In this document: positions 1-64,000 of the stretch, in pieces
How positions within the stretch are numbered: the stretch's first letter is position 1
Layout: each line of letters opens with the position of its first letter
IMG/VR virus record: IMGVR_UViG_3300032006_002703
Coordinates: 1-64,000 of that record
Strand: one strand, 5' to 3'
DNA from: a virus
Length of the DNA stretch: 64,000 bases
Translations under genes and position numbers: made by a program
Notes under the pieces: generated by a model
Databases searched by the model: none
Told to the model about the DNA's origin: nothing
Seen by the model: only the letters and a program-made list of their open reading frames with translations

Positions 1-250
1 ATTTTTAAGGTTTTTTGCACGAAAAAAATCTCCCGAAGTCCTTGAGCTTCAGTGGTTTCCGCAGAAAAAAAAGTCGAGAATGACTTTTGGGGCGTTTTTG
101 CTCCGCTCTACATGAAAAAAACTTTATTTTTTTTCTCCTTGAGCATCAACGACTTAGGTCGCTAGAAGATAGTCGCAAAAGATTTTGCTTGCGATTTCCT
201 CATTTTCTGTCATACTATACTTATAACAATCGAGAAAGACCTTTAGAAAT
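1..250 (+). repeat. 235-nt leader repeat, copy A
   Basis: This stretch is closely similar to 2614-2850. Shared blocks include TTTTTTGCACGAAAAAAATC, AAAAAAAGTCGAGAAT, TTTTTGCTCCGC and GATTTTGCTTGCGATTT. It ends in a likely promoter (TTGCGA, then TACTAT near 224) ahead of the gene at 252. It holds two small direct repeats starting CCTTGAGC (40 and 138), each able to form a hairpin with a five-base loop. The last 24 bases match the first codons of the gene at 2836, but the ATG has become ATA here, so this copy uses a later start. It looks like a shuffled promoter/leader cassette or a structured RNA; no protein is convincing in it. Confidence 0.75.
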
Positions 251-251
251 T

Positions 252-536
252 ATGTCAAACTTAGTAAACATTCCAGAGTCCATCAAGGACATTAAAAACG
301 CCATCGCTCGCAGAATGACCATTCTTGCAGAGTGGAACGCTATGCTTGCAAAAACTCGTTGCAAGGTTCGTCGCCATACTCGCCAGTTGCAAGCCGATGC
401 AACTAAAGCACAGATTACCTTGTTGCGTGAGGCTCTCGCTAGTGCTGAAAAGCAAGCTGAAATCAACAAAGCAAAACAATTTGTTGCCAGTCTCGCAAGT
501 GTCCGAAAAGACTGGGAAAATGGTCTTTTTGACTGA
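252..536 (+). CDS. Small basic, helical protein of unknown function
   Basis: A 94-residue protein beginning MSNLVNIPES. It is rich in Ala, Lys, Arg and Gln and reads as two or three long helices, with a likely coiled coil over residues 15-85. The frame stays open upstream to 87, but that part lies in the leader repeat, so the internal ATG at 252, downstream of the likely -10 box, is preferred. It is the first gene of an early-type cassette and is followed at once by the promoter of the next gene. I recognise no family. Confidence 0.65.
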   Translation: MSNLVNIPESIKDIKNAIARRMTILAEWNAMLAKTRCKVRRHTRQLQADATKAQITLLREALASAEKQAEINKAKQFVASLASVRKDWENGLFD

Positions 537-545
537 AAAAAAACC

Positions 546-574
546 TTGACAAAAACCACTTTATTTGCTAGAAT
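546..574 (+). promoter_or_regulatory. Sigma70-like promoter, TTGACA-17-TAGAAT
   Basis: The -35 box is TTGACA (546-551) and the -10 box TAGAAT (569-574), with a 17-nt spacer. Only seven bases separate the -10 box from the ATG at 582, so the transcript should start at or very near the start codon. Confidence 0.8.
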
Positions 575-581
575 TATTATT

Positions 582-1049
582 ATGATTAAGATTGAAAAAC
601 TATTCACCACTTTAGAAAACCTCTTGAAGTCTCACGATTGGACTTTCGACTTCAGCGATGACCACAGCGTTTGGACTCGTGGAAATGAAGAACGAGAACG
701 CTTGCGTTCGCTTGCTCTCGCATTAGGCGAACATGATGCAGAACGAGTTTCTAATCTTTGGAACGCTTTTTGTCCCGATGGGTTTGAGCGTTCAACTGAA
801 AGTTTCGAGCCTAAAAAGCCAGAAGTTAAATGGCGTTTGCGTGAAGGCGTAAAGCCAAACCGCAGATTTCGATTTGCAGACATTAACAAAATTCGCCGTG
901 AGTTGGGCGATGAAAACCTTGAGACTGCAGAAAGTCGCAAGGAAGCAGTCTTTCGCCTAACATGGGGAGTTGAGCCTAACGAGCTTGAAAAGGAAATTGG
1001 TTTCATTTTCCATATGCCTTCGCATCCCGATTTGTGCGAGATTGCTTAA
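582..1049 (+). CDS. Hypothetical early protein, 155 aa
   Basis: Begins MIKIEKLFTTLE; it is a charged, soluble protein with many Arg and Glu residues. The frame extends upstream to 546, but that would place the start inside the promoter's -35 box, so 582 is chosen. The MIKI-type start recurs in other genes of this region (1780, 4064, 4836). There is no Shine-Dalgarno sequence, in line with a leaderless message. No family recognised. Two very small membrane-type genes follow directly and probably share its transcript. Confidence 0.7.
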   Translation: MIKIEKLFTTLENLLKSHDWTFDFSDDHSVWTRGNEERERLRSLALALGEHDAERVSNLWNAFCPDGFERSTESFEPKKPEVKWRLREGVKPNRRFRFADINKIRRELGDENLETAESRKEAVFRLTWGVEPNELEKEIGFIFHMPSHPDLCEIA

Positions 1050-1050
1050 A

Positions 1051-1116
1051 ATGATTTTTTTGATTGCAACGGGTTTTTTTATTGGCGTAATGTTAGAACT
1101 AACAAAGGAAAACTGA
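1051..1116 (+). CDS. 21-residue membrane peptide
   Basis: Encodes MIFLIATGFFIGVMLELTKE plus Asn, a single hydrophobic segment with a charged tail. The ATG comes one base after the stop of the previous gene, and its TGA overlaps the next ATG (TGATG), the tight coupling expected of a real cistron. Too short to assign. Confidence 0.4.
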   Translation: MIFLIATGFFIGVMLELTKEN

Positions 1117-1232
1117 TGAACATATATGATTGTCTTATTCTCTTACCAATGGCAGTAGCTACTGGAGTCTATTATTGGGATTTATTCACTTGGAAAAGTG
1201 ACCTTTTCGAGCCTGTAGAAACAGACTCGTAA
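1116..1232 (+). CDS. 38-residue protein with one hydrophobic segment
   Basis: Starts MNIYDCLILLPMAVATGVYY and ends in an acidic tail. It overlaps the previous stop as TGATG. Its own TAA forms the first bases of the two-hairpin element that follows, as in the cassettes ending at 2538 and 3513. Probably a small inner-membrane protein; function unknown. Confidence 0.45.
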   Translation: MNIYDCLILLPMAVATGVYYWDLFTWKSDLFEPVETDS

Positions 1233-1300
1233 CCCTTTGGGCAACAAGGCTTTAGGGCGGCGCCCTGGCTTGCGACGCGTAAACCCTTGCGTTTCAAGGA
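1231..1300 (+). repeat. Two-hairpin cassette-end element, copy 1
   Basis: Two stem-loops (5' arms AACCCTTTG and AACCCTTG, 3' arms of the CAAGG type, five-base loops GGCAA and CGTTT) lie 51 nt apart on either side of a GC-rich core containing GCCCTGGC. The same architecture recurs at 2537, 3512 and 4358. There is no T-tract, so it is not an ordinary intrinsic terminator. Confidence 0.75.
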
Positions 1301-1408
1301 CTTGCGACTAAAGTTAATTTTATTTGATTTTTTTGAAGTTTTTTTCGCGTGTTTCCATTAAGCTTTGGGCGCCAGCAAGATGCGACGCAAACTTTTTTCA
1401 ACTTTTAC

Positions 1409-1437
1409 TTGACAAAGGGGTAAAGGTGTGTTATATT
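1409..1437 (+). promoter_or_regulatory. Sigma70-like promoter, TTGACA-17-TATATT
   Basis: TTGACA at 1409-1414 and TATATT at 1432-1437, 17-nt spacer. Unlike its neighbours it is followed by a 36-nt leader with purine-rich AAGG repeats before the ATG at 1474. The bases 1301-1408 ahead of it hold no gene I can support. Confidence 0.8.
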
Positions 1438-1473
1438 GTATCTAGAAAGTCAAGTTAAGGTAAGGTAAAAATT

Positions 1474-1614
1474 ATGAACGAAATCAGAAAAGAAATCTCT
1501 ATCCTTCGGGAAACCCTTGAGGACTGTGTCCTCACCATCGCCGAAAAGGTTGCGATTCGCAACCAAATCGGTCAACTGCAAGACGAGCTTGCCCGCTTGT
1601 CCCATGAGGACTAA
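1474..1614 (+). CDS. Small coiled-coil protein, 46 aa
   Basis: Starts MNEIRKEISILRETLEDCV; the whole chain reads as one amphipathic helix with leucine/isoleucine heptads, probably a homodimer. AAGGTAAGG upstream could act as a ribosome binding site. It lies four bases ahead of the next small gene. It resembles, in type only, the coiled-coil protein at 4064. Function unknown. A 191-aa reading frame on the opposite strand is a shadow. Confidence 0.55.
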   Translation: MNEIRKEISILRETLEDCVLTIAEKVAIRNQIGQLQDELARLSHED

Positions 1615-1618
1615 ACCA

Positions 1619-1735
1619 ATGCAACCAAAAATCCGCAGTAAGGTTTTATTCACTAAATCCCGCCCACACAAGCGGAAAAACAAAGTCCTTGACCGCAAGC
1701 GAAAGCACAAGAGAAAAGTGCAAGAAATTAATTGA
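1619..1735 (+). CDS. Tiny, very basic protein (TKSRPHK family)
   Basis: A 38-residue protein, nearly half Lys/Arg, with the core FTKSRPHKRKNK and a KHKRK tail. The gene at 3332 encodes a paralogue with the same FTKSRPHK core and RK-x-KHK end, which supports both as real. Such a basic peptide is likely to bind nucleic acid or an acidic partner; this is inferred from composition only. Confidence 0.6.
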   Translation: MQPKIRSKVLFTKSRPHKRKNKVLDRKRKHKRKVQEIN

Positions 1736-1744
1736 AAGTTTTTC

Positions 1745-1773
1745 TTGACAAAACCAACTTTTTCCGTTATATT
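1745..1773 (+). promoter_or_regulatory. Sigma70-like promoter, TTGACA-17-TATATT
   Basis: TTGACA at 1745-1750, TATATT at 1768-1773, 17-nt spacer. Six bases then lead to the ATG at 1780, predicting a leaderless transcript. Confidence 0.85.
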
Positions 1774-1779
1774 GTTACT

Positions 1780-2052
1780 ATGATTAAGATTAAAAAAGAC
1801 TTCTGGACTCAGCAAGATGTCCCCATGATTCACTTTCGACAAGCTCGCATTGAGGTCACGCTTGCCAATGGCGAGCAGTTCGGCACGATTAAGACCTTGC
1901 CATTTCAAGACGATGCACCGACTAAAGCTCAATGGCTTGAAAGCGTGCAAAACCAGTTTGGCGAAGTTGCCGACATTACCTTCACCGATTGGGGCGTCCA
2001 ATCTGCCAAAGCTCCAAAGGGACACCCTGCATGGAGGTCGCTCGATGTTTAA
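1780..2052 (+). CDS. Hypothetical early protein, 90 aa
   Basis: Begins MIKIKKDFWTQQDVPMIHF. The mixed pattern and the segments VTLANGEQFGTIKTLPF and ADITFTDWGVQ suggest a small compact beta-containing fold. The start at 1780 is set by the promoter just upstream; the longer frame from 1732 would run through the promoter. The 3' end overlaps the next gene by eight bases. No family recognised. Confidence 0.65.
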   Translation: MIKIKKDFWTQQDVPMIHFRQARIEVTLANGEQFGTIKTLPFQDDAPTKAQWLESVQNQFGEVADITFTDWGVQSAKAPKGHPAWRSLDV

Positions 2053-2299
2053 GCAATTTCTTTTTCAAACTCTTTTGCGTTGCAAGTATCATGTGGGATT
2101 TTCCCACAAGAGGCATTGGCTCAGAAAGTATTTTTGGCGTTTAGAATCCGCTCGCAAGTTTGCGGAACAAACGGCATTGACTTCTGTCGGTGGTGCGTCA
2201 ATCGTTTGGCGTAAGGACTTCAAGCCAATGTTTACGGCTCGCCCTCTCGTTAACTACTCAATCCACGAAGACGCAAAAAACTTTTCGACAAACATATAA
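2045..2299 (+). CDS. Hypothetical basic protein, 84 aa
   Basis: Starts MFKQFLFQTLLRCKYHVGFS and is rich in aromatic and basic residues (HKRHWLRKYFWRLES). The ATG lies inside the last codons of the preceding gene, pointing to translational coupling. It is followed two bases later by the membrane protein at 2302. Function unknown. Confidence 0.55.
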   Translation: MFKQFLFQTLLRCKYHVGFSHKRHWLRKYFWRLESARKFAEQTALTSVGGASIVWRKDFKPMFTARPLVNYSIHEDAKNFSTNI

Positions 2300-2301
2300 C
2301 C

Positions 2302-2538
2302 ATGAAAACATTATCCGATTCTCTCAACTGCATGGCATTCACAGCTTGCTTTTATTTAACGCTCGCCTCTTTTGGGCTTTTCCTTATGGGCTTATGGTCA
2401 TGGATTCAGCTTGCAACAGGCTTCCCAACTTCCGCAACTGGCTTGCAAGTTTTTGCTGTGCTTTTGGTCGGTGGGCTTTTTACTTTGCTCGGCACAATCG
2501 GATTGGGCAAGATTTGGGACGCATTACTTAATCGCTAA
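2302..2538 (+). CDS. Small two-helix membrane protein, 78 aa
   Basis: Two hydrophobic segments (about residues 10-36 and 46-70) joined by a short loop, with a positively charged end. It is the last gene of its cassette, and its TAA stop starts the two-hairpin element. A small membrane protein at the cassette end is also seen at 1116, 3439 and 4257. A holin-like or host-membrane role is possible but not shown. Confidence 0.6.
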   Translation: MKTLSDSLNCMAFTACFYLTLASFGLFLMGLWSWIQLATGFPTSATGLQVFAVLLVGGLFTLLGTIGLGKIWDALLNR

Positions 2539-2610
2539 ACCTTTGGTGTTCAAGGGTTTAAGGCTTGGCCTTGGCCCGCGGCGCGCAAACCTTTGGTAGT
2601 CAAGAGGTTA
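2537..2610 (+). repeat. Two-hairpin cassette-end element, copy 2
   Basis: The best-formed copy: arms AAACCTTTG and CAAGGGTTT with loop GTGTT, then AAACCTTTG and CAAGAGGTT with loop GTAGT, 50 nt apart. The core holds GGCCTTGGCCCGCGGCGCGC. It directly abuts the 235-nt leader repeat that follows. Confidence 0.8.
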
Positions 2611-2613
2611 CGT

Positions 2614-2850
2614 ATTTTTAAGGTTTTTTGCACGAAAAAAATCTTTGGAAGTCTTTGATTACCAATGATTTCGGCCAGAAAAAAAGTCGAGAATTGGTTT
2701 TTGGGCATTTTTGCTCCGCACGAAGTGATTTTTTTTTACTTTTTTTTCTCTTTGATTATCAGTAGTTTACGCATCTGAGAGCTAATCGAATACGATTTTG
2801 CTTGCGATTTTCTGAGATTCTGTCATTATAGGGTTATGAAAATTGAGAAA
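2614..2850 (+). repeat. 235-nt leader repeat, copy B
   Basis: Second copy of the repeat at 1-250, with the same order of blocks but many substitutions. Its two internal direct repeats read CTTTGATTA in place of CCTTGAGC in copy A. Each copy therefore keeps its two internal repeats alike while differing from the other copy. It ends in a TTGCGA/TTATAG-type promoter a few bases before the ATG at 2836, and the similarity continues over the first codons. Confidence 0.75.
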
Positions 2851-3141
2851 GACCTTTCACACATCGCCAACGCAGTCGCATTGGCTAACGCTAGCAACAA
2901 CGCAGTTGCTCCACAATTCGCTGACTTGCTCGCTTCCTTGCAAGAGGAAAAGCTCGCTGAGGAGTTTACTCTTGAGCATGGCACTCAACACGCCTCGAAA
3001 GAGGACATCGAACAAGAGTTCGTTTCTCTTGACGCAGTCGAGTCCGACAAGGACGACATTGACGAAAACGATGAGGAGCAAGTCGATATGGATTGCGTAA
3101 GCGGTTCATTCGCTGACCTTTTCGACACTATCGAAAGCTAA
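2836..3141 (+). CDS. Strongly acidic protein, 101 aa
   Basis: Begins MKIEKDLSHIANAVALANAS. The N-terminal half is helical and Ala-rich; the second half is packed with Asp and Glu (for example SDKDDIDENDEEQVDMD). Small, very acidic early phage proteins are sometimes DNA mimics that block restriction or host factors (T7 Ocr is the classic case). Here only the charge pattern supports that idea. It is first in its cassette, directly after repeat copy B. Confidence 0.65.
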   Translation: MKIEKDLSHIANAVALANASNNAVAPQFADLLASLQEEKLAEEFTLEHGTQHASKEDIEQEFVSLDAVESDKDDIDENDEEQVDMDCVSGSFADLFDTIES

Positions 3142-3173
3142 CATTTTAACCTAAAACTATAACCAAAACAATT

Positions 3174-3323
3174 ATGTTCATACTACAATCAATTCCTTTT
3201 GCCTCAAAATCCGACTGGGTCACAGAATCCATTCCCTTGCTCCGCAAGCAAGCCGAAGCCTTGCTGAAGGCTCGCATTGCTAACGCCACAGGGAAACGCA
3301 GGTTTCGCCTGACAAAGGTGTAA
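3174..3323 (+). CDS. Hypothetical small protein, 49 aa
   Basis: Starts MFILQSIPFASKSDWVTESI and ends in a basic stretch (GKRRFRLTKV). It sits between the acidic protein and the tiny basic protein at 3332 with short gaps, and its codon use matches the region. Probably a real cistron of this cassette; no family recognised. Confidence 0.5.
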   Translation: MFILQSIPFASKSDWVTESIPLLRKQAEALLKARIANATGKRRFRLTKV

Positions 3324-3331
3324 GAGTCACC

Positions 3332-3439
3332 ATGCCAAAGGTAAAGGTCAGAGTTCCTTTCGTATTCACGAAGTCACGCCCTCACAAGTCGAAGGTTAAG
3401 TATAACCGCAAACCCAAACATAAGAAAGACTTATCATAA
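3332..3439 (+). CDS. Tiny, very basic protein (TKSRPHK family)
   Basis: A 35-residue paralogue of the protein at 1619: both share FTKSRPHK followed by a Lys/Arg-rich tail with KHK. Its TAA overlaps the ATG of the next small gene (TAATG). The conserved core in two different cassettes argues for a specific binding partner, perhaps nucleic acid. Confidence 0.6.
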   Translation: MPKVKVRVPFVFTKSRPHKSKVKYNRKPKHKKDLS

Positions 3440-3513
3440 TGATTGAATTGATTTGTGCAATTGGATTTCCTTTCGTACTGCTCGCTGTGGTAGTATGGTG
3501 CTGGCCATCCTAA
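3439..3513 (+). CDS. 24-residue membrane peptide
   Basis: Starts MIELICAIGFPFVLLAVVVW, one transmembrane segment. It overlaps the previous stop (TAATG), and its TAA begins the next two-hairpin element. The arrangement is the same as for the 1116 and 2302 genes, which makes it likely to be translated despite its length. Confidence 0.45.
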   Translation: MIELICAIGFPFVLLAVVVWCWPS

Positions 3514-3588
3514 CCTACTGAGTATCAAGGGTTTAGGGCCTGGCAGCCAGGGCTGGTATGTAAACCCTTGGTATACAGTACCTTAGGG
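3512..3588 (+). repeat. Two-hairpin cassette-end element, copy 3
   Basis: The 5' hairpin is weaker (AACCTACTG, loop AGTAT, CAAGGGTT). The second begins AAACCCTTG 51 nt later. The core contains GGGCCTGGCAGCCAGG, itself a good stem. Spacing and base pattern match the other three copies. Confidence 0.7.
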
Positions 3589-3635
3589 TAGTAGTATAGG
3601 ACAAGAAGATAGTTGTATATTCTTGCCCATATGGC

Positions 3636-3664
3636 TTGACAAGAGGCTAGTTCTATGCTATATT
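3636..3664 (+). promoter_or_regulatory. Sigma70-like promoter, TTGACA-17-TATATT
   Basis: TTGACA at 3636-3641 and TATATT at 3659-3664, 17-nt spacer. The ATG at 3678 follows after 13 bases, so the untranslated leader would be only a few bases. Confidence 0.85.
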
Positions 3665-3677
3665 ATAGTATATTAAG

Positions 3678-4019
3678 ATGATGAATGTGACAGGAGATTT
3701 CGTATTTAAGCCAACGCCACTGACCCGTGCTCAAGCCTGTGCAGCTAAGCGTATGTGGGCACGCTGGCAAGCTCATACTACTGGCAACACTTATGTGCTT
3801 TATGTGCAGAACAGAACAAGCAAGCACGCCTTTAGGGTAATGGGTCACGGCAAGAATCCATCGCAAGCGGTTAGGCGTTACTATAAGGGGATTGACAACC
3901 GAGGCAATTGGATATGGCAATGCACAAAGGTGGTTGCAGTATACTCTTGCGTATGCGACAAGTCCACACAGGCAGGTGACTTGCTAGTTGGACAAGCTCA
4001 AGACAGAGCACCATGGTGA
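3678..4019 (+). CDS. Hypothetical early protein, 113 aa
   Basis: Begins MMNVTGDFVFKPTPLTRAQA; two adjacent ATGs (3678 and 3681) are possible starts. It has several Cys and Trp residues and a basic middle (GHGKNPSQAVRRYYKG). No signal peptide or membrane segment. No family recognised. The 3' end runs into the next promoter. Confidence 0.65.
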   Translation: MMNVTGDFVFKPTPLTRAQACAAKRMWARWQAHTTGNTYVLYVQNRTSKHAFRVMGHGKNPSQAVRRYYKGIDNRGNWIWQCTKVVAVYSCVCDKSTQAGDLLVGQAQDRAPW

Positions 4020-4027
4020 GAAAAGAC

Positions 4028-4056
4028 TTGACAAGTTTAACTTTATTCTATATTAT
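4028..4056 (+). promoter_or_regulatory. Sigma70-like promoter, TTGACA-17-TATTAT
   Basis: TTGACA at 4028-4033 and TATTAT at 4051-4056 with 17-nt spacing (TATATT at 15 nt is an alternative). Seven bases lead to the ATG at 4064. Confidence 0.8.
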
Positions 4057-4063
4057 TATGCTT

Positions 4064-4255
4064 ATGATTAAACAAGAGATAGAAAGACTCGTTTCGCTTT
4101 TGCAAGCGATGACATTGCAACGCACGACTGCCATCCGTGAGGGTAGGCTTTCCGAAGCCGAACAGATTCGCTCTGTGCAAGAGGACATTGACCACAAGAT
4201 TCAAGAGTTGACTTGCCTCGCACAGGTTGAGGTTGGCATTCGTCAAAGGGGATAA
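4064..4255 (+). CDS. Small coiled-coil protein, 63 aa
   Basis: Begins MIKQEIERLVSLLQAMTLQR; residues 1-55 form one long amphipathic helix (EAEQIRSVQEDIDHKIQEL). The frame is open upstream to 4013, but that part lies within the promoter. ATG 4058 is an alternative start two codons earlier. It is followed one base later by the membrane protein at 4257. Confidence 0.6.
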   Translation: MIKQEIERLVSLLQAMTLQRTTAIREGRLSEAEQIRSVQEDIDHKIQELTCLAQVEVGIRQRG

Positions 4256-4256
4256 G

Positions 4257-4367
4257 ATGAGAGAGTATAGAAATCTAATTCTTTGCGGCATCTTATATAC
4301 TGCATTCGCTGGGCTAATGGTTGGTTGCTTTTATTTGGGTTGCCTGTTGAGCGTCGTAACCAATTAA
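4257..4367 (+). CDS. Small membrane protein, 36 aa
   Basis: Starts MREYRNLILCGILYTAFAGL: a basic N-terminus and one long hydrophobic stretch with several Cys residues. It is the last gene of its cassette and ends inside the fourth two-hairpin element, like the other cassette-end membrane peptides. Function unknown. Confidence 0.5.
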   Translation: MREYRNLILCGILYTAFAGLMVGCFYLGCLLSVVTN

Positions 4368-4430
4368 GCCTCAAGGGTTTACGAGCGGGGCCTGGCGGGG
4401 CACCCTTAAACCATTGATCACCAAGGGTTT
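4358..4430 (+). repeat. Two-hairpin cassette-end element, copy 4
   Basis: The first arm pair is degenerate (AACC then CAAGGGTTT). The second (AACCATTG, loop ATCAC, CAAGGGTT) is good. The starts are 51 nt apart and the core carries GGGGCCTGGCGGGGC. It separates the plus-strand early cassettes from two minus-strand genes and could serve both strands. Confidence 0.7.
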
Positions 4431-4436
4431 AGGTGC

Positions 4437-4613
4437 TCACTGGATGAGCTTGCGGAGACCACGAGAGTCTCCCCAATCACCGAGAACGAGATGGAGAATT
4501 TGGGAGCTACCCCAACGACGGACTTCCGCCAACTCTCCGCACTGGAGCACAGAGAGAACAACAAACAGACCATCCCAACGGTCAAGAACGATATCACCTT
4601 TTTCGATTTTCAT
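4437..4613 (-). CDS. Hypothetical early protein, 58 aa
   Basis: Starts MKIEKGDIVLDRWDGLFVVL and reads like a small beta-barrel protein (GDIVLDRWDGLFVVLSVLQC). The next gene (4657-4836) has the similar opening MIKIKNNDVVVDRSGRIFQV, so the two look like diverged copies. A plus-strand frame over the same bases has a poor composition and is taken as the shadow. Confidence 0.6.
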   Translation of the reverse strand: MKIEKGDIVLDRWDGLFVVLSVLQCGELAEVRRWGSSQILHLVLGDWGDSRGLRKLIQ

Positions 4614-4619
4614 AATTGA

Positions 4620-4648
4620 AGAATATATTATTTAGAGTTAAATGTCAA
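4620..4648 (-). promoter_or_regulatory. Sigma70-like promoter, TTGACA-17-TATTCT
   Basis: On the minus strand TTGACA (4643-4648) and TATTCT (4620-4625), 17-nt spacer, six bases before the ATG at 4613. It follows the end of the upstream minus-strand gene by a few bases. Confidence 0.75.
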
Positions 4649-4656
4649 GAACTTTT

Positions 4657-4836
4657 TTAAGAAAAAAATGGGTGGAGCTTAACTTGCCACGGCATGAAAG
4701 CAAAACGCTTTTGTGAGCGATACAAACGGCAAAGGATTTGCTTACCGAGTCGGTCAGTCCTATAATCTGCATCGACAACTTGAAAAATGCGACCACTGCG
4801 GTCTACTACTACATCGTTATTTTTTATCTTAATCAT
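4657..4836 (-). CDS. Hypothetical early protein, 59 aa
   Basis: Starts MIKIKNNDVVVDRSGRIFQV. Short beta-strands and a basic C-terminal part (RLYRSQKRFAFMPWQVK). The pattern 'nDVVVDRsGrIFqVv' resembles the neighbour at 4613 and is common in small SH3-like barrels; the function is unknown. The start is fixed by the promoter six bases upstream. Confidence 0.6.
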   Translation of the reverse strand: MIKIKNNDVVVDRSGRIFQVVDADYRTDRLGKQILCRLYRSQKRFAFMPWQVKLHPFFS

Positions 4837-4842
4837 ACCTAT

Positions 4843-4871
4843 ACAATAGCAAAAAAAGACCCTTTTGTAAA
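4843..4871 (-). promoter_or_regulatory. Sigma70-like promoter, TTTACA-17-TATTGT
   Basis: Minus-strand boxes TTTACA (4866-4871) and TATTGT (4843-4848), 17-nt spacer, six bases before ATG 4836. It is the same leaderless layout as the other early promoters. Confidence 0.65.
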
Positions 4872-5085
4872 GCCTAAAATTCTACTATTTTTTTGGATTA
4901 TTCTACTGCACTAACTCATTGATTGGCAGGGGGTTACACTCCCCTCCCCCTTGCTACCCTACCCCTTTTCTGAAATCATTTCGATCTCATACGGCTAGAT
5001 TTTTGCGGGGGGTACTATTTTTCAATATCGAATTTAAAAACAATGCTATAACATACAATCCTCAAATCGGCGGCACTCAAAAAAA
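4872..5085. other. Intergenic stretch with poly-C runs
   Basis: About 210 bases without a gene I can support. It contains a C-rich segment (runs around 4925-4970) with a possible G-run/C-run hairpin at 4927-4949, lying where the minus-strand transcript from 6556 would end. No T-tract is present, so termination here is only a guess. Confidence 0.3.
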
Positions 5086-5346
5086 TCAGCGCCTATAAAT
5101 ATATTTAAGCATTAATAATAAATACGCAAAATTAAGTGCGGAAACAAGCGCTAAAGCAGCAATAGTATACCAGAATTCTGAAATTTGAATAAAAAAGAAC
5201 AATGTCCAAAAATTCCAAATCGCAAAAAACAAAATACTCAATTTGCTGTACCCCTTAACACTCTTATCTTTATAGAGTGTTAAAAGGTTTAGCAAATAAA
5301 AAATCGCGGCAACAAAAATAAATATGCTGTTGATTTTGTCATACAT
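5086..5346 (-). CDS. Small three-helix membrane protein, PQ-loop-like
   Basis: 86 residues with three hydrophobic segments (about 7-22, 35-55 and 60-82) and a short polar loop (YKDKSVKGYSKLS) after the first. Loop-plus-KSxKG-plus-helix is the pattern seen in PQ-loop/SemiSWEET half-transporters, although the Pro-Gln pair itself is missing here. It is the last gene of a four-gene minus-strand unit. Treat the family link as tentative. Confidence 0.5.
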   Translation of the reverse strand: MYDKINSIFIFVAAIFYLLNLLTLYKDKSVKGYSKLSILFFAIWNFWTLFFFIQISEFWYTIAALALVSALNFAYLLLMLKYIYRR

Positions 5347-5355
5347 GAATCATTT

Positions 5356-5736
5356 TTATTTGCGCCACGGGGAGCCATCGCATTTATCAACTAATTTTCT
5401 TACGTAATCTTTTAGAACTTCTTGCTGCTCTTCCCAGGGGAGGTCTTTAGACACATACCAATGTTCTATTTTTTTAGAATACAAACCTCTGTCCCTCCAG
5501 TCGGGTGGATTTGTGTCCATTAATATAATATAATCCGCTTCTTCACATTCTTTTGATGTTACCGTTTCTTTCATTTCGCACATGGCCATCGCTACCCTGG
5601 AAGAAGGCCAGCGACCAATGCCGTGAACACTCATCATAAACAATGCTGCGTTCTTGTTTAACTCATCGAAGAATTTCTTGCAAAATTCTGTTCTTTTTCC
5701 AATGCCTCTCATCGAGACGAATAATACTTTTTTCAT
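5356..5736 (-). CDS. Low-molecular-weight phosphatase-like protein
   Basis: 126 residues beginning MKKVLFVSMRGIGKRTEFCKKF. The layout (N-terminal strand, P-loop, helix, later DYIILMD and a C-terminal IEHWYV segment) resembles low-molecular-weight protein tyrosine phosphatases. However, the P-loop that should read C-x5-R has Ser in place of the nucleophilic Cys, so it is probably not an active phosphatase. It overlaps the next upstream gene by ATGA. Moderately sure of the fold, unsure of the role. Confidence 0.45.
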   Translation of the reverse strand: MKKVLFVSMRGIGKRTEFCKKFFDELNKNAALFMMSVHGIGRWPSSRVAMAMCEMKETVTSKECEEADYIILMDTNPPDWRDRGLYSKKIEHWYVSKDLPWEEQQEVLKDYVRKLVDKCDGSPWRK

Positions 5737-6041
5737 TTTTTGTCCTTATATAGAATAATTTTATTGTCTTGTACGAGCATGCGGGCGTTAATTGTCACAT
5801 GTTCTATCGCTTTATCCATTCGGTCCATCCATTTTTCGGTGAACCTGCACCATTCTTCTATTTTGTGGATTGTAATTTTACTTGCGTGAATTTTTCCACG
5901 TTGAAGAGTGTGGTTAATATCTTCTAGAGCTTCGCTCGAATGATATACATTATAGTATTGTTTACTTTTTCCGACCGAAAGACCAGAGTGATAAACTATT
6001 CTATAGCTCATAGGTCTTGGGTGTCGATTTTTCTTTTTCAC
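5733..6041 (-). CDS. Hypothetical protein, 102 aa
   Basis: Basic protein starting MKKKNRHPRPMSYRIVYHSG with mixed helix and strand; no signal peptide. Coupled by ATGA overlaps to the genes on both sides, so it belongs to the 6556-5086 unit. No family recognised. Confidence 0.55.
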   Translation of the reverse strand: MKKKNRHPRPMSYRIVYHSGLSVGKSKQYYNVYHSSEALEDINHTLQRGKIHASKITIHKIEEWCRFTEKWMDRMDKAIEHVTINARMLVQDNKIILYKDKK

Positions 6042-6556
6042 TGTTTTAAGATGTAGATTTTTTTAATAATTGTCTTATCTTCGAAAAAATTGTTTATTTC
6101 TTGTTTTGAGTGAGTGGGGTAGGTCATATAATGCCAATCCTTAAGGTCATTCCTACCCCTTAGGAGGACTATTGCAACATCATCAGGCCCGAGGTCTTTG
6201 AATTTATTGACAGCCTTTATTTTGAAGCCTTTGTATTCTAAATAACTTAACAATTCTGGCGGGCAGGTTATTTTTGTAAAGTCATGATGTGCCGCAGAAA
6301 GTATTCCCCTATAATCAACCTTGGCGCGATCTTGCATCTCTTTTCCAATATCAAAAGCGCTCTTTTCTTTTCCAAAACATTTGTAGACATCACTGATAGC
6401 TTCTGGGCCACAACTTTGCAAATGACAAAGCTCATAGCCTTTTTCTCTCATTTTTTTATGATCTTCTGGCTCGGATAGATAATATATGGCCCCACACCCA
6501 CAAAATAACGGGGCGATCGTTATTAGCAAAAGAGTCGATACAAACAGGTTATACAT
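6038..6556 (-). CDS. Putative lipoprotein with C39-like peptidase pattern
   Basis: 172 residues with an N-terminal hydrophobic segment ending LFCGCG, a plausible but non-ideal lipobox. The mature part has LQSCGPEAISDVYKCFG, the Cys-containing opening motif of C39-type papain-fold peptidases, and later DWHYMTYPT with a His in the expected place. If exported, it would be an outer-surface or periplasmic Cys peptidase or a relic of one. It is first in its unit, downstream of a late-type promoter motif. Confidence 0.5.
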   Translation of the reverse strand: MYNLFVSTLLLITIAPLFCGCGAIYYLSEPEDHKKMREKGYELCHLQSCGPEAISDVYKCFGKEKSAFDIGKEMQDRAKVDYRGILSAAHHDFTKITCPPELLSYLEYKGFKIKAVNKFKDLGPDDVAIVLLRGRNDLKDWHYMTYPTHSKQEINNFFEDKTIIKKIYILKQ

Positions 6557-6561
6557 TTTTA

Positions 6562-6574
6562 CTTATATATACAC
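6562..6574 (-). promoter_or_regulatory. Late-type promoter motif, GTGTATATATAAG
   Basis: Minus-strand GTGTATATATAAG five bases before the ATG at 6556, without a -35 box. It is divergent from the similar motif at 6595 that serves the hsp20 unit. Confidence 0.6.
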
Positions 6575-6594
6575 TTGATTTTTTTTTAAAAACC

Positions 6595-6603
6595 GTGTAT
6601 AAT
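6595..6603 (+). promoter_or_regulatory. Late-type promoter motif, GTGTATAAT
   Basis: GTGTATAAT lies just before ATG 6607 of a leader peptide and 72 nt ahead of hsp20. A TTGATT hexamer 17 nt upstream of TATAAT could make it readable by a sigma70 factor too. Confidence 0.65.
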
Positions 6604-6606
6604 AAC

Positions 6607-6663
6607 ATGAAGTACTCAATTCCGAGGCTTCTGAGCGCTCTTTATAGGGGCTCGCAAAAATAA
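6607..6663 (+). CDS. 18-residue leader peptide ahead of hsp20
   Basis: Encodes MKYSIPRLLSALYRGSQK. It starts three bases after the promoter motif, so it would be translated from a leaderless end, and stops 11 bases before hsp20. The hsp20 Shine-Dalgarno AAGGA overlaps the stop region. It could couple or attenuate hsp20 translation. The same bases can fold (CGAG with CTCG), so a regulatory RNA is the alternative. Confidence 0.35.
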   Translation: MKYSIPRLLSALYRGSQK

Positions 6664-6674
6664 AGGACAGTTAA

Positions 6675-7160
6675 ATGACAAATAAAAATAAAGCTCCTGG
6701 CGGCTTGGCCAGTTCAATGCTCCCTGCGTTTTCCAGGGATGAATTCCTCACTCCCTTCGACTCATTTTTTGATAATGTAGTCGGACAACTATACCCCTCT
6801 TTTGGTAGAGAAGTTGGAGTTGAGTTTTTTGGTAACAACTCTTACCCTAAAGTAGATGTTATTGATCACGATGATAAAATCACCATCGAGGCAGAAATTC
6901 CTGGACTCAGTAAAGATGAGGTTTCTGTTGATTTGGAAGAAAACGTTATCACTGTGTCTGGCTTGAAACATAGTCACACCGAAGATACTAGTACTCGATA
7001 TATCCGTAGAGAACTAAAGCGTTCAGCTTTCAAGCGCTCATTTAAATTGGGAGAAAACCTAAACCTGAAAAAGGTAAAGGCGGATTTTCAGAACGGGGTT
7101 TTACTGATTAGTGTTCCAAAAACGGCGCCTGCAAAACCTAAAAAGGTTAAAATTCTTTAA
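6675..7160 (+). CDS. Small heat-shock protein, Hsp20/alpha-crystallin family
   Basis: 161 residues. The alpha-crystallin domain runs over about residues 55-150 (YPKVDVIDHDDKITIEAEIP, then LEENVITVSGLK, then the FQNGVLLISVPK strand with the typical A-x-x-NGVL signature). The C-terminal tail ends KKVKIL, containing an I/V-x-I/L-type oligomer anchor. It holds unfolded proteins in a refoldable state. AAGGA upstream supports the start. Hsp20 genes are known in some marine phages, where they may help capsid assembly or protect virion proteins. Confidence 0.93.
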   Translation: MTNKNKAPGGLASSMLPAFSRDEFLTPFDSFFDNVVGQLYPSFGREVGVEFFGNNSYPKVDVIDHDDKITIEAEIPGLSKDEVSVDLEENVITVSGLKHSHTEDTSTRYIRRELKRSAFKRSFKLGENLNLKKVKADFQNGVLLISVPKTAPAKPKKVKIL

Positions 7161-7191
7161 GTTTAACCAGCTGGTGTAAATAAAGCTAACA

Positions 7192-7283
<92 letters not shown>

Positions 7284-7284
7284 T

Positions 7285-7372
<88 letters not shown>

Positions 7373-8077
7373 TTAGCGGTCCCCAATTTTCTTAATGATA
7401 AATTTAAGGAGTTCGGATCGCAAGATATCCTGCTCTTTGAATTGAAAGCTTTCTATGCCATTATGGCGACTATCTTCGTCGTCAAAAAGTTTACACATGT
7501 CAAAAAATCCACTTTTCCCATTAATATCGCTTTGCATAGAGTCTCCGCAAACAAAAAGCTTTGAGTTTTCTCCTAGGCGGGTTATTAGTGTGGTTAATTC
7601 TTTGAATGTAAAATTCTGAGCTTCATCTGCAACGACTATTTTATTTTTCCAATCCGCGCCTCTTATAAAATTAATGGGCATCGCTTTGATTCTTCCCTCT
7701 TCCATTAATTCTTTTTTAATTGTTGTGTTTTGAGGCAACATTTCCCAAAGCTTATCTTCCAGTGGGGCCATATAAGGGTTAAATTTTTCATCTAAATCTC
7801 CAGGCAATGCCCCTAGTCCTTTTTCCGCGCTTTCGATAACCGTTCTAACATAAAGCAGGTCTAGTTCGTTATACGCACTTAGCAACCTTAAGGCAGAATA
7901 TACTGCCATATATGTTTTTGTGGATCCCGCTGGCCCATTGATAAATATAAGTTTTACTTTATGGTCTAAAGCCTTGGATAGGAAGAGCTTCTGATTCTCC
8001 GTTAGTTTTTTAGAGTGAATCGGAATGCTCTGCTTGAGCTGTGGAATCTCAATTTTTTTCGGCTTTTTCGCGGGCAC
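7373..8077 (-). CDS. phoH: PhoH-like ATPase
   Basis: 234 residues with a Walker A GPAGSTKT (residues 48-55), a Walker B region KIVVADEAQN and a sensor-type VCGDSMQSD. The order and length match the compact PhoH domain widespread in phages of aquatic bacteria; the family's biochemical role is unsettled (RNA helicase/nuclease-associated ATPase). The start is a GTG at 8077, three bases after a late-type promoter motif. It converges with the tRNA pair. Confidence 0.9.
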   Translation of the reverse strand: MPAKKPKKIEIPQLKQSIPIHSKKLTENQKLFLSKALDHKVKLIFINGPAGSTKTYMAVYSALRLLSAYNELDLLYVRTVIESAEKGLGALPGDLDEKFNPYMAPLEDKLWEMLPQNTTIKKELMEEGRIKAMPINFIRGADWKNKIVVADEAQNFTFKELTTLITRLGENSKLFVCGDSMQSDINGKSGFFDMCKLFDDEDSRHNGIESFQFKEQDILRSELLKFIIKKIGDR

Positions 8078-8080
8078 GTT

Positions 8081-8091
8081 AATATATACAC
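8081..8091 (-). promoter_or_regulatory. Late-type promoter motif, GTGTATATATT
   Basis: Minus-strand GTGTATATATT directly before the GTG start of phoH at 8077; no -35 box is visible upstream. Confidence 0.6.
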
Positions 8092-8118
8092 CTTTTTCTG
8101 GATATTCTCTCCAGGATT

Positions 8119-8127
8119 GTGTATAAT
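8119..8127 (+). promoter_or_regulatory. Late-type promoter motif, GTGTATAAT
   Basis: GTGTATAAT followed nine bases later by ATG 8137; no TTGACA-like box at the right distance upstream. Confidence 0.65.
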
Positions 8128-8136
8128 AAATTAGTC

Positions 8137-8598
8137 ATGAAAAAGAACGAAGTAAAAGTAAAATTAATCGTGCGTCGCAAGAAGAGCGAGCTTGATAAGT
8201 TGCGCGACGAAGACTTTCTGTTCCCTGACGAGAGAAGTTTTCCCATCGTTACGGCAGAAGACGTGGAGGTTGCAATTCATGAATTTAGGCGAATTGAATA
8301 TCGAATGAGACGCGAGGTGTTCCTCGACAAACTCACACGCAAGGCGCGGAGCCTAGGACCAAAATTCATAAATTCACTCTCTCAATCAACGAGAGATCTA
8401 TTAAACATTAAACCTGAGAAATATTCTAATAACCCTCAGAGTTATGCTTACGAAAACAAAGAAGAAGCCTTAAATCGAGCAGAAGAGCTTGGATTAAATG
8501 GTATTCATGAATGCCACTCCCCTAAGGGTACGGCATATGTTCCTGGAAGCACCAAGGAGGAGTTCCTATCTTGGTTCAAGGAGGCTGTTGGCAGCTAA
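8137..8598 (+). CDS. DUF6582-like phage protein, 153 aa
   Basis: Starts MKKNEVKVKLIVRRKKSELD. The segment DFLFPDERSFPIVTAEDVEV followed by AIHEF is the pattern found in DUF6582-type phage proteins and in some prohead proteins (FxFPxxRxxPI, then a helix). The C-terminal part (YVPGSTKEEFLSWF) is also a recurrent phage motif. Role unknown; possibly virion-associated. The 3' end overlaps the convergent deacetylase gene by 33 bases. Confidence 0.6.
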   Translation: MKKNEVKVKLIVRRKKSELDKLRDEDFLFPDERSFPIVTAEDVEVAIHEFRRIEYRMRREVFLDKLTRKARSLGPKFINSLSQSTRDLLNIKPEKYSNNPQSYAYENKEEALNRAEELGLNGIHECHSPKGTAYVPGSTKEEFLSWFKEAVGS

Positions 8599-9126
8599 CC
8601 TTCCAGGGCCAAAGAATTTCATAAAACCAGCTTTCTGCAGAATGCAATTATATAAAACCTCTGTATAATTATAGGGGAAGCAAAACGATTTAGGAATATA
8701 TCCTAATTCGTCAATAAACGCTTCGCTCATAAGTTTCGTATCCCTATTAAGGAAGGCTCTTTTGTTTTTGGGCTCCATAATTTCAATGTCTTTATGAAAA
8801 TGACTGTGCGCACCTATCTCACAGTTGGGTATTTTTGATATTTCTCGTATTTGACTCCATGTCATGTAGTGTTTTGCAAATCCTGTCCTAAAAAAGTACT
8901 CATGAGCTTTGTCACATGAAGTATATTCTTTTTCTTGAACGCAAAGAGGGTGGCATACAATTCCCGTACTAATAAAAAAGATTTTGCGGGTATCTATTTT
9001 TGCTAGTTTATTTATATATTTGTATTGCGTATAAAGTCCGTCGTCAAACGTTAAAACATAATCTTCTAAATTGATTTCAAATAAGTCTTCATTGACTTCA
9101 TGGATTTCTAAGATTTCTTTGTCCAT
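8566..9126 (-). CDS. Polysaccharide deacetylase (NodB/CE4 family)
   Basis: 186 residues with the CE4 motifs: LTFDDG (residues 25-30, catalytic and metal Asp), GAHSHFH (metal-binding His pair) and FCFPYN. These enzymes remove N- or O-acetyl groups from sugars. It is the last gene of the sugar cluster and overlaps the upstream GT32 gene by 19 bases. No signal peptide, so it likely acts on cytoplasmic sugar intermediates. The 3' end overlaps the convergent gene at 8137. Confidence 0.85.
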   Translation of the reverse strand: MDKEILEIHEVNEDLFEINLEDYVLTFDDGLYTQYKYINKLAKIDTRKIFFISTGIVCHPLCVQEKEYTSCDKAHEYFFRTGFAKHYMTWSQIREISKIPNCEIGAHSHFHKDIEIMEPKNKRAFLNRDTKLMSEAFIDELGYIPKSFCFPYNYTEVLYNCILQKAGFMKFFGPGRLAANSLLEPR

Positions 9127-9803
9127 GATCCTAAATGTCCGTGGATTGCTCTATAAGCACTATGGTCGCCCAAGGAATGAGATGTTTGTTTATTTTCTTC
9201 TTCGGGGTGACCTAGGATATAAAGCGGTTTAATTTTATGTTTTTTATTATATATATTATACATTTTTGTAATGTATCCTGGCCCAGTTTTCATAAGAACC
9301 TCGAAGTTAGGATTGTCTGGTTCTCTTCCTTCGAATCTTGAAAGAGCATCTAGGTGCTTTTTCCCTATTGATGTCGCAAGTAGCCTCATGAATTCGTTTT
9401 GTTTGTCGCAGGCCATAAGGCAATTGGAAAGTAATGTGTCCCACCCCTTGTCTTTAAAGAAGTTACAGAAGTCAAACTCTACTAAATAGCAACAGTCATC
9501 AATAAATAAATCTTCTATGTTTTCATTAACCTTAATATCAAGATCTAAATACAGTCCACCATGCTTATAAAGAAAGCTAAAACGAGAGATGTCTGATTTC
9601 ATAATATCAGAAGAAGAATCATATAAATCCATGAGGTGCGGAGCAACCTCATTAACAACTTCTCTACTACTTTCATTATCCCAAAGAATATATTTCCATC
9701 CTGGGAAATTTTCGGGTATCGAATTCATATACTCTCGAAACACTTCGGGTATATCTGGATGTATTTCGCTAATCCATGATTGATGTATAATTTTAGGAAT
9801 CAT
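9108..9803 (-). CDS. Glycosyltransferase, GT32/OCH1-like
   Basis: Begins MIPKIIHQSWISEIHPDIPE, the standard GT32 opening (IPKIIHQ-x-W), with the sugar-binding DxD in KHGGLYLDLDIKV at about residues 80-92. It transfers a sugar from a nucleotide donor; the donor cannot be told. 231 residues is normal for the family. It overlaps genes on both sides, so it is co-transcribed with the sugar cluster. Confidence 0.88.
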   Translation of the reverse strand: MIPKIIHQSWISEIHPDIPEVFREYMNSIPENFPGWKYILWDNESSREVVNEVAPHLMDLYDSSSDIMKSDISRFSFLYKHGGLYLDLDIKVNENIEDLFIDDCCYLVEFDFCNFFKDKGWDTLLSNCLMACDKQNEFMRLLATSIGKKHLDALSRFEGREPDNPNFEVLMKTGPGYITKMYNIYNKKHKIKPLYILGHPEEENKQTSHSLGDHSAYRAIHGHLGSWTKKS

Positions 9804-10647
9804 AAAGCGCTAATTCGTCTACATATGCCTTGTTGGTATACTTTGTGTTTGCGGTCCCAGACCATACTACGGAATCCTCTTGGAAAATTGGAAAGCCTTT
9901 GTCTCGATTATAAAGCCCCTCATCCTTAAACTTTCGCGGTAGATTATGGATATCTATTTTCTTCTCATATTCCGTAAAAATCTCGGAAATAACAAGCTCG
10001 TCGGAATCCCAGTCAAGTAGGTCGATTTTGTTTTCTATTTTTTTGAACATTTCCCGAATGACAGGAGAGTTGCGTACCCCTATGAAGCCGCCATGATAAA
10101 ACTCTTCTAAATCTGGAAAGCGCAGCTCTTTGGTTTTTTCTTCGCAGAGCTGCCTTATTTGAAAGTCATCATCATTGGAGCATACAACACACAAATCATT
10201 TGATTTAATAAGGTCATATAGCTCATTAAGGTCCTTGCGTACAATCATATCAATATCGCTCATTAATATGTGCTTAAAGCCTGCCTCAAGGGTTCTGTTC
10301 AATGTTTCATATCTTATATTAGAGCAGTATGCCATTTTATCCGAGTACAGCCATCGTGCGCCGCGAAAATCCGTCAGCTTCTCCTTGAAGCCTCGGTCGA
10401 ATTCTTCTTGGAGCAATATGCCTCTTTTGTTTAGATGTTTTCTTTTTGAGTCTAATTCTTTTTGCTCTATGGTGAACCACAAGTCAGGATATAAATCTAT
10501 AGATTCTTCTATTGATTCTGGATTTGTATTTACAAACCTAATGTAGGGCTGAACGCATGTAGCGTTCTTCCTTAAAGACCTTAAAAAGGGCTTTAAGATT
10601 GGAATGTACTCTTGATCACAAGTTGAGATAATAATTAATTTATTCAT
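9793..10647 (-). CDS. Glycosyltransferase (nucleotide-diphospho-sugar fold)
   Basis: 284 residues with a DxD motif in HILMSDIDMIVRKDL and the preceding KMAYCSNIRYETLN block. The same two blocks occur in the 290-residue protein at 15439-16311 (KMAYCSNI and MDVDAIVRKPL), so the pair are paralogues flanking the cluster. The fold is GT-A type. Donor and acceptor unknown. Confidence 0.8.
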   Translation of the reverse strand: MNKLIIISTCDQEYIPILKPFLRSLRKNATCVQPYIRFVNTNPESIEESIDLYPDLWFTIEQKELDSKRKHLNKRGILLQEEFDRGFKEKLTDFRGARWLYSDKMAYCSNIRYETLNRTLEAGFKHILMSDIDMIVRKDLNELYDLIKSNDLCVVCSNDDDFQIRQLCEEKTKELRFPDLEEFYHGGFIGVRNSPVIREMFKKIENKIDLLDWDSDELVISEIFTEYEKKIDIHNLPRKFKDEGLYNRDKGFPIFQEDSVVWSGTANTKYTNKAYVDELALYDS

Positions 10648-11746
10648 TGAAATAACTTTCCAACCCTCCTCTCCTTCTCACATCTAGCGTAAGGCAGTGA
10701 TGGGCGCCCGAAAACAACTCGCAGTGTCTTATTGGGCAAGAAATAACCTCCACCTTATATTTTTTGAGCTCTTTTGATAGTATATGCTTGTACTGGTCAT
10801 GACATATAATTAATTCTGGAGAAATTGACAAAAAATTCAACTCTATTCGCGGAGAAGCGAGTTTAATATTCTGGAGCTCGTATTCTGAGGGGTCTCTATT
10901 CCTCATAGGAATATAAATAATATCCCAATTATCAAAAATGCTTGGCAGCTGAATTTCTGGCCTCATCAGTATTCCTAGACCTGGTCTAATCGGCAAAAAA
11001 GTTGAATCTATATGGGAGTCAGTCCATTCTACGGTTATAACTTCAAATTTCTCTCCTACTTGAGCCTGCAACCATTTCGCTCCAAGTCTATGATTCTCAC
11101 AAGAAACATTCATTAGGATTTTATCCCCTAGGCGAAGGCAATTTGCCGCATCAAACATAATTTCATGTCCACAATTCATGGGATGTAAATCACAGCCCCT
11201 CAGTTCCTCGTAACTGTCCCAGGTTAAAGAGTTTTCTCCAAAATAACTTAAGTCAAAACTGTGATCCATTAAGAGGGGTTTGGGCGCTTGAATCCATTTC
11301 GCTCCTTGTTTGAAATATTCTAAAAACAGATGCTTTAAATAATCTGTCTCAAAATATCTCCACCTGCACATAGGGGGAGACTCAATAATTGTATCTCCTA
11401 CTATCATTGTTAAGTCCCTGACATTTAAAGAGGGGTGTATTGTACTCTCCCAGTGAGGGGTTTTTACCCTATGGACTATTCGGGGAACTTTGGGTCTACG
11501 AACTTTTATATTCAAAGACTTAAGTGTCTCTGCAAAGTTTTCAACGTCTTCCTTGTGTTCTTCTACATGGCGTTTTGTTATGTATTGGTGAGCGTCTTCC
11601 TCGAATCTTTTCGTATTATAAATATTATCGTGAAAAAATACCTTAAAAGAAAAATCAAGCGCGGGAAGCTTTGGTGGAAACCCGTCTCCAACAATCACCT
11701 CTTCAAGTGGAGACCATTCGTCGAAACTATTAACTGGGCAAATCAT
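10640..11746 (-). CDS. Glycine/inosamine amidinotransferase-like enzyme
   Basis: 368 residues starting MICPVNSFDEWSPLEEVIVG, the typical amidinotransferase opening. The catalytic triad is visible: Asp in the MFDAANCLRLG region, His in DSHIDSTFLPIRPG, and nucleophilic Cys in HHCLTLDVRRRG near the C-terminus, matching the HCxTxDVRRRG signature of arginine:glycine and inosamine-phosphate amidinotransferases. It moves an amidino group from arginine to an amine. The ATGA overlap with the upstream gene fixes the start at 11746. Next to an aminotransferase and sugar deacetylases, an amino-sugar acceptor is the likely substrate. Confidence 0.88.
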   Translation of the reverse strand: MICPVNSFDEWSPLEEVIVGDGFPPKLPALDFSFKVFFHDNIYNTKRFEEDAHQYITKRHVEEHKEDVENFAETLKSLNIKVRRPKVPRIVHRVKTPHWESTIHPSLNVRDLTMIVGDTIIESPPMCRWRYFETDYLKHLFLEYFKQGAKWIQAPKPLLMDHSFDLSYFGENSLTWDSYEELRGCDLHPMNCGHEIMFDAANCLRLGDKILMNVSCENHRLGAKWLQAQVGEKFEVITVEWTDSHIDSTFLPIRPGLGILMRPEIQLPSIFDNWDIIYIPMRNRDPSEYELQNIKLASPRIELNFLSISPELIICHDQYKHILSKELKKYKVEVISCPIRHCELFSGAHHCLTLDVRRRGGLESYFNE

Positions 11747-12375
11747 CCTTCTGCAAAGCAAATATCTGGAAAAAAGTCCCTTTGGACTGATAGATATTTA
11801 TATTGTTCTATAATTATAGTAAGCCTTGGAGATTCCACGGAGGCTCCAGACAATATTGGGTTAACTGAATGTTTGTAATTCCCAAATTCAACGAATAAGT
11901 TAGTCTTGGGTTTAACCTCAAGAACAGAAGGAGGCACATCATGAATAAGAAGCTCTCCCCCTTTCATCTCCTCTGGTACATTTAAATATAATAGACTCGT
12001 GCAATAAGGCTGAGGAAGTTTAACTGGAGAGTTTAAACCATACATGTATTTATATTTTTCTGGCAGCTGCCCATCTAGATGCGCTGGGATCCCGCCTTCC
12101 TTATGGAGGCAAATCACAGGCAAGTAAAAAATATTGCACCAATCTTTTAGAGATTTTTCAAGAAAAGGGGCGAGCGAGGGAAGCGTTTTGTAAACCTCCT
12201 TGATTGAATTTCTTTTAAAAATGACGCTAAAAGCTTTTTCATATTCATTACTCCCATTGGGCTCTGTGGAGGTCATGTACTCAAAATTCCTGACCTCTTT
12301 ATTAATTTTATCGAGATCGTCTTCGTTAAGAAAGTCTTCTATTATTCCGAATCCAGTTTTTGTATCTCTGTACAT
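11743..12375 (-). CDS. 2-oxoglutarate/Fe(II) oxygenase-like protein
   Basis: 210 residues with HLDGQ (His-x-Asp, iron ligands), a later His in YKHSVNPI and Arg in SPRLTIIIEQY for 2-oxoglutarate, in the order expected for prolyl-4-hydroxylase-type dioxygenases. It probably hydroxylates a small molecule or sugar intermediate, or a protein. It overlaps the upstream reductase gene by 34 bases and the downstream amidinotransferase by ATGA. Confidence 0.8.
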   Translation of the reverse strand: MYRDTKTGFGIIEDFLNEDDLDKINKEVRNFEYMTSTEPNGSNEYEKAFSVIFKRNSIKEVYKTLPSLAPFLEKSLKDWCNIFYLPVICLHKEGGIPAHLDGQLPEKYKYMYGLNSPVKLPQPYCTSLLYLNVPEEMKGGELLIHDVPPSVLEVKPKTNLFVEFGNYKHSVNPILSGASVESPRLTIIIEQYKYLSVQRDFFPDICFAEG

Positions 12376-13184
12376 TTTTGTTTTTGTATTTGTTCGAGAA
12401 TGGTATATTCTGGCATTAGGGCTTCTGTATATATAGAGCTTAGTGACCGATCTAGAGTTTTGTTGATTTTTGTTCCCGAAATTTCTTCTGCATGAGTGGG
12501 CATTATCTCTAGGTTCAACTTATATGTTTTTGATATTAGGGAGCAAAGCTCAAATTTAGAAACAGTGTTTGGAGAAAAAACGTGGCGCAATCCGACTTTG
12601 TACTTATAGTTTAAAATGATATCTGTTACTATTTCTGCTAGAGAAAGGCAGGTTACCCCATTCCAAAAGCAGTTCATGTAACCTTTAATTATTTTTCCTT
12701 TCTGAGAGATAAGCCAAGAAACGAGGCTTCTTGAATGATAAAGCTCTTCACCAATAAAAGAGGTTCTTAAGACCATTGCTTTTCTGCAGGGCTCCATACT
12801 TTTTGTTACTCCATATATATCTTCTGCATCGGGAGTATCAACTTCCGTATAGCTTCCTCTGTTTCCGCTAAAAACACAATCTGATGAAAAGTGGATTAAT
12901 TTTGCGCCTGCTGCATTGCAATAATTTGCAAGAGCATGAGGAAATAGCCCATTAACCTTTATCGCTTCTGTATCAGATTTGATTTGAGGCTTCAAAACTC
13001 CTATGCAATTAATTACGTAATCCCCCTCGTTAAGGGGGAGTGGATATAAAAAATGCGACCTACTGTAAGACTTGGACGCGTCAAGCCTATCTCTTGGAAC
13101 TAGCTCTACTTTATGTAGCTGGTTGAGGTGCCATGCCACATGGCTCCCCAGCAAGCCTGTTGAACCTAAAATAAAAATCTTCAT
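12342..13184 (-). CDS. dTDP-4-dehydrorhamnose reductase-like SDR
   Basis: 280 residues. N-terminal NAD(P)-binding ILGSTGLLGSHV, then FSSDCVFSG and the YGVTK (Y-x3-K) catalytic pair. This is the RmlD branch of the extended short-chain dehydrogenases, which reduce a 4-keto sugar nucleotide. No RmlA, B or C is present in the window, so the keto-sugar must come from the host or from elsewhere in the phage. Confidence 0.85.
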   Translation of the reverse strand: MKIFILGSTGLLGSHVAWHLNQLHKVELVPRDRLDASKSYSRSHFLYPLPLNEGDYVINCIGVLKPQIKSDTEAIKVNGLFPHALANYCNAAGAKLIHFSSDCVFSGNRGSYTEVDTPDAEDIYGVTKSMEPCRKAMVLRTSFIGEELYHSRSLVSWLISQKGKIIKGYMNCFWNGVTCLSLAEIVTDIILNYKYKVGLRHVFSPNTVSKFELCSLISKTYKLNLEIMPTHAEEISGTKINKTLDRSLSSIYTEALMPEYTILEQIQKQKCTEIQKLDSE

Positions 13185-13837
13185 TTCAAATAAGGGCTGA
13201 ATACGGGCAGAGTTGAAAGGTCTACTTTGTAATCTGAAGATTTTCCACTATCTCGATTAATATTTGGTAGTTTGTAAAATTGCTCAATGCCCCTTACTGC
13301 CTCTTCTGGGGTCATATACATATGCCATCCAATCATAGGGGGAGGAGAGTTAATTAAATCGTTATAATATATTGACTCCCTGCCATCGTACCTCGCTGCC
13401 CTCAACCATTTATAAGCCTTACGGTCATCGGTTAAAATCATTCCCCCTCTTCCTATTGATAGTATTTTTTTGCTATGAAAAGACAGGCAATGCAGGTTCC
13501 CTTTCTCGTACATGCCTTTTCTAAACCTCTGAGCCCCATCTATTATATTAAGAGGTTTTAATTGATAAATTCCCTTCCAGTATTTTTTTGAAAAATCAAT
13601 CTTAAACCCACAGTGAGCGACCATCATTGGAACAGATATGTAGGTTTTTCTCGGGACTGTTATTGCTGGATAAGGGCTTCGAGAAAAGTCCTCTAAACCT
13701 TTAAGGTTACCCTTTAGGTACATCATACTAAGAAACAATGCGTTGCTGCAGCTATCTACTGCTACAGCATATTTGCTTCCCGCATAATCTGCAACGAGCT
13801 TCTCGAATAAATTTACGTTGTCCCAAACCGTCTTCAT
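13181..13837 (-). CDS. DegT/DnrJ/EryC1-type aminotransferase, short form
   Basis: 218 residues, about half the usual length. It keeps the N-terminal SNAL region, IDGAQRF (Asp for the cofactor ring) and the FHSKKILSIGRGGMILT block with the PLP lysine. The C-terminal domain is mostly missing. Full-length family members put an amino group on keto-sugars. The short form may be active as a dimer or may be decayed. ATGA overlaps on both sides. Confidence 0.8.
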   Translation of the reverse strand: MKTVWDNVNLFEKLVADYAGSKYAVAVDSCSNALFLSMMYLKGNLKGLEDFSRSPYPAITVPRKTYISVPMMVAHCGFKIDFSKKYWKGIYQLKPLNIIDGAQRFRKGMYEKGNLHCLSFHSKKILSIGRGGMILTDDRKAYKWLRAARYDGRESIYYNDLINSPPPMIGWHMYMTPEEAVRGIEQFYKLPNINRDSGKSSDYKVDLSTLPVFSPYLK

Positions 13838-14475
13838 GATATCTCCCTTAATATTGTAAATGCCTCAGCAAAACAACGCCCACATTCCATTCCCCTATTA
13901 ATTGCAATATTTGCAATTCCATCTCTGTTTCTTGGATTAGGGAGGTCCCTGTGTTCTGCCTCATACTTTTCAAACGCATCAATTTTTAAAGCGAGATGTT
14001 CATGAGAAAGGTTGCTGTAAAAATTTGGTAAAAATGGCTCCATAAGACCTTGGTTTGTTGAGGAAAGCGCTTCGTATGACAATATTTTTTTCGGTGGAAA
14101 TTTTTGAAAAATTCTACATACTACCGTTGAGGCCTTGAATACCGCTCTGTGATCTAGATTATAATCTCCTACATGGGGAACGTAAACCGTCTCTGGTTTT
14201 ATCGTTTCATAGATTTCCTCTAAGGGTTTAATTATGTCAACGGCGTATCCATCCAGCCTTTCATCTCTTAATCCAAGAAAATAAAGATTTTTATAATTTA
14301 ATACTTCCTGCGATTCTTTTGCCTGAATTCTCTGCTCTAAAGAAAGATCCTTTCTGTCTGCGACGATTATAACGCTTACTTCTTGTTTATTTTCTACATA
14401 CTTAGCTATAGTACCCCCTACGCCAAGCACCTCATCGTCAGCATGAGGAGCTATAATTAGAACTTTGCCATTCAT
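13834..14475 (-). CDS. PIG-L/LmbE family deacetylase
   Basis: 213 residues. Metal motif PHADDE near the N-terminus and DYNLDHR in the middle, both diagnostic of the PIG-L family (N-acetylglucosamine-type de-N-acetylases). It would free an amino group on a sugar, which the amidinotransferase or aminotransferase products could use. Overlaps both neighbours. Confidence 0.88.
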   Translation of the reverse strand: MNGKVLIIAPHADDEVLGVGGTIAKYVENKQEVSVIIVADRKDLSLEQRIQAKESQEVLNYKNLYFLGLRDERLDGYAVDIIKPLEEIYETIKPETVYVPHVGDYNLDHRAVFKASTVVCRIFQKFPPKKILSYEALSSTNQGLMEPFLPNFYSNLSHEHLALKIDAFEKYEAEHRDLPNPRNRDGIANIAINRGMECGRCFAEAFTILREIS

Positions 14476-15403
14476 AATGTTTTTTTAATCCATCTTTGAA
14501 TGAGGTCTGCGGCTCCCATCCTAAAATTTTCTTAGCTTTTTTAATGCTAACTTCCTTTCCTTGGTATTCAGATTTTACGGAATTATCATATACAATATCG
14601 ACGCTTGCATCTGCAAGGCTTGAGACTTCTTCAGCAACCTCTTTGATTGTTATTTTTCTTCTTCCGTCTAAATTGATTGTCTCGTTTTTTGCAGATTTAT
14701 TGAGTGCAAGCACGTTTCCTCGCGCGTGATCTTTTACATAAAGGAAAGATCTTGCGCTTAGTCCATCTCCTTTGATGATTATTGGCGTCCCTTGCAGTGC
14801 ATTTTTTGTAAAAGAGCTAATAGCGGTAGACTCATTAGCTCCTGGGCCATATGCTACTCCATATCTTAAGATTGTATAATCTAAATCATACATTTCTTTA
14901 AATGATCTGATTAAATTTTCTCCTACAATTTTTGAAGAAGTATATATGTGGGAGTCTCGATTGCTGGGAATTAGAGTTCTTTCATCAACCTTAATATGTG
15001 AATCTTTGGCTGAAGAATATACCCATACGCTGCTAGAAAATATGATTCTCTTGATTTTATTTTTTACGCAAGCTAATAAAACATTCGTTAGACCTGTTAT
15101 GTTTACTGCTATGCCCTCTTCTGGGTTTTCTTTAATCGATCCTGCGTCTGAAATTGCGGCAAGCATATATACAATATCCACCCCCTCAAGAGCTAGACTT
15201 GCTTGCTCTAGGTCTGTAATGTCTGCATAGCGAAACTCAACAATCGGTCTCGGCATTTTAGCTTCTTTGCTCCAATACAAATCTCTTTGGGTTGGCCGTT
15301 CTCTATCAATTACGATTGGCTTGTGGCCATTTTTGATTAACTCGTCAACTGTATGTGACCCTATAAAGCCCGAGCCTCCAATTACTGCTATTTTTTTGTC
15401 CAT
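14438..15403 (-). CDS. NAD-dependent sugar epimerase/dehydratase
   Basis: 321 residues from MDKKIAVIGGSGFIGSHTVD: Rossmann GGSGFIG, then FSSSVWVYS and YTSSK (Y-x3-K), LRYGVAYGPG and the C-terminal substrate region; extended SDR family (UDP-sugar epimerase type). The frame extends to 15442, but those bases are the promoter (-35 TTGACA), so 15403 is the start. It is first in the main sugar operon. Confidence 0.88.
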   Translation of the reverse strand: MDKKIAVIGGSGFIGSHTVDELIKNGHKPIVIDRERPTQRDLYWSKEAKMPRPIVEFRYADITDLEQASLALEGVDIVYMLAAISDAGSIKENPEEGIAVNITGLTNVLLACVKNKIKRIIFSSSVWVYSSAKDSHIKVDERTLIPSNRDSHIYTSSKIVGENLIRSFKEMYDLDYTILRYGVAYGPGANESTAISSFTKNALQGTPIIIKGDGLSARSFLYVKDHARGNVLALNKSAKNETINLDGRRKITIKEVAEEVSSLADASVDIVYDNSVKSEYQGKEVSIKKAKKILGWEPQTSFKDGLKKHYEWQSSNYSSSC

Positions 15404-15413
15404 ACTGCAGAGT

Positions 15414-15442
15414 ATAGTACCAAAAACGCAAGCATTTGTCAA
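15414..15442 (-). promoter_or_regulatory. Sigma70-like promoter, TTGACA-17-TACTAT
   Basis: Minus-strand TTGACA (15437-15442) and TACTAT (15414-15419), 17-nt spacer, ten bases before ATG 15403. It probably drives the nine genes down to 8566, and its -35 box overlaps the stop region of the upstream glycosyltransferase. Confidence 0.8.
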
Positions 15443-16311
15443 GCATATAGTTGCTGTTCTTTTAAAAATTTATCTGTTTGAAATTTATGCTCTCCCGCTC
15501 CACACCAGACAGTAGATTCGTCTAAAAATTCCTCGTCTTTTAAGTGCTTAGGTAAGCAGTATACTGACAGGTCGCGCTTAAACTCTTGGTAAGTTTCGTT
15601 AAATAAGGTTTGGTCTGCCTCCCAGTCATATAATTCGCTTGGTTTTCTTATTTTTTCTTCTATTGTTTTGAAAAATTTTCTTGTAACTGGGCTATTTCTT
15701 ATTGTGAATAACCCTGCATGCCATTCAACATATGGTAGCTCCTCTAGCATCCCATTTGAGAGTCTATCGTAATAATCTGTCTTAGGTATATAGTCAGGGT
15801 CAATATATCCCCCTTTAGGCATAAAGGACTCATCATTCGTTTCTATTAGCATTGATATATCGCAATTGACTCCTATACCCTCCAAGTCGATCAGTGGTTT
15901 TCTCACAATTGCATCCACGTCCATATAGGTTACCAACTCTTCTCCCCTGTTTAAGAGTAAATTAATGGTATGAAATTTAATATTGGAACAGTAGGCCATT
16001 TTTTCGCTATAAAGCCATTTGGCTCCCTTAAATCCTAATCCATCCGCCCTTCTCCCGCTATACACACCAAACATTTCGTCTTGTAATGGGGCGCCAGAGC
16101 GTTGGAGTTTTTTGCGCTTTTCGCAGAGGTTTAAATAATCAAAAAGAAAATTAGAGTTATCATGTATTTCTTTGATTTCTTTTGCGCATTCGATTTCACA
16201 ATTAACGAATCTCACATAGAGGTTTGTGTCTGGTGAATTTTGAGCAAGGCTCTTTGCTAAAATTTTTAATAAAGGGTAATATTCCGAATCGGTTGTACAG
16301 ACTATAGTCAT
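15439..16311 (-). CDS. Glycosyltransferase, paralogue of 9793-10647
   Basis: 290 residues beginning MTIVCTTDSEYYPLLKILAK. It shares with its paralogue the GAKWLYSEKMAYCSNI block and a DxD motif (MDVDAIVRKPL), and a similar C-terminal VWCGAG-type end. GT-A fold glycosyltransferase; donor unknown. It is joined by an ATGA overlap to the upstream TKWC-motif gene. Confidence 0.8.
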   Translation of the reverse strand: MTIVCTTDSEYYPLLKILAKSLAQNSPDTNLYVRFVNCEIECAKEIKEIHDNSNFLFDYLNLCEKRKKLQRSGAPLQDEMFGVYSGRRADGLGFKGAKWLYSEKMAYCSNIKFHTINLLLNRGEELVTYMDVDAIVRKPLIDLEGIGVNCDISMLIETNDESFMPKGGYIDPDYIPKTDYYDRLSNGMLEELPYVEWHAGLFTIRNSPVTRKFFKTIEEKIRKPSELYDWEADQTLFNETYQEFKRDLSVYCLPKHLKDEEFLDESTVWCGAGEHKFQTDKFLKEQQLYA

Positions 16312-17018
16312 AGGTTTTCTAGTGTTTGAATTAATTGATCTGAAAGAATGTGAGCTACCTCCGTTAAGCTGTTGCTTTTATATGTCTCTTCGTGTTCATT
16401 AAAGACCTCCCCGTCATTAATTATACAGCCCTGAGAATCAAATAAGCAAAACTTATTATTTTTAAATAAAATTAAGGCGATTTTTCTGTAGGGACTTGGC
16501 TCTTTATTGTTGATAATAATTATTATTTTTGCTTTCGAGGAGTAATTGTCGTAATATTTTCTGGTTGAGTTACTGCTCGTGCACCATTTTGTTCCGTATC
16601 CATAAATTATCGAACTCTCATAGGAAAGTGGACAAATGGCAAGTGTGGAATCGTCATCAAATATTTTTTGAGACTCCTGCCTTTTGATTCTTTTTCGTTC
16701 TGATTCTGAAAATTTCATCTCCAATTCTTTAGTTTTTTCTATTGAAGATTCTCTTTTTATATAATCTAAGTATTCCTTCCTGTTAATTTTGGAAAAAATG
16801 GACCGCTTCCCGCTCTGAGCCATTCCTATAAAATCAGAAATCAGAGACTCTTCAATTAATGGGGTAGTCAGCGCATTCATTTTGGCCCAAGCAGTGATTG
16901 TAAAAAAATCTTTTCCCTGAGAAAGGGAATCAAATGAAGGGTAGCAATCTGAATCTTTGAAAATGTAATTTACCCCTGGATTTCTTAGCTTGTTTGAGAT
17001 TCTAGATAGGTTGCACAT
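16308..17018 (-). CDS. TKWC-motif protein, 236 aa
   Basis: Contains ICPLSYESSIIYGYGTKWCT, also found as HPLSYESMVLYGYDTKWC in the next protein upstream (16985-18526), so the two are paralogues over about 120 residues. A domain with an early 'D.......PLS.ES...YG..TKWC' pattern is recurrent in phage proteins and in PcfJ-like proteins; its function is not known to me. No signal or membrane segment. The start overlaps the neighbour by 34 bases. Confidence 0.5.
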   Translation of the reverse strand: MCNLSRISNKLRNPGVNYIFKDSDCYPSFDSLSQGKDFFTITAWAKMNALTTPLIEESLISDFIGMAQSGKRSIFSKINRKEYLDYIKRESSIEKTKELEMKFSESERKRIKRQESQKIFDDDSTLAICPLSYESSIIYGYGTKWCTSSNSTRKYYDNYSSKAKIIIIINNKEPSPYRKIALILFKNNKFCLFDSQGCIINDGEVFNEHEETYKSNSLTEVAHILSDQLIQTLENL

Positions 17019-18526
17019 TGCAGTTTCTCCATCGCTGAGAAATTTTTAAACAGAAAATCTAAATGTCTAGAGCTTTGTTTTTCTATAACATTCATGCTTG
17101 AGTCGTATATTGTTTTATCTGTGAGCAATCTATTTGCTTGATCTTCAAACAGCCATTTTCCCGTTTTTTGATTGACCGATAATAAAAATTTATGATTCTC
17201 TTTTTCTTTTTCTGGCCGATTGAAGATAATAAAGAAAAGAGTGAAGTCCTTGACGTCTTCGTAGTGTTCTTTTGTAACAGCGCTACTATAACACCACTTT
17301 GTATCATACCCATACAAAACCATACTTTCATAACTTAGAGGGTGAACAATTAAAAGCTCATCGTTTTCAAATATTTTTTCAGTTTCTTCCTCCTTGATTC
17401 TTCGGCGATCTTGCCAGGGGATTGTGGTTTTGGTTGTGGAATCCGAGCCGCAAGAGTGGAGTTCTGTTTTGCTCGCAATATTGTAAGGGTTTTCTTTTGA
17501 AATAAAACTCAGCCAATTTTCCTTGGTAATCCTTGAGGCCATTTTTGAAGATAATTCTGGCAGTTTGTCTTTAATGTTTTTATAAGATTCTACCCGAAAG
17601 AAATACTCTTCTATGCCCTCCTCTCCAAATGCTGGGCAATGTGCCGATTTAAAATCCTGAAAAGTGAAGAAGCCTTTTTTCTTTTGATCTATTTCCTCAA
17701 AGGTAAGGTAGCTGTTGTTGTTTGCGAAAATTATATTCTTATTAAAAATTTTATCGTACATACTAAAATGCAAGCATCCCTTGTTTGCGTTCCAGTATTC
17801 ATTTTGGTTTTTTTGTTGAAATTTAGAAGCGTGCGCCGCTAGCGGTGGGGCGGGGAGCAGTAATGCTGGCCAATAGTTTAGGATTTCACTAATTGAATTC
17901 GCGGAAGATAGGGTGCTGTCGGCCTCCTCTTCGGAAGCCTCAATCAACTCAAATAAAGAATCAATCTCCTCGCTGGCCAGAAGGTCTCCGTCTGATTCCG
18001 CCATCTGTTTTTCTTCCTCGAGCATTTTCAGTGCCTTATTTTTTTTAGAAGAAATGCACTCTTTCCATTTTCTTTTACAAGTTTCAATTATTTTCGATTC
18101 AGATTCTCTTTTTCCTGGGTCAGCCTCAAGAAAGCAATAATAATCTTGGTCTTCTTGCTTTATGTCCTCGTTGATGATTATCTTTAGGCAAGTTTTATAA
18201 TCCGAGCAATACTCGCTTGCATATTTTTGCGCAGTTTCTTTGATTTTTTCAATTTCGCTTAAAACTTTTAGATTCGTTGCTCTAATTTGATCGGAGTCCA
18301 TGTGGTTTGATGCAAGAGGCGTTGAGCCTTCGGGGAGATGAGAAACCTCAAGGCTTATAATATCCTGAAGCTTTGCGTTGATCTTTGATTCGGAAATGAC
18401 ATCAAAAAATTCATCTTCGCTTAATTCGCTTCCAGAAACTTCAGGGCTCTTTGTACAGTAATAGAATCCGTCATTGAATTTAATTTTAACGATTAATTTT
18501 TGTATAATTGATAGGTAAGGATGCAT
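16985..18526 (-). CDS. Large TKWC-motif protein, 513 aa
   Basis: Starts MHPYLSIIQKLIVKIKFNDG; a longer frame from 18580 would overlap the preceding gene. Residues about 130-210 are acidic and helical (possible coiled coil), and the C-terminal third carries the HPLSYES...YGYDTKWC domain shared with 16308-17018. It lies between appendage genes and the sugar operon, which suggests a late or virion-linked role. I do not recognise a catalytic motif. Confidence 0.5.
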   Translation of the reverse strand: MHPYLSIIQKLIVKIKFNDGFYYCTKSPEVSGSELSEDEFFDVISESKINAKLQDIISLEVSHLPEGSTPLASNHMDSDQIRATNLKVLSEIEKIKETAQKYASEYCSDYKTCLKIIINEDIKQEDQDYYCFLEADPGKRESESKIIETCKRKWKECISSKKNKALKMLEEEKQMAESDGDLLASEEIDSLFELIEASEEEADSTLSSANSISEILNYWPALLLPAPPLAAHASKFQQKNQNEYWNANKGCLHFSMYDKIFNKNIIFANNNSYLTFEEIDQKKKGFFTFQDFKSAHCPAFGEEGIEEYFFRVESYKNIKDKLPELSSKMASRITKENWLSFISKENPYNIASKTELHSCGSDSTTKTTIPWQDRRRIKEEETEKIFENDELLIVHPLSYESMVLYGYDTKWCYSSAVTKEHYEDVKDFTLFFIIFNRPEKEKENHKFLLSVNQKTGKWLFEDQANRLLTDKTIYDSSMNVIEKQSSRHLDFLFKNFSAMEKLQCATYLESQTS

Positions 18527-18531
18527 AATAA

Positions 18532-20355
18532 TTAATCTCCCCAGTTTGTAATTGGAAGCCAATTTGCTTGAGGGAACCATTCTATATTATTTGGTTGCGT
18601 GGAGAAATCTATATCATAATTAATAAAATACTCAACTCCCGTAATAGAAGTATAGGACGTAAGTATACCAAACCAGCTCCAGCCTCCACAATTAAAAATA
18701 TTGTAACCGAAGGTTGCATGGGGGAGGACCGAAACAAATCCTACCTGAGGATCATCACTCCAATCAAGGGTTCCAGTTGCTTGGCCAACCAAGCTATCTT
18801 GGGTAACCCAATAGCCCACAGCTGTGCACGGATCAATCGTTTTGCCGTCTGATTTTCTTATCCTTCCTACATTTGATAATGTTGCGGTAAGTCCATCTGT
18901 TATTCCTCCATCAATTTTCATATTTACATGGGCATGGGGATATGCTTGAACGGCGCCATTAGCATTGCCGTCTAGGGAAAAGTCAGACTCAGTCCCCGAG
19001 TCCCATTCATTTTTTGGAAGCTCGAAATAGGCTGTTCCATGGGGAACAAAATAAACATCCCACGTTTGCTCTCCAAAATTTCCAATTGCATCCACAGCGT
19101 TCACGTGCCATGCTGTTCCGTTATTTAAATTAGGCATTGAAAAACCTATCGCTGAGACTTGGGGATAACCTGCTGGCGGATTGGTTGGGAGTACGTTATA
19201 AGCTGCCCCACCTGGATTTGGAAGCGTTGCCCCTTGTCCATAAAAACAACAAGGGCTTTTTCTGTAAATATAAATTCCGTCTCCATAATGAACTAGGTTT
19301 GGATTTTGAATATCCACAGGGGAACCTGGAGGAAGTCCTGCGGAAGTTCTATACCCCATTTGACCGTCCCAAATATTGACATTGCTTCCTTCGCTATTTG
19401 TTACAATTCTTCTTGTATATGTTGTTATTGTGTTTGTTTGATTAAGTTCTTGAGTATTGCATTCGAATGAACTTGTCGAAGAATTTGTCGCAGACCATGC
19501 TTCTGAAAATTTAGGTAAAACCTCTGTTCCTGGCGGAATTTCAGGAGACAGGCTATATGTTATGGAACTATTCTCTCCGCCCCAGAGCCCCTTATCTCTA
19601 AGCCCAGCCAGTTCGGCATAAAAGGTATCATTAAAAGACGAGCCTCCTTTTAATGTCAAAGTGAAGTCTTCGTATGGTAATTGCAGCGCCCATCTTTTGA
19701 TTGGTCTGTGCTCTACTACCGCTTCTGTTGTTCCTCCTCCACTGATGTGGCGCCAAGCCATAACAGACTCAAAGGTTCCCTCCTCCGCTTGAATTAAACC
19801 TGGATTTTCCACGGCATCAACAGTGGTTGGTGGAATATTTAGTTTCCAGTCTCCCCCTGCCGAATAAGCCGCATCATCCGTCAGTGGGGTCATCAGGGAG
19901 TCGTTGTAATAAAGATTTGCATAAAGTTGATTTGACAACCAATTACCCAAGCGACCAAAGGTTGTCTCTTTTCTTACTCCCTCTGGTCCATCGTTTGGGA
20001 TATTGCCCGCCCAACGATCATCAAGCGGATCATTGTCTCCTGGAAAAAATGCAAGCTGCAAAATAAGTATCTGGCCTCCAACCAAAGTGTCCCCGTCTGC
20101 TAGGCCTGCGGCTGAAGCATAATTTCCTATATGATCCCATGAAAAAGGGAATCCAGCGGGTTCGGATGCATGCTCTTTGGATACATTGACTAGCCACATC
20201 CATGCTGGGGGATCTGCGGTAATAACATCTCCATCATCAGTTATTATTTGGTCGGTCCCATTTGTAGACAAAGTGTCCGACTCTCCAACTCGAAGGTCCG
20301 CGCTTTGGGAATACTGTGTATTCCAGGGAAAAATTGCTCCTGGCGTTGTACTCAT
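18532..20355 (-). CDS. Putative virion appendage protein, 607 aa
   Basis: Gly-, Asn-, Thr- and Trp-rich, no signal peptide, long beta-rich stretches with little charge (for example YAGQ/IFNCGGWSWFG-like segments), as in phage tail fibres and baseplate-attached proteins. It lies beside the HxH-repeat fibre gene at 20618. It also resembles in style the protein at 62114. The structural role is inferred from composition and position only. Confidence 0.5.
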   Translation of the reverse strand: MSTTPGAIFPWNTQYSQSADLRVGESDTLSTNGTDQIITDDGDVITADPPAWMWLVNVSKEHASEPAGFPFSWDHIGNYASAAGLADGDTLVGGQILILQLAFFPGDNDPLDDRWAGNIPNDGPEGVRKETTFGRLGNWLSNQLYANLYYNDSLMTPLTDDAAYSAGGDWKLNIPPTTVDAVENPGLIQAEEGTFESVMAWRHISGGGTTEAVVEHRPIKRWALQLPYEDFTLTLKGGSSFNDTFYAELAGLRDKGLWGGENSSITYSLSPEIPPGTEVLPKFSEAWSATNSSTSSFECNTQELNQTNTITTYTRRIVTNSEGSNVNIWDGQMGYRTSAGLPPGSPVDIQNPNLVHYGDGIYIYRKSPCCFYGQGATLPNPGGAAYNVLPTNPPAGYPQVSAIGFSMPNLNNGTAWHVNAVDAIGNFGEQTWDVYFVPHGTAYFELPKNEWDSGTESDFSLDGNANGAVQAYPHAHVNMKIDGGITDGLTATLSNVGRIRKSDGKTIDPCTAVGYWVTQDSLVGQATGTLDWSDDPQVGFVSVLPHATFGYNIFNCGGWSWFGILTSYTSITGVEYFINYDIDFSTQPNNIEWFPQANWLPITNWGD

Positions 20356-20386
20356 ATTCTTTGCCCCATGGCTACCCGTAGGTTGA

Positions 20387-20587
20387 TTATTTTACCTGTT
20401 TTCTTTTGCTTTTAATTCGGGCAACCTCTTCATCCAAGATAGCTTCTACGCGTTTATTTTTTTTGTCCAGCATTAGATCTGCTGGACTTTTTCCACCAAG
20501 CTTTTCGTTTTCTGCCTTAAGCCAGCAAGTGGACTCGTATCCATTTAGATTTTTGCTTAAATATTCCAATATGTTTCTGCTACTCAT
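20387..20587 (-). CDS. MbcA/ParS-like (DUF2384) short protein
   Basis: 66 residues from MSSRNILEYLSKNLNGYEST. The segment WL-x6-KLGGKSPADLMLD matches the C-terminal toxin-binding core of Xre/MbcA/ParS antitoxins (W-L, then LGG-x-SP-x-x-L). The DNA-binding half is absent and no RES-type toxin gene is next to it. It may neutralise a host toxin, or be an unrelated virion-associated use of the fold. A GTGTACTAC late-type motif lies upstream (20595-20611). Confidence 0.5.
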   Translation of the reverse strand: MSSRNILEYLSKNLNGYESTCWLKAENEKLGGKSPADLMLDKKNKRVEAILDEEVARIKSKRKQVK

Positions 20588-20617
20588 GCAATTACTAATA
20601 TAGTAGTACACAAATCA

Positions 20618-21280
20618 TTATGCTGTGCGAAGATAGTAAACCATCTTTAGGGTGATCATGTGAGAGTGCGCAGGAATCGTGTGGTCGTGAGCGTCTACGG
20701 TATGCGAGTGCGCTCCATCAGAACTTGAAGTATCTGAAAAGGTGTGAGTGTGAGCTCCACCTGAAGCCGTACTTCCACCAACATTGTGGGTATGGGCTGG
20801 CTCGCCCGCGCTTGTAGAAGTATCTGAAAAGGTGTGAGTGTGGGCTCCGCCTGAAGCCGTGGTTCCGCTAACATCGTGAGTATGAGCTCCCGCAGATGCT
20901 GTGCCTGGAGAGGCGGGGCCTGAAGTTTGCTGACCAGTGCTAGCCATATAAGCAATCGTTGTTGTATGCTTTGTAAATGTAAATCCACTTGCAGTAAACG
21001 TATTTGGAGCGTTCGCAGGAAAGTTACTAGCATTTGGGGTATCATTGGCTCCCCAATCTGGCGTAAGGCCCGAGGTTATGGAAAAGGTGCCTCCCTCAAA
21101 GGCAAACGCTCCAATACTCCCTAACGAAAACGAAGCGGGAATTGTGTCGACTACAGAAGTTATTAAATCGTCGCCTGCAAGTTTTTTTGTTGCACCGTCA
21201 CCAGAGGCAACAACTAAATAGTCTTCCGATGTTAATGCGGTCGCAGTTGTGGCTATATTTCTAATTTTTACATTTGCCAT
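20618..21280 (-). CDS. Tail fibre/collar protein with His-x-His repeats
   Basis: 220 residues. The second half repeats GGAHTHTFSDTS and similar units (AHTHDV, AHTHNV, AHSHTV, AHDHT, AHSHM), the metal-binding HxH ladder known from T4 long and short tail fibre tips, where trimers wrap around iron ions. At DNA level two segments of about 75 bases (around 20722-20800 and 20818-20896) are near-identical, showing recent duplication. It likely forms a trimeric fibre or needle tip. Confidence 0.8.
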   Translation of the reverse strand: MANVKIRNIATTATALTSEDYLVVASGDGATKKLAGDDLITSVVDTIPASFSLGSIGAFAFEGGTFSITSGLTPDWGANDTPNASNFPANAPNTFTASGFTFTKHTTTIAYMASTGQQTSGPASPGTASAGAHTHDVSGTTASGGAHTHTFSDTSTSAGEPAHTHNVGGSTASGGAHTHTFSDTSSSDGAHSHTVDAHDHTIPAHSHMITLKMVYYLRTA

Positions 21281-21349
21281 AGAATATGTTAAAGGTCAAG
21301 GATCAAAAATCAATTAAATATATATAAAGCGTTTTTCTTGATTAAACTA

Positions 21350-21358
21350 GTGTATATA
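21350..21358 (+). promoter_or_regulatory. Late-type promoter motif, GTGTATATA
   Basis: AGTGTATATATACT is nearly palindromic and lies five bases before the GTG start at 21364. It heads the plus-strand late cluster that runs to the capsid genes. Confidence 0.6.
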
Positions 21359-21363
21359 TACTC

Positions 21364-21798
21364 GTGGGTCCAATATTAAATACCATTATTGGCGCGGGAT
21401 TGAAGCTCTTGTGCAATTTATTAAATCACTGGCTAGAACAAAGGCGGCAAGACCAGCTTATGCTCGCCGCAAGGGATGATGCCCTAGTTAAGGCTTTGCT
21501 GGAGAATCAGTTACAACAAGCGAAGGATCCTTTTGTTAAAATTACTCGCAGAATTTTATTCTTAAGTATTACTTTTACCATGTGCTTTCTCATGCTTTAT
21601 TATGCCTTGAATCCGCACGTTACTTATGATATTATTATTCCTGCTTCAAAAGACGGAAGTACGGGATTTTTTACATGGATTATAGGGGGTACAGATTGGC
21701 ATGTTGTTAGAATGACGGGGGGTCTTTTGTTAATGTCCTTTATGGATTTATGTTTTATGGTTGTAGGTTTTTATGCAATACCAAGTAGAAGACGATGA
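21364..21798 (+). CDS. Membrane protein, 144 aa
   Basis: Starts with GTG (MGPILNTIIGAGLKLLCNLL). A helical, charged N-terminal part is followed by two or three membrane segments (about 62-82 and 110-140). It is coupled by a four-base overlap to the lipoprotein gene that follows. A holin-like role in a three-gene membrane/lysis set is possible, but no endolysin is visible nearby. Confidence 0.55.
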   Translation: MGPILNTIIGAGLKLLCNLLNHWLEQRRQDQLMLAARDDALVKALLENQLQQAKDPFVKITRRILFLSITFTMCFLMLYYALNPHVTYDIIIPASKDGSTGFFTWIIGGTDWHVVRMTGGLLLMSFMDLCFMVVGFYAIPSRRR

Positions 21799-22121
21799 GA
21801 GCAATAATAATTAGTATACTTTTTCTTTTTCTAAGCGGATGCTTTTGGCGCGGAGGTGTAAAATATACAGCTCCTCCTGAATTGCCTAATCCTCCTCCAC
21901 CAAAAAGTGAAAAGGTTGATTTCTCCGTAATAGATATCAACAATGATGGAAATATTAGCAAAGAAGAAGCGGACGCTTATAATGAAATTATTAGCCAGCC
22001 TCATCCTACTTATGACTACCAAAAAACTTTACATTATTTTTTAATTATTATGGGAATAATGACCGTGGCCTGCTGCTCTCCGTGGGCGATTAGGAAAATA
22101 AGAGAGCAATGGAAGAAATAA
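21795..22121 (+). CDS. Lipoprotein with EF-hand and C-terminal membrane segment
   Basis: 108 residues: signal peptide with lipobox LFLSGC, a Pro-rich stretch, an EF-hand calcium loop (DINNDGNISKEEAD, about residues 49-62) and a C-terminal hydrophobic segment (about 78-98) with a basic tail. A protein anchored by lipid at one end and by a membrane helix at the other would span the periplasm, as unimolecular spanins do, though it is short. It overlaps both neighbours. Confidence 0.6.
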   Translation: MRAIIISILFLFLSGCFWRGGVKYTAPPELPNPPPPKSEKVDFSVIDINNDGNISKEEADAYNEIISQPHPTYDYQKTLHYFLIIMGIMTVACCSPWAIRKIREQWKK

Positions 22122-22705
22122 TTATAGACAAAGGTGTCGGGTATATTCTTGCAGCTCTAATCTCTGCCTTGGCGACATTTGGCGCGATTTGGCTCAAGCA
22201 TTATCTTTATGAAAAAAAACAAGATATCTCTTCTCACAATAGATCTAACGAAAATATATATTCCTCTCTTCAAGAAATATTAAAAGAATTTGGCGCAGAC
22301 AGAGCGTATATTTATGAATTCCATAACGGAGAGCATTTCTTTTCTGGGCAGCCTCAAAAAAAATTCAGTTGCAGCTATGAATGGACTGGGGAAGGGGTTA
22401 GTTCTGAATCTAATAGGTCTCAAAATTATAGGGTAACGAATTTTCATAAATATATTAGCCGACTAATTTCAGATGGAGAGTTCTTTAGAGGGGACGTAGA
22501 GCTCATTAGGGATTTTAGCTTTCGCGCTCTCCTTCAGGAAAAAGGAGTTGAGAGTTTATACAATATTGTGCTAAAATCCGCAAATGGAAAGCATATAGGT
22601 TTCGTCGGTATAGATTACGTTAAGTCCAAAAAAAATCTTAACGACGCGGAGAAAAGAGAACTTAGGGTCTGGGCAAGGCAAATTGGCGCTTATTTATCTA
22701 ATTGA
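22109..22705 (+). CDS. Membrane-anchored GAF-like protein, 198 aa
   Basis: One N-terminal membrane segment (about 10-30), a short helix, then a GAF-like domain: ADRAYIYEFHNGEHFF and a conserved SCSYEW region, later GFVGIDYV. The 'YxYxFHNG' phrase is typical of GAF-related domains found in phages. GAF domains bind small ligands; the ligand is unknown. It completes the membrane trio 21364-22705. Confidence 0.6.
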   Translation: MEEIIIDKGVGYILAALISALATFGAIWLKHYLYEKKQDISSHNRSNENIYSSLQEILKEFGADRAYIYEFHNGEHFFSGQPQKKFSCSYEWTGEGVSSESNRSQNYRVTNFHKYISRLISDGEFFRGDVELIRDFSFRALLQEKGVESLYNIVLKSANGKHIGFVGIDYVKSKKNLNDAEKRELRVWARQIGAYLSN

Positions 22706-22737
22706 ATTTTTAATTTTTATTAATAGAATAGTTCTAT

Positions 22738-23160
22738 ATGGCCTTTACCTATTGTACTTCATGTGGTTACAAGAATCATCACGGCGTTAAGCTCCCTAAA
22801 TTTTGTGGGGGTTGCGGCAAGCCTATGAATGGATCCGAGGTTAACAAAGTAGAGGCCCCTAAAATAAGAACAGCTTCCGATCTAAGAGCTAAAAATCGCC
22901 CAAGGGTTAGGGCGGATATGGAAGAGGAGGGTTCGGAGATCGATTTCGTGCCAGATGTTTCGAATTTTAAATACAATATCTCCGATGGCGGTTTAGGGGG
23001 AAGAAAAATGAACCTAAAGGATCTTACTGGAGAAATTTCAGAGGGAGACCTTGATGCAGTTCAAGCTCAAGAAAGGGGCTCTCCTGCTAAAAGAAAACGC
23101 GGGAGACCTAAGGGAAGCAAGAATTTAACTAATGGCGAACGAAGAAACAGAAAAAAATAA
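22738..23160 (+). CDS. Zinc-ribbon protein with AT-hook tail
   Basis: 140 residues. An N-terminal zinc ribbon (CTSCGY, then CGGCGK), an acidic middle, and a C-terminal KRKRGRPKGSK that is a textbook AT-hook for the DNA minor groove. The gene overlaps the sigma-like gene by 29 bases. T4 late transcription needs a small co-activator next to its sigma factor; by position this protein could play such a part, but no sequence evidence proves it. Confidence 0.6.
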   Translation: MAFTYCTSCGYKNHHGVKLPKFCGGCGKPMNGSEVNKVEAPKIRTASDLRAKNRPRVRADMEEEGSEIDFVPDVSNFKYNISDGGLGGRKMNLKDLTGEISEGDLDAVQAQERGSPAKRKRGRPKGSKNLTNGERRNRKK

Positions 23161-23911
23161 AACTCCCTTCACCTATGAGGACAAATCTCAAGACATAGAT
23201 ACCGAAATAAAAAAAAGAAGAGGGAAGTGGTTCCTTGATTCTTTAGCGTGGTTTGATTTCGAGGATGTCGAGCAAATAATTAGGGCCCATATTCATAAAA
23301 AGTGGCATATGTGGAATCAAGAGATGCCCCTTGGTCCGTGGTTAAACAAAGTCATAACCAATCAAATGAAAAATATCTTGCGAAACAATTACTCTAACTT
23401 TGTACGACCCTGCCTAAATTGCCCCTTCAATCAATGTGGAGGAAAAACTGGAGGCGGAGCTGAGGATTCATTGTGTGGATTCACAAGTAGCGGCAGGCAG
23501 GACTCAGAATGTCCTCTTTATGCAAAGTGGGAACGAACAAAAAAGGCGGCATACGACATTAAGATGGCCCTAGCTCTCGAGAATCATTCTGCAGAAGCAA
23601 ATGCGATTCACGATCAAGGGTTTGACATAGATCGCGCCGAAAAAAGATTGCACAGCGCAATGAAAGAAAAACTGCCCGAGCGACAATATAAAATCTACCA
23701 CTTGCTTTTTGTAGAAAATAAAGACGATGAAGAGGTTGCAAAAATTATGGGGTACAAGACCACCGAGAAGGGGAGGAAGGCGGGCTACAAGCAAATCAAA
23801 AATTTAAAAAAACTTTTTAAACAAAAGGCGTCAGAACTTTTAGAAAAAGAGGATATTATCATCCATGACTCAAGAAATAATACTTACCGAGGACCAAAAA
23901 AATTATATTAG
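23132..23911 (+). CDS. Sigma-factor-like protein, candidate late sigma
   Basis: 259 residues. Residues about 35-95 (WFDFEDVEQIIRAHIHKKWH, then WLNKVITNQMKNILR) have the pattern of sigma70 region 2, which melts the -10 box. A Cys cluster follows (CLNCPFNQCGG, two further Cys). Residues about 180-235 (LPERQYKIYHLLFVENKDDE, EVAKIMGY) resemble the region 4 helix-turn-helix. Region 1 is lacking and the whole is short, like T4 gp55 or ECF factors. It is the best candidate for recognising the GTGTATAAT motifs seen across this window. Confidence 0.7.
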   Translation: MANEETEKNKTPFTYEDKSQDIDTEIKKRRGKWFLDSLAWFDFEDVEQIIRAHIHKKWHMWNQEMPLGPWLNKVITNQMKNILRNNYSNFVRPCLNCPFNQCGGKTGGGAEDSLCGFTSSGRQDSECPLYAKWERTKKAAYDIKMALALENHSAEANAIHDQGFDIDRAEKRLHSAMKEKLPERQYKIYHLLFVENKDDEEVAKIMGYKTTEKGRKAGYKQIKNLKKLFKQKASELLEKEDIIIHDSRNNTYRGPKKLY

Positions 23912-24920
23912 AGAAAATTACCAAAAAACTGCAGGTTTATCAGAATTAACTCAAGCCGTATTTTACAATGATGATCTTGATGGTAGGAGTAGAGAGGGTC
24001 GTGCGGTCAGGAAGTTTATGCAAGATCGTAAGCTTTCTTATACCACGAAGCATATAGATAAGAAAGAAGATATTATCTTAAATTCTGAGCAGCGAGAATT
24101 TTTGATAAATAATATTAGTGCAGATATGACATGCGCTCAACTCTCTCAGCTCCTGTTTCCTGACGCACAAATAACTCACTTGACAAAAGAATATCGCGCG
24201 GTACATGATTTTATGCAGGAACATGAAGGGGTTCCAGATTGCGAAAGTGCGGTAAATGTAAAATACTTTCCCCCAAAAGCCGTCAGTAAAATAATTAAAA
24301 AAATCAACGATTACTCTGGAGAAGAGCTTTCTGAAGAAAAGCTTAATCTTCAGCAAAAGTTATCAGTTGAATCTCTTGGTAAATTTTTAGCAGCACCAAG
24401 ATTTCTTTCTGTAATTAATAATTATACAGACGCTAAAGATAGGACTTTATTTGAAGCGGAATTTGTTCGGGCGACATGGGATAAGCCAGATCTAACTTCT
24501 GATGAAATTAACTTATACATTAATGTATGCATGGATTATATTCATTTAAAGAATATCCATAATAATATCGGCAAGCTAAATAGAATGTTTGACGAGTGCG
24601 AAGACCAGCAGGATATGACCGTTAGATTAGCTGAACTGTTAAAGACGAAAAGCGAAGAATACAATCAATGCGAAAAGAGAATGGAGTCTTTGATTCAAAA
24701 GCTGCAAGGAGATCGGGCAAAAAGAGTAGCAAGTAAGGAAAAAGATAATGCTAGCCTTTTGAGTCTGGTACAATTATTTCAAGCAGAAGAGGAGCGCAAA
24801 ATTATGTTAAAAATTGCTGAACGACAAAGACAAGCAGTCAAGGATGAGACTGATGAACTAGAGAGCATGCCAGATTGGAAATCTAGGGTTCTCGGAATAT
24901 CAAAAGAAGATGTCCTCTGA
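23865..24920 (+). CDS. DNA-binding protein, candidate small terminase
   Basis: 351 residues. The N-terminus holds two similar helix-turn-helix-like units (LTEDQKNYIRENYQ... and LNSEQREFLINNIS...), each ending in a RAV-x-x-F/D-FMQ helix. The C-terminal third is a long coiled coil (about 240-330). DNA binding plus oligomerisation, two genes before the large terminase, fits a small terminase subunit. Overlaps genes on both sides. Assignment rests on layout. Confidence 0.5.
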   Translation: MTQEIILTEDQKNYIRENYQKTAGLSELTQAVFYNDDLDGRSREGRAVRKFMQDRKLSYTTKHIDKKEDIILNSEQREFLINNISADMTCAQLSQLLFPDAQITHLTKEYRAVHDFMQEHEGVPDCESAVNVKYFPPKAVSKIIKKINDYSGEELSEEKLNLQQKLSVESLGKFLAAPRFLSVINNYTDAKDRTLFEAEFVRATWDKPDLTSDEINLYINVCMDYIHLKNIHNNIGKLNRMFDECEDQQDMTVRLAELLKTKSEEYNQCEKRMESLIQKLQGDRAKRVASKEKDNASLLSLVQLFQAEEERKIMLKIAERQRQAVKDETDELESMPDWKSRVLGISKEDVL

Positions 24921-25839
24921 GATTATATGTAAAATTTGCGGAGAAGGATTTACTAGCGAAAAATCCCTCCACCACCACTTAAAGAAGCACGGCACCACAA
25001 TGGCGGAATATTATACTACCCATTACCCTAGGTTTAATCTTTTTAATGGAGATCCTCTTCCGTTTAAAAATAAAGAGCAATATTTTGGCTCAGATTTTAG
25101 CACGAGGCAGCAGCTATTAAAGTGGTGCAAGTCTCAGGACCCTGAGGAGGTTAGGCCTTACATTTTAAACTTATTAAAAAAGAGGATTGAGTCCCGCGAC
25201 TTAAAGATTGGACCTTCTCATTTGGAGTTGAAGCTGAGCTCCTTGCCTACTGTTGATATATTTCAGGAAATCTTTGGCTCCTATACTATTGCATGTAAGG
25301 CTGCGGGAGTTAAGCCTATGTTTGGTAGCAGGTTGCCTTTTAAGTTTTTCCAAGAAAGTCTTGGTCACGTTAATGTGTTTATAGATACGCGAGAACAAAA
25401 ACCTTTGAGCTTCCCAAGTTCAAGCGAAATGAAATTAGATGTTGGAGATTATACCTGCGGGGGAGATCACTACTCTTATACATATGTAGATAGAAAAGGA
25501 GAGCAGGATTTTAAGTCTACATTAAGTAAGCACAACCTAGAGAGATTCGATTCAGAGCTTAAGCGCGCCAAAGATATGGGCGCCTATTTATATATAGTAA
25601 CAGAAAGCGATTTAACTCAAATTTACAAAAACAATAGATGGGGGCCTCATAAATCTAATTTAAAATATATATTCCATAACATGAGGGTTCTCGCGCATAA
25701 GTACGCAGGCACCTGTCAATTTATATTCACAGGGGGGAGAGAAGCCTCTGAGAAAATTATCCCAGAGCTTTTAGTGAGAGGCAAAGAGCTTTGGGATGTG
25801 GACATTCAATATTATATAGACAATAATGAGCTGGAGTGA
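24910..25839 (+). CDS. C2H2 zinc finger plus ERCC4/XPF-type nuclease
   Basis: 309 residues. An N-terminal C2H2 finger (CKICGEGFTSEKSLHHHLKK) is followed by a phage-type EYYTTHYPRFNLF region. The C-terminal half is an ERCC4 nuclease: FIDTREQKPL, LDVGDYTCGG and YVDRKGEQDF (VERK-like core with Asp in place of Glu). XPF-family enzymes cut branched or flap DNA. Wedged between the putative small terminase and TerL with overlaps at both ends, it may act on packaging substrates or recombination intermediates. Confidence 0.78.
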   Translation: MSSEIICKICGEGFTSEKSLHHHLKKHGTTMAEYYTTHYPRFNLFNGDPLPFKNKEQYFGSDFSTRQQLLKWCKSQDPEEVRPYILNLLKKRIESRDLKIGPSHLELKLSSLPTVDIFQEIFGSYTIACKAAGVKPMFGSRLPFKFFQESLGHVNVFIDTREQKPLSFPSSSEMKLDVGDYTCGGDHYSYTYVDRKGEQDFKSTLSKHNLERFDSELKRAKDMGAYLYIVTESDLTQIYKNNRWGPHKSNLKYIFHNMRVLAHKYAGTCQFIFTGGREASEKIIPELLVRGKELWDVDIQYYIDNNELE

Positions 25840-27694
25840 AGGTAGTCAAATATCCAGGAAAGAGCATCCTGATATAAACGAAATCCTAGCAAATACGCCA
25901 GGGTTCATAGAGGAGCGTGAAGCGCGTATACTTTTATATAAGTTTTTAAGAGAGAACGTTACTTTTGCCACGGATCTAGTTTCTGGAGTAAAACTTTTTC
26001 CGTTTCAGCATATGGCTATCAAGGCTATGTTCGAAACGGATTATTTTATGGGAGTATGGGCTCGGGGAATGTCAAAATCGTTTACCACTGGAATCTATGC
26101 TTTTCTAGAAGCAATATTAAATCAGGGCGTTGAGATAGGTATTCTATCTAAATCATTTAGACAGGCAAAAATGATATTCAAGAAAATTGAAGATATTGCC
26201 GCAAAACCTGAGGCTGCATTTCTTGCTCAATGTATTACTCGTAAAAGCAAAAGCAACGATGAGTGGCTAATGGAGATCGGCCACTCAAGGATCCGAGCCT
26301 TACCTTTGGGAGATGGTGAGAAGCTTCGTGGTTTTAGGTTTCATAGAATTATTATTGATGAGTTCGCGCTAATGCCCGAAAGGATTTTTAATGAAGTTAT
26401 AATTCCCTTCTTGTCTGTTGTTGAGAATCCAACCCAAAGAGAGGATCTATATAATGTAGAAACTACTTTAATTGAACAGGGAGAAATGGCTGAAGAAGAG
26501 CGGCATTTTTGGCCAAACAATAAATTAATAGCGCTTTCTTCTGCTAGCTATAAATTTGAATATATGTACAAAGCTTACGAGCAATTTGATCAACTTATTC
26601 GGGACGGGGGCAAGGATCGCAGTGATGCTCACAGGGTTATCATGCAGTTTAGTTACGATTGTGCGCCTCGATTGCTTTATGACCAAAACCTAATTGATCA
26701 AGCTAAATCTACCATGAGTCAAAGCCAGTTTGATCGAGAATTTGGAGCAGTATTTACAGATGATAGCAGTGGCTACTTTAAGACTTCAACTATGGCGCAA
26801 TGCACGATTCAGGAGGGCGAGGGCGCAAGCATAGAAGTTAAAGGAGCGGAAGGAGACGAATATATTTTATCCTTTGACCCTAGTTGGGCGGAGTCGGAAA
26901 GTTCAGATGATTTCGCTATGCAAGTTTTTAAATTAAATAAAGAAAAGCGGTGGGGCACTCTTGTTCATTCTTACGCAATGCCTGGAACTAAACTAAAAGA
27001 TCATATTAAATATTTTCATTATTTATGGAACAATTTTAATATTATCGCCATTGTTGGGGACTATATGGGTGGAGTCCAGTTTCTTAATGCAGTAAATGAA
27101 AGCGCTCTATTTAAAAAAGATAAAGTTTCATTTGAGCAGATTGACGCAAACTTTGACGATCAAACGAAATATAATAAAGAGCTTGTAAATGCCAGAAGGC
27201 AATATAACCTTAAGGCAAATAAGATATGTTATTTAAGAAAGCCTAGTTCAGCCTGGATTCGTAGAGCCAATGAATTGCTGCAGGCTCACTTCGATCATAA
27301 GAGGATTTGGTTTGGGGCAAGGGCTGTGGATGATGCGTATCAAATTCAAAGAAAGAAAAAAATCCCAATTAATGGCTTAAAGTTTCTCCCGACAGTTGAA
27401 AATGAAAAACAGGACGCTGCGTCAAAGATGATTGATTTGGTGGAGCATCAGTCAGACTTAATAGATCTTACAAAAACTCAATGCGCATTAATTCAAATAA
27501 CAACTAGCCCTCAAGGCACTCAAACGTTCGATCTCCCAGCAAACCTTAAAAAACAAACAGGTCCCGATAAGGCTAGAAAGGATTCTTACTCCGCTCTGGT
27601 TTTGGGAAACTGGATGATAGAAACATACTTTGACATGATGGATGTTGATATGGAAAATTGGGGGACGACCTTTACCCCTCAATTCGTAAACTAG
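25826..27694 (+). CDS. Terminase large subunit
   Basis: 622 residues. ATPase part: Walker A-like VWARGMSKSFTTG (residues 77-89), Walker B RIIIDEFALM near 175. The C-terminal RNase H-like nuclease has FDPSWAESESSDDFAM near 350 and later IVGDYMGG. Size and order match T4-type TerL. It pumps DNA into the prohead and cuts the concatemer. It starts 14 bases inside the nuclease gene. Confidence 0.92.
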   Translation: MSWSEGSQISRKEHPDINEILANTPGFIEEREARILLYKFLRENVTFATDLVSGVKLFPFQHMAIKAMFETDYFMGVWARGMSKSFTTGIYAFLEAILNQGVEIGILSKSFRQAKMIFKKIEDIAAKPEAAFLAQCITRKSKSNDEWLMEIGHSRIRALPLGDGEKLRGFRFHRIIIDEFALMPERIFNEVIIPFLSVVENPTQREDLYNVETTLIEQGEMAEEERHFWPNNKLIALSSASYKFEYMYKAYEQFDQLIRDGGKDRSDAHRVIMQFSYDCAPRLLYDQNLIDQAKSTMSQSQFDREFGAVFTDDSSGYFKTSTMAQCTIQEGEGASIEVKGAEGDEYILSFDPSWAESESSDDFAMQVFKLNKEKRWGTLVHSYAMPGTKLKDHIKYFHYLWNNFNIIAIVGDYMGGVQFLNAVNESALFKKDKVSFEQIDANFDDQTKYNKELVNARRQYNLKANKICYLRKPSSAWIRRANELLQAHFDHKRIWFGARAVDDAYQIQRKKKIPINGLKFLPTVENEKQDAASKMIDLVEHQSDLIDLTKTQCALIQITTSPQGTQTFDLPANLKKQTGPDKARKDSYSALVLGNWMIETYFDMMDVDMENWGTTFTPQFVN

Positions 27695-27715
27695 CTTCAC
27701 ATATTTTTTTAAACT

Positions 27716-27725
27716 GTGTATAAAT
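27716..27725 (+). promoter_or_regulatory. Late-type promoter motif, GTGTATAAAT
   Basis: GTGTATAAAT lies in the 41-bp gap after TerL, ten bases before ATG 27736. An ATG at 27728 opens a two-codon frame only. Confidence 0.6.
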
Positions 27726-27735
27726 CAATGATTTA

Positions 27736-29352
27736 ATGAGTGCACCGCAATATAAATATACTACTAAATTCGAAAATGTCGTTCTTGCTTCGGGTGATGT
27801 TGATAGCTTTAAGTTGAGTAAGGCTTCTCTGGATTCCCTTCAAGAGTTAATTCCTGCAGACGTAGATCTGGATCGGAATATTGACATTATGGCTGTGGCA
27901 TTTAATGCTGCCGTAATTAATAAGTTTAATAAAAACGGAGACGGAATAGATACTGCAACCGCAATTAATATTAAGGACTTGTTTGTTCATAAGCCTACCA
28001 ACATTGAACACGACAAGGATCAGGTGGTAGGTCATATCGTTTCTTCAGCTTTTTCTAAATACGATGATACTTCCAGCATTTTAAGCGAAGCAGACGTAAA
28101 GGAAACAAAGGGAGCTTTTAATATTTCACTTGGCGCAATTGTTTATAAAACAGTTAACTCTGAATTCGCAGACCTCCTCAACGAGGCAAGCAATAAGGAT
28201 AGTGATTACTACATGAATGTTTCTGCTAGTTGGGAAATTGGATTCAATGATTATGCAATTGCAGTTGGATCCGACGACTTGGAAAATGCAGCGGTTATTT
28301 CTGAGCCAGCTTTAATTGAAGAATTTAGCAAGCATTTGAAATCTTTTGGAGGCAACGGAAAACTAGAGGATGGGACCCCTGTTCATCGATTAATCGTTGG
28401 GGAAATTTATCCACTAGGAATTGGGTTCACTACAAATCCCGCTGCTGATGTGCAGGGCGTATATGTTGAACGGGACGAGCCCGAAGAGGATTCCGAGGCG
28501 AAAGTCACTGTAAATGAGGTAATTAAGAGAGAGCGGGCCAAGCAAGAAAAAAGTTCTCTTTTGAATACGCCGAATGTAATACAAGAAAACCAACAAATCT
28601 CTTCAGACATTATGGATACAGAAAAACTAATTACAGAATTCAAGGAACTTCTGGACGAAAAAATGAAGGCCAAAGATTTCTCTGAGGATGCTGTCGCCAG
28701 TATCACAAAGGTTTTCCACGACGCAATCAAAGAACGTAGCGAAGATTACGTTGAGGAAGTCGAGAAAGCTCAAGCAGAGAAAGCAGAAGCTGAGTCCGCG
28801 CAAGAAGCGCTAAACACTCAGGTTTCTGATTTGGAATCAAAACTTCAGTCGACAGAAGAAAAACTACAAGCCCTGGAAGAGGAAGCACGTCAGCGCGAAG
28901 CAACTGCACGCTTTAACGCCCGAATGGAAGAAGTCGATTCTGGTTATGAGCTCAGTGATGAAGATCGCACCATCGTAGCAACCGAAATCCAAGAGCTGGA
29001 AGACTCTGACGAAGCCTTTGCTGCGTACCAAGAAAAATTGGCCGTAGTATTTAAGCACAAGAGTAAAGAATTTATCGAGCAACTCGCTAAAGAAATGGAA
29101 GATAAGATCCAGAGCGAAGTTGAAAAACGCTTGGGTACAGCTAGCGCTGCGACCGAAACTACAGAAACTACAGAAGTAGCTAAGGAAGAAACTGAAGAAG
29201 TTGACACCGACGCTATTGAAGAAGTTCTTGAAAAGGTTGAAGCTACTAGCGACCAAGTGGTTAACAATAACGGAGAATCCGTCGAATCGGAAAGTTCCCT
29301 TAGGGATCGTTTCGCAAAGACATTTAAGGATTCTGTAAAATTTTCATTTTAA
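27736..29352 (+). CDS. Prohead protease with scaffold domain
   Basis: 538 residues. The N-terminal 230 look like a prohead serine protease: NIEHDKDQVVGHIVSSAF with the His, and YYMNVSASWE with the Ser. The rest is Glu/Lys/Ala-rich coiled coil (about 290-420) with a Thr/Glu-rich linker and a conserved-looking RDRFAKTFKDSVKFSF end, as in capsid scaffolds. An internal ATG (MDTEKLITEF, 28612) could give a free scaffold. It would shape and then mature the prohead. Confidence 0.8.
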   Translation: MSAPQYKYTTKFENVVLASGDVDSFKLSKASLDSLQELIPADVDLDRNIDIMAVAFNAAVINKFNKNGDGIDTATAINIKDLFVHKPTNIEHDKDQVVGHIVSSAFSKYDDTSSILSEADVKETKGAFNISLGAIVYKTVNSEFADLLNEASNKDSDYYMNVSASWEIGFNDYAIAVGSDDLENAAVISEPALIEEFSKHLKSFGGNGKLEDGTPVHRLIVGEIYPLGIGFTTNPAADVQGVYVERDEPEEDSEAKVTVNEVIKRERAKQEKSSLLNTPNVIQENQQISSDIMDTEKLITEFKELLDEKMKAKDFSEDAVASITKVFHDAIKERSEDYVEEVEKAQAEKAEAESAQEALNTQVSDLESKLQSTEEKLQALEEEARQREATARFNARMEEVDSGYELSDEDRTIVATEIQELEDSDEAFAAYQEKLAVVFKHKSKEFIEQLAKEMEDKIQSEVEKRLGTASAATETTETTEVAKEETEEVDTDAIEEVLEKVEATSDQVVNNNGESVESESSLRDRFAKTFKDSVKFSF

Positions 29353-29368
29353 TCAAGGAGATTAAATT

Positions 29369-30064
29369 ATGGCACATAGAATAGAACCATTCAGAGATTA
29401 TAGCGAACATGAGGTAGTTAACCTCTTCGCCCTGGATCTCTCAGCACTAAAGAAACAAAAGGCCGATAACTCCGCCGCCGTATCATCTACGCTAGCAGAC
29501 ATGAAAAATTTGTCTTCTGGTCAATGGGACGCAGGCGTTGCGGTTCAGGTTAGCGCAGGTGCACTGCCCCAGGACGTACCTGGAGGCTGGACTGCCGACG
29601 CTGACCTTAGGGCTTATCTTGGGCATGCTCATGATAATGCGCACATCGGTTTCAATGGTATGCCTTATAACAAGTTGACGGTTGCTCCGTCAATAACAGA
29701 TAAGGCTATCGGGATCACCCTTCGTCAAACGGTTGCGTATGACGAAAACGGTGAAAACCTGCTGAGATACCCAGTCAAGAAAGACGAACTTCAGGCCGTT
29801 GGCCCAGGAGAAACAGTTCCCGTACTAACTCGGGGATTGGTACTTTTATCTTCCGATGCTTTCCAAGCCGCTGCAGCTGGTAACGGTGGCCCTCCAGCTG
29901 TAGGCGATTCGATCGCAGTAGTTGACGTGGCCGACGCCGCTGCGACAACTGGCTCGGACGCAGGCAAATTCAAAAAGGTTCAGGCAGGCAAAAATGCCGC
30001 AGTCGGAATTTGTTTGGCTGTTGATTCCTCGGCTGGCAAGTACTTGTGCAAACTTTCTTTCTAA
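29369..30064 (+). CDS. Putative head decoration protein, 231 aa
   Basis: Gly/Ala/Val-rich, soluble, with a C-terminal part typical of head-stabilising proteins (KVQAGKNAAVGICLAVDS). It has a strong Shine-Dalgarno (AAGGAG) and lies between scaffold and major capsid, the usual place for a decoration or head-fibre protein. Its codon use is more regular than in neighbours, like the capsid gene, suggesting high expression. Confidence 0.6.
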   Translation: MAHRIEPFRDYSEHEVVNLFALDLSALKKQKADNSAAVSSTLADMKNLSSGQWDAGVAVQVSAGALPQDVPGGWTADADLRAYLGHAHDNAHIGFNGMPYNKLTVAPSITDKAIGITLRQTVAYDENGENLLRYPVKKDELQAVGPGETVPVLTRGLVLLSSDAFQAAAAGNGGPPAVGDSIAVVDVADAAATTGSDAGKFKKVQAGKNAAVGICLAVDSSAGKYLCKLSF

Positions 30065-30084
30065 CATAGGAGATTATTAAAAAC

Positions 30085-31293
30085 ATGAATATTACACTAG
30101 AACGTACTCCAGAACAAGTAGAGCTTGTTAAGGCTTGCGCGTCCAAGAATCGTGACGTCGCATTTGAAGCTCAGGCAGTCTTGGCCGAATTTATCGGTCC
30201 AGTCTTGGCTGAAGTAATTAATACTGCTCCCACTGTTAGTAATCTATTCTCTTCCCTTCAGTTTAACTCTGAGGACAATCCTAGCATTCCGCTCGATCTC
30301 TATTACGATATCGACGATGAGGATTACGTCCAAATTTGGAGTCAACAAGTGCCAGGTGGCTTGCCTACCAACACTGTTGCTCCTTCACATAGTGAAGTGA
30401 AATTTACGACATACAACCTCGATAGCGCAGTATCCTTCAATAAGAGGTATGCCGCTCGATCAAGGCTTGACGTGGTTAGCAAAACGTTTACGCGAATTGC
30501 TCAAGAAATTCTCTTGAAGCAAGAGCAAACAGCTGCGAATATGATTTTCACAGCCCTTGCTAAGGCGACAACAAATAATACGAAACACGTTATTCGTTCC
30601 GCTCAACAAGGTCGATTCCTTTTGGCAGACTTGAACAAATTGTTCACGCTTGCCAAGCGAATCAACACCTCCTGGACGGGCGGTACACCTGAAAGTCGAC
30701 GTGGACGCGGTGTTACGGACCTTCTCGTCTCTCCTGAGATCGTTGAGGAAATCCGTGGTATGGCTTACAACCCGATTAATACCATCGGTTCTGACGGAAA
30801 GAAGCCAGCAGCTGGCGATTCCGCCAATATCCCTGGTACGGATTCAATGCGCGAAGCTGTATTCAACAGCGCGGGCATTCCTGAATTCTACGGTGTTTCC
30901 ATCATGGAATTCAACGAAATGGGTAGTCAAGACGCATTCGATACGTCCAAAGCGTACAGCGACGGATCCAATAACGAAAAATGGAACACGGTATTTGGGC
31001 AGATGGCAATGGATGCCAACAACCAAGGTATTAAATATCCTGATTTCTTCGTTAGCAAGGACCATAGCGGCGAGAAGAAGTTCTCCAAGGGCGAGCAAAT
31101 CGTTCTCGGTGTCGACCTCTCTCGCGATTCTATGATTCGTGCAGTTGCGGTTGATGCAGAGTCTGGCTCCGAGTTCAATCTCGTGGTCGACGATCAATTC
31201 GTTACCCGCCAAGCTAAGGTTGGCTATTATGGTTCACTCGACGAAGGTCGCGTGATCCTCGATGACCGTGTCCTCACGGGCATAATCGTTTAA
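30085..31293 (+). CDS. Major capsid protein
   Basis: 402 residues beginning MNITLERTPEQVELVKACAS, with an AGGAG ribosome site. An N-terminal helical stretch is followed by mixed alpha/beta of HK97 type (ALAEVIN..., FTTYNLDSAVSFNKRYAA, LLVSPEIVEEIRGMAY, GIPEFYGVSIMEFNEMG). Position after protease/scaffold and the optimised codon use support the call. A strong terminator follows directly. Confidence 0.85.
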   Translation: MNITLERTPEQVELVKACASKNRDVAFEAQAVLAEFIGPVLAEVINTAPTVSNLFSSLQFNSEDNPSIPLDLYYDIDDEDYVQIWSQQVPGGLPTNTVAPSHSEVKFTTYNLDSAVSFNKRYAARSRLDVVSKTFTRIAQEILLKQEQTAANMIFTALAKATTNNTKHVIRSAQQGRFLLADLNKLFTLAKRINTSWTGGTPESRRGRGVTDLLVSPEIVEEIRGMAYNPINTIGSDGKKPAAGDSANIPGTDSMREAVFNSAGIPEFYGVSIMEFNEMGSQDAFDTSKAYSDGSNNEKWNTVFGQMAMDANNQGIKYPDFFVSKDHSGEKKFSKGEQIVLGVDLSRDSMIRAVAVDAESGSEFNLVVDDQFVTRQAKVGYYGSLDEGRVILDDRVLTGIIV

Positions 31294-31319
31294 TCTCTAC
31301 GGGTCTCACAAGGACCATC

Positions 31320-31350
31320 AAAAATCCACCCCTTGCGGGTGGATTTTTTT
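31320..31350 (+). terminator. Intrinsic terminator after the capsid gene
   Basis: Stem AAAATCCACCC/GGGTGGATTTT with a five-base loop and a run of eight T. It would end the late transcript after the capsid gene; a new late-type motif follows at 31374. Confidence 0.93.
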
Positions 31351-31373
31351 TGGTTCACGCATAGTATATCGTA

Positions 31374-31382
31374 GTGTATAAT
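31374..31382 (+). promoter_or_regulatory. Late-type promoter motif, GTGTATAAT
   Basis: GTGTATAAT, followed by a second TGTATATAA at 31385, 28 bases before ATG 31411. Placed just after the terminator, so it restarts transcription for 31411-32818. AAAGGAA before the ATG is a weak ribosome site. Confidence 0.65.
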
Positions 31383-31410
31383 CCTGTATATAAGGGAAAA
31401 GGAATTTATT

Positions 31411-31818
31411 ATGGCAACTAAAAAAACACAAAAAAAGAAGCGGGCCCCGCGAAAAAAGAAGGAGGCCAAGCTTGATTCTATCTCCAGAACAACTGGAAAG
31501 AGTTATGACCAATCGATAGAGCGAGCCAAGGAGCTCGAACAGGTTCTAGGGATTCATAAAATGAACCCTTTTAAAACAACAGACATCCGCATTCTTGAAG
31601 AAAAGATGTCAGGTATGAATTTAACAGATTTACAGGCACTCGCCGTAAAAGCTGGAGTCTTCCCTTCGGGGAATGCAAGAGTACTTAAAAACAAGCTTAG
31701 AAAAGCTTTTAAGGCCCTTGGGGGATCAGCAACAATACAACTTCAAAATCAACCCATCCTAGATCCAAAGGACCCCAAAAATAAAGAAATTGTAGACTTG
31801 TTTAACAAAGGTCTTTGA
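31411..31818 (+). CDS. SAP-like domain protein, 135 aa
   Basis: Very basic N-terminus (Lys/Arg-rich, residues 1-25). Around residues 70-100, MNLTDLQALAVKAGVFPSGN then a helix fits a SAP-type DNA-binding motif (LTDLQALA..AGV..SGN...L...L). Such domains are common in phage head and terminase-adjacent proteins. Its role is probably in the head or on packaged DNA. The last base is shared with the next ATG (TGATG). Confidence 0.55.
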   Translation: MATKKTQKKKRAPRKKKEAKLDSISRTTGKSYDQSIERAKELEQVLGIHKMNPFKTTDIRILEEKMSGMNLTDLQALAVKAGVFPSGNARVLKNKLRKAFKALGGSATIQLQNQPILDPKDPKNKEIVDLFNKGL

Positions 31819-32270
31819 TGAGTGTGGTAAGCGGGCTTGCGGCGGAGATCTATGATACTGAGCTTGGTTACGAAACTGGGGCCAAGAGAGACGCTGAAGT
31901 CAGTCTGATTTCTGGATGGCTTGATGCAAATATTGGCGCGGTTAATACATACATTAACTCATCCTTCTCCGCATCAGACTTATCCGTTACTGGACACCTT
32001 GAGGAAAGGGCGATAACTAAAGAGTTATATCTGTCAACTTATTATGGAAAACAAGCCCGTAATGTACTTAGGGGAATTGACGGCTCCTCAAACCAATTAG
32101 ACTTCCAAACCTTGCGAGAGGGCGACTCTGTGATTACTCGAACAAATAAAAATCAAGTTGCTGCAAATTACAGACTGCTTCAGGAGCAATCCGAAGAGAA
32201 GCTTAAGGAGCTTGTTCACTTATACAATATGTATAAATCTTCACCCAATCAGGTTTATGGGAACGATTAA
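31818..32270 (+). CDS. Putative head-neck protein, 150 aa
   Basis: Starts MSVVSGLAAEIYDTELGYET. Mostly helical and acidic, with no membrane segments. Its place after the capsid gene and its size fit a head-completion/neck protein, but no family could be named. Coupled to the previous gene by TGATG. Confidence 0.5.
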   Translation: MSVVSGLAAEIYDTELGYETGAKRDAEVSLISGWLDANIGAVNTYINSSFSASDLSVTGHLEERAITKELYLSTYYGKQARNVLRGIDGSSNQLDFQTLREGDSVITRTNKNQVAANYRLLQEQSEEKLKELVHLYNMYKSSPNQVYGND

Positions 32271-32293
32271 TTAAAAAAAGTGTAAAACTTTAT

Positions 32294-32818
32294 ATGAAGG
32301 AATCCAATAAAGCAGAGTACCAGCAAGGCAAACTTCATAGGTCTGCGTTGTATAAGGCCTGTCAAGACGCCCAGACTTTATACGATCTAATTGGAGATGA
32401 CGATGTCCTCGAGGAATGGGTCGCGGAACAAATTAGGGTTTCTACTGAAACCTTGGAGACTGTTTTAAAGTATGTTGAATACGAAAAGGCTTTTCCTGCG
32501 ATTCCAGATTCCAGCCCAATTGCCGACGAAGAAGAGCAAAAAAATGAAAATAATTATCTCTCTAACGAAGATAAAAGGTATCCAACTCCCATGGAAGCGG
32601 AGAATGGGGACGGATTTATATCAAGGTGCATTGTCGACCCCAATATGAAAAACCGTTACCCTGAGCAGTCTGATAGATTTATGGCCTGCATGCTCATATG
32701 GAAAGAGGTCGGAAAGCCTGGTAGTGGAGAAGTTGATAACCCTGGGGAAAAATTTGAAGACCCTATGGAGGCTCCTCAGGAGGAAATTAAAGATCCTACA
32801 AAACCTGTTCTTCCTTAA
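32294..32818 (+). CDS. Hypothetical late protein, 174 aa
   Basis: Begins MKESNKAEYQQGKLHRSALY; helical first half. The second half has ISRCIVDPNMKNRYPEQSDR followed by FMACMLIW, a small conserved-looking Cys-containing block, then a Pro/Glu-rich tail. A GTGTAAAAC motif at 32280 precedes it. Its 3' end overlaps the convergent ClpC-like gene by 23 bases. Function unknown. Confidence 0.5.
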   Translation: MKESNKAEYQQGKLHRSALYKACQDAQTLYDLIGDDDVLEEWVAEQIRVSTETLETVLKYVEYEKAFPAIPDSSPIADEEEQKNENNYLSNEDKRYPTPMEAENGDGFISRCIVDPNMKNRYPEQSDRFMACMLIWKEVGKPGSGEVDNPGEKFEDPMEAPQEEIKDPTKPVLP

Positions 32819-35318
32819 TGGAATAACAAATCTCACCTTTTTTGTAGCTAAAGGTGATTGAGTGATCTATATCAAGCTCCTTAGATAAAAGCAGTTCTGA
32901 GAGCTTATTTTCTATTAAAGTTTGAATTGCTCTTTTAATCGGTCTCGCTCCAAGATCTTCCTGTTGGGCAACTTCAGCCAGATGACGAACAATCGAGGCA
33001 GTAAGTTTCATCTTTACCCCTTTCTTCCTTAGCTTATTTTTTAGATTTTTCATTTCAAGGTGAATGATTTTTCGAAAATCTTCATCACTAAACTTATGAA
33101 AGACGACTACCTCTGTCATTCTATTTACAAGCTCTGGCCTTAATAGTTTTTTTGCTTGATCTAGAATTTTATCTTTCATTTCTCCTTTGTTGTCATTATT
33201 TGTTGCTCCAAAGCCCATTGATAGTGATTTTTCAAAAAGATCTGAGCCAATATTTCCAGTAAGTATGATTACTGCGTTTTTGAACGAAGCTTCTCTGCCA
33301 AAATTATCAGTGAGCCTACCTTCTTCCAGAACTTGAAGCAAACTTTGCAGGACCTCTGGGTGCGCCTTGTCGATCTCATCAAATAAAACAACGCTATATG
33401 GCTGCCTGCTTATTCTTTCCGTTAGCTGTCCACCTTCTTCGTATCCCACGTATCCAGGTGCGGCGCCTATTAATTTCGAAGCAGAAACTTTATCGGAATA
33501 TTCGCTCATGTCTAGTTGGATAATTTTATGCTTCTCTCCAAAAAGAGATTTTGAGATTGATTTCGCCATATGGGTTTTGCCTGTTCCTGTCGGCCCCAAA
33601 CAAAGAAAACTTCCCATTGGTTTATTCTCTTCTCCTAGACCCGACCCAGACCTTAACATTGCTTGAACTACTGCATTTATTGCGTCGTCTTGCCCGATGA
33701 CCGTTTTTTTCAAAGATTTAGATAAGGTAAGGAGTCTTTGATTCTGCGTTTGAGATAATTGAGATACTGGTATCTTAACTTTTTGAGAAACAATTCTGTA
33801 TATATCTTCTTCCTTTACTGGACTAAATTTCTTGGAGCATCTGTGGCCCCACTTCGTCAATAGATTGGTATATTCTATTAAAACCTCTCTTTGCTGATTT
33901 TGAATATCTACTAAACTTTTTCCTATTTTACTCAGTTCTCGCTCTTCCTTTACTAGTTCCTCCAATTCCACTTCTAGCGCCTTTGCGCGTTTAGGCCTTT
34001 TGAAGCTGCGAATTTTTACTCGCGATCCTGCTTGATCAATAATATCTATAGCCTTATCTGGGAATCTTCTGTCATGAATATACTTTTTTGCTAAAGTTGT
34101 AACAAGTTCGAGTACTTCGTCTGAGTATTCTACCATATGAAATTCTTCATATTTTGCTTTAGTCCCCTTTAGTATTTCTAGGGTTTCTTCTTCGCTGGGC
34201 TCTTCAACGAAAACTGGCTGAAAGCGGCGATCAAGCGCCCCGTCCTTTGTGATGCTCTTTTTGTATTCGTCTTGTGTTGTTGCTCCAATGCAAATCAATT
34301 CGCCCCTAGATAGGGCTGGCTTAATCATATTTGCCGCATCCATGCTTCCCTCTGCACTTCCTGCGCCTATAATTGTATGAATTTCATCAACAAATAAAAT
34401 TATATGCTCTGAAGATTTTACTTCTTCAAGCGCCTGTTTTAAGCGTTCCTCAAACTGTCCACGATATTTTGTCCCTGCTATCATTGCCCCAAGGTCAAGG
34501 CTATAGATAACCTTGCCAAGAAGATGCTCTGGACAATTTCCGTCGGCTATATTTTGCGCAAGGCTTTCTATGATTGCGGTTTTGCCTACTCCTGCCTCGC
34601 CGAGAAGTATTGGATTGCTTTTATAGCGACGACATAAAATTTCACACAAATCCGCAACTTCACTGCTTCTTCCTACTATTTTATCAAATTTCCCAGCAAT
34701 CGCAAGATCATTGAAATTAGTTCCGTATTTTTCTAGGGCTCCGCTTTCTTTTTTTCTAGAGGGTCTAATTTGTGGTGGCGGCGGAGACCCAAAGATGCCA
34801 GGATCTTCATTGCCTTGCTCCTCCTCTGAGGACCAAGGGGAGTGAGGCATATTTTGGCTGAAGTCTTGAGATAATTGAAAATATTGCTGAATTTGTTCAA
34901 TGATAACATCTTGAGGGATGCCTAGCATTGCGAAATATTTATTGATTGGCGAGTCGTCATACTTTAGCATCGCGAGAAGTATGTGTTCTAATCCTACATA
35001 TTCATGATTAAACCTGTTGCTTAGGGTCATTGCTATTTGTAAAACATTTTTTATTCCTGCGCTATATTTAAACTTAGTTTTGCCGTCTATTGAATCTTTT
35101 CCTTTTTTTAGTCTTTTTTTGATTGCCCTCACAAAGGAATCAATATCAATCCCTAGGGATATAAGAAGCTCATGAGTTATCCCTGCATTTAAACTAAGTA
35201 TCCCAAGGAACAAATGCTCAAGAGTAACTGTTCTGTGGGATAGTTCTTTTGCCTGCTCCTTGGCTCGCTTAATAGCCCTTTGCGCTCGTGGTGTGAAGTT
35301 TGGCTTGCTGTCCATCAT
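32796..35318 (-). CDS. ClpC/ClpA-type AAA+ unfoldase
   Basis: 840 residues, full family length. An N-terminal Clp_N repeat domain (1-150), AAA-1 with Walker [12 protein letters not shown] (near 235) and Walker B LFVDEIH, a middle region, and AAA-2 with [13 protein letters not shown] (near 575) and LFDEIDKA. A tripeptide MGF in LSMGFGATN sits where ClpC carries its ClpP-docking xGF loop, so it may dock on host ClpP. It would unfold proteins for refolding or degradation. A full ClpC in a phage is unusual. GTGTAATTAG lies just upstream (35321-35330). Confidence 0.93.
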
Positions 35319-35329
35319 ATCTAATTACA

Positions 35330-37891
35330 CTATTTAAGGTCTGAAAGTTTCATGTATATTGTTTCATCCATTATTCTAATATCATCGATAAATAAGGCAT
35401 CGTCTGATTTTGCTCCATAAAGAACCGCGATACTATTCTTTTTGGGCATGATTTTTCCACTATCAAAGTATTGATCATATTTATTTGATCTCCTACTGTT
35501 GCAAAGCATTCCTTTGACCTTTCCGACTTCATCTTGAAGATCCACGCTTAAGTAACGGTTTCCGTTTCTACTTAATCTTTTATAGCAATCACTAATTACC
35601 CCTATGAATCTAGCCTTATTTCCGTCATTCATAGATTCGAAGTCAGCCGTGCTGTAAAACGCCTCTCCGCTTCCTGCAAAAACATTTTTTAGGTTTGTTG
35701 TATATGAATAACCTAGGAGCTCATTCTCGAAATACCAATTTGCAAATTTTTCAAATTTACTATTCCTGTCGTATATTTTTTTATACAAGTCGTATTTTTT
35801 CTTAAAGGTTTGAAATCTACTTTCTTTCATTAGAGGCCTTCCGTCATCTCCCACTAATTTACCAGCTTTTGCGTCAGCAATGGCATTAAGGAGCCGATAT
35901 TCATATTTTTCCCCTAAAGCTATGAAGTTTCTTTTTTCTCTATCGGTTAATAAATTGAAGGCTTGGGCCTCTAGAACCAAAAGTGGGCGACTCCCTCTAT
36001 AGTTAGACAGGGCTCCCGCTTGTATGAGGGCGCAAAGGGTTCCGATGTTAAGCTTGGCCTGTTTTGCGGCGACAAAAATGTCGTATTTTGTGGGGGTTCC
36101 GCTTTCCCTAAAGTCCCTCAAGGCTTGTAGAGATTTTGCGCTAACTCCTTTGATGCTGTTTAAACCAAAGCGAATATCCTTGCCGTCTATTGCGAAATCC
36201 ATATCTGATTTTGCTAAATTTGGAGGAAGCAGTTTCATGTTAAAGTGAGGAAGTTCTCTTGTGATTTTTGCAATTTCTTCTTGTGGAGCGGGTTCATATT
36301 CCGTCATTCTTAAAAGTGATAAAGCAAAAATTTGCGGGTGGTTAAATTTCAAATAAGCTGTCCATGCCGCAAGCGTTGCATAACACAGTGAGTGGGATTT
36401 ATTGAAAGAATAATTTGCACTATCTTCTGCAAGAGACCACAAGACTTCTCCGATTTGTGGATCTAAATTATTTTCTTCTATCTTTTCTTCAATTTTAGCT
36501 TTCCAGGCTGGCATTTCTTCTACCTTTTTCTTCCCCACAATTCTACGAAGCTGTTCAGATTCATCAAGAGTAAATCCTACCTTTACGGCCATTTTCATAA
36601 GCTGCTCTTGATATAGAGGGATGCCTCCTGTCGATTCAAGAATTGAATCAAAAAACTCATGAACAGATTGGGTTTCATTGGTTTCTGCATATCTTTTATA
36701 ATTATCCAAAAAATCCAATGCTCCAGGTCGTGCGATGGCAATAACAGCACTTAATTGCTCTAAGCTACTAGGTTTAATTTTTTTACAAACATGAAAATTT
36801 GCATCTGCTTCTAGTTGAAATAATCCGTGTGGACAGCGAAGGTCCTGTAGAGGAAGGTATAATTCTTCGGAATCCAGGTCAATATTATATACATCCATAT
36901 TTAATTTTTTGCATGCATCGTATATTACGCTCAAGGTTCTGAGTCCAAGAATGTCGAATTTAACCATTAGCTCTGCAACCCAATTCATATCGTACCCTGT
37001 AACCAAATTCCCTTCGCTGGTTGTTTGAAGAGGGCAATAATCGGAAATCTCATCGTAAGAAATGGCAATACCAGATGGATGCACTCCAGTATTTTTATTA
37101 AGCCCTTCTAGCTTTCGTGCGATTTTGTAAACTTTTTTATTCTTTTGTGCCCAGAGCCTGAATTTTTCACTTTCCTCAAGAGCCTCTTCTAGGGGAGCAA
37201 CTTTACCGAAATGCTTTGGAATTGAGTCGCTTACTTCATTGACCTCTTGCTCATCATAGCCTCCTACGATTTTACCGCATTCTTTAATGCAAAGCTTTCC
37301 GCTTAAGGTATTGAGGGTTAAGATTTTTGCGGTACGAGCAGGATATTTTTCTTCAATATATTTAATTACTGTTTGTCTATGTTCGTAGGCTATGTCATTG
37401 TCCACGTCAGCTAAAAGACTTCCGTCTAGGTAAGTAATTCCTTTTTGTACGGTTTTTTTTGCCCTGCTTTTACTCACGAACCTTTCAAAGAAAAGTTCGT
37501 TTTTTACTGGGTCAACTTGGGTGACACCAATTAAATATAGAATTAAAGATCCCGCCGCTGAACCTCTACCTGGACCAACTGGGATGCTGCTTTCGTGACA
37601 AAAATTAATAACATCCCAATTAAGCAAAATATAATCAACAAAACCCAAATCAAAAAAGACATCCAGCTCCATCTTTGCTCTGTCGTAATATTCCTGCTTG
37701 TTTTCAAACTTGTCGATTCCCCGATCCTTTACACCTTGCCAGCTTAAGCTTTTAAGGAATTCGTAATTTGAAATTGAGTTTTTAACCCCCAGTTTCTCAT
37801 AATATTTATCTTCAATAATAATTTTAGGAAGCCTTACGCCTGGCGGCGCACAGTCTTCGTATTCTTTAAAATCTTCTAAAAATTTACTCAT
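35330..37891 (-). CDS. dnaE: DNA polymerase III alpha, catalytic part (split)
   Basis: 853 residues from MSKFLEDFKEYEDCAPPGVR. It holds the DnaE palm: PVGPGRGSAAGSLILYLIGV, catalytic Asp pair in LLADVDND, third Asp in MVKFDILGLRTL, then fingers (RIVGKKKVEEMPAWK, FNKSHSLCYATLAAW) and a C-terminal OB-like region (FIGVISDCYKRLSRNGNRY). The PHP domain that normally starts DnaE is absent and encoded separately at 39026-39763. The ATGA overlap with the exonuclease gene sets the start at 37891. Confidence 0.92.
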   Translation of the reverse strand: MSKFLEDFKEYEDCAPPGVRLPKIIIEDKYYEKLGVKNSISNYEFLKSLSWQGVKDRGIDKFENKQEYYDRAKMELDVFFDLGFVDYILLNWDVINFCHESSIPVGPGRGSAAGSLILYLIGVTQVDPVKNELFFERFVSKSRAKKTVQKGITYLDGSLLADVDNDIAYEHRQTVIKYIEEKYPARTAKILTLNTLSGKLCIKECGKIVGGYDEQEVNEVSDSIPKHFGKVAPLEEALEESEKFRLWAQKNKKVYKIARKLEGLNKNTGVHPSGIAISYDEISDYCPLQTTSEGNLVTGYDMNWVAELMVKFDILGLRTLSVIYDACKKLNMDVYNIDLDSEELYLPLQDLRCPHGLFQLEADANFHVCKKIKPSSLEQLSAVIAIARPGALDFLDNYKRYAETNETQSVHEFFDSILESTGGIPLYQEQLMKMAVKVGFTLDESEQLRRIVGKKKVEEMPAWKAKIEEKIEENNLDPQIGEVLWSLAEDSANYSFNKSHSLCYATLAAWTAYLKFNHPQIFALSLLRMTEYEPAPQEEIAKITRELPHFNMKLLPPNLAKSDMDFAIDGKDIRFGLNSIKGVSAKSLQALRDFRESGTPTKYDIFVAAKQAKLNIGTLCALIQAGALSNYRGSRPLLVLEAQAFNLLTDREKRNFIALGEKYEYRLLNAIADAKAGKLVGDDGRPLMKESRFQTFKKKYDLYKKIYDRNSKFEKFANWYFENELLGYSYTTNLKNVFAGSGEAFYSTADFESMNDGNKARFIGVISDCYKRLSRNGNRYLSVDLQDEVGKVKGMLCNSRRSNKYDQYFDSGKIMPKKNSIAVLYGAKSDDALFIDDIRIMDETIYMKLSDLK

Positions 37892-38529
37892 ATTTCTATA
37901 TTCCAAATCATTTTATTAAAGACTTCTGCGTTCATTTTAATATCGTACAGGGCGTCGTGGAGTTTTTTAGGGTCAAATTTAAGATCGTAATCCTTGCAGC
38001 ATTGTGTTAGGTTTACTTTGAGTTTTCGTTCGATTAAGTTTGTTAACCTATATTGCCAAGCGAGACGATTTTCTTTTGCCGAAAGTTTTATTTCTTTTTT
38101 TATTGCCTTAGCGATACAGGCGGTATCTAGGCATCTATTTATATAGCTATAATCTGTTTTTTTATTTAAAAGTTTTCTGTGGATATTGTGAATATAGACG
38201 TCAAAGCCTAAAATATTGTGGCCTACGGGAATTACATTGTCGTCATATAGGTATGATTCAAAATGCTCCAGCGCCTCTTTTGGGTCGCTTGCCCTTTTAT
38301 CGTATTTTGTTTTTGTCCAGCCCGTGACCCTTGCAGCGCCCTCCGAGACCTTTAAGTCTTTCCACTTTAGCCAGTAGTCAGCCTTTTCTAAAACTTCGTT
38401 TCCCTGCATTAAGAGAAATGCGAGCTGCCAAGGCTTGTTTTCTTTCGAGGTCAAATTTAGGTGACAGGTCTCATAGTCAAAAAATAAGTATTTTTGATTA
38501 TTTTTAAATCTTAATAAGTCTTCTTTCAA
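37888..38529 (-). CDS. DnaQ-like 3'-5' exonuclease (DEDDh)
   Basis: 213 residues with FFDYETC (ExoI, Asp-x-Glu), PVGHNILGFDVY (ExoII) and KLHDALYDIKMN (ExoIII with His and Asp). This is the proofreading-type fold. It lies between the two polymerase parts, joined by ATGA overlaps on both sides, so it very likely proofreads for this polymerase. Confidence 0.88.
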   Translation of the reverse strand: MKEDLLRFKNNQKYLFFDYETCHLNLTSKENKPWQLAFLLMQGNEVLEKADYWLKWKDLKVSEGAARVTGWTKTKYDKRASDPKEALEHFESYLYDDNVIPVGHNILGFDVYIHNIHRKLLNKKTDYSYINRCLDTACIAKAIKKEIKLSAKENRLAWQYRLTNLIERKLKVNLTQCCKDYDLKFDPKKLHDALYDIKMNAEVFNKMIWNIEI

Positions 38530-39029
38530 TTTATATCCTTCCTTAATTCTGTGTTTCCGTAATTTATGAAAAGCTCTTTTCCTTCTTCTATTTCTTCACT
38601 AGCTGTATACCTAAAAAGCATTGAGTCATAATCAAACTCATACATTATATTTGGATTGTCTGAATGATTGTATACCATTCCAAGCCCCAAGACAAAGGCA
38701 TGAGAAAATAAAGATTCTAAATTTTCATACCCAAGATCCTTCAGGCTTTCCAATAGCTCCTCTTTTAAGTCTTCGTCGTCAACCAATTGATGGAGAAAAA
38801 GTTTTGAAGAAAGTTTTTCGTACTCTTCTTTCGTGTTTACGCAAAGACGCCCAAACATATACCTTCTCATTTCATTATCTTCCCCTCCTTTATCTTTTTC
38901 AGGGATAATAAAATGGCATTCCTCTACAATCTCACCTTCTTCGATTTTGCTTTTTGCAAAAACTCCCCTTCCCTTTATTGAAGATTTTCCTATTATTAAT
39001 TTTTTCGGAGACACTAAGTCGTATTTCAT
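38526..39029 (-). CDS. SET-domain protein
   Basis: 167 residues from MKYDLVSPKKLIIGKSSIKG. SET motifs: KGRGVFAK, GLGMVYNHSDNPNIMY (the NHS-x-x-PN signature) and EEIEEGKELFINYG (the catalytic Tyr end). SET proteins usually methylate lysine on proteins. The start at 39029 follows GGAGG and overlaps the PHP gene as ATGA. Translation coupled into the polymerase operon suggests a replication protein as its target, but that is inference. Confidence 0.88.
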   Translation of the reverse strand: MKYDLVSPKKLIIGKSSIKGRGVFAKSKIEEGEIVEECHFIIPEKDKGGEDNEMRRYMFGRLCVNTKEEYEKLSSKLFLHQLVDDEDLKEELLESLKDLGYENLESLFSHAFVLGLGMVYNHSDNPNIMYEFDYDSMLFRYTASEEIEEGKELFINYGNTELRKDIN

Positions 39030-39763
39030 TTTACCGCCTCCATACAAAATTCGTCACTACCAAAGTGATCTAAGTTTGGTTTTGCGAGAGATTTAGATTG
39101 GAATTGTCTTCCGCAAATGCACTTATATGTTTGAAATGCCTCTATATCTTCGCGGCTCTTATAGTATATAGACTTCGTTAATTCAGTTTGAAGATCGTGA
39201 CTCTTTGCAAATTCCTTAACTCTATCCCCTATTAATTGATCGAATGGCAGGTTATTTTTTTCAATAAAAAACGTTGGATTTGTGAATCTGAAATCTGGAA
39301 CACAATTATTGAACGTCATTGTATTATTGAATATAAAGGAATCATAAAATGGAATAGCCATCTTAAGAAGGTCTTCGTTCCATAGTTTTTGCAAGGCTTC
39401 GAAGTTCGTGAAGCCATCGTTTTCAGTAAAAGCGTGGCTGTAGATTTTATTTAAAAGTTTACAGCCTTCTCCATTTTTCGCAAAGATTATAATCTTATGT
39501 GTGCCGTTCGCTTCGCTGCTAGGACCGTTTGGACGTACGTTTAACTTAAGTCCAAAGATAATTTTTTTATTTAAATCTCTTGCGGTGTTGTGTGCCTTTA
39601 GGAATCCAGTAAGAGAGGTCTCCACCAGCACAACTTCTTGAAGATCAAACTCTTCCGCAATCGAGAAAATGCTATCTGCCCCATCTGGCTTTACCTTTGA
39701 GGGATGGTCTAGGGTTAAAATACTTTTTCCTATACTAAAATGCGATGTGAAAAGTGGAATCAT
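39026..39763 (-). CDS. DNA polymerase III alpha, N-terminal PHP part (split)
   Basis: 245 residues that read like the PHP domain of DnaE (MIPLFTSHFSIGKSIL start, DLQEVVLVETSLTGFLKAH, KIIFGLKLNV, LLNKIYSHA), ending in a CICG...C cluster just where the palm would begin. The usual HxH metal ligands at the start are missing, so PHP phosphoesterase activity is unlikely. It probably pairs with the product of 35330-37891 to make one polymerase. Confidence 0.85.
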   Translation of the reverse strand: MIPLFTSHFSIGKSILTLDHPSKVKPDGADSIFSIAEEFDLQEVVLVETSLTGFLKAHNTARDLNKKIIFGLKLNVRPNGPSSEANGTHKIIIFAKNGEGCKLLNKIYSHAFTENDGFTNFEALQKLWNEDLLKMAIPFYDSFIFNNTMTFNNCVPDFRFTNPTFFIEKNNLPFDQLIGDRVKEFAKSHDLQTELTKSIYYKSREDIEAFQTYKCICGRQFQSKSLAKPNLDHFGSDEFCMEAVK

Positions 39764-39770
39764 GGTGTAT

Positions 39771-39799
39771 AGAATACTGTATTTTTAAACAAAAGTCAA
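39771..39799 (-). promoter_or_regulatory. Sigma70-like promoter, TTGACT-17-TATTCT
   Basis: Minus-strand TTGACT (39794-39799) and TATTCT (39771-39776), 17-nt spacer, seven bases before ATG 39763. It heads the four-gene polymerase operon and predicts a leaderless first message. Confidence 0.75.
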
Positions 39800-39847
39800 C
39801 CCTAAACTTATTGTGAATAACTTTAGGCCCAAATTTATGGTTTTGGA

Positions 39848-39876
39848 TTGACAGAATACTCCTACTATGGTAGTAT
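39848..39876 (+). promoter_or_regulatory. Sigma70-like promoter, TTGACA-17-TAGTAT
   Basis: TTGACA (39848-39853) and TAGTAT (39871-39876), 17-nt spacer, 20 bases before the preferred ATG at 39897. Divergent from the polymerase promoter 50 bases away. Confidence 0.75.
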
Positions 39877-39896
39877 TCTTTACTGAAATTATATCT

Positions 39897-42317
39897 ATGG
39901 ACATTAAAGTAAAAAAAAGAAATGGGCGCCTCGAGGGGTTTGCTGTAGAAAAGATTAACGCAAGCGCTGCGCGAGCAGTGGGAGAAGTTTCAGATGTCGC
40001 AGCCAGTGAAGTGGTTTTAGATGCGCAATTGCAACTTTTCGATAAAATAACCACAAAAGAGATAGACAAAGCATTAATACTATCCGCGCGTGAGAAGATA
40101 GAAAAGGAGCCAAATTATAATTTTGTCGCCGCAAGACTACTTCTTAATAATCTTTATAAAGAGGTTTTTAATGAGGGGGTGGACTCTGACGTGTTTGAGC
40201 TTCAGTATCGAAAGAGCTTTATTCAGAATGTTAAACGATTAGTTTCTGACGACAGGTTAGACCGAAGGCTTCTTGATTTTGATCTTCGTAAACTTTCGGA
40301 CGCATTGGATATCAAAAGAGATCGACTCTTTAAATATTTAGGGGTGCAGACTTTGTATGATCGTTATTTTATCAGAAAGGAAGGGAAAGTTATGGAGTCT
40401 CCTCAGGCTTTTTGGATGAGGGTTGCAATGGGCCTTGCGATTAACGAAGAAGACAAAACCTCTCGGGCAATAGAATTTTACGATTTAATGAGTCAACTTA
40501 GGTATACCCCTTCTACTCCTACGTTGTTTAACAGTGGGACCACCCATTCTCAATTAAGCTCATGTTATTTGAATACATTTGATGACAGTATTGATGGCAT
40601 TTTTGACGGAGCGTGGCAAGAGGCTCGTAAATCAAAGTACGCTGGAGGCCTTGGTCTGGACGTCACCCCTTTTCGTTCATCTGGCGCCCACATAAAGGGC
40701 ACAAACGGAACCTCTAGCGGTTTGGTTCCATGGTTGAAAATTTATAACGACCTCCTTATTGCGGTAAATCAAGGGGGCAAAAGACCAGGTGCGGGATGCG
40801 CTTATCTTGAGCCTTGGCATTTAGATTATGAGGATTTTCTAAACCTAAGACGGAACACTGGAGATGATAGATTAAGGTGTCACGATATGAATACCGCATC
40901 TTGGATTCCTGACGTTTTCATGAGGACCGTAAAGGAAGAGGGAGATTGGTATATGTTTGACCCCTCTGAATGCTCAGATCTTCATGATTTGTTTGGGGAA
41001 AAGTTCGATAGCCGATATCAATTTTACATCAAAGAAGCTCAGGAAGGGCGAATTAAAAGCTTTAAAAGCATTCCCGCTAAAGAACTATGGAAAAAGATGC
41101 TAAAGGTATTATTTGAGACTTCTCACCCCTGGAATACTTTCAAGGACGCTTGCAATATCAGGTATACAAATCAACACGAAGGAACTGTTAAGAGTTCTAA
41201 TTTATGTACTGAGATTACCCTCCATACAAAAGCTTCGGAATATCACCACGGACAAAAAGTTCAACACGGAGAAACTGCGGTTTGTAATTTGGGCTCAGTA
41301 AATCTTGTAAATCATACCCATAGTCGAGGAATTGATTATAAAAAATTGCGTAAAACCATTTTTACCGCAATGAGAATGCTTGATAATGTTGTCGATCTTA
41401 ATTTTTATCCTACAGAAGAAGCCAGAAGGTCTAATTCAAAGCATAGACCTGTTGGCTTAGGGATGATGGGTTTACATGATGTGCTCCATAAATTTGATAT
41501 TAATTTTGATAGCGATGAGGCGGTATCATTTAATGATAAGCTCTTTGAGGAGTATAGCTGCGCAGCAATCCACGCAAGTAGCAAGTTAGCCAAAGAGAGA
41601 GGGTCTTATCAAACCTTTGAGGGCTCTCTTTGGAGTAAAGATATTTTTCCTGTTGATAGTTACAATAGGCTAATGGAGTATAGGGGCAAGTCAACGATGC
41701 TTGGAAAAGAATCAATCGACTGGAGTTCCTGTAGGGAGTCTGTAAAAAAACATGGAATGAGAAACTCTAATGTTATGGCTATCGCTCCAACTGCTACAAT
41801 TGGATACATTAACGGAGTCGAGCAAAGTATTGAGCCAAATTTTTCTACTATATTTGTTTATGAAAATAAGAGCGGGAATTCCTATATCGTTAATGAGCAC
41901 TTTGTAAACGATATGAAAGCTAGAGGTCTTTGGAATACAGAAAATATTAATTTAATTAAAAGTGTGGATGGAGACTTGTCTCTTGTTAACGGAAGTATCC
42001 CTGAGGATATTAAAGAGAAATATAAAACCGCATTTGATAGAGATGTGTTTAAGTTAATTGAATGTAATGCTGTTCGACAAAAATGGATTGATCAGGCAAT
42101 AAGCTTTAATCTTTACAATAAGACTACTTCCATGAAATATTTAAATGATGTTTATATGGCTTGTTGGGAGGCTGGATTAAAGACTACCTATTATCTGCGC
42201 AATCGTGCCGCATCAAAGATAGAGAAATCTACTTCTAGTGACGAAAAAACAGAAGAGCTCTCTTCTTGCAGTATTGATGCCATGATGAACGGCGGTTCCT
42301 GCGAAAGTTGTCAGTGA
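39897..42317 (+). CDS. nrdA: Ribonucleotide reductase class I, alpha subunit
   Basis: 806 residues. An N-terminal ATP cone (about 1-90; KVKKRNGRLEGFAVEKIN) implies allosteric dATP control. Catalytic features: SSCYLNTF, SSNLCTEI (Asn, Cys, Glu), AVCNLGSVNL, and a C-terminal C-x2-C tail (GGSCESC) for thioredoxin reduction. It makes deoxynucleotides from ribonucleotides. The longer frame from 39867 starts inside the promoter, so 39897 is chosen. The beta subunit follows. Confidence 0.95.
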   Translation: MDIKVKKRNGRLEGFAVEKINASAARAVGEVSDVAASEVVLDAQLQLFDKITTKEIDKALILSAREKIEKEPNYNFVAARLLLNNLYKEVFNEGVDSDVFELQYRKSFIQNVKRLVSDDRLDRRLLDFDLRKLSDALDIKRDRLFKYLGVQTLYDRYFIRKEGKVMESPQAFWMRVAMGLAINEEDKTSRAIEFYDLMSQLRYTPSTPTLFNSGTTHSQLSSCYLNTFDDSIDGIFDGAWQEARKSKYAGGLGLDVTPFRSSGAHIKGTNGTSSGLVPWLKIYNDLLIAVNQGGKRPGAGCAYLEPWHLDYEDFLNLRRNTGDDRLRCHDMNTASWIPDVFMRTVKEEGDWYMFDPSECSDLHDLFGEKFDSRYQFYIKEAQEGRIKSFKSIPAKELWKKMLKVLFETSHPWNTFKDACNIRYTNQHEGTVKSSNLCTEITLHTKASEYHHGQKVQHGETAVCNLGSVNLVNHTHSRGIDYKKLRKTIFTAMRMLDNVVDLNFYPTEEARRSNSKHRPVGLGMMGLHDVLHKFDINFDSDEAVSFNDKLFEEYSCAAIHASSKLAKERGSYQTFEGSLWSKDIFPVDSYNRLMEYRGKSTMLGKESIDWSSCRESVKKHGMRNSNVMAIAPTATIGYINGVEQSIEPNFSTIFVYENKSGNSYIVNEHFVNDMKARGLWNTENINLIKSVDGDLSLVNGSIPEDIKEKYKTAFDRDVFKLIECNAVRQKWIDQAISFNLYNKTTSMKYLNDVYMACWEAGLKTTYYLRNRAASKIEKSTSSDEKTEELSSCSIDAMMNGGSCESCQ

Positions 42318-42324
42318 TTCTTGC

Positions 42325-42353
42325 TTGACTTTTTGCTTTTTTTTTGCTATTAT
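42325..42353 (+). promoter_or_regulatory. Sigma70-like promoter, TTGACT-17-TATTAT
   Basis: TTGACT (42325-42330) and TATTAT (42348-42353), 17-nt T-rich spacer, seven bases before ATG 42361. It gives the beta subunit its own leaderless-type transcript. Confidence 0.75.
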
Positions 42354-42360
42354 AATAGGC

Positions 42361-43374
42361 ATGGATAATAAATCAGGAGAATTACTGTCGGAAGACATCG
42401 CGGGCGTAAATAGAATACTTCCACACAAACATAAATTTGCGTGGGATTTATTTTTGAAAAGTTGCGCCAATAACTGGATGCCAACCGAAATATCAATGCA
42501 AGACGATATTAATCAATGGAAAAATAATGAAATCACAGATGATGAAAAACTCCTCGTCAAGAGGTGCCTCGGCTTTTTTGCAGGAAGCGAGTCTTTGGTT
42601 GGCAATAACCTTTTGCTTTCTGCTTTCAGATTTATTACGGATGCTGAATGTCGTCAGTACATTTTGCGCCAAGCTTTTGAAGAAAGCCTTCATAACCTTA
42701 CCGTTGTATATATCTGCGACAGTTTGGACTTGGATGTCGAAGAGGTGTTTAACGCCTACGAAACTATACCTAGCATCAAAGCTAAGGACGATTTCCTCAT
42801 GGAAATTACCACGGATATTAGCAGGGAAGACTTTAAGCCAACCTCAAAGGAGGGCAAACAGGAAATTCTAAGAAATCTTCTTACATACTATATTGTATGT
42901 GAAGGTACTTTTTTCTTTAGCGGTTTTGCAATGCTTCTCGCTCTGGGTAGGCAGAATAAACTGCAAGGAGTTTCCGATCAAATCAAATATACCCTTAGAG
43001 ATGAAAGTAGTCATATTGCTTTTGGCACTTATTTGATTAATACTCTTATTGAACAGAACCCATCTATTTGGACTAAGTCCATTCAGTCTGAGTTTGTTGA
43101 GCATATTAAAAAAGCGGTTGATTTAGAAATTGCGTATGCTAAGGATGTTTTACCTACTGGTATTTTGGGTCTTAATGCTGATATGTTTATTGATTATATG
43201 CATTACATTGGTAATCGTAGGCTTGAGGCTATTGGCTTAGATTATCGTTTCCCTAGCGACAAAAACCCTTTTCCTTGGCTTGGTGAAGTCGTAGACGTAC
43301 AAGCTATGGGGAACTTCTTTGAGAGGCGAGTAAGGGAATATCAGCAAGGTGGGGCTCTTGAGGAAGATTTTTAA
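42361..43374 (+). CDS. nrdB: Ribonucleotide reductase class I, beta subunit lacking the radical Tyr
   Basis: 337 residues. Metal ligands are visible: Glu77 in GSESLVGNN, Glu108 and His111 in FEESLHNLTVVYI, a Glu in CEGTFFFSG, and Glu and His in RDESSHIAFG. Aligning ESLHNLTV with ETIHSRSY of E. coli NrdB puts Val115 where radical Tyr122 should be; the nearest Tyr is two residues on. Tyr-less R2 proteins (subclass Ic, as in Chlamydia, with Phe) use a Mn/Fe centre. This one is probably of that kind, if the alignment holds. Confidence 0.92.
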   Translation: MDNKSGELLSEDIAGVNRILPHKHKFAWDLFLKSCANNWMPTEISMQDDINQWKNNEITDDEKLLVKRCLGFFAGSESLVGNNLLLSAFRFITDAECRQYILRQAFEESLHNLTVVYICDSLDLDVEEVFNAYETIPSIKAKDDFLMEITTDISREDFKPTSKEGKQEILRNLLTYYIVCEGTFFFSGFAMLLALGRQNKLQGVSDQIKYTLRDESSHIAFGTYLINTLIEQNPSIWTKSIQSEFVEHIKKAVDLEIAYAKDVLPTGILGLNADMFIDYMHYIGNRRLEAIGLDYRFPSDKNPFPWLGEVVDVQAMGNFFERRVREYQQGGALEEDF

Positions 43375-45329
43375 TCTATTTTATTATTGTATTTTCCATC
43401 AACAAGGCCTGCTCCATAAATGTTTAAGTTTAGGCCAACTCTTTTTGAGGCTTCAAAGATTAAATTTAAATAATACTGAGGGTCTCCCTCTGATTTTGCG
43501 TGATATTCGTCACTGAATACTATTCCATCTTTATTTTTTATATGATGTAAATTGTTGTCTCTGTAATACTTTTTAAGGTTCGCATTTTCTAGATAACCCT
43601 CTCCTCTCCAAGCGCATTCGACTAGTTCTTTGAAAGATTTTGCAAATGTTCGCCCTCTGTCCACTTGGAACATAATCCCACGGTAAAGCCCACCATAACC
43701 ATTAAGTGATCCTTTAAGCTTTCCTAGGTCAGTGCTATACGCATCTTGAGGATGCTTATTGAAGTTGGGTAAGTGATAGTCTGGTGCAGCTTCGTCTTGA
43801 AATGCTACAGCTAAAACATTATCCTTTTTCGCTGCCTCTGTAAAAAATTGAAGCGTTCTTTCTCCTGCATCATCTACTATAGTAACCCTTCTGTTGTATA
43901 AATTTTCATCATTATTGTAATATGGGAGGAGCGCCTGCTTTAAGAGAGTTTCCTTCATGATGTCCAATTGCCTTCTTGTTGCCAGGATGCTTCCGCTGCC
44001 ATCAACGTGAATCATTATATGTAAAGCTCCATCTTTAGGTAGGTGGTCATAATTATATTCTCTCCCGTGCCCATGGTGTCCATGGCAATTTGCCCCATGC
44101 TCTGCACAGCCGCCTTGCCCGATACCTAAGCCTAATTTTTCGGTAACCGTTCCTGTTACTAGCCCTGCAGCTCCACCAGCGCCAGCCCCGCTTGTTAATC
44201 CGCCCACCCCGCCAATTTGAGGAAGGTCAACATTCCCAGGATTTGAGGGGGTGCTTTCTTTATTTAGAGGATTAGAATAATTGGCGAGCTCTTCTCCATC
44301 GTTAATTCCATCCCCGTCCGTGTCTGCGCTATTTGGGTTTGTTCCTATCTGAGCCTCCGTCGAGGCTGGGAGCCCATCACCATCTCTATCGTTTTCTGGA
44401 GTAGCTTTAAGGTTTGCAGGCATAAGGGGAGAGGTTCCAACCCCTCCAAGAGTAGGAACAGCTTTTCCATTTAGTACTGCTTCTCCAACTCCCGCTCCAA
44501 TTCCCGCTCCGCCTCCAGCGCCAGCGCCAACCGCACCACTACCTATTCCTGCACCGACCCCTTGGCTTGGATAATTATAAGCGTATAAATCTCCCTTGCC
44601 AAGCCCATTTCCTTTTTTCTCTGCATCGTCATTATTTTTAAGACTTTCTAGGTCTAATTCAAAATCTGGCACATCGTCTTTTGCTAAAGTTAAATTCGTA
44701 AGAACTTCTTCATCTTCCGTATCGATCCCCACCTTGCTTTCTGCCAATCTGCGATCCAGGATCCCCTTATCAAAGTCTCTTTCTCTTATGGCTCTATCTA
44801 GAGCGCCGACATCAACAGTTCCAATGTCGTCATTATTTACTCCAATATGATTCCTAACGTCCCTATTGTAAATTCCGTCATTTCGACGACCAACAACATC
44901 GGAACCTCCTCCTATTCCACCAATACTATGACCTATCACATCTCTGTCATCAATTATTACATCATCTCTATCGCGAATGACAACATGATCCGTATTGTCG
45001 ACCACTGCAATATGCGGGTTTCTTTCTCCGTCTCTTAAAACAATTACATCTGGATCATCGTCTAAAACTATTCCGTCAAGCCTATCTGGACCCACGTCAT
45101 AGTCCCGAACGGTATTTACATTCCTATCGACATAAACAATTTCCTTTTCTGGCTTTTCCTCGTCTTTATAAACTTCGTGAAAAAGATTTTCTCCATCTTC
45201 TATTACGTCTGCCGTAACGACATGTTCTGTCGATCTGTTTAGAAAAACCAATAAAATAAACATAAGCATCATAAAATACCCAGTAAATAGATTGGCCAGT
45301 GATAGTTTTTTTAGTTTTTTATTATTCAT
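43371..45329 (-). CDS. Membrane-anchored surface protein with TSP3 and VWA-like domains
   Basis: 652 residues. An N-terminal membrane anchor (about 13-31), then an Asp/Arg/Val-rich stretch, a Gly/Ala-rich linker, thrombospondin type 3 calcium repeats (DRDGDGLP..., DTDGDGINDGEE, about 315-355), a His/Gly-rich patch, and a VWA-like domain with a DGSGS MIDAS motif (from about 435). It would sit outside the inner membrane and bind calcium. This architecture is bacterial in style, so it was probably taken from a host. The 3' end converges on nrdB with four bases shared. Confidence 0.7.
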   Translation of the reverse strand: MNNKKLKKLSLANLFTGYFMMLMFILLVFLNRSTEHVVTADVIEDGENLFHEVYKDEEKPEKEIVYVDRNVNTVRDYDVGPDRLDGIVLDDDPDVIVLRDGERNPHIAVVDNTDHVVIRDRDDVIIDDRDVIGHSIGGIGGGSDVVGRRNDGIYNRDVRNHIGVNNDDIGTVDVGALDRAIRERDFDKGILDRRLAESKVGIDTEDEEVLTNLTLAKDDVPDFELDLESLKNNDDAEKKGNGLGKGDLYAYNYPSQGVGAGIGSGAVGAGAGGGAGIGAGVGEAVLNGKAVPTLGGVGTSPLMPANLKATPENDRDGDGLPASTEAQIGTNPNSADTDGDGINDGEELANYSNPLNKESTPSNPGNVDLPQIGGVGGLTSGAGAGGAAGLVTGTVTEKLGLGIGQGGCAEHGANCHGHHGHGREYNYDHLPKDGALHIMIHVDGSGSILATRRQLDIMKETLLKQALLPYYNNDENLYNRRVTIVDDAGERTLQFFTEAAKKDNVLAVAFQDEAAPDYHLPNFNKHPQDAYSTDLGKLKGSLNGYGGLYRGIMFQVDRGRTFAKSFKELVECAWRGEGYLENANLKKYYRDNNLHHIKNKDGIVFSDEYHAKSEGDPQYYLNLIFEASKRVGLNLNIYGAGLVDGKYNNKID

Positions 45330-45636
45330 GTCTTGTAATCTTTGAGACCTTAAAGCCTGCGTTCTCTACGGCCTTATGTATCTCTTTGTCTGTTAAGGTT
45401 TTTCCTTTAATTAAATAAATATGAGCCGTTTCTTTTTTTATATCGAACGCGACCTTGTATACTTTTTTTGTTTTATTTAAATGCTTCTTGATTCCTATTG
45501 CACAAGATGGGCATACAAGTCCCTTTATTTTTGCATCTATAATTTCAGCGGAGCTAGAATTTAAAATAAGCAGGGAGCAGGCTGCGAGCATTAGCGTTTT
45601 ATTTACGCCCCTGTATTTCCTTTGTCTAATTCCCAT
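45322..45636 (-). CDS. Exported heavy-metal-associated (HMA) domain protein
   Basis: 104 residues from MGIRQRKYRGVNKTLMLAAC: a signal peptide, then a ferredoxin-like HMA domain with GLVCPSCAIGIKKHL (the C-x2-C metal site) and ENAGFKVSKI at the end. Similar to MerP/CopZ-type metal binders. It overlaps the surface-protein gene by eight bases. Role in a phage unclear; metal delivery or redox in the periplasm is possible. Confidence 0.75.
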   Translation of the reverse strand: MGIRQRKYRGVNKTLMLAACSLLILNSSSAEIIDAKIKGLVCPSCAIGIKKHLNKTKKVYKVAFDIKKETAHIYLIKGKTLTDKEIHKAVENAGFKVSKITRHE

Positions 45637-45667
45637 AGATACCAATAATAATCATCCAGCGGATCCA

Positions 45668-46204
45668 TTATTCCCTTCTGTCTTTAGTTTGGACGCGGTT
45701 TCTAACCTCTCTCGCAAGCTCCTTTTTTGCCGCTTTGATTTGCTCGTGTCTTTCTTTTTGAGATTCTTTAAACGATTTAATTAAATCTGCAACCTCTTCT
45801 TTGTTTTTATTTTTTAAATTTTCTTGCAAAACTTTTCTTGCAAGATGGAGCTCATTCTGCAAAAGTTTCATTGCGTTTACTTTTATTTTAATCTCTTCAA
45901 TAGGCTCGGGGCGAGGTCGAGGTTTTCTTCCTTCTTTGTCTGCTTTTATGTTTTCTGCAATCCATTTCGCTAAAGTGCTACTGCCCATTCCAAAACCTCC
46001 TGGTAAGGGTCTGTAGTCTCTTACTTGTAATGCTGGAGGTTTTCCCCAATGTGGAGGAAATGGCTTCCGCTTATTTTCGGATAATTTGGGTTTAACTTTT
46101 TCTATTTCTTTTGTTTGGGGCGGGTTTGGTTTTGACCTTTCTTTTTCGCCGAAAGAAAATCCTGCGACCAGCAGGGTAATTATAATTAAATTTATTGTTT
46201 TCAT
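45668..46204 (-). CDS. Secreted Lys/Pro/Glu-rich protein, 178 aa
   Basis: From MKTINLIIITLLVAGFSFGE, a clear signal peptide. The mature part is Pro/Lys-rich (about 20-90) and then a charged helix (about 110-165). A GTGTATCAT late-type motif lies seven to fifteen bases upstream, which sets the start at 46204. No family recognised. It sits between DUF1501 and the HMA gene. Confidence 0.55.
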   Translation of the reverse strand: MKTINLIIITLLVAGFSFGEKERSKPNPPQTKEIEKVKPKLSENKRKPFPPHWGKPPALQVRDYRPLPGGFGMGSSTLAKWIAENIKADKEGRKPRPRPEPIEEIKIKVNAMKLLQNELHLARKVLQENLKNKNKEEVADLIKSFKESQKERHEQIKAAKKELAREVRNRVQTKDRRE

Positions 46205-46210
46205 TAAATA

Positions 46211-46219
46211 ATGATACAC
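46211..46219 (-). promoter_or_regulatory. Late-type promoter motif, GTGTATCAT
   Basis: Minus-strand GTGTATCAT six bases before ATG 46204; no -35 box. Confidence 0.5.
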
Positions 46220-46235
46220 AAATTAACAAATAAAG

Positions 46236-47519
46236 TCAAGTGGTTAGTTCTTTTAAAACTCTGCCTTGATTTAATATTGGATGTGGCCTTCCGCTGTGAT
46301 CGTAATATTGATGTTTTGGATTAACTCCCATATGGTCATATATCGTCGTTAAAACATCTGGAGGGGTTATGCCTGTTACAGGTTCCGACCCAGTCTTATC
46401 GCTTTCTCCTGCGACCCTGCCCCCTTTTACTTTTCCGCCTGCTATTGCTGCCGCCATTGACCTGGACCAATGGTCGCGACCTCCATTGGCGTTAATTTTT
46501 GGGGTGCGGCCAAATTCTCCCCACGCCACAACCATAACATCATCCATCATTCCTCTTGAATGAAGGTCAATAATTAGTGCGCTAAATGCCTTGTCAAATT
46601 GAGGTAAATTTCTCTCTCCCATGCTTTTGTCGCTAGCCTGATGGGTGTCCCATCCAAATGGAGTTTTTACGGTCACCATTTTTACGCCACCTTCTACTAG
46701 CCTTCTGGCTAAAAGAAGATCTCTGCCAAAACCTTCTCCGTATAACTCTTTTGTGAATGTTGATTCTTTTTCAATATCGAATGCATTTGCGGCTTTGCCG
46801 CTGGTTAGCAATCCTTGAGCCTTACTGTTAAATTCATCTATCGAATCTACCATTCCAGATTTGTCTAGTATACTTCTAAAGCTATCAAATTCTTTTAATA
46901 GATTCTTTCTATTGTCAACAATGTCCACAGTTAAAGATTGATCTAAAGTAAAATTTGTATCTCTATACGGAATAGTGCTAGAGGGCCTGGTCTTTGTTTC
47001 ATAGGGTCCAAACTCATGCGGTAAATATCCAGGTCTAGTGCCGTTGTTATGATTGGGCACTACGACATATGGCGGAACTTCTGCCCCTTTTGAAGCGTGC
47101 TCTGATATTGTAGAACCTATACTTGGATAGAAATTCTGTTGTTGATTGGGGACGGGGGCCTTATATCCAGAATGCATAATCTCGTGCGCAGAACTATGAT
47201 TATTATTGTCGTGATAAAGGCCTTTTATGATTGACCATTTATCCATGCAGTCTGCGCATTTGGCTAAATGTTCGGGCAATTGAATTCCGTCTACCGTGGT
47301 GGGTATAGCCTCAAAATGCCCTTTGAACGGTTGAGGGGCGTAAGGTTTTGGATCAAAGGTTTCATGATGTGAAGGACCTCCGTTCATCCAGACTACTATA
47401 ACTGATTTATTTTTATGTAGACCCGTGCGTTTTTGAGAAGCAAGTAATTGAGGTAATGTCAAATTGTTGGCCCCGAGCATTGCCCCGCTTACTATAAAAG
47501 ATCTGCGAGATAATTTCAT
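46236..47519 (-). CDS. DUF1501 protein with Tat signal
   Basis: 427 residues. The N-terminus MKLSRRSFIVSGAMLGANNL has the twin-arginine motif for folded export. Then VVWMNGGPSHHETFDPKP, PYVVVPNHNNG, and VVAWGEFGRTPKINANGGRD near the C-terminus, the hallmark order of DUF1501 (an alkaline-phosphatase/sulfatase-like fold). The family is abundant in Planctomycetes and Verrucomicrobia, usually beside DUF1549/DUF1553 genes, which are absent here. Its function is unknown. The late-type motif directly upstream argues that it belongs to the phage programme. Confidence 0.9.
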   Translation of the reverse strand: MKLSRRSFIVSGAMLGANNLTLPQLLASQKRTGLHKNKSVIVVWMNGGPSHHETFDPKPYAPQPFKGHFEAIPTTVDGIQLPEHLAKCADCMDKWSIIKGLYHDNNNHSSAHEIMHSGYKAPVPNQQQNFYPSIGSTISEHASKGAEVPPYVVVPNHNNGTRPGYLPHEFGPYETKTRPSSTIPYRDTNFTLDQSLTVDIVDNRKNLLKEFDSFRSILDKSGMVDSIDEFNSKAQGLLTSGKAANAFDIEKESTFTKELYGEGFGRDLLLARRLVEGGVKMVTVKTPFGWDTHQASDKSMGERNLPQFDKAFSALIIDLHSRGMMDDVMVVAWGEFGRTPKINANGGRDHWSRSMAAAIAGGKVKGGRVAGESDKTGSEPVTGITPPDVLTTIYDHMGVNPKHQYYDHSGRPHPILNQGRVLKELTT

Positions 47520-47520
47520 G

Positions 47521-47534
47521 CCTTATATATACAC
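47521..47534 (-). promoter_or_regulatory. Late-type promoter motif, GTGTATATATAAGG
   Basis: One of the best matches: GTGTATATATAAGG one base before ATG 47519 on the minus strand, doubling as a possible weak AAGG ribosome site. Confidence 0.6.
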
Positions 47535-47801
47535 TTATTCTTCTTCTTTTTCTGGGAGACTCTCTTTCCATCTCGGCGGATTCAATGGGCATCTGGTTGT
47601 TCCCATTAGCAATTTTGCGCTTGAGCATCCACACGCCCTACATCTCGCAAGAGTGCTATTTCCTAACTCTTGCCACCATTTGCAATCCCTACATAATTCC
47701 AGTCGCTCGTTTAAAACTTCCTTGGTAACCACAGGGTAACCTTGTGATTTCCATTTTTTGAGCGCATTACTTAAATTTTTTGCGAGATCAATAAACTTCA
47801 T
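47535..47801 (-). CDS. Small Cys-rich zinc-binding protein
   Basis: 88 residues from MKFIDLAKNLSNALKKWKSQ. C-terminal metal site CRDCKWW ... CRACGC ... RCPLNPPRW, a pattern recurrent in small phage proteins (C-x2-C, C-x2-C-x-C, C-P). The frame is open to 47861, but the internal ATG at 47801, preceded by TATTAT, is favoured. Function unknown. Confidence 0.6.
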   Translation of the reverse strand: MKFIDLAKNLSNALKKWKSQGYPVVTKEVLNERLELCRDCKWWQELGNSTLARCRACGCSSAKLLMGTTRCPLNPPRWKESLPEKEEE

Positions 47802-47841
47802 TACATAATAATAAAAAACTTGCGAAAGATTTAAATTTTTT

Positions 47842-48438
47842 TTAAAGATCTCCTGCAGCATTCATAATTGCTCCTGCATCTATTCCTTGAAACGGACCAA
47901 GCGGCTGCTTATTTGTTTCTATTTTATCCAGCACTGGAGAGCCTGAGTGCAAAACATATACTACGGTATCATCAACCAATATTATTAGCGCAGAAAAACT
48001 CCAGCCCGTGCTATGGGTAACTTGCTTAAAAGATAACATGTCTTTCCAAAAGCTTCCAATTCTTTTTTTACTGGTTTGTGATATTACTAATTCATAAGCT
48101 TTGCATTTTTCATGCTGATTTAGTGCGTCCTCTATCCCTGGGGGTAATTTAATACTATTGAAAAGGGTACTATCCAGCTTAAATCGCTCCATCACATCTA
48201 AGTAGGTAAGTGTTTTTAGGTTTGGGGTTGACTTGAAGTCAATGCCTAATTTCCTCAGATCTTCTCTTGTAGTTTTATTTGGAATGATTTTATTTATAAC
48301 TTGCTCCATTTGGTTATAGGAGCTCCAGGGAATTGTTGTTCCCTCTTGAGCACTCGGCAAAAGAGTTTTGCAGCTAGATAGAAGTAATACCCCTAGGGCC
48401 ACCAAGATAGAGGTTAGCTTATTGCTTTGCCTTAACAT
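47842..48438 (-). CDS. Putative lipoprotein, 198 aa
   Basis: Signal peptide with lipobox LLLSSC (residues about 18-23). The mature region INKIIPNKTTREDLRKLGID recalls the SmpA/BamE-type opening (xPGxTxxxVxxLxG-like), but the rest does not match clearly. It overlaps the next upstream gene by 20 bases, so the exact start is uncertain. Likely outer-membrane attached. Confidence 0.6.
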   Translation of the reverse strand: MLRQSNKLTSILVALGVLLLSSCKTLLPSAQEGTTIPWSSYNQMEQVINKIIPNKTTREDLRKLGIDFKSTPNLKTLTYLDVMERFKLDSTLFNSIKLPPGIEDALNQHEKCKAYELVISQTSKKRIGSFWKDMLSFKQVTHSTGWSFSALIILVDDTVVYVLHSGSPVLDKIETNKQPLGPFQGIDAGAIMNAAGDL

Positions 48439-48697
48439 TTTTAACGCCTGTATTTTTTAGCAATTGTGCGCCCATTCTTATTTTAGTTGTACTATTCAAT
48501 TCCCAAAATCCTACTTTAGGTAAATATTTATCCATGTATTCACAAAGCTCCTTTCGACTCATGTCTTGAAGCTCTTGATCTATTGGGAGTCCCAAAATAT
48601 TATCTTTTTCTTTGTTTGGATATTCTCTAAATTTTTCAACAAAAATATAGAGAGTGCCAACCGAATAGAGTAACCATTTTATTATTAATTGAAACAT
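48419..48697 (-). CDS. Small membrane-anchored protein, 92 aa
   Basis: An N-terminal hydrophobic segment (about 3-21) followed by a soluble helical part (MSRKELCEYMDKYLPKVGF). It lies one base after the 49046-48699 membrane gene; together with the lipoprotein it forms a small membrane-linked unit. No family recognised. Confidence 0.5.
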   Translation of the reverse strand: MFQLIIKWLLYSVGTLYIFVEKFREYPNKEKDNILGLPIDQELQDMSRKELCEYMDKYLPKVGFWELNSTTKIRMGAQLLKNTGVKNVKAKQ

Positions 48698-48698
48698 A

Positions 48699-49046
48699 TC
48701 ATCCTTTCTTTATTTTTCTTTTGGCCTTAACGTAAGGCTTCATTAGGTAATGTTTGATGAATCCTCCAATCATTTGCTTTCCTAGTCTTTTTCTTATTTT
48801 ATTTTCATACCTCGTCATTGGGCAATCAATAACCCTGGAGAATGTAATGACTCCTATAAAAGTACAAAGCGGCAAGCATACATACCACGGTGGATTTTGT
48901 GAGGGAGAAAATCCATTATATACTAAAATAAAGAACGCTCCAAAATTACCAAAAACAACTAACCAATGGAGTACTACTACAAGCATCAATTTCAGGCTGT
49001 CTGTTTCTGGCAGAAACCCAAAACGGCGGTTTTTGTTCATCAACAT
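48699..49046 (-). CDS. Small membrane protein, DUF2784-like pattern
   Basis: 115 residues (ATG 49046 or 49040). Two hydrophobic segments (about 20-44 and 54-74), then VIDCPMTRYENKIRKRLGK and a basic end. 'CPxTxxEN' after two helices is reminiscent of DUF2784 inner-membrane proteins; this is a tentative match. The GTGTAATACA motif just upstream gives it its own late-type start within the end of the acyl-CoA dehydrogenase gene. Confidence 0.55.
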   Translation of the reverse strand: MLMNKNRRFGFLPETDSLKLMLVVVLHWLVVFGNFGAFFILVYNGFSPSQNPPWYVCLPLCTFIGVITFSRVIDCPMTRYENKIRKRLGKQMIGGFIKHYLMKPYVKAKRKIKKG

Positions 49047-49050
49047 GTAT

Positions 49051-49060
49051 TGTATTACAC
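49051..49060 (-). promoter_or_regulatory. Late-type promoter motif, GTGTAATACA
   Basis: Minus-strand GTGTAATACA four bases before ATG 49046, overlapping the last codons of the acyl-CoA dehydrogenase gene. Confidence 0.5.
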
Positions 49061-50872
49061 AATACTCTCTAAAAATTCATGTTCCCCATTTAGGATTTCT
49101 TTTGCTAGCGCATAGTTTTTCTTGTCGTTATTTTTTGATATCGCTTTAAATTTTTCCTCTATTTTTATTTTTGAATTTTTAAATACGCAATCCGCTAGCT
49201 TTCTTGCTTCTTTTGTGTTAATCGATTGAGCTCTCGACGAAGAGGCGGCGATAACAAATAATTCTGCACCGATTTCTGCCAGTCTCCCAAGAAGTAGCTG
49301 CTGTTTATCTAGTGCGGGTCCGTATCTTACCATTGAATGAAAAAGCTTTCTCGCAAGCTTTTTGCTAGTTTTTGAAACATACTTTAATTGACCTTTTAAG
49401 GCGGGATCCATACCATTTGGTATTCTATGAGAAAAAGGGAGCCACTGCTTTGGGTACCATTTTGCATAAAACCATGCCGCTTTAATTGCTGCGACCATTC
49501 TTGTTTTCATTGGCAGTCTACTGTCTAAAACTGCACCTGCTGCCTTGAGGTGGGGATCTAATGCTTCTCTTGCAAGGATGAGTCGCATTATTTCGCTTGA
49601 CCCTTCAAAAATAAGGTTAATTCTTAAATCTCTAAACATTCTCTCTACTGCAGGGTTAAGTTGCCCTCTGTTTTTTAAAGACTGCGCGGTTTCGTAGCCT
49701 CTTCCGCCTCTAATTTGCATTGTTTCGTCGATCATTTTCCAGGCGGTTTCTGTTCCCCACATTTTTGCTATAGCAGATTCAACTCTAATATCGTGATTTT
49801 TATTGTCTGCCATTTGTGCGGTTAATAGTACCATGGATTCCATAGCAAACGTATTTGCAGCAAGGTGAGCTAACTTATCTGCAATTGCGGAATGTTTTCC
49901 TATTACACAGCCCCACTGTGATCTGGTAGACGTCCACTGTCTGCAAACCTTAAGCATCCATTTTGTTGCGCCAACACATATGGCGGGGAGGGTCAATCTT
50001 CCAATATTTAAAGTTCCCAAGGCAACTTTCATCCCCCTCCCTTCTCCTAGTATAATATTTTCTTTAGGGACGTAAACTTCATCAAATTTTACAACTCCAT
50101 TGTATAACGCCTTAAGCCCCATGAACCTGCATCGATTAACTATACTTACTCCTGGCATATCCATGTCTACAATAAAAGCTGTAATTTGCTTTTTTCCATT
50201 TTTGTCTGGGGTTCTAGCCATTACTATGATGTGTTCCGCTTTTAATCCATTGGTGCACCAAAGCTTTTCTCCATTTAATACAAAATGACTTTTGTCTTCT
50301 GAGAGCTTTGCTTCTGTGATCATTTTGGAGGGGTCAGAACCTACTCCATCTTCCGTTAAAGCAAAAGCGCTTACCGCACCATTGCTGAATTTTGGTAAAT
50401 ATTTTTCTTTTTGCTCTTCTGTTCCGTACATCAAAAGGGGTTGGGGCACGCCTATTGATTGATGCGCGGACAGTAGGGCAGATATATTTCCGCACTCCGA
50501 GCCGCAGACCATTGCAGCCTTTGAGTAATTTGTTTGAGATAAACCTCTTCCTCCGTATTCTTTTGGGATCTTGATTGCAAAGGCTCCAATTTTTGCCAGC
50601 TCTTTAAATACCTCATCGGGAATTTCCCCATTTTCATCTATGGCGTCAGGGTCTACGTATTCGGTAAAAACATTTTTTAAATCCGAAGTGAAGTCTTCTC
50701 CCATTTTTGATTGGTGTTCGTTTTGCTGGGGAAATGGAAATATATCGTTAAAGTTTATATTTCCACTATATAATCCACCTGCAAACGTTTTATTTAAATC
50801 CTCTCTCCCTGCTTCCGCAGCCTCAAGTGCGGCAGCTTTATCTTTCGACATTTTTGATGTATCTATTGACAT
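49055..50872 (-). CDS. Acyl-CoA dehydrogenase (long-chain type)
   Basis: 605 residues, the length of VLCAD-type enzymes with an extra C-terminal domain. FAD/acyl motifs: ALTEDGVGSDPSKM (171-184) and LNGEKLWCTNG (199-209); the catalytic base Glu423 is in IFEGSSEIMRL. It oxidises acyl-CoA to trans-2-enoyl-CoA. It starts two bases after the stop of the FadB-like gene. All key residues are kept, so it appears functional. Electrons would need the host's electron-transfer flavoprotein. Confidence 0.94.
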   Translation of the reverse strand: MSIDTSKMSKDKAAALEAAEAGREDLNKTFAGGLYSGNINFNDIFPFPQQNEHQSKMGEDFTSDLKNVFTEYVDPDAIDENGEIPDEVFKELAKIGAFAIKIPKEYGGRGLSQTNYSKAAMVCGSECGNISALLSAHQSIGVPQPLLMYGTEEQKEKYLPKFSNGAVSAFALTEDGVGSDPSKMITEAKLSEDKSHFVLNGEKLWCTNGLKAEHIIVMARTPDKNGKKQITAFIVDMDMPGVSIVNRCRFMGLKALYNGVVKFDEVYVPKENIILGEGRGMKVALGTLNIGRLTLPAICVGATKWMLKVCRQWTSTRSQWGCVIGKHSAIADKLAHLAANTFAMESMVLLTAQMADNKNHDIRVESAIAKMWGTETAWKMIDETMQIRGGRGYETAQSLKNRGQLNPAVERMFRDLRINLIFEGSSEIMRLILAREALDPHLKAAGAVLDSRLPMKTRMVAAIKAAWFYAKWYPKQWLPFSHRIPNGMDPALKGQLKYVSKTSKKLARKLFHSMVRYGPALDKQQLLLGRLAEIGAELFVIAASSSRAQSINTKEARKLADCVFKNSKIKIEEKFKAISKNNDKKNYALAKEILNGEHEFLESIV

Positions 50873-50873
50873 A

Positions 50874-52850
50874 TTAGTGTGGTCCTGAAAATTTACTATA
50901 CTCTATGGGGCCACCCTTAAAGGGTGCCCAACCTGTTCCCATGATCATTGCAAAATCGATATCGTCTGTAGTTTTTGCAACCTTTTCTTGTATGCATTTC
51001 TGCGCTTCTTGAGTCATTGACTCTACCATCTTGCTTTCTATGTCGCACAATATGGGGTTGTCTTTTTGCATTTTTAAAAATACTGGGTTTGGACAGACAG
51101 CTTCCCTCCCTTTATACAGGAAGAATCCTTTTCCGCTTTTTCTTCCAAATTGTTTTGTTTCTAGGATTTTATGAATTATTTGAGGGACCTTAAAATCATC
51201 TAGCCTTTTTTCTAAATCAAGCGCTACATGAGCTGCAACATCGAGACCTATTTCATCAAGCAGTCTTAGCGGACCCATAGGCATGCCAAAATCTAACATA
51301 CAGTTCTCTATGGAGGTTAGCGGGTGCCCGTCCGAAAATAATCTTAAAGCTTCAACAAGATAGGGTAATAGGATTCTGTTAACCAAAAAGCCTGGACTAT
51401 CCTTAACCACTACTGGAAGCTTTCCTATTGAGATTACAAATCTTTTTGCTCTATCTTCTGTCTCTGCGCTAGTTTTCTCTCCAACAACAATCTCAACCAA
51501 TTTCATCTTATGTACGGGATTAAAAAAATGAATTCCCACAAAGTTTTCTGGTCTTTTAAGTCCTTTTGCAAGTTCGGTTATTGACAGCGCAGAAGTGTTT
51601 GTCGCGAGAATTGCATCTTCTGCTAGCCCGCTCTCTATTTCCTGCAGGACCTTTGTTTTTAATTCGAAATTTTCTACAACAGCCTCTATCGCTAGACTTT
51701 GCTTACTAAGGGGTACAGAGTTTTTTGTGAAGTTCAGTTTTCCCAAACAATCTCTAACTGTGGGCCTATCTATTTTATGCTTAAGTACCGCAGAAACAAA
51801 AAGTTTGCCTATTTTTTTGAGACCAGATGCTATTGCGCTCTCAGAAACATCCTTTAATAAAACTCTTTTTCCTCTAGAGGATATCCATTGGGCAATCCCT
51901 GCGCCCATTGTTCCTGCGCCAATAACGACAATATCATCATCTATTTGTTTATCAAGTTTCGGGTCATACCATGGCATTCCATGGGGAAGCTTTTTCGCTC
52001 TTTCTTGCAGAAAGAATACTCTTATTAAATTTCTACAAGCCTTAGTTTTTGCGAGAGAAAGGAACCCTTTCTTTTCTAGCTTGAGTGCTGCGTACTTATT
52101 TTTAAAAAAACTTTTTGCCACAACTTCAATTATTTTATTGGGTGCAGGGTAGTTTCCTCTAGTCTTTTTATAAACACTTTTCTTTGATAGAAAAATTGAA
52201 ATCGGCAATAGTATGGCTTGTGTTAATTTATTGACTTTTCTTTTTGGTTTTTTGGAACCACACAAGCTAACGGCCTCTTTAAAAAGATTTTCCTTGTGGC
52301 ACATCTTATCCACCATTCCTAATTTAAGCGCTTGAATTGGGGCATAGATTTTACCAGAAAGCAATGCCTGTAGGGATTTTGGTAAACCAATTATTCTTGG
52401 CAACCTAGTTGTTCCTCCCCATGCGGGTAATATCCCAAGCATAACCTCTGGGAGCCCTAGTTTTGTGCATTTTTCATTGGATGCAATTCTGTATTTACAT
52501 GCAAGAGACAATTCTAATCCCCCACCGAGGCAGGCGCCATTGATTGCGGCCACGGTAGGTATACTTAACCTTTCTATTCTATTAAAACTCTCTTGTCCGT
52601 AGCGCAAAACTCCACGAAGCCACTTTTCGTTTGTTAAATTATCTTTCATGGATAGAAGATCCGCTCCTGCAAGATAAATCGAGGGTTTCTTGCTGACGAA
52701 AATAAGACCTTTAATATCTTTATTTCCTTCGACCTCCTCCAGGATTTCATTCAATCTAATAAAAAAATCCATATTTAAGATATTTGCTTTAGAGTTTGGT
52801 TGATCAAACTCTGCTACTGCAATTCCGTCTGTTATATTAAAATTAATCAT
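50874..52850 (-). CDS. fadB: Bifunctional enoyl-CoA hydratase / 3-hydroxyacyl-CoA dehydrogenase
   Basis: 658 residues from MINFNITDGIAVAEFDQPNS. Crotonase part: AGADLLS oxyanion region, GGGLELSLAC with Glu113 and LGLPEVMLGILPAWGG with Glu135, the two catalytic acids. Dehydrogenase part: NAD site VVIGAGTMGAGIAQW (near 313) and HFFNPVHKMKLVE with the catalytic His. It hydrates enoyl-CoA and oxidises the product to 3-ketoacyl-CoA. ATGA overlap with the thiolase gene fixes the start. FadB/FadJ-like; intact. Confidence 0.95.
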   Translation of the reverse strand: MINFNITDGIAVAEFDQPNSKANILNMDFFIRLNEILEEVEGNKDIKGLIFVSKKPSIYLAGADLLSMKDNLTNEKWLRGVLRYGQESFNRIERLSIPTVAAINGACLGGGLELSLACKYRIASNEKCTKLGLPEVMLGILPAWGGTTRLPRIIGLPKSLQALLSGKIYAPIQALKLGMVDKMCHKENLFKEAVSLCGSKKPKRKVNKLTQAILLPISIFLSKKSVYKKTRGNYPAPNKIIEVVAKSFFKNKYAALKLEKKGFLSLAKTKACRNLIRVFFLQERAKKLPHGMPWYDPKLDKQIDDDIVVIGAGTMGAGIAQWISSRGKRVLLKDVSESAIASGLKKIGKLFVSAVLKHKIDRPTVRDCLGKLNFTKNSVPLSKQSLAIEAVVENFELKTKVLQEIESGLAEDAILATNTSALSITELAKGLKRPENFVGIHFFNPVHKMKLVEIVVGEKTSAETEDRAKRFVISIGKLPVVVKDSPGFLVNRILLPYLVEALRLFSDGHPLTSIENCMLDFGMPMGPLRLLDEIGLDVAAHVALDLEKRLDDFKVPQIIHKILETKQFGRKSGKGFFLYKGREAVCPNPVFLKMQKDNPILCDIESKMVESMTQEAQKCIQEKVAKTTDDIDFAMIMGTGWAPFKGGPIEYSKFSGPH

Positions 52851-54103
52851 TCGCACGTCTCAATTTCTATAGCGGACCCCTGGCCTCCGCCAACACAGAG
52901 CGAGGCGAGTCCTTTTTTTAGACCCCTTCTTTTTAACTCTTTAGCTAAAGTAAGAATGATTCTTGCTCCAGAAGCTCCAACAGGATGTCCTAGCGCTATC
53001 GCTCCTCCATTAACGTTAAATTTCTCATCTGGAATTTCGCCAATATCGTTTTCGATTACTTTCTTGCATGCAAGTGTCTGTGCGGCAAACGCTTCATTTA
53101 TTTCTATCAAATCCATGTCTTTAAGGTTGACTCCAAGTTTCTTGATTGCAAACACTGGGCCAAGGCCCATTCTTTTTGGGTCGCAGCCAACATGAGTGTA
53201 ATTGTTTATTTTTGCAATAGGTTTTTTTCCTGTTTTATTTAATCCTTCTTCAGTCATTAACAGCAAGGCAACTGCTCCGTCTGTTACTTGAGAAGAATTA
53301 CCTGCGGTTACCGTTCCTTCTCTTTTGTCAAAAATAGCGCGAAGCCTGTTGAGTTTTTCTGTCGTCGTATCTTCCCTGATTCCATTGTCTTTAGTGATAA
53401 CTTCGCCGCTGGGAGAGTTAATGCAATCATCGTTTGAAATGTATATTGGTGATATTTCATCCGCTTGAATAAGACTGGTTGCCATGGAGGCTTTCCCGTG
53501 AGAAAGAAAGGAAAAAATGTCCTGCTCTTTTCTGCTGATTTCATATTCTCTCGCTAAAATTTCTGCAGTCTGCCCCATATTAATTCCAGACAGGGGATCG
53601 TGCAGGCCCATGCGTAAACTAATTTTTGGAGCTAAATCACTTAATCTAAATTTTAAGATTGCTTTTAATTTCTCTTTTTTTGTTTTTGCCCCGAAGAGAG
53701 AAAATATCTTTTTAGACGTTGATCTTGAAAAAAGCAGGGGCATTTGAGACATGCTTTCCGTTCCTCCTGCAAGGAATATATGGCCTTCATTAGCCTTTGC
53801 TTTTGCCGAGGCACACGTTACTGCTTCGAATCCAGAGGCGCAATTTCTATGAACGGTTACTGCTGGTATATTTTTGGGCAAACCAAGTCTTGTTCCAATA
53901 ATCCTAGAAACATTCATTTCGTCAGCGGGCTGCCCAACGCAACCGAATATAACTTCATCTATCAAACCTAGGTCTATGTCTACTTCAGATAGGACTCCTT
54001 TACTCGCTGCAATCCCTAATGCAGACGCAGATTCCTCTGCAAGAGAGGTTCCCATCTTGCAAAACGGGGTTCTTTTTCCCTCTACAATATATAAGTCAGA
54101 CAT
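52847..54103 (-). CDS. fadA: Acetyl-CoA acyltransferase (3-ketoacyl-CoA thiolase)
   Basis: 418 residues from MSDLYIVEGKRTPFCKMGTS. Active-site Cys88 in HRNCASGFEAV, His in IALGHPVGASG, and a second Cys in CVGGGQGSA near the end: the complete thiolase triad. It cleaves 3-ketoacyl-CoA to acetyl-CoA and a shortened acyl-CoA. It is first in the operon. TATACT lies six bases before ATG 54103, but no good -35 box is seen; GTG 54109 is an alternative start. Confidence 0.95.
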   Translation of the reverse strand: MSDLYIVEGKRTPFCKMGTSLAEESASALGIAASKGVLSEVDIDLGLIDEVIFGCVGQPADEMNVSRIIGTRLGLPKNIPAVTVHRNCASGFEAVTCASAKAKANEGHIFLAGGTESMSQMPLLFSRSTSKKIFSLFGAKTKKEKLKAILKFRLSDLAPKISLRMGLHDPLSGINMGQTAEILAREYEISRKEQDIFSFLSHGKASMATSLIQADEISPIYISNDDCINSPSGEVITKDNGIREDTTTEKLNRLRAIFDKREGTVTAGNSSQVTDGAVALLLMTEEGLNKTGKKPIAKINNYTHVGCDPKRMGLGPVFAIKKLGVNLKDMDLIEINEAFAAQTLACKKVIENDIGEIPDEKFNVNGGAIALGHPVGASGARIILTLAKELKRRGLKKGLASLCVGGGQGSAIEIETCE

Positions 54104-54137
54104 CGGCACAGTATATAGTAAATAATCTGTGAGAAAA

Positions 54138-54542
54138 TTACATTTTCCTTAGCATTAATATTGTTTTTCTTAGGTCTGGGTCTATAGGTTCTGGCAATTT
54201 ATCTATCGAAAAATAATCCCAGTCGTTATGCTCGTAGCCATCTGGAGCACAGACTAGGTTGGGCCTGATTCTTTTAGCGATAGGATAAAGATAGCAAAAG
54301 AAATGTCTATTGTTTGTTATGCGAAATTTATTAACGAAGGTTAGTGCGTATCTAGTTTTAATGAGAGTTTCTTCATACAGTTCTCTTTCTGCAGCCTTCC
54401 AGATCGGCTCTCCAGTTTCTACCATTCCGCATGGGACGCTCCAGTAGCCTTCTAGTTCTGTCCCCTTTATGCATCTTTTAAGCAATAAAACATCATTCTT
54501 GCATTTTAACAAAACTCCTGCGACCTTAAGAGAGGAAGTCAT
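54138..54542 (-). CDS. Nudix hydrolase
   Basis: 134 residues with the Nudix box GMVETGEPIWKAAERELYEE (G-x5-E-x7-RE-x2-EE, about residues 39-58). It cleaves nucleoside-diphosphate-linked compounds; the substrate cannot be read. It overlaps the nuclease gene upstream by 17 bases and is part of the replication cluster, so nucleotide-pool cleaning is plausible. Confidence 0.88.
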   Translation of the reverse strand: MTSSLKVAGVLLKCKNDVLLLKRCIKGTELEGYWSVPCGMVETGEPIWKAAERELYEETLIKTRYALTFVNKFRITNNRHFFCYLYPIAKRIRPNLVCAPDGYEHNDWDYFSIDKLPEPIDPDLRKTILMLRKM

Positions 54543-55605
54543 CTATGATCTCCTTGTTCTCCCAATGCGGACATCCGTCATATTGCATTATTTTAACTCT
54601 TTCTCCTTTTTTCTCCTTGGGACAAAGTGAGCCCCTGTCTTCGTAGAACGCAGTTTTAATTATGTTTTCATCTTTATCTAATAGGGCCACGTATTTCATA
54701 GGTTTTCTAAAAGGACATATATAATTTTTTATTTTTTTTCCTTTTGCATCAAGAAGGAACTCTCCTTTTCTTTTCTTGTATCCCTCCCTTCCGCAGGCCA
54801 GTGGTCCTCCGAAGCTTCCATCGCTTGGGTAATCTTTTTTAGCTGCATACGAGGCCGTTGCGTTTTTGTAAGAGTAATTTTCTAAATATTTTTGTACTGC
54901 TGTCAATTCATGCTCAAAGCCTTCCAGCTCTTCTTCGCTTATTGATGGCATTTGAATTATTCCTTTGCCTGTTTTTCCTAACAAATCAACTGATAGATCA
55001 AACTTAAGAAACACAAACTCACTGCTACTTTTGTATTCTGGGTATAAATGCTTAACCGCCAAAGAGTACATTAAATCCTGTAGGTTATCTGTTAGGTCTT
55101 TTCCTTTAAAGGTTTGCTTGCTTGATTTGAAATCTCTAATGTTTGCAGTGCCATCTTTGTACAAAAAAAGCTGGTCAATGAAACCTCTTATAGAATATTT
55201 TAACGAACCTTTATTTATGTCTATATTGAATTCTTTTTCTATAAATCTCTTTTTAAGATCTTTATTTTCGTCTCCATAAAAATCATAGCCCAGGCCGTTG
55301 ACAATCATTCTGTTCATGTCCTCCATGTTTTCGTCGTCAATAACGGAAAGTCTTTTTGCGTGGGATTCGATTAACTCTTTAATTTCTGGAACGCACCATA
55401 CATTTCTTTCTTTTAATATTTTATTAAATTGCCTTTTTTTTCCTTTTTGAGCCAGTGTTTCAAAAACTAAATGGCAGATCCAGCCTTTGCTTGCCCCCTC
55501 GTTTGTTGTGTCTGGAAGTTTTAAGATGTACTTGCACCAATATGTCCACGAGCATTGCTGCGCGGTTTTTATTCTGCTCGCGGACAATTTGACAGGCTTA
55601 TTCAT
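54526..55605 (-). CDS. PD-(D/E)XK nuclease, RecB/Cas4-like
   Basis: 359 residues. N-terminal KLSASRIKTAQQCSWTYWCK is the RecB/Cas4-type opening with Cys. The catalytic core is in YSIRGFIDQLFL and ANIRDFKSSKQ (Asp ... Asp-x-Lys). Further Cys residues near the C-terminus (ACGREG, ICPFRKP, GSLCP, DGCPHW) could complete an iron-sulfur cluster. Likely a replication/recombination exonuclease. Overlaps the primase gene by eight bases. Confidence 0.8.
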   Translation of the reverse strand: MNKPVKLSASRIKTAQQCSWTYWCKYILKLPDTTNEGASKGWICHLVFETLAQKGKKRQFNKILKERNVWCVPEIKELIESHAKRLSVIDDENMEDMNRMIVNGLGYDFYGDENKDLKKRFIEKEFNIDINKGSLKYSIRGFIDQLFLYKDGTANIRDFKSSKQTFKGKDLTDNLQDLMYSLAVKHLYPEYKSSSEFVFLKFDLSVDLLGKTGKGIIQMPSISEEELEGFEHELTAVQKYLENYSYKNATASYAAKKDYPSDGSFGGPLACGREGYKKRKGEFLLDAKGKKIKNYICPFRKPMKYVALLDKDENIIKTAFYEDRGSLCPKEKKGERVKIMQYDGCPHWENKEIIDDFLS

Positions 55606-56647
55606 TTATTAAGTCAAGAAGTATCTTTTTGTTTTTTAGCAACTGTTTTGATAACTCTTTATTCTCTTGCATTTCTTTAATTATTTCTAGAATAAATCTC
55701 CTCTGCTCTATTTCTTTAATTTCTGTTTTTTTATTTTCCCATTTAAGGAAGTCCTTCTCGTCCATATCTCCGAAGTCATTTTTTACTGGTAGACAGAGCA
55801 TTATTTTTTCTGGCGGAAAATGAGATAAGAGCTTTAAATAATTTTTAACGGAAGCTTTAAGGCCTCTATTTTCTTCCTTGCCTAAATCGTTATTGAATGC
55901 AATTATTATTTTTTTTGGACATAAGGATATTAGCGCACAAATTAATTTTGGTGAGATACTAAGACCGAAAGATACTAATGTGTTTTTATGGCCAAATTCT
56001 TGACACTTTAGTAAATCCCCTATGCTTTCCACTAGGATCACTTCATCCTTCTTTAAAATGCACTCCCTGGTCTCGCTATCTGTATACAGTGGATATATCC
56101 AGCTACTTTTTCTTCCAACATGTTTCCACTTTGGTCTCATAGAATTTTGGAGCATATCTCTTCCTGAAAACCCGTGGATTTGTTTATGTTCGTTATATAT
56201 AGGGAATACGAATCTCTGATTTAGTTGTCCCGAGGTCGCTCTCCCTCCTTTAAGATTCTTAAGTATCTTGCTTGAGATTCCTTTATCATTATAGAATTTA
56301 TAATGTGGAAGTAGTCTTTCTAGGCAGGATTCGTCATGAATTTCTTCTAGTTCGATTTTTTGTGGAGCGCATCTTTTACTATAAAGTTCGTCGATTTTAT
56401 TATTTTTAAAATATTTATTAATTTCTTTCGGGTCATTAGTTCCCAAGGTTGCTTGAATTAACCTTTTAAGCGGTGAGAATCGAGTGCCCTTAACGTAATC
56501 TTTCCACACTCCTGTATCTTTGTAGATTTGTATGGCTGTTGTATTGTCTCCATTTCTGAATATCGCATTCGTTTGCCAATAGGCGCCCCTGTCCGAGAGT
56601 TTGTATCCCAGGTCCTCTAGCACCTCCTTAATTTGTTCGCTATCCAT
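55598..56647 (-). CDS. DNA primase, Toprim type
   Basis: 349 residues. A Toprim core is recognisable: ILVESIGDLLKCQEFG (catalytic Glu), LVSFGLSI, and KKIIIAFNNDLGKEENRG in place of the D-x-D strand. The N-terminal region (FRNGDNTTAIQIYKDTGVWK) resembles the primase zinc/N-terminal domain but lacks its Cys ligands. It sits directly downstream of the DnaB helicase gene, the usual pairing at a phage fork. Confidence 0.8.
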   Translation of the reverse strand: MDSEQIKEVLEDLGYKLSDRGAYWQTNAIFRNGDNTTAIQIYKDTGVWKDYVKGTRFSPLKRLIQATLGTNDPKEINKYFKNNKIDELYSKRCAPQKIELEEIHDESCLERLLPHYKFYNDKGISSKILKNLKGGRATSGQLNQRFVFPIYNEHKQIHGFSGRDMLQNSMRPKWKHVGRKSSWIYPLYTDSETRECILKKDEVILVESIGDLLKCQEFGHKNTLVSFGLSISPKLICALISLCPKKIIIAFNNDLGKEENRGLKASVKNYLKLLSHFPPEKIMLCLPVKNDFGDMDEKDFLKWENKKTEIKEIEQRRFILEIIKEMQENKELSKQLLKNKKILLDLINE

Positions 56648-56650
56648 AAT

Positions 56651-58174
56651 TTAAAGAGTCGGGACTGTGTTCTCTCGGTCGCCCCCGTCATCAATTAAAG
56701 CTACATCTTCTAGGATCATATGGTCAACCATATCTCTTAGGTCGCCCTTTTCCGTTATTCCAAAGTTTTCTATCTCAAGGTTGATATAATTTTGTTTAGT
56801 GCTTCCGTCTGCTAATTCTACAGGCTGCAATGCTCTATAAACATCTGGACCTAAGTGCCTATGTTTAAAACAAATTAATTTATGGGTGCCAAAGCCTGCA
56901 GGCTCTGAATCTAGTTCGTCAAGCGTTTTCTTTCTTAGGCTAAATAGATGAGAACTAAATTGAGTAATTCTGTCAGAAAGAGAAACGATACTTTCATCGT
57001 CCACAATTGAATCTGAATTTCTATTCGTGGTTATTCCGTACCTATTACTTTGAACACTGGTAATCATTGATATCATAGGATCTCCTTCGAAACATATTTC
57101 CTTTTGAACCAGGGCCTTAAACTTGTCTACCATTTCTCCGACCACCTGCCACTCGTTCTTATTTGAGAATTTCTCTGAGGTTGTCTTGATATAATCAAAA
57201 CTAAAAATCATCTTGTTTCCTCTTCCTACTTTTGCATAATAAAACCTTTTTATAATATTTAACATTGCGTCCACCGAAAGCCCTGCTACGTTATAGTAAT
57301 AGAATTTTAGACTTTTTACCTTAGGCCAAACTGCCCTAACCTTATTGATTACCTCATCCCCAGCTTGTCTCCATTTTCCTGTTTCAAGTAAATGAAGGGG
57401 AACCCCAGAAAGCGCCGCGCACTGACGCATAGTCAGCTCTTCTTTACTCATTTCTCCGTTATCAAAGTGGAGAACTGGAAGGTTTTCTTGAGAGCCTGAA
57501 ACTTTAATCGAAAAATCCATACAAAAATTTGTTTTCCCGACTCCAGATCTTGCAACAATTACTGTTATATTTCCTGGCCTAAGGAGGGATCCGTAAAGAT
57601 CGTTAATTCTAGAGTGAGGTCCTTCTGGGCCAAAGTCTTCTATGGGATTATTTCCCCTCTCTTCGATCATTTGCTCCATCTCTTCGAATATGTTTTCTGG
57701 AGAATCGGAGCCTTCTTGGTAGGTGTTTATTTGCTCGTTGTAAATTGTATCCGCGCTATTAATTATCTCATCATAAGAGGTTGAGTCTGGTAGTGACCTC
57801 ATTTTTTTTGCGACATTAACTGATGCGTCATAAATGCCCCTTCTTACCGAAACTTTTTTTAACTCTTTAGCTGTTTTTATGACAGAGTTTTCTGATATTT
57901 TGCGCATAGACAGAGCTTTAATGTAGTCTCCTATATTTAGGTTATCCTCAAATGATATCCCCAATGAGCTAACCCTTTGGGCTAATATAACCTCATCAAG
58001 AATCTCTCCCGACTCCAAGGCCTGCTTCAGGACGCAGAATATAGTTTTATTTACTAACGAATTTTCATCGTAGAAGTCCTGCTCAGAGATGAATGGGGCA
58101 ACCTCAACATATAAATTAGGATACTTCATCAAACCTGCGAGCAAATGCTGTTCGTAATCTAGTGAATGGATCAT
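56651..58174 (-). CDS. dnaB: Replicative DNA helicase, DnaB family
   Basis: 507 residues from MIHSLDYEQHLLAGLMKYPN. An N-terminal DnaB helical domain (1-110), a linker helix, and a RecA-like motor with Walker A VIVARSGVGKTNFCMDF and Walker B MIFSFDYIKT. It unwinds the fork 5' to 3'. The longer frame from 58201 overlaps the promoter, so 58174 is the start. Confidence 0.92.
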   Translation of the reverse strand: MIHSLDYEQHLLAGLMKYPNLYVEVAPFISEQDFYDENSLVNKTIFCVLKQALESGEILDEVILAQRVSSLGISFEDNLNIGDYIKALSMRKISENSVIKTAKELKKVSVRRGIYDASVNVAKKMRSLPDSTSYDEIINSADTIYNEQINTYQEGSDSPENIFEEMEQMIEERGNNPIEDFGPEGPHSRINDLYGSLLRPGNITVIVARSGVGKTNFCMDFSIKVSGSQENLPVLHFDNGEMSKEELTMRQCAALSGVPLHLLETGKWRQAGDEVINKVRAVWPKVKSLKFYYYNVAGLSVDAMLNIIKRFYYAKVGRGNKMIFSFDYIKTTSEKFSNKNEWQVVGEMVDKFKALVQKEICFEGDPMISMITSVQSNRYGITTNRNSDSIVDDESIVSLSDRITQFSSHLFSLRKKTLDELDSEPAGFGTHKLICFKHRHLGPDVYRALQPVELADGSTKQNYINLEIENFGITEKGDLRDMVDHMILEDVALIDDGGDRENTVPTL

Positions 58175-58182
58175 ATTGCTAT

Positions 58183-58211
58183 AGTATAGCAAACAATCCA
58201 ACGAATGTCAA
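58183..58211 (-). promoter_or_regulatory. Sigma70-like promoter, TTGACA-17-TATACT
   Basis: Minus-strand TTGACA (58206-58211) and TATACT (58183-58188), 17-nt spacer, eight bases before ATG 58174. Drives helicase, primase, nuclease and Nudix genes. The -35 box overlaps the stop of the preceding gene. Confidence 0.8.
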
Positions 58212-58486
58212 TCGTTATCTTCGGAATTTAATCCTAAATCTACGGACGTGCCCATTTCTTCCATTTGTGCTAGATATTGCTCCATTGCCTTCCTGAGGCC
58301 CATCTCTATAATTTGAGAGCTTGACTTCGAGATGATGGCAGGGGATCCATTTTGAGCAACAAAGGCTAAAATTAGCCCTTTATTTTCTTCAGCGTCTCCA
58401 GTAAAGGAATATAATTGCTCTAATAGCCCTTCGGGGATAGTGAATTGAGGTAAAGATTCTGGATCAATTTCCATATTGTCATCCAT
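58208..58486 (-). CDS. Small acidic protein, 92 aa
   Basis: Starts MDDNMEIDPESLPQFTIPEG. An acidic protein with one compact helical segment (residues 20-70) and acidic ends; no motif recognised. It carries its own late-type motif upstream and lies between the DnaB and nuclease genes. It could be a small virion or regulatory protein. Confidence 0.5.
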   Translation of the reverse strand: MDDNMEIDPESLPQFTIPEGLLEQLYSFTGDAEENKGLILAFVAQNGSPAIISKSSSQIIEMGLRKAMEQYLAQMEEMGTSVDLGLNSEDND

Positions 58487-58500
58487 GTTATTATATACAC
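58487..58500 (-). promoter_or_regulatory. Late-type promoter motif, GTGTATATAATAAC
   Basis: Minus-strand GTGTATATAATAAC directly adjoining ATG 58486; a very good match to the motif at 6595 and 8119. Confidence 0.6.
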
Positions 58501-58507
58501 TACATCT

Positions 58508-58912
58508 TTATATAGCGAATTTTTTAAATAAACCAGAGTCTAAATCATCCGAATCATGAATCTCTATGAGTTTGATATTATTTAATTCACAAAATTCTTT
58601 TTTTTGCTTGTCTCTGCGTAGCTGATGAAGGAAGTTTATTTTTTGATTGTTGTGAAAATGAGGGACATATTTTGTGTGCTGTGCTCCTTGTACCTCTATT
58701 GCTATTTTTTTTGTAGCATTGTAAAAATCTATACTCATTTTTGTTCCTGCTACTGGGAGCTCCTCGAAAACTACTTGGTTTTCCCATCGCGCTTTTAAAA
58801 GCGTTTTTACCTTAAATTGCCTCTTGCTCCTACTGGGCGACTCCCAATCTATTATATACTTTCTGATCTTGCGGACCCTTTTCGTTCCGCCGCTAATGGT
58901 TTTAAAGAGCAT
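58508..58912 (-). CDS. PD-(D/E)XK nuclease, DUF559/Vsr-like
   Basis: 134 residues. Core TKMSIDFYNATKKIAIEVQG then AQH: Asp, then Glu-x-Gln in the DUF559/Vsr arrangement, and QLRRDKQKKEFCELNNIKLI with the helix and final strand. It would nick or cut DNA at a mismatch, junction or end. Position beside recA and overlap with it (11 bases) suggest a recombination role such as junction resolution. Confidence 0.7.
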   Translation of the reverse strand: MLFKTISGGTKRVRKIRKYIIDWESPSRSKRQFKVKTLLKARWENQVVFEELPVAGTKMSIDFYNATKKIAIEVQGAQHTKYVPHFHNNQKINFLHQLRRDKQKKEFCELNNIKLIEIHDSDDLDSGLFKKFAI

Positions 58913-59987
58913 TGCTTATTTTCTGAAAATCCTTATACATAAATTCTGTAATTTCAGGATTTGACTCTAGGTATTCGAGCAGCTTTGGTTCGCCTTGTAT
59001 TTTTTCTGGAACCTTTAATCCTGCGTCTTTCAATTCTTTGATAAGAGAGTCCGCAAAACTTATCCAAGCCCCCTTTTTTTGAATCATGTCAAAAAGGTAC
59101 ATCATATCTATAATTTCTCTTTCCTTCCATATTCCGCCATTTTTCCCGTATTTAATCGGGTATCTAACCTGAGATCCAGTTTTTTCATTTACGGATTTCC
59201 TGAATCGTATTTTACAATAGTGGCCTATGGGGTCTCCTTTATCTGCGAGCTTTGAGGCGGTGGGGTTTTTAAACATAATGTCATTATTATATCTTTCTTC
59301 GAACTCTAGTATGAAATTTGCGTAATGTTTTATTGCGTTTCCTCCAGCTTGCTTTACCTTGGGGCCTCCTCGTGCCGCATATGGATTGGTTGCAACCTCT
59401 ACTCTTATCTGGGATGTAAGTATCATCATGTGTCCCATTTTGGTAATTGGAAGAACCATCTTCTTTAAAAATACAGAAGTTATAAGCGCTCCTCCCGCCA
59501 CTTGTTCTGATTCATCAAATGGCTTATCTATGTCTCCTATTCGACATAATGCGTCAACGCTATCTATAAGAAATAAAAATCTTTTTTCTTCAGGATTGTC
59601 GAGGACTAGCTGTCTAATTAATTCAAAAACTTTTTCAAAGATATTGCAATCAAAAATAAATAATTTTTCTGGATCCCTATCTATTCCAAGCTTGTCTAGC
59701 ATTTCATTTTGCAGTCTTCCTTCACTCTTGACTATCACGACCATGCCATCGTCTTTAAAATGTTCTTGAAAGTTTTTCGCAACAGTTAATGCGCAACTTG
59801 TTTTACCTCCCTCGTTTATTCCTGTAAGTCTATGTGCTCCCGCGCAAAATCCCCCGTCTAGAGCAATATCCAAATTGAGGCTCCCAGAGGAAATTTTATA
59901 GTCTGCATCAGCATAGCCATTGTAGTGATATTTTTTGTTTTCCTTATTTGAGAGGAATTCGTTAATTTGATCTATTGCTCGGGTCAT
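58902..59987 (-). CDS. recA: RecA/UvsX-type recombinase
   Basis: 361 residues. Walker A GINEGGKTS (56-64), Walker B FLFLIDSVDAL, and a conserved MILTSQIR with loop region GGPKVKQAGGNAIKHYANFI. Pairs homologous strands for repair and recombination-dependent replication. It follows by one base the small gene transcribed from the 60317 promoter. Confidence 0.9.
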   Translation of the reverse strand: MTRAIDQINEFLSNKENKKYHYNGYADADYKISSGSLNLDIALDGGFCAGAHRLTGINEGGKTSCALTVAKNFQEHFKDDGMVVIVKSEGRLQNEMLDKLGIDRDPEKLFIFDCNIFEKVFELIRQLVLDNPEEKRFLFLIDSVDALCRIGDIDKPFDESEQVAGGALITSVFLKKMVLPITKMGHMMILTSQIRVEVATNPYAARGGPKVKQAGGNAIKHYANFILEFEERYNNDIMFKNPTASKLADKGDPIGHYCKIRFRKSVNEKTGSQVRYPIKYGKNGGIWKEREIIDMMYLFDMIQKKGAWISFADSLIKELKDAGLKVPEKIQGEPKLLEYLESNPEITEFMYKDFQKISNAL

Positions 59988-60310
59988 TATTTAAGAAAGT
60001 CTCTGACTGTTTTAAACCTCTTTTCAAAGGTTTTATCTTCACCAGTCTTTTCAGTTAGATTATAAGTTTTTGGCGGTGGAATTCTACGATTAAAGGCTTT
60101 GTATTTTTTGTCTAATAGTTTTTTGCCATATTTTGTTTTAAGAAAAAATAGAGTTTTTAATTTTTCTGGGAAATTGACGGTACTCCAAAAGTCTTCGTTT
60201 GGCATTTTTTTCATAAGCGCTCCCAGCATTTTATATTGTTTAATGTAGTCCGTTTTAGTTTTTAGGGACTCTTTTAAAAGGATTCTTTGCAGGACGGCTT
60301 TTTTGTTCAC
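59987..60310 (-). CDS. Basic hypothetical protein upstream of recA, 107 aa
   Basis: GTG start; MNKKAVLQRILLKESLKTKT. Highly basic, helical. No family recognised. It shares a base with the recA start, and its promoter also drives recA and the nuclease. A recombination mediator or DNA-binding helper would fit by context only. Confidence 0.55.
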   Translation of the reverse strand: MNKKAVLQRILLKESLKTKTDYIKQYKMLGALMKKMPNEDFWSTVNFPEKLKTLFFLKTKYGKKLLDKKYKAFNRRIPPPKTYNLTEKTGEDKTFEKRFKTVRDFLK

Positions 60311-60316
60311 CGTAGT

Positions 60317-60345
60317 ATTATAGCAAATTAATCTTTCAGTGTCAA
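60317..60345 (-). promoter_or_regulatory. Perfect-consensus promoter, TTGACA-17-TATAAT
   Basis: Minus-strand TTGACA (60340-60345) and TATAAT (60317-60322), 17-nt spacer, six bases before GTG 60310. It is an exact sigma70 consensus and heads the recA unit. Confidence 0.88.
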
Positions 60346-62109
60346 GATTTGATGTGTGGGAAAATTGCTAGACACTCGTTTTTTGATAAAGTTATCAAAT
60401 TTAAGATCAATAGCTTCCTTGGTTGGCAAAGAATCCATCTCTCCGACTAAACTTTGAAATTCGGACTCTTTGAGTGTTGCATGGGTTTTTGAAATGTTAA
60501 ATTGATGTACCCTTCCAACTGGAGACTTTATGATAAGAATCTTATCCATAGACTCATCATGCTCAACGATCTTCTGTATTTCTGGCTTATCTATGAGCGC
60601 TTTTCTGTTAATCGTATTTTTAACTTGTTCGTATTTTTTGGTTATTTTTTCAGTAAGGTTAAAAAGTTCTTCGTTTCGTTTTTTGCTAAGGGCTATTTGC
60701 TTTTGAATACTGGCTAATTCTTCCGCGAGATCGCCTCTTCTTTGTTCTATATCTTGCTTGTCTCGTGTTAATTTTTTAATTTCTTTCTCAAGTTTATCTT
60801 TGCTTTTTAGCTTTTCTCTCGATACTTCGTCTAGTTCTTGCTTGTCTTTGTTTAATGCGCTAAGCTTTTCCCCTATTTCTTGACGAGCTTCGCTAAGTGC
60901 AACATCTCTTTTTTCAAGCTTACTCATCTCTTCTTCAATTTTTAATTTTCTTTCCTTAATGCAAGCGTCTTGATCGTCGAGGCTTTTACTTAAATCTTCG
61001 AGTTTTTTTTCTTTTTCGGTTAGCTTTCTCTCGTTAAAAGAAAGCTTTGGGAAATGTTTAATTAAGCTAATATTTGCCGCGATGACGAGTAATATTGCCA
61101 ATGGATCAAATACAAAAATTAATATAATTATTACTATCCTTACTGCTTGTGAGTTGTCAAAGGTTTTGCCTGTAGTATCTGTAATGAGCGCGGCAACATA
61201 TTTTATAGGCCCCACTTCCGCTTCCACTTCAAGCAGGGCGTCCTTAAGACTAAATTTCTCCTTATCTAAATCGTCTATCCTGTCCATTGCTTCGGCGATT
61301 AATTGGTTATATTTTTCAACATCTTCAACTACATTGTCTTCTGCGCTGTATTCTGATTCTTGGTAATTTTCTATTTTTTCCCTAAGTATTGCAACTTGTT
61401 TCTCTGTTGAACCCCGAGCTTCTTGGATTCTGGTGTTAATTGCTAGCATTTGTTTTGCTATAGATTCTCTTTCGGGCTTTTGCTTTTCTTTTAGCTCCTC
61501 TAGTTTTTTCTTTTTGTTCGAAAATAGCCCGCCCTTTGACTCCTCTAGGTCTGCGACCTCTTTGTTTAGTTCGTCTAGCCTTTTCTGGAGTCTCCCTAAT
61601 TCTTCTCTGTCGTATTCGATACTTCTTTCTAGGGCTTCATATAAATCTTTTATTTTTTGCCGCTCTCTTTCGATGTTGACTTCGCTTTTGTCTTCTGAGG
61701 ACTCAACTCTCTGTTCTGTTTTTTCTATTAGCTCTTTTTGGCGAGCAATATATTCTTTCTCTCTATTAATTTTATCGTCTATTTGCTTAATGGATGCTGC
61801 TGATTTATCCATAGTATGTTGGTGTTCTATATGAGCTTTAGAGAGAAATCCGAATATGCCCATGCTTGTTATCCCCATCAGGACGATTACTGCGCCAGTT
61901 AGGTAAGCTTTGATTAATCTCGGCGCCTCTTTCCAATTCCTATGGAGCCAGACCGCTGCGGCAATTTTACCTACTTCTAAAACTGCCCCCATGATTATTA
62001 CTGCAGAAGTAGAGCCAGGGAATATTGTGGCCAAGCCTATAATACTAAAATACGCTGCGATAGCAGATATACTAAGCGCGCAAAATAAAGTAAGTAATGC
62101 AAAGTACAT
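60328..62109 (-). CDS. Large membrane protein with long coiled coils
   Basis: 593 residues. Three membrane segments near the N-terminus (about 1-25, 33-55 and 68-90; with EVGKIAAAVWLHRNWK between), a long charged coiled coil (about 105-290), another membrane segment near 325-350, and a second coiled coil (about 360-500). Proteins of this layout occur in marine phages without known function. It might span the envelope or belong to the tail-injection apparatus. Confidence 0.6.
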   Translation of the reverse strand: MYFALLTLFCALSISAIAAYFSIIGLATIFPGSTSAVIIMGAVLEVGKIAAAVWLHRNWKEAPRLIKAYLTGAVIVLMGITSMGIFGFLSKAHIEHQHTMDKSAASIKQIDDKINREKEYIARQKELIEKTEQRVESSEDKSEVNIERERQKIKDLYEALERSIEYDREELGRLQKRLDELNKEVADLEESKGGLFSNKKKKLEELKEKQKPERESIAKQMLAINTRIQEARGSTEKQVAILREKIENYQESEYSAEDNVVEDVEKYNQLIAEAMDRIDDLDKEKFSLKDALLEVEAEVGPIKYVAALITDTTGKTFDNSQAVRIVIIILIFVFDPLAILLVIAANISLIKHFPKLSFNERKLTEKEKKLEDLSKSLDDQDACIKERKLKIEEEMSKLEKRDVALSEARQEIGEKLSALNKDKQELDEVSREKLKSKDKLEKEIKKLTRDKQDIEQRRGDLAEELASIQKQIALSKKRNEELFNLTEKITKKYEQVKNTINRKALIDKPEIQKIVEHDESMDKILIIKSPVGRVHQFNISKTHATLKESEFQSLVGEMDSLPTKEAIDLKFDNFIKKRVSSNFPTHQILTLKD

Positions 62110-62113
62110 TGAT

Positions 62114-63268
62114 TTATGTATTATTTAAGTTTCTACTGGAGTTTGGATATTGAAATGCTGCGTCGAATTCTGAAGATCCAGCTATTGTCGCTCTATTGCT
62201 ATTTGCGTAATGCCCTTTTTTGTCATTTCCGTAATAGCCAGTCTCGCCTTTAACTTTTGTAAGATCTGGCGTTTGGTTAGAGGTGGGAATGTGAATTGTT
62301 TCTCCAGCGGCATTAATTGCATATTTATAAGTCGCCCAAGATGCCCCGTCAATCACTAAATTTTGGTCAGTCCATATTGAGTTATCGCCGCTGGTTGTTT
62401 CTTCGAGTAAATTTAAAAACTCATACCTTTGTAATCTCGAAGTTAGCGTCCCAAGGTCGCCTGTATCATTTTCATTGCCTGTAAATCCGTCCTCTGGCAC
62501 CTGTTTCCCAAGTGGAATCCAGGAAGGAAGGATAGTGTTGTCCGCGCTACGCCTTGGAAAGGAGGGTGAGGGGTGTGTGGTTGGAGGTACTGTCCCGCTT
62601 GCTTTATAATACATTCCGTCCGAGTCCTTAATGATGGAGTTGTTTGAGTATGTGGCTAGAGGGTCTCTATTCGATGCGCCATCTATTTGCGCCTGAGTTA
62701 AGGTTGACATCGCTGCAATAACTAGCGGCTGACTTGCAGTTTCTGAATCGGATATTCTGGCGATTATGAGCGGGGCCGAGTTTGTCCCATCCGCCTTAGT
62801 ACCATGAGTTCCCCTTGACCAATGCGAAAAAGAGGTATTCCAATAAGGCTCGTTTGCTAAGGGCGCAAAGCATGCATACCTTACTTTAATTTTTTTCCAT
62901 TTATTACTTAAGCTAGGGCTTGTTGCTAAATCTCCTCCGCTAATATCACTAATCAGCTGAAAGTAGTCTTCAGAGTCAGACCCGACAATGTCCCCTATGA
63001 CATAAGGCTGTCCGTTTACCCATGGCGCTATATTGGGGTCGTCATAGTTGAGTTTAGTTGTAAATTCTGCGGTCCCCGCATTTACTGTGGATTCTGTTTT
63101 ATTATCTAGCCAATGTTGCACCCAGAATGTTTGATTATATCTGTATTCACCAGCTCCAATGCTAATGCCAGTGATTTTAAACGTTTCCTTTGGTACGGGA
63201 GATCGAAAGTCAACAATTGTGTAGGGGTGGGGGCGGGAATCGTTTGAATATCTAAAGGAGGAGTTCAT
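62114..63268 (-). CDS. Putative virion appendage protein, 384 aa
   Basis: No signal peptide; beta-rich, low charge, many Asn, Ser, Thr and Trp. A segment PWVNGQPYVIGDIVGSDSED resembles carbohydrate-binding 5/12 modules of phage fibres (W-x4-Y-xx-GDxV). It also has GNDKKGHYANSN and similar loops near the end. Likely part of a tail fibre or baseplate; its neighbours are a J-domain gene and the coiled-coil membrane protein. Confidence 0.5.
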   Translation of the reverse strand: MNSSFRYSNDSRPHPYTIVDFRSPVPKETFKITGISIGAGEYRYNQTFWVQHWLDNKTESTVNAGTAEFTTKLNYDDPNIAPWVNGQPYVIGDIVGSDSEDYFQLISDISGGDLATSPSLSNKWKKIKVRYACFAPLANEPYWNTSFSHWSRGTHGTKADGTNSAPLIIARISDSETASQPLVIAAMSTLTQAQIDGASNRDPLATYSNNSIIKDSDGMYYKASGTVPPTTHPSPSFPRRSADNTILPSWIPLGKQVPEDGFTGNENDTGDLGTLTSRLQRYEFLNLLEETTSGDNSIWTDQNLVIDGASWATYKYAINAAGETIHIPTSNQTPDLTKVKGETGYYGNDKKGHYANSNRATIAGSSEFDAAFQYPNSSRNLNNT

Positions 63269-63276
63269 GTCTTTTA

Positions 63277-63852
63277 TTACACCTCTTTGTTTGGCTTCGG
63301 GCAGATTTTTGAAATCATTTGATTTCTATTTTTCCCCGCATAGTACCAATGCCAGGCAATATCTTCCCTCATTTTTTTAATTTCAGCCTCCTTTTTATTG
63401 AGTTGATTCTCTAGTAGATCTAAGCACCTCATGTCAAGATGTGATAGGTCAATTTCTAACTCGACTGCTATCTTTAGTAGAGAATCTACGTCCTTTTTGT
63501 TTTTTGCCTTCGTTGCTTTATTATAGAGGGCTTGTTTTTTCTCTGCTTCGCTTTTTGGTTTATTTATAAGTTTGTCTGGGTGGGTTAGGATTACAATTTT
63601 TCTATAAAGGTCTTTTATCTGTGTTGAGGAAAATATTAGATCCTCTTGTTCTGTTGCTGCTTTTTTTCCTGGAGGGTCTTGGGTTAGGGGGTTTGGTATG
63701 TCGTTTTCTTTGCAATGAGTTATTATTGCCTCTACCCATTCCTTTTTAGCTTCTAGGAAAATTTCTCTGGTTTCATTATAATCTAATTCTATATATTTAG
63801 ATTTATATTTAAGTTTTCGAAACCTGGAGGATTTTTGTTCGTCAGGATTCAT
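63277..63852 (-). CDS. J-domain (DnaJ-like) protein
   Basis: 191 residues. The J-domain lies in the middle (about 75-130): KDLYRKIVILTHPDKL has the invariant HPD, followed by the KKQALYNKATKA helix. Charged N- and C-terminal extensions; no Gly/Phe or zinc region. J-domains stimulate the ATPase of Hsp70 (DnaK). It may steer host DnaK to a phage protein, in the manner of J-proteins in other large phages and viruses. Confidence 0.75.
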   Translation of the reverse strand: MNPDEQKSSRFRKLKYKSKYIELDYNETREIFLEAKKEWVEAIITHCKENDIPNPLTQDPPGKKAATEQEDLIFSSTQIKDLYRKIVILTHPDKLINKPKSEAEKKQALYNKATKAKNKKDVDSLLKIAVELEIDLSHLDMRCLDLLENQLNKKEAEIKKMREDIAWHWYYAGKNRNQMISKICPKPNKEV

Positions 63853-63856
63853 GCAG

Positions 63857-63866
63857 CTAAATACAC
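63857..63866 (-). promoter_or_regulatory. Late-type promoter motif, GTGTATTTAG
   Basis: Minus-strand GTGTATTTAG four bases before ATG 63852, immediately after the T-tract of the terminator for the upstream gene. Confidence 0.55.
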
Positions 63867-63897
63867 AAAAAAAAGGGCGGGGAAAGCCCCCGCCCTT
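63867..63897 (-). terminator. Intrinsic terminator on the minus strand
   Basis: Stem AAGGGCGGGG / CCCCGCCCTT with a short loop and, on the minus strand, a run of eight T. It ends the transcript of the gene that enters from the right edge. Confidence 0.9.
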
Positions 63898-63920
63898 AGG
63901 TTAACAGTTTATCTCAACTA

Positions 63921-64000
63921 TTACAATGAAGCAATATAGTCGAGGCTATAATCTGCGCTAGGCGTTTCATCCGAGAAGATGAAGGTAGCCCCCGAGGTGG
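63921..64000 (-). CDS. 3' end of a further minus-strand gene (partial)
   Basis: The last 25 codons read TSGATFIFSDETPSADYSLD then YIASL and stop. The codon use fits a virion-type protein. The gene continues beyond the window, and its own terminator lies just downstream. Too short to identify. Confidence 0.6.
   Translation of the reverse strand, partial: TSGATFIFSDETPSADYSLDYIASL

What the first reader, a model, noticed from the sequence alone, without database searches (positions are those of the whole stretch)
35330..39763. DNA polymerase III alpha split in two around a SET protein and a proofreading exonuclease
The PHP part (39026-39763) and the palm-to-C-terminus part (35330-37891) of DnaE are separate genes, broken exactly at the PHP/palm border. 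Between them are a SET-domain gene and a DnaQ-like exonuclease. All four are linked by ATGA overlaps (39026-39029, 38526-38529, 37888-37891), so they are translated as one coupled set from one promoter. The PHP HxH ligands are lost, and the separate DEDDh exonuclease can replace any proofreading. The break is ordered, not a random frameshift.
Basis: partly seen in the sequence, partly recalled or inferred. Interest (0 to 1): 0.78.

Follow-up and report, generated by a model that had tools for sequence, protein, structure and literature searches.

The report
Three-gene phage DNA polymerase III
A large group of uncultured, mostly marine phages makes its copying enzyme, DNA polymerase III, as separate proteins: the usual front domain (dead as an enzyme but still conserved), a proofreading exonuclease and the polymerase body come from neighbouring genes, which offers a natural way to find out what that front domain does.

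Summary
In a 107-kb virus record, DnaE is encoded as a free PHP protein (39026-39763) and a palm-to-OB protein (35330-37891), with a DEDDh exonuclease gene between them. The free PHP protein models at pLDDT 90.5 and matches DnaE PHP domains end to end (Z 21.4), well above other PHP proteins (Z about 12). None of the nine PHP metal ligands is kept. All catalytic residues of polymerase and exonuclease are invariant. The same PHP, exonuclease, polymerase order occurs in 98 distinct viral loci plus 38 others, never fused, in one strongly supported clade. PHP is under purifying selection. A TTGACN-16..18-TANNNT promoter just before the PHP start codon is found at 80 of 93 loci (0.4 expected), so the gene set probably starts with a leaderless mRNA.

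Corrections: the SET gene is swappable cargo (5 phages; 15 others carry an IMPDH-type gene in that slot). One of three overlaps is TTGA, not ATGA. Splits near this border have precedent: Microbacterium phage AnnaSerena and Gordonia phage Sienna encode PHP and palm separately, with intact PHP ligand motifs and no exonuclease between.

Best reading: a three-subunit phage Pol III core with PHP as a non-catalytic structural and docking subunit. Complex formation is inferred, not shown.

The parts
39771..39799 (-). sigma-70-type promoter, TTGACT-N17-TATTCT, ending 7 nt before the PHP start codon; predicts a leaderless mRNA
   Evidence: site; same architecture at 80 of 93 family PHP starts, 0.4 expected in shuffled sequence; 81 of 83 PHP starts lack a Shine-Dalgarno sequence
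39026..39763 (-). free PHP-domain protein of DnaE, 245 aa, all nine metal ligands lost
   Evidence: PF02811 1.9e-7; model pLDDT 90.5; DnaE PHP Z 21.4; ligand alignment
39026..39029 (-). ATGA stop/start overlap PHP/SET
38526..39029 (-). SET-domain protein, 167 aa; swappable cargo gene, not part of the core
   Evidence: PF00856 2.2e-13; slot contents
38526..38529 (-). TTGA stop/start overlap SET/exonuclease (TTG start)
37888..38529 (-). DnaQ-like DEDDh exonuclease, 213 aa (D18, E20, D110, H191, D196 invariant)
   Evidence: PF00929 1.2e-13; alignment A3; residues read; PolC exonuclease domain 2p1j 4e-6
37888..37891 (-). ATGA stop/start overlap exonuclease/polymerase
35330..37891 (-). DnaE palm-thumb-fingers-HhH-OB protein, 853 aa; D162, D164, D313 invariant; no C-terminal tau-binding region
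   Evidence: model pLDDT 85.3; Thermus DnaE 286-1123, Z 35.7
32796..35318 (-). ClpC-like AAA+ unfoldase directly downstream, the conserved last gene of the cluster
   Evidence: follows the polymerase gene on the same strand in 95 of 104 loci

Best explanation
This is a phage-encoded C-family (DnaE-type) replicative polymerase whose N-terminal PHP domain became a separate subunit once, in the ancestor of a large uncultured and mostly marine phage clade. A sigma-70-type promoter immediately before the PHP gene drives a leaderless mRNA that carries PHP, an optional cargo gene (SET here), exonuclease, polymerase and a ClpC-like unfoldase. Stop/start overlaps couple translation, so the pieces are made together. 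The PHP subunit is no longer a nuclease. It most likely refolds against the palm/finger half, stabilising the polymerase as the fused inactive PHP does in E. coli, and helps to hold the separate DEDDh exonuclease, which supplies proofreading. Shown: gene identity, fold, lost and kept active sites, clade-wide conservation, selection, promoter conservation. Inferred: assembly into one complex, proofreading by this exonuclease, PHP as its dock.
For: Separate genes in the same order at 98 loci distinct by exonuclease sequence, none fused, in 11 of 12 MAG contigs (the twelfth starts inside the exonuclease gene) and 27 of 27 loci of a divergent branch. Split clade monophyletic: FastTree 0.998, UFBoot 100. 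PHP fold, with the alpha PHP-epsilon chimera 4gx9 as top Foldseek hit. 0 of 9 PHP ligands. Catalytic residues invariant in the other two proteins. PHP dN/dS 0.055-0.124 where dS could be computed. Conserved promoter. Loss of PHP ligands goes with a separate exonuclease in bacteria, and a dead PHP stabilises E. coli Pol III (PMC3666897). Precedent for reassembly of a split phage polymerase: gp43A/B of phage 25 co-purify and are active (PMC2988022).
Against: No complex was modelled: the structure tool takes single chains only. The exonuclease lacks the C-terminal tail with which E. coli epsilon binds PHP (it is 213 aa and the RNase_T domain ends at 204), so docking must differ. About 20 residues of linker between E. 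coli positions 247 and 269 are missing from both proteins. Close PHP pairs are less similar than the matching polymerase pairs (for example 72% against 85%). No beta-clamp gene was found in the record.
Confidence: 0.77

Rival explanations
1. Neutral split: gene breakage in an ancestor separated PHP from palm, the pieces still associate as in fused DnaE, and nothing new was gained. The exonuclease between them and the fixation are historical accidents.
For: Borders near the same place broke independently in AnnaSerena and Sienna, where PHP keeps its ligand motifs; phiST is broken inside the palm; two members of this clade carry split inteins in the palm gene. DnaE in phages seems easy to break.
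Against: The exonuclease is kept between the pieces in every complete locus, while other genes in the slots change. The PHP active site is fully replaced by a conserved set of other residues (S10, S14, K90 invariant; K6, E48, D49 at 90% or more), which suggests a changed role.
Confidence: 0.35
2. The free PHP protein left the polymerase and now does something unrelated, and the palm half works alone or with the host's factors.
For: All nine catalytic ligands are lost and a new invariant set appeared. The polymerase half models with good confidence on its own.
Against: PHP never leaves the polymerase operon and never occurs without it in complete loci. A PHP domain is described as strictly conserved in bacterial replicative polymerases (PMC3666897).
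Confidence: 0.12
3. One reading: the SET protein is a functional component, for instance a methyltransferase acting on the polymerase.
For: SET is translationally coupled in the window and occupies the same slot in four other phages.
Against: Only 5 of about 98 loci have it; 15 have an IMPDH-type gene in that slot and most have nothing. SET carriers are scattered in the tree: their common ancestor spans 60 tips with support 0.59.
Confidence: 0.04
4. Artefact: sequencing frameshift, chimera or mis-assembly.
For: The window is a single metagenomic contig.
Against: Independent contigs in IMG/VR and in GTDB MAGs show the same arrangement; an exonuclease gene lies between the pieces; purifying selection acts on each.
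Confidence: 0.005

Closest known systems
Microbacterium phages AnnaSerena/Krampus (cluster EF; gp56 345 aa + gp57 767 aa) and Gordonia phage Sienna (gp64 318 aa + gp66 811 aa)
   Same: DnaE encoded as a PHP protein and a palm-onwards protein, broken near the PHP/palm border; one sentence in PMC7302621 notes two genes for Pol III alpha in cluster EF.
   Different: The cut lies some 30 residues further downstream, PHP keeps the metal-binding motifs (HSHS/HTHT, TEHG, SDVHY), no exonuclease lies between, and related phages such as Penelope2018 and CoffeeBean are fused. AnnaSerena's palm falls outside the marine clade.
E. coli Pol III core (alpha-epsilon)
   Same: PHP without metal sites, separate DEDDh proofreading exonuclease, DnaE palm (PMC3666897).
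   Different: PHP is fused to alpha and keeps four of nine ligands; epsilon has a PHP-binding C-terminal tail that this exonuclease lacks; alpha has a tau-binding C terminus.
PolC (Gram-positive replicase)
   Same: The exonuclease is closest to the PolC exonuclease domain (TIGR01405 7.5e-12; 2p1j 4e-6), and the order PHP, exonuclease, palm resembles PolC's domain order.
   Different: The palm is DnaE-type, and all parts are separate chains.
Pseudomonas phage PB1 (Pbunavirus)
   Same: A phage 3'-5' exonuclease gene (gp58) directly upstream of and touching a DnaE gene (gp57).
   Different: DnaE gp57 is a single 1035-aa chain.
Jumbo-phage minimal split Pol III alpha (group 2.2, PMC7824862)
   Same: C-family polymerase core split in two phage proteins.
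   Different: Split inside the catalytic core, genes far apart, no PHP, and found beside a family B polymerase.
Split gp43 (PolB) of T4-related phages 25 and 44RR
   Same: Phage replicative polymerase made as two chains that reassemble (PMC2988022).
   Different: Different polymerase family; the phage 25 gap holds a homing endonuclease.

Membership tests
C-family DNA polymerase, DnaE type | palm, fingers and HhH domains of DnaE | tested here: met
C-family DNA polymerase, DnaE type | three catalytic aspartates | tested here: met
   D162, D164, D313 invariant in 58 sequences, aligned with Thermus DnaE motifs
C-family DNA polymerase, DnaE type | a PHP domain belongs to the enzyme | tested here: inconclusive
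   A DnaE-type PHP is encoded in the same operon in all complete loci; physical association could not be tested
Canonical fused DnaE | PHP and palm in one polypeptide | tested here: not met
   separate genes in every locus
Catalytic PHP exonuclease | nine metal ligands (H H D/H H E H C/H D/N H) | tested here: not met
   none kept (with the consensus from PMC3666897)
DEDDh exonuclease (DnaQ-like) | DEDD plus histidine | tested here: met
   D18, E20, D110, H191, D196 invariant
Bona fide Pol III epsilon (DnaQ) | C-terminal tail that binds alpha's PHP domain | tested here: not met
   RNase_T domain ends at 204 of 213 aa; definition from PMC3666897
PolC | PolC-type palm in one chain with the exonuclease | tested here: not met
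   palm scores 455.7 bits for TIGR00594 (DnaE) and 30-36 bits for PolC models
Split-intein DnaE (cyanobacterial type) | intein halves at the break | tested here: not met
   PHP aligns to DnaE to its last residue; no Hint or intein match in PHP or polymerase. By contrast real intein halves occur inside the palm gene of L254 and L156
Homing-endonuclease-fractured gene (T4 type) | homing endonuclease gene in the break | tested here: not met
   the gap holds the exonuclease and SET; cargo in ten relatives is IMPDH, cupin, JmjC-like, methyltransferase, SET or unknown
Multi-subunit polymerase complex | physical association of the three proteins | not testable with these tools
   only single chains can be folded

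The most novel reading that the evidence does not exclude
The dead PHP domain has become a dedicated adaptor subunit: PHP and exonuclease form a detachable proofreading module that docks on a PHP-less DnaE core through a new interface (the exonuclease has no epsilon-type tail), giving a three-subunit C-family replicase unlike the known cellular ones.
Probability: 0.35. Interest if true: 0.66.

Novelty: new variant of a known kind. Interest (0 to 1): 0.52.

Why it matters
Why bacterial replicases keep a PHP domain after it has lost its metals is an open question (PMC3666897). Here nature has cut that domain free and kept it for the whole history of a phage clade, so its contribution to stability, activity and exonuclease binding can be measured by adding or leaving out one protein. 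It also suggests that a C-family replicase can be a multi-subunit enzyme at its core, and it gives a specific marker for a large uncultured group of phages.

Tried and rejected
SET as a subunit: rejected by its rarity and by slot swapping. Split intein at the PHP/palm break: rejected. Second dnaE, a family A polymerase or a beta clamp in the record: none found, but the record may be incomplete. Close cultured relatives: none; tblastn of the PHP and exonuclease proteins in 50,697 phage records gave one marginal hit (E 0.07) and none; a divergent PHP (L143) gave none. A fused relative inside the clade: none found in three viral scans and one genome scan with the polymerase gene. PDB sequence search with the PHP profile was weak (best E 0.046), so structure was needed. 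Thermus Tn-seq paper checked for tolerance of dnaE breaks: not informative. General promoter and terminator scan of the region not clearly above chance; the conserved promoter became visible only by comparing relatives.
Full report
What is there. The window is the first 64 kb of a 107,410-bp IMG/VR virus record. On the minus strand four ORFs follow one another: PHP 39763-39026, SET 39029-38526, exonuclease 38529-37888 and polymerase 37891-35330. Two of the three junctions are ATGA; the middle one is TTGA because the exonuclease starts with TTG. Pfam assigns PHP, SET, RNase_T, and DNA_pol3_alpha + finger + HHH_6. A ClpC-like ATPase follows at 35318-32796.

Is the first protein really DnaE's PHP? 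Sequence alone is modest (Pfam 1.9e-7; phrog_405 1.7e-8). The family profile also matches the first ~250 residues of cellular fused DnaEs (best E 3e-9, L196). The AlphaFold model from 74 sequences has pLDDT 90.5. Its best Foldseek and VIA hits are all DnaE/PolC PHP domains: Thermus 7-255 Z 21.4, E. coli 6-247 Z 21.2; other PHP proteins follow at Z about 12. The polymerase model (pLDDT 85.3) covers Thermus DnaE 286-1123 (Z 35.7) and E. coli 269-910 (Z 34.5). The break therefore falls in the short linker between the PHP and palm domains. The polymerase match ends before the C terminus of cellular alpha, so a tau-binding end is missing.

Active sites. In an alignment with fused DnaEs, each of the nine PHP ligand positions listed in PMC3666897 is replaced or deleted: HxH, the D of LLDG, TDH, GCE, the H before LV, the C loop, and D and H of NDVHY. 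Instead the family has its own conserved residues (S10, S14, K90, D141, Y201 invariant; K6, E48, D49 at 90% or more). E. coli has lost five of nine. The polymerase keeps its three aspartates and the exonuclease keeps DEDDh.

How general is it? PHP, exonuclease and polymerase are separate, in this order and on one strand, in all 132 loci that hold all three; loci that lack one are almost all cut by a contig end. After removing identical exonucleases 98 remain. Eleven of twelve family contigs inside GTDB MAGs and 27 of 27 loci of a divergent branch agree. No fused member was found. In trees with cellular and phage DnaEs the split proteins form one clade (FastTree 0.998; UFBoot 100), so one ancestral event is the simplest account. 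Purifying selection on PHP: dN/dS 0.055-0.124 in four pairs where dS could be computed.

What SET is. Between PHP and exonuclease lie nothing (61 overlaps and 6 gaps under 31 nt among 98), or SET (5), or an IMPDH/GMP-reductase-type gene (15), or cupin and JmjC-like genes; between exonuclease and polymerase lie other genes. SET carriers are scattered in the tree. SET is cargo. Its NHSxxPN and ELFINYG motifs are intact by eye, so it may be an active methyltransferase.

Expression. 80 of 93 PHP starts have TTGACN-16..18-TANNNT with the -10 box usually 6-7 nt before the start codon; shuffled sequence gives 0.4; exonuclease and polymerase starts have 3 each. PHP starts lack a Shine-Dalgarno sequence in 81 of 83 loci. 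The same architecture occurs at 8 places in the window against 0.05 expected. The set is thus likely transcribed from this promoter as a leaderless mRNA. Coupled translation is inferred from the overlaps.

How it probably works. The three proteins are most likely one replicase core. Support from knowledge: a dead PHP stabilises E. coli Pol III and is a binding site of epsilon (PMC3666897, PMC3919608), and a split phage polymerase reassembles (PMC2988022). What remains inferred: the complex, PHP as dock, and proofreading by this exonuclease. Against a simple copy of E. coli: the exonuclease has no epsilon tail, and its sequence is nearest to the PolC exonuclease domain.

Known precedents. A split near the same border exists in Microbacterium phage AnnaSerena (gp56/gp57) and Gordonia phage Sienna (gp64/gp66, with an 85-aa gene between), with PHP ligand motifs intact and fused relatives. 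Cellulophaga phage phiST is broken inside the palm. Jumbo phages have a PHP-less split core (PMC7824862). So 'split phage DnaE' is not new as a kind. New here are the clade-wide fixation, the dead PHP, the exonuclease between the parts and the leaderless operon. Literature searches covered only open-access papers.

Limits. Counts are of loci, not of independent events; near relatives remain. Trees use few outgroups. The record may be incomplete, so the absence of a clamp or of other polymerases is weak. 'Mostly marine' is an impression from the MAG sources and not a tested count. The hosts are unknown; MAG labels (Flavobacteriaceae, Halobacteriovorax, Woesebacteria and others) conflict and probably reflect binning.

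Noticed in passing
window 49055-54109 (-): A beta-oxidation gene set in a phage contig: acyl-CoA dehydrogenase, FadB-like enoyl-CoA hydratase/3-hydroxyacyl-CoA dehydrogenase and thiolase, between the ribonucleotide reductase genes and the phage nuclease/primase/helicase genes. A second contig of the same phage clade (L263, same contig as L023) carries the acyl-CoA dehydrogenase (80% identical) and the end of FadB.
   Followed up: partly
L254:5995-9042 and L156:5980-8964: Natural split inteins inside the polymerase gene of two relatives, at two catalytic motifs (GRG|SAAGS and SFNK|SHS): the N part ends in an intein N half and the C part begins with a short intein C half.
   Followed up: partly
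window 582, 1780, 4064, 4613, 39763, 42361, 46204, 58174: Leaderless-type promoters TTGAC(A/T)-N17-TANNNT ending 6-8 nt before an ATG, 8 in the window against 0.05 expected, including those of PHP, the ribonucleotide reductase small subunit and the DnaB helicase.
   Followed up: partly
window 32796-35318 (-): A ClpC-like AAA+ ATPase gene is the fixed last member of the polymerase cluster: same strand, within 100 nt, in 95 of 104 loci. Why an unfoldase travels with the replicase is not explained.
   Followed up: no
L264:15221-18572 and L266:3501-7133: Convergent PHP/palm-border splits in two cultured actinobacteriophages with PHP ligand motifs intact.
   Followed up: partly
L230:3074-9688 (Alicyclobacillus phage KKP_3916): DnaE is in at least four pieces over 5.6 kb with all genes annotated as hypothetical; probably introns or inteins.
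   Followed up: no
L261:41629-45229 (Cellulophaga phage phiST): DnaE broken inside the palm, between the GS motif and the catalytic aspartates, into adjacent 525-aa and 673-aa ORFs; the annotation listed for the stretch has no feature there.
   Followed up: partly
L038:8021-8974 and 14 other loci: An IMP dehydrogenase/GMP reductase-type gene sits in the PHP-exonuclease slot of 15 phages, a possible purine-metabolism gene coupled to replication.
   Followed up: partly

What the first reader, a model, noticed from the sequence alone, without database searches (positions are those of the whole stretch)
49055..54103. A complete fatty-acid beta-oxidation operon inside a phage genome
Thiolase, FadB-like hydratase/dehydrogenase and acyl-CoA dehydrogenase lie head to tail on one strand, with an ATGA overlap and a one-base gap. 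All catalytic residues I can locate are kept (Cys88/His/Cys in FadA; Glu113, Glu135 and the HFFNPVH His in FadB; Glu423 in the dehydrogenase). Phage genes flank both sides (Nudix/RecB-like/primase/helicase; RNR/DnaE), and a phage late-type motif sits at the operon's end. Single metabolic genes are common in phages, but a whole turn of beta-oxidation as one operon is, to my knowledge, rare or undescribed. It could burn host lipids or membrane acyl chains for acetyl-CoA and reducing power during infection. No acyl-CoA ligase or transporter is visible.
Basis: partly seen in the sequence, partly recalled or inferred. Interest (0 to 1): 0.92.

Follow-up and report, generated by a model that had tools for sequence, protein, structure and literature searches.

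The report
Phage operon for fatty-acid beta-oxidation
A large uncultured phage carries, as one compact and intact-looking operon, all the enzymes for a full turn of fatty-acid breakdown; the same kind of cassette recurs in several unrelated phages, so some viruses probably make infected cells burn fat for energy, which I could not find described before.

Summary
Window 49055-54109 (minus strand) encodes a thiolase, a FadB/FadJ-type hydratase-dehydrogenase and a VLCAD/ACAD9-type acyl-CoA dehydrogenase (ACAD), with a 4-base overlap, a 1-base gap and all catalytic residues kept. It lies in a variable cargo locus of a real, uncultured phage lineage. It is not a chimera: an independent, divergent relative (G001) has the ACAD and the FadB end at the same place, contiguous with terminase and RNR. 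A second, T4-like lineage carries thiolase-FadB-ACAD in the same order (four contigs with the triad, five cut short), beside Ldh_2 and serine dehydratase. Other T4-like phages carry thiolase-FadB, some with a FadE-type ACAD. Trees place the operon of lineages 1 and 2 next to Planctomycetota, where ligase-thiolase-FadB-ACAD operons exist; the phages dropped the ligase. All three genes are under purifying selection (dN/dS 0.07-0.17). Best reading: an auxiliary metabolic module that drives oxidation of host acyl-CoA during infection; expression and flux are untested. Qualifications: G000's FadB lacks about 45 C-terminal residues, no ligase or EtfA was found, and the claimed late-promoter motif is absent. 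IMG/VR trims several such phages exactly at the cassette, which may explain why it was overlooked.

The parts
52847..54109 (-). 3-ketoacyl-CoA thiolase (FadA/FadI/TFE-beta type), 420 aa from GTG (ATG at 54103)
   Evidence: Pfam PF00108/PF02803; above the NCBIfam cut-off of TIGR01930 acetyl-CoA C-acyltransferase; Cys90, NEAFA, GHP, CVGGGQG
50874..52856 (-). FadB/FadJ-like bifunctional enoyl-CoA hydratase / 3-hydroxyacyl-CoA dehydrogenase, 660 aa, C-terminus about 45 aa short
   Evidence: Pfam ECH_1, 3HCDH_N, 3HCDH; AF2 model pLDDT 84.5 matches the E. coli anaerobic TFE alpha subunit 6ysv/6ysw with TM 0.91-0.92; Glu115, Glu137, His443 invariant in A7
49055..50872 (-). VLCAD/ACAD9-type acyl-CoA dehydrogenase, 605 aa
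   Evidence: Pfam incl. ACAD9-ACADV_C; closest solved structures ACAD9 and VLCAD; catalytic Glu423; 80% identical in phage G001
48699..49046 (-). DUF2784 small membrane-like protein, 115 aa, next to ACAD; present wherever this VLCAD-type ACAD was found in phages
   Evidence: Pfam PF10861; among the 80 RecB-anchored loci found only in the two that also have ACAD; also in G001 and in lineage 2
54138..54542 (-). Nudix hydrolase: phage-conserved boundary of the cargo locus, upstream in the same transcription direction
   Evidence: Pfam PF00293; homologue in 25 of 58 spanning relatives
54526..55605 (-). RecB-like PD-(D/E)XK nuclease, conserved phage anchor
   Evidence: Pfam PF12705; 141 relatives in IMG/VR, best 80 fetched
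55598..58201 (-). primase-like and DnaB-like helicase genes, conserved phage replication module
   Evidence: PHROG phrog_19; colinear in relatives
39867..43374 (+). ribonucleotide reductase alpha and beta genes, conserved anchor on the other side
   Evidence: colinear in relatives at 74-77% and 88-90% identity
46236..47519 (-). DUF1501 protein, inside or at the edge of the cargo locus
   Evidence: Pfam PF07394; homologues in many spanning relatives
25826..27694 (+). terminase large subunit, shows that the record is a tailed phage
   Evidence: PHROG phrog_2; about 70% identical homologues in 80 fetched IMG/VR contigs

Best explanation
This is a phage-borne auxiliary metabolic operon, captured from a planctomycete-like acyl-CoA ligase - thiolase - FadB - ACAD operon with the ligase left behind. 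It encodes a complete long-chain-type beta-oxidation spiral: the ACAD introduces the trans-2 double bond, FadB hydrates it and oxidises the 3-hydroxyacyl-CoA, and the thiolase releases acetyl-CoA. SHOWN: enzyme families, intact catalytic residues, operon arrangement, location in a phage cargo locus, recurrence of the same operon in a second phage lineage, purifying selection. INFERRED: during infection the enzymes are made together with the replication module just upstream (same strand, 28-base gap) and raise the oxidation rate of the host's existing acyl-CoA pool, from imported fatty acids or from membrane and storage lipids. This would give acetyl-CoA, NADH and reduced ETF for ATP and dNTP synthesis, with activation (acyl-CoA synthetase) and electron transfer (ETF) supplied by the host.
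For: Three intact genes with catalytic residues; FadB model folds as TFE alpha; ACAD closest to ACAD9/VLCAD. Phage context and no chimera: divergent relative G001 with ACAD 80%, the FadB end, terminase 70%, RNR-beta 89%, colinear; 58 relatives span the same locus, two with an ACAD plus DUF2784 there, the rest empty or with other cargo. Second lineage L440-L448 with thiolase-FadB-ACAD, contiguous with gp32-, UvsX- and gp41-like genes and RNR. Purifying selection: ACAD dN between G000 and G001 0.13, below terminase 0.22 and DnaE 0.23; lineage-2 dN/dS thiolase 0.08-0.15, FadB 0.12-0.17, ACAD 0.07-0.14, against RNR 0.07-0.10. Origin: next to or nested in Planctomycetota in the ACAD tree (100/98), FadB (100) and thiolase (97); operons with the same order in planctomycete genomes, each preceded by an AMP-binding ligase. 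Precedent: virocells raise fatty-acid degradation under low phosphate (PMC11170926).
Against: No expression or activity data. G000's FadB lacks about 45 C-terminal residues (also in G001), so full activity is not assured. No ligase and no EtfA in the phage sequence, so host partners are needed. DUF2784's role is unknown. Only one record of the window's own lineage (G000, with its trimmed copy G002) shows the thiolase; G001 is cut by its contig end inside FadB. The host is uncultured and only inferred.
Confidence: 0.74

Rival explanations
1. The enzymes are active but serve lipid or membrane remodelling or depletion rather than energy: the phage lowers or reshapes host acyl-CoA or membrane acyl chains, for example to change membrane properties for assembly or lysis or to blunt lipid-dependent host responses.
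For: ACAD is of the long-chain ACAD9/VLCAD family; ACAD always comes with the small DUF2784 protein; two relatives keep ACAD plus DUF2784 without FadB or thiolase; contig L458 has an acyltransferase/alpha-beta hydrolase fusion beside FadE, thiolase and FadB.
Against: The full degradative triad with active sites kept in two lineages, and neighbouring catabolic genes (Ldh_2, serine dehydratase) in lineage 2, point to carbon and energy yield.
Confidence: 0.12
2. In G000 itself the pathway is decaying: the truncated FadB is partly inactive and only ACAD (with DUF2784) is kept for its own function, as in G033 and G035.
For: FadB C-terminal truncation shared with G001; long FadB and thiolase branches in G000; ACAD-only relatives.
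Against: All hydratase and dehydrogenase active-site residues are kept; the model is confident to residue about 650; thiolase intact.
Confidence: 0.08
3. The enzymes run in the biosynthetic direction (reverse beta-oxidation) or the thiolase mainly makes acetoacetyl-CoA.
For: Thiolases and FadB-type enzymes are reversible in principle (established knowledge).
Against: The ACAD is of the ETF-linked VLCAD/ACAD9 type, not a trans-enoyl-CoA reductase; the bacterial operons carry an acyl-CoA ligase, as degradative ones do.
Confidence: 0.03
4. The phage carries the operon as neutral or transient cargo (hitch-hiking host DNA) without function.
For: It sits in a variable cargo locus and is found in few members of the window's lineage.
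Against: dN/dS 0.07-0.17 in lineage 2 and low dN for ACAD between G000 and G001; operon compacted relative to bacteria; recurrence in several lineages.
Confidence: 0.02
5. Assembly chimera or host contamination: a bacterial segment joined to a phage contig.
For: The trimmed IMG/VR record G002 ends exactly at the thiolase stop, as if software called the left part host.
Against: G002 is the same scaffold, trimmed at a gene boundary; the discarded left part holds terminase, RNR and DnaE. G001 from another metagenome has ACAD and the FadB end at the same place with 80% ACAD identity. Lineage-2 contigs have the operon next to phage genes.
Confidence: 0.01

Closest known systems
Bacterial thiolase-FadB-ACAD operons of Planctomycetota (L389/G499, L403/G760)
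   Same: Same gene order and the same protein families; nearest sampled bacterial sequences (in L389 thiolase 52%, FadB 44%, ACAD 53%); FadB and thiolase of G499 group with the phage genes.
   Different: Bacterial operons begin with an AMP-binding ligase and G499's spacing before ACAD is looser; phage versions lack the ligase, overlap or nearly touch, and lie in phage genomes.
Trifunctional enzyme (FadBA / FadJI / mitochondrial TFP) with VLCAD/ACAD9
   Same: Domain architecture, active sites and fold.
   Different: Below the NCBIfam equivalog cut-offs for FadB and FadJ; G000 FadB lacks about 45 C-terminal residues; no BFVD viral structure matches at full length.
Viral auxiliary metabolic genes of lipid metabolism: fadB/fadL in ocean viromes; single acdA in Microcystis phage MaAM05
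   Same: Viral sequences encoding fatty-acid metabolism enzymes (fadB and fadL reported from the Pacific Ocean Virome, PMC10452541; acdA in MW495066).
   Different: Those are single genes or genes from bulk viromes; here the full spiral is one operon in identified phage genomes, in two lineages, with selection evidence.
Giant-virus beta-oxidation genes (Prymnesium kappa virus RF01 and others)
   Same: Viral acyl-CoA dehydrogenase and related enzymes proposed to redirect host lipids to energy (PMC9270025).
   Different: [quoted passage not shown] the phage operon has these two steps as well.

Membership tests
VLCAD/ACAD9-type acyl-CoA dehydrogenase | Acyl-CoA_dh_N, _M and C-terminal domains plus ACAD9-ACADV_C domain | tested here: met
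   (all above curated cut-offs)
VLCAD/ACAD9-type acyl-CoA dehydrogenase | catalytic glutamate in the FEG(S/T) motif | tested here: met
   Glu423, aligned with IFEGTNE of ACAD9; kept in G001, and as LEGS-E in the divergent G033/G035 copies
VLCAD/ACAD9-type acyl-CoA dehydrogenase | ETF-dependent oxidation of long-chain acyl-CoA | not testable with these tools
   needs enzyme assay; no EtfA homologue found in the phage sequences searched
Trifunctional enzyme alpha (FadB/FadJ/HADHA) | N-terminal ECH plus C-terminal 3HCDH domains | tested here: met
   (TM 0.91-0.92 to 6ysv/6ysw)
Trifunctional enzyme alpha (FadB/FadJ/HADHA) | hydratase Glu pair and dehydrogenase His | tested here: met
   Glu115, Glu137, His443 invariant in A7
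Trifunctional enzyme alpha (FadB/FadJ/HADHA) | full-length C-terminal region | tested here: not met
   G000 ends at residue 660, about 45 residues before its bacterial and lineage-2 homologues; lineage-2 phages are full length. 'Works like' is kept; strict membership is qualified.
FadJ (PRK11154) or FadB (PRK11730) equivalog | score above the NCBIfam cut-off | tested here: not met
   542.8 against 869 and 516.8 against 870 bits: same superfamily and likely reaction, not an orthologue by this test
Acetyl-CoA C-acyltransferase (thiolase, TIGR01930) | score above cut-off and Cys-His-Cys active site | tested here: met
   407.6 against 240.55 bits; Cys90, GHP, Cys405
Viral auxiliary metabolic gene | located inside a bona fide viral genome, contiguous with hallmark genes | tested here: met
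Viral auxiliary metabolic gene | cellular metabolic homologue and host-like origin | tested here: met
Viral auxiliary metabolic gene | maintained by selection in viruses | tested here: met
Viral auxiliary metabolic gene | expressed and changes host metabolism in infection | not testable with these tools
   needs transcriptomes and metabolite measurements of infected cells

The most novel reading that the evidence does not exclude
Driving the host's fatty-acid beta-oxidation is a general strategy of several unrelated groups of large phages, acquired at least twice (VLCAD-type operon in lineages 1 and 2; a different thiolase-FadB, in part with a FadE-type ACAD, in other T4-like phages). These phages convert host lipid, possibly the host's own membranes or stores, into acetyl-CoA and reducing power for virus production. 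The cassette was overlooked partly because provirus-trimming software cuts viral records at it.
Probability: 0.5. Interest if true: 0.9.

Novelty: new variant of a known kind. Interest (0 to 1): 0.84.

Why it matters
Viral reprogramming of metabolism is known mainly for photosynthesis, the pentose phosphate pathway, nucleotides, phosphate and sulfur (general knowledge). A complete lipid-oxidation spiral in phages would add fatty acids as a fuel of infection and link phage infection to lipid turnover. It gives a concrete mechanism to test for the rise of fatty-acid degradation seen in virocells. It also shows a practical blind spot: automatic virus/host trimming can delete such cassettes from databases at exact gene boundaries.

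Tried and rejected
Chimera: rejected. Cultured relatives: none close; terminase at about 24% identity, no DUF1501 in INPHARED phages. Most thiolase/FadB/ACAD hits in INPHARED are records that look bacterial ('Acinetobacter phage MD-2021a' pieces, Salmonella genomes) and were not used. Bdellovibrionota as source: the first genome scan gave a Bacteriovoracaceae ACAD at 45% and the phylum gives up to 53%, but Planctomycetota score higher (55%, 703 against 656 bits) and have the operon; in the Bdellovibrionota loci examined the ACAD stands alone. Verrucomicrobiota and most other phyla were not sampled. A first ACAD tree held wrong-frame ORFs (long branches L388, L396, L398); the extraction was corrected and the tree repeated. 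The careful FadB tree did not finish, so the quick tree is cited. Late-promoter motif at the operon end: not found. A search for ACAD in 30 terminase relatives found none, and FadB in 29 records only in G001. Single-protein scans of IMG/VR missed lineage 2; only the alignment-based thiolase scan found it, so counts are lower bounds.
Full report
WHAT IS THERE. The window is bases 1-64000 of a 107,410-base virus record. On its minus strand lie a thiolase (52847-54109), a FadB-like protein (50874-52856) and an acyl-CoA dehydrogenase, ACAD (49055-50872), all complete ORFs with full-length Pfam domain sets. The thiolase stop and the FadB ATG overlap (ATGA), and FadB and ACAD are one base apart. Active-site residues are present in all three. 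The ACAD is closest among solved structures to human ACAD9 and VLCAD and has their C-terminal domain. The FadB model (AlphaFold2, pLDDT 84.5) matches the E. coli anaerobic trifunctional-enzyme alpha subunit with TM 0.91-0.92, while no predicted viral structure listed from BFVD matches beyond TM 0.23 by query length. G000's FadB stops about 45 residues before its bacterial and lineage-2 homologues, and so does the FadB of its relative G001; this is a conserved truncation whose effect is unknown.

IT IS A PHAGE, AND THE OPERON BELONGS TO IT. The record has a terminase, a phage-type DNA polymerase, a DnaB-like helicase and a UvsX-like recombinase. Its terminase has about 70% identical homologues in the 80 IMG/VR contigs fetched and no close cultured relative; anchored relatives reach 211 kb. 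Record G001 (IMGVR_UViG_3300046532_004458, 47,968 bases, another metagenome) is colinear with G000 over the DnaE-RNR-terminase region and carries, at the same place, the last 39 residues of FadB at its contig edge, then ACAD (80% identical) and DUF2784 (70%). Two more relatives, G033 and G035, have an ACAD (41-42% over its length, about 50% in the catalytic part) with DUF2784, but neither FadB nor thiolase was found in them. In 58 relatives whose fetched stretch spans from RecB to the next conserved anchor, the gap between them ranges from none to 9.5 kb and holds different cargo, often nucleotide-sugar and glycosyltransferase-like genes. The operon therefore occupies a variable cargo locus of this lineage, and a chimeric join is excluded for practical purposes.

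A SECOND PHAGE LINEAGE HAS THE SAME OPERON. An alignment-based thiolase scan found nine contigs (L440-L448) with RNR-alpha, a trypsin-like protease, RNR-beta, DUF2784, Ldh_2 (malate/L-lactate dehydrogenase), thiolase (49-52% identical), FadB (46-50%, full-length C-terminus) and ACAD (64-67%), then, where the contig reaches, serine dehydratase. L440, L441, L446 and L447 hold all three beta-oxidation genes; the other five are cut by contig ends. Upstream in the same contig as L441 are a gp32-type ssDNA-binding protein, UvsX, an exonuclease and a gp41-type helicase, preceded by PrkA, DUF444 and SpoVR genes. So this is a T4-like phage, quite unlike the window's lineage.

FURTHER LINEAGES. L449-L456 carry a different thiolase-FadB pair (39-44% and about 35-36% identical). 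In L449 it lies between a T4-type major head protein and tail tube on one side and SbcC/SbcD-like (gp46/gp47) genes on the other. L454 has in addition a FadE-type ACAD (cut by the fetched stretch), RNR-beta and ThyX. L458 has FadE, an acyltransferase/alpha-beta hydrolase fusion, thiolase and FadB next to a thymidylate synthase and an exonuclease. These were not studied further, but they suggest that phages acquired beta-oxidation genes more than once.

ORIGIN. Planctomycetota have the highest-scoring bacterial ACADs found (55%, 703 bits; Bdellovibrionota 53%, 656 bits). In the tree all eight phage ACADs of lineages 1 and 2 form one clade (100/100), within a group with two planctomycetes (100/98). 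FadB of both phage lineages groups with planctomycete G499 (100), and so does the thiolase with G499 and one more planctomycete (97). G499 (L389) and G760 (L403) have the order AMP-binding ligase - thiolase - FadB - ACAD. The simplest history is capture of such an operon by a phage, loss of the ligase, and later exchange between phage lineages, or capture twice from near relatives. Sampling: 392 planctomycete and up to 369 Bdellovibrionota genomes, plus a pattern-limited scan of GTDB species for ACAD. Verrucomicrobiota and most phyla were not systematically tested.

FUNCTION. The genes are under purifying selection: in lineage 2, dN/dS is 0.08-0.15 (thiolase), 0.12-0.17 (FadB) and 0.07-0.14 (ACAD), near the RNR control at 0.07-0.10; between G000 and G001, ACAD dN is 0.13 against 0.22-0.23 for terminase and DnaE, with synonymous sites mostly saturated. 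No AMP-binding ligase was found in G000, nor homologues of the planctomycete ligases in the phage sequence held, 0.95 Mb with overlaps, and no EtfA in the phage set searched. The best reading is that the phage increases the oxidative part of the pathway and depends on the host for activation, transport and electron transfer. Infection-time fatty-acid degradation has a precedent: marine virocells enhance it under low phosphate (PMC11170926). Whether the purpose is energy, carbon or membrane change is inference.

WHY IT WAS PROBABLY MISSED. The IMG/VR record G002 (54,564 bases) is the window's own scaffold cut exactly at the thiolase stop codon: 107410 - 52847 + 1 = 54564, and the compared stretches are identical. 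In lineage 2, the 151,802-base and 161,235-base records end exactly at the stop codon of DUF2784, the gene before Ldh_2 and thiolase, and the 94,640-base record appears to do the same. Automatic removal of 'host' flanks is the likely cause (inference).

LITERATURE. Searches of the open PMC library found no phage with a complete beta-oxidation operon. fadB and fadL had been listed from ocean viromes (PMC10452541), and giant viruses have ACAD but were reported to lack hydratase and thiolase (PMC9270025). Subscription papers and preprints were not searched.

Noticed in passing
window 46236-47519; G001 (L008) 8573-10618 and 11215-12483; L189, L190, L212, L216: This phage lineage widely carries DUF1501 and, in many members, DUF1549/DUF1553 (PSCyt2/PSD1) proteins, families I know mainly from planctomycete-type bacteria; no INPHARED phage has a DUF1501 match. 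They hint at a planctomycete-like host.
   Followed up: partly
L483 (contig 3300025654_000933), L489 (3300049740_003016), L490 (3300020460_001010), G002: Large IMG/VR phage records end exactly at gene stop codons beside the beta-oxidation cassette, consistent with provirus-trimming software removing phage cargo.
   Followed up: partly
L449-L458: Further T4-like phage contigs with thiolase-FadB, some with FadE and an acyltransferase/hydrolase fusion: probably separate acquisitions of beta-oxidation.
   Followed up: partly
L189 7843-9390; L191 11136-12674: Fast-evolving, shorter ACAD copies (515 and 512 aa) without FadB or thiolase but still paired with DUF2784; perhaps a new function.
   Followed up: partly
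L440 6000-7085 and 13181-14536: Lineage-2 phages flank the operon with Ldh_2 and serine dehydratase, so the cassette may be a broader catabolic island.
   Followed up: no
L470 3-4091: A PrkA - DUF444 - SpoVR gene set in a phage, upstream of gp32 and UvsX.
   Followed up: no
window 43371-45329: Secreted-looking TSP3-repeat protein, conserved next to the cargo in related phages.
   Followed up: no
window 38526-39047: SET-domain protein between RNR and DnaE of the phage.
   Followed up: no
window 32796-35318: ClpB/ClpA-like AAA+ chaperone next to DnaE in the lineage; some relatives also carry a ClpP-like protease (L189 5931-6635).
   Followed up: no
window 1-5000: Higher G+C and few convincing genes compared with much of the window, with some short ORFs conserved in G001.
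   Followed up: no
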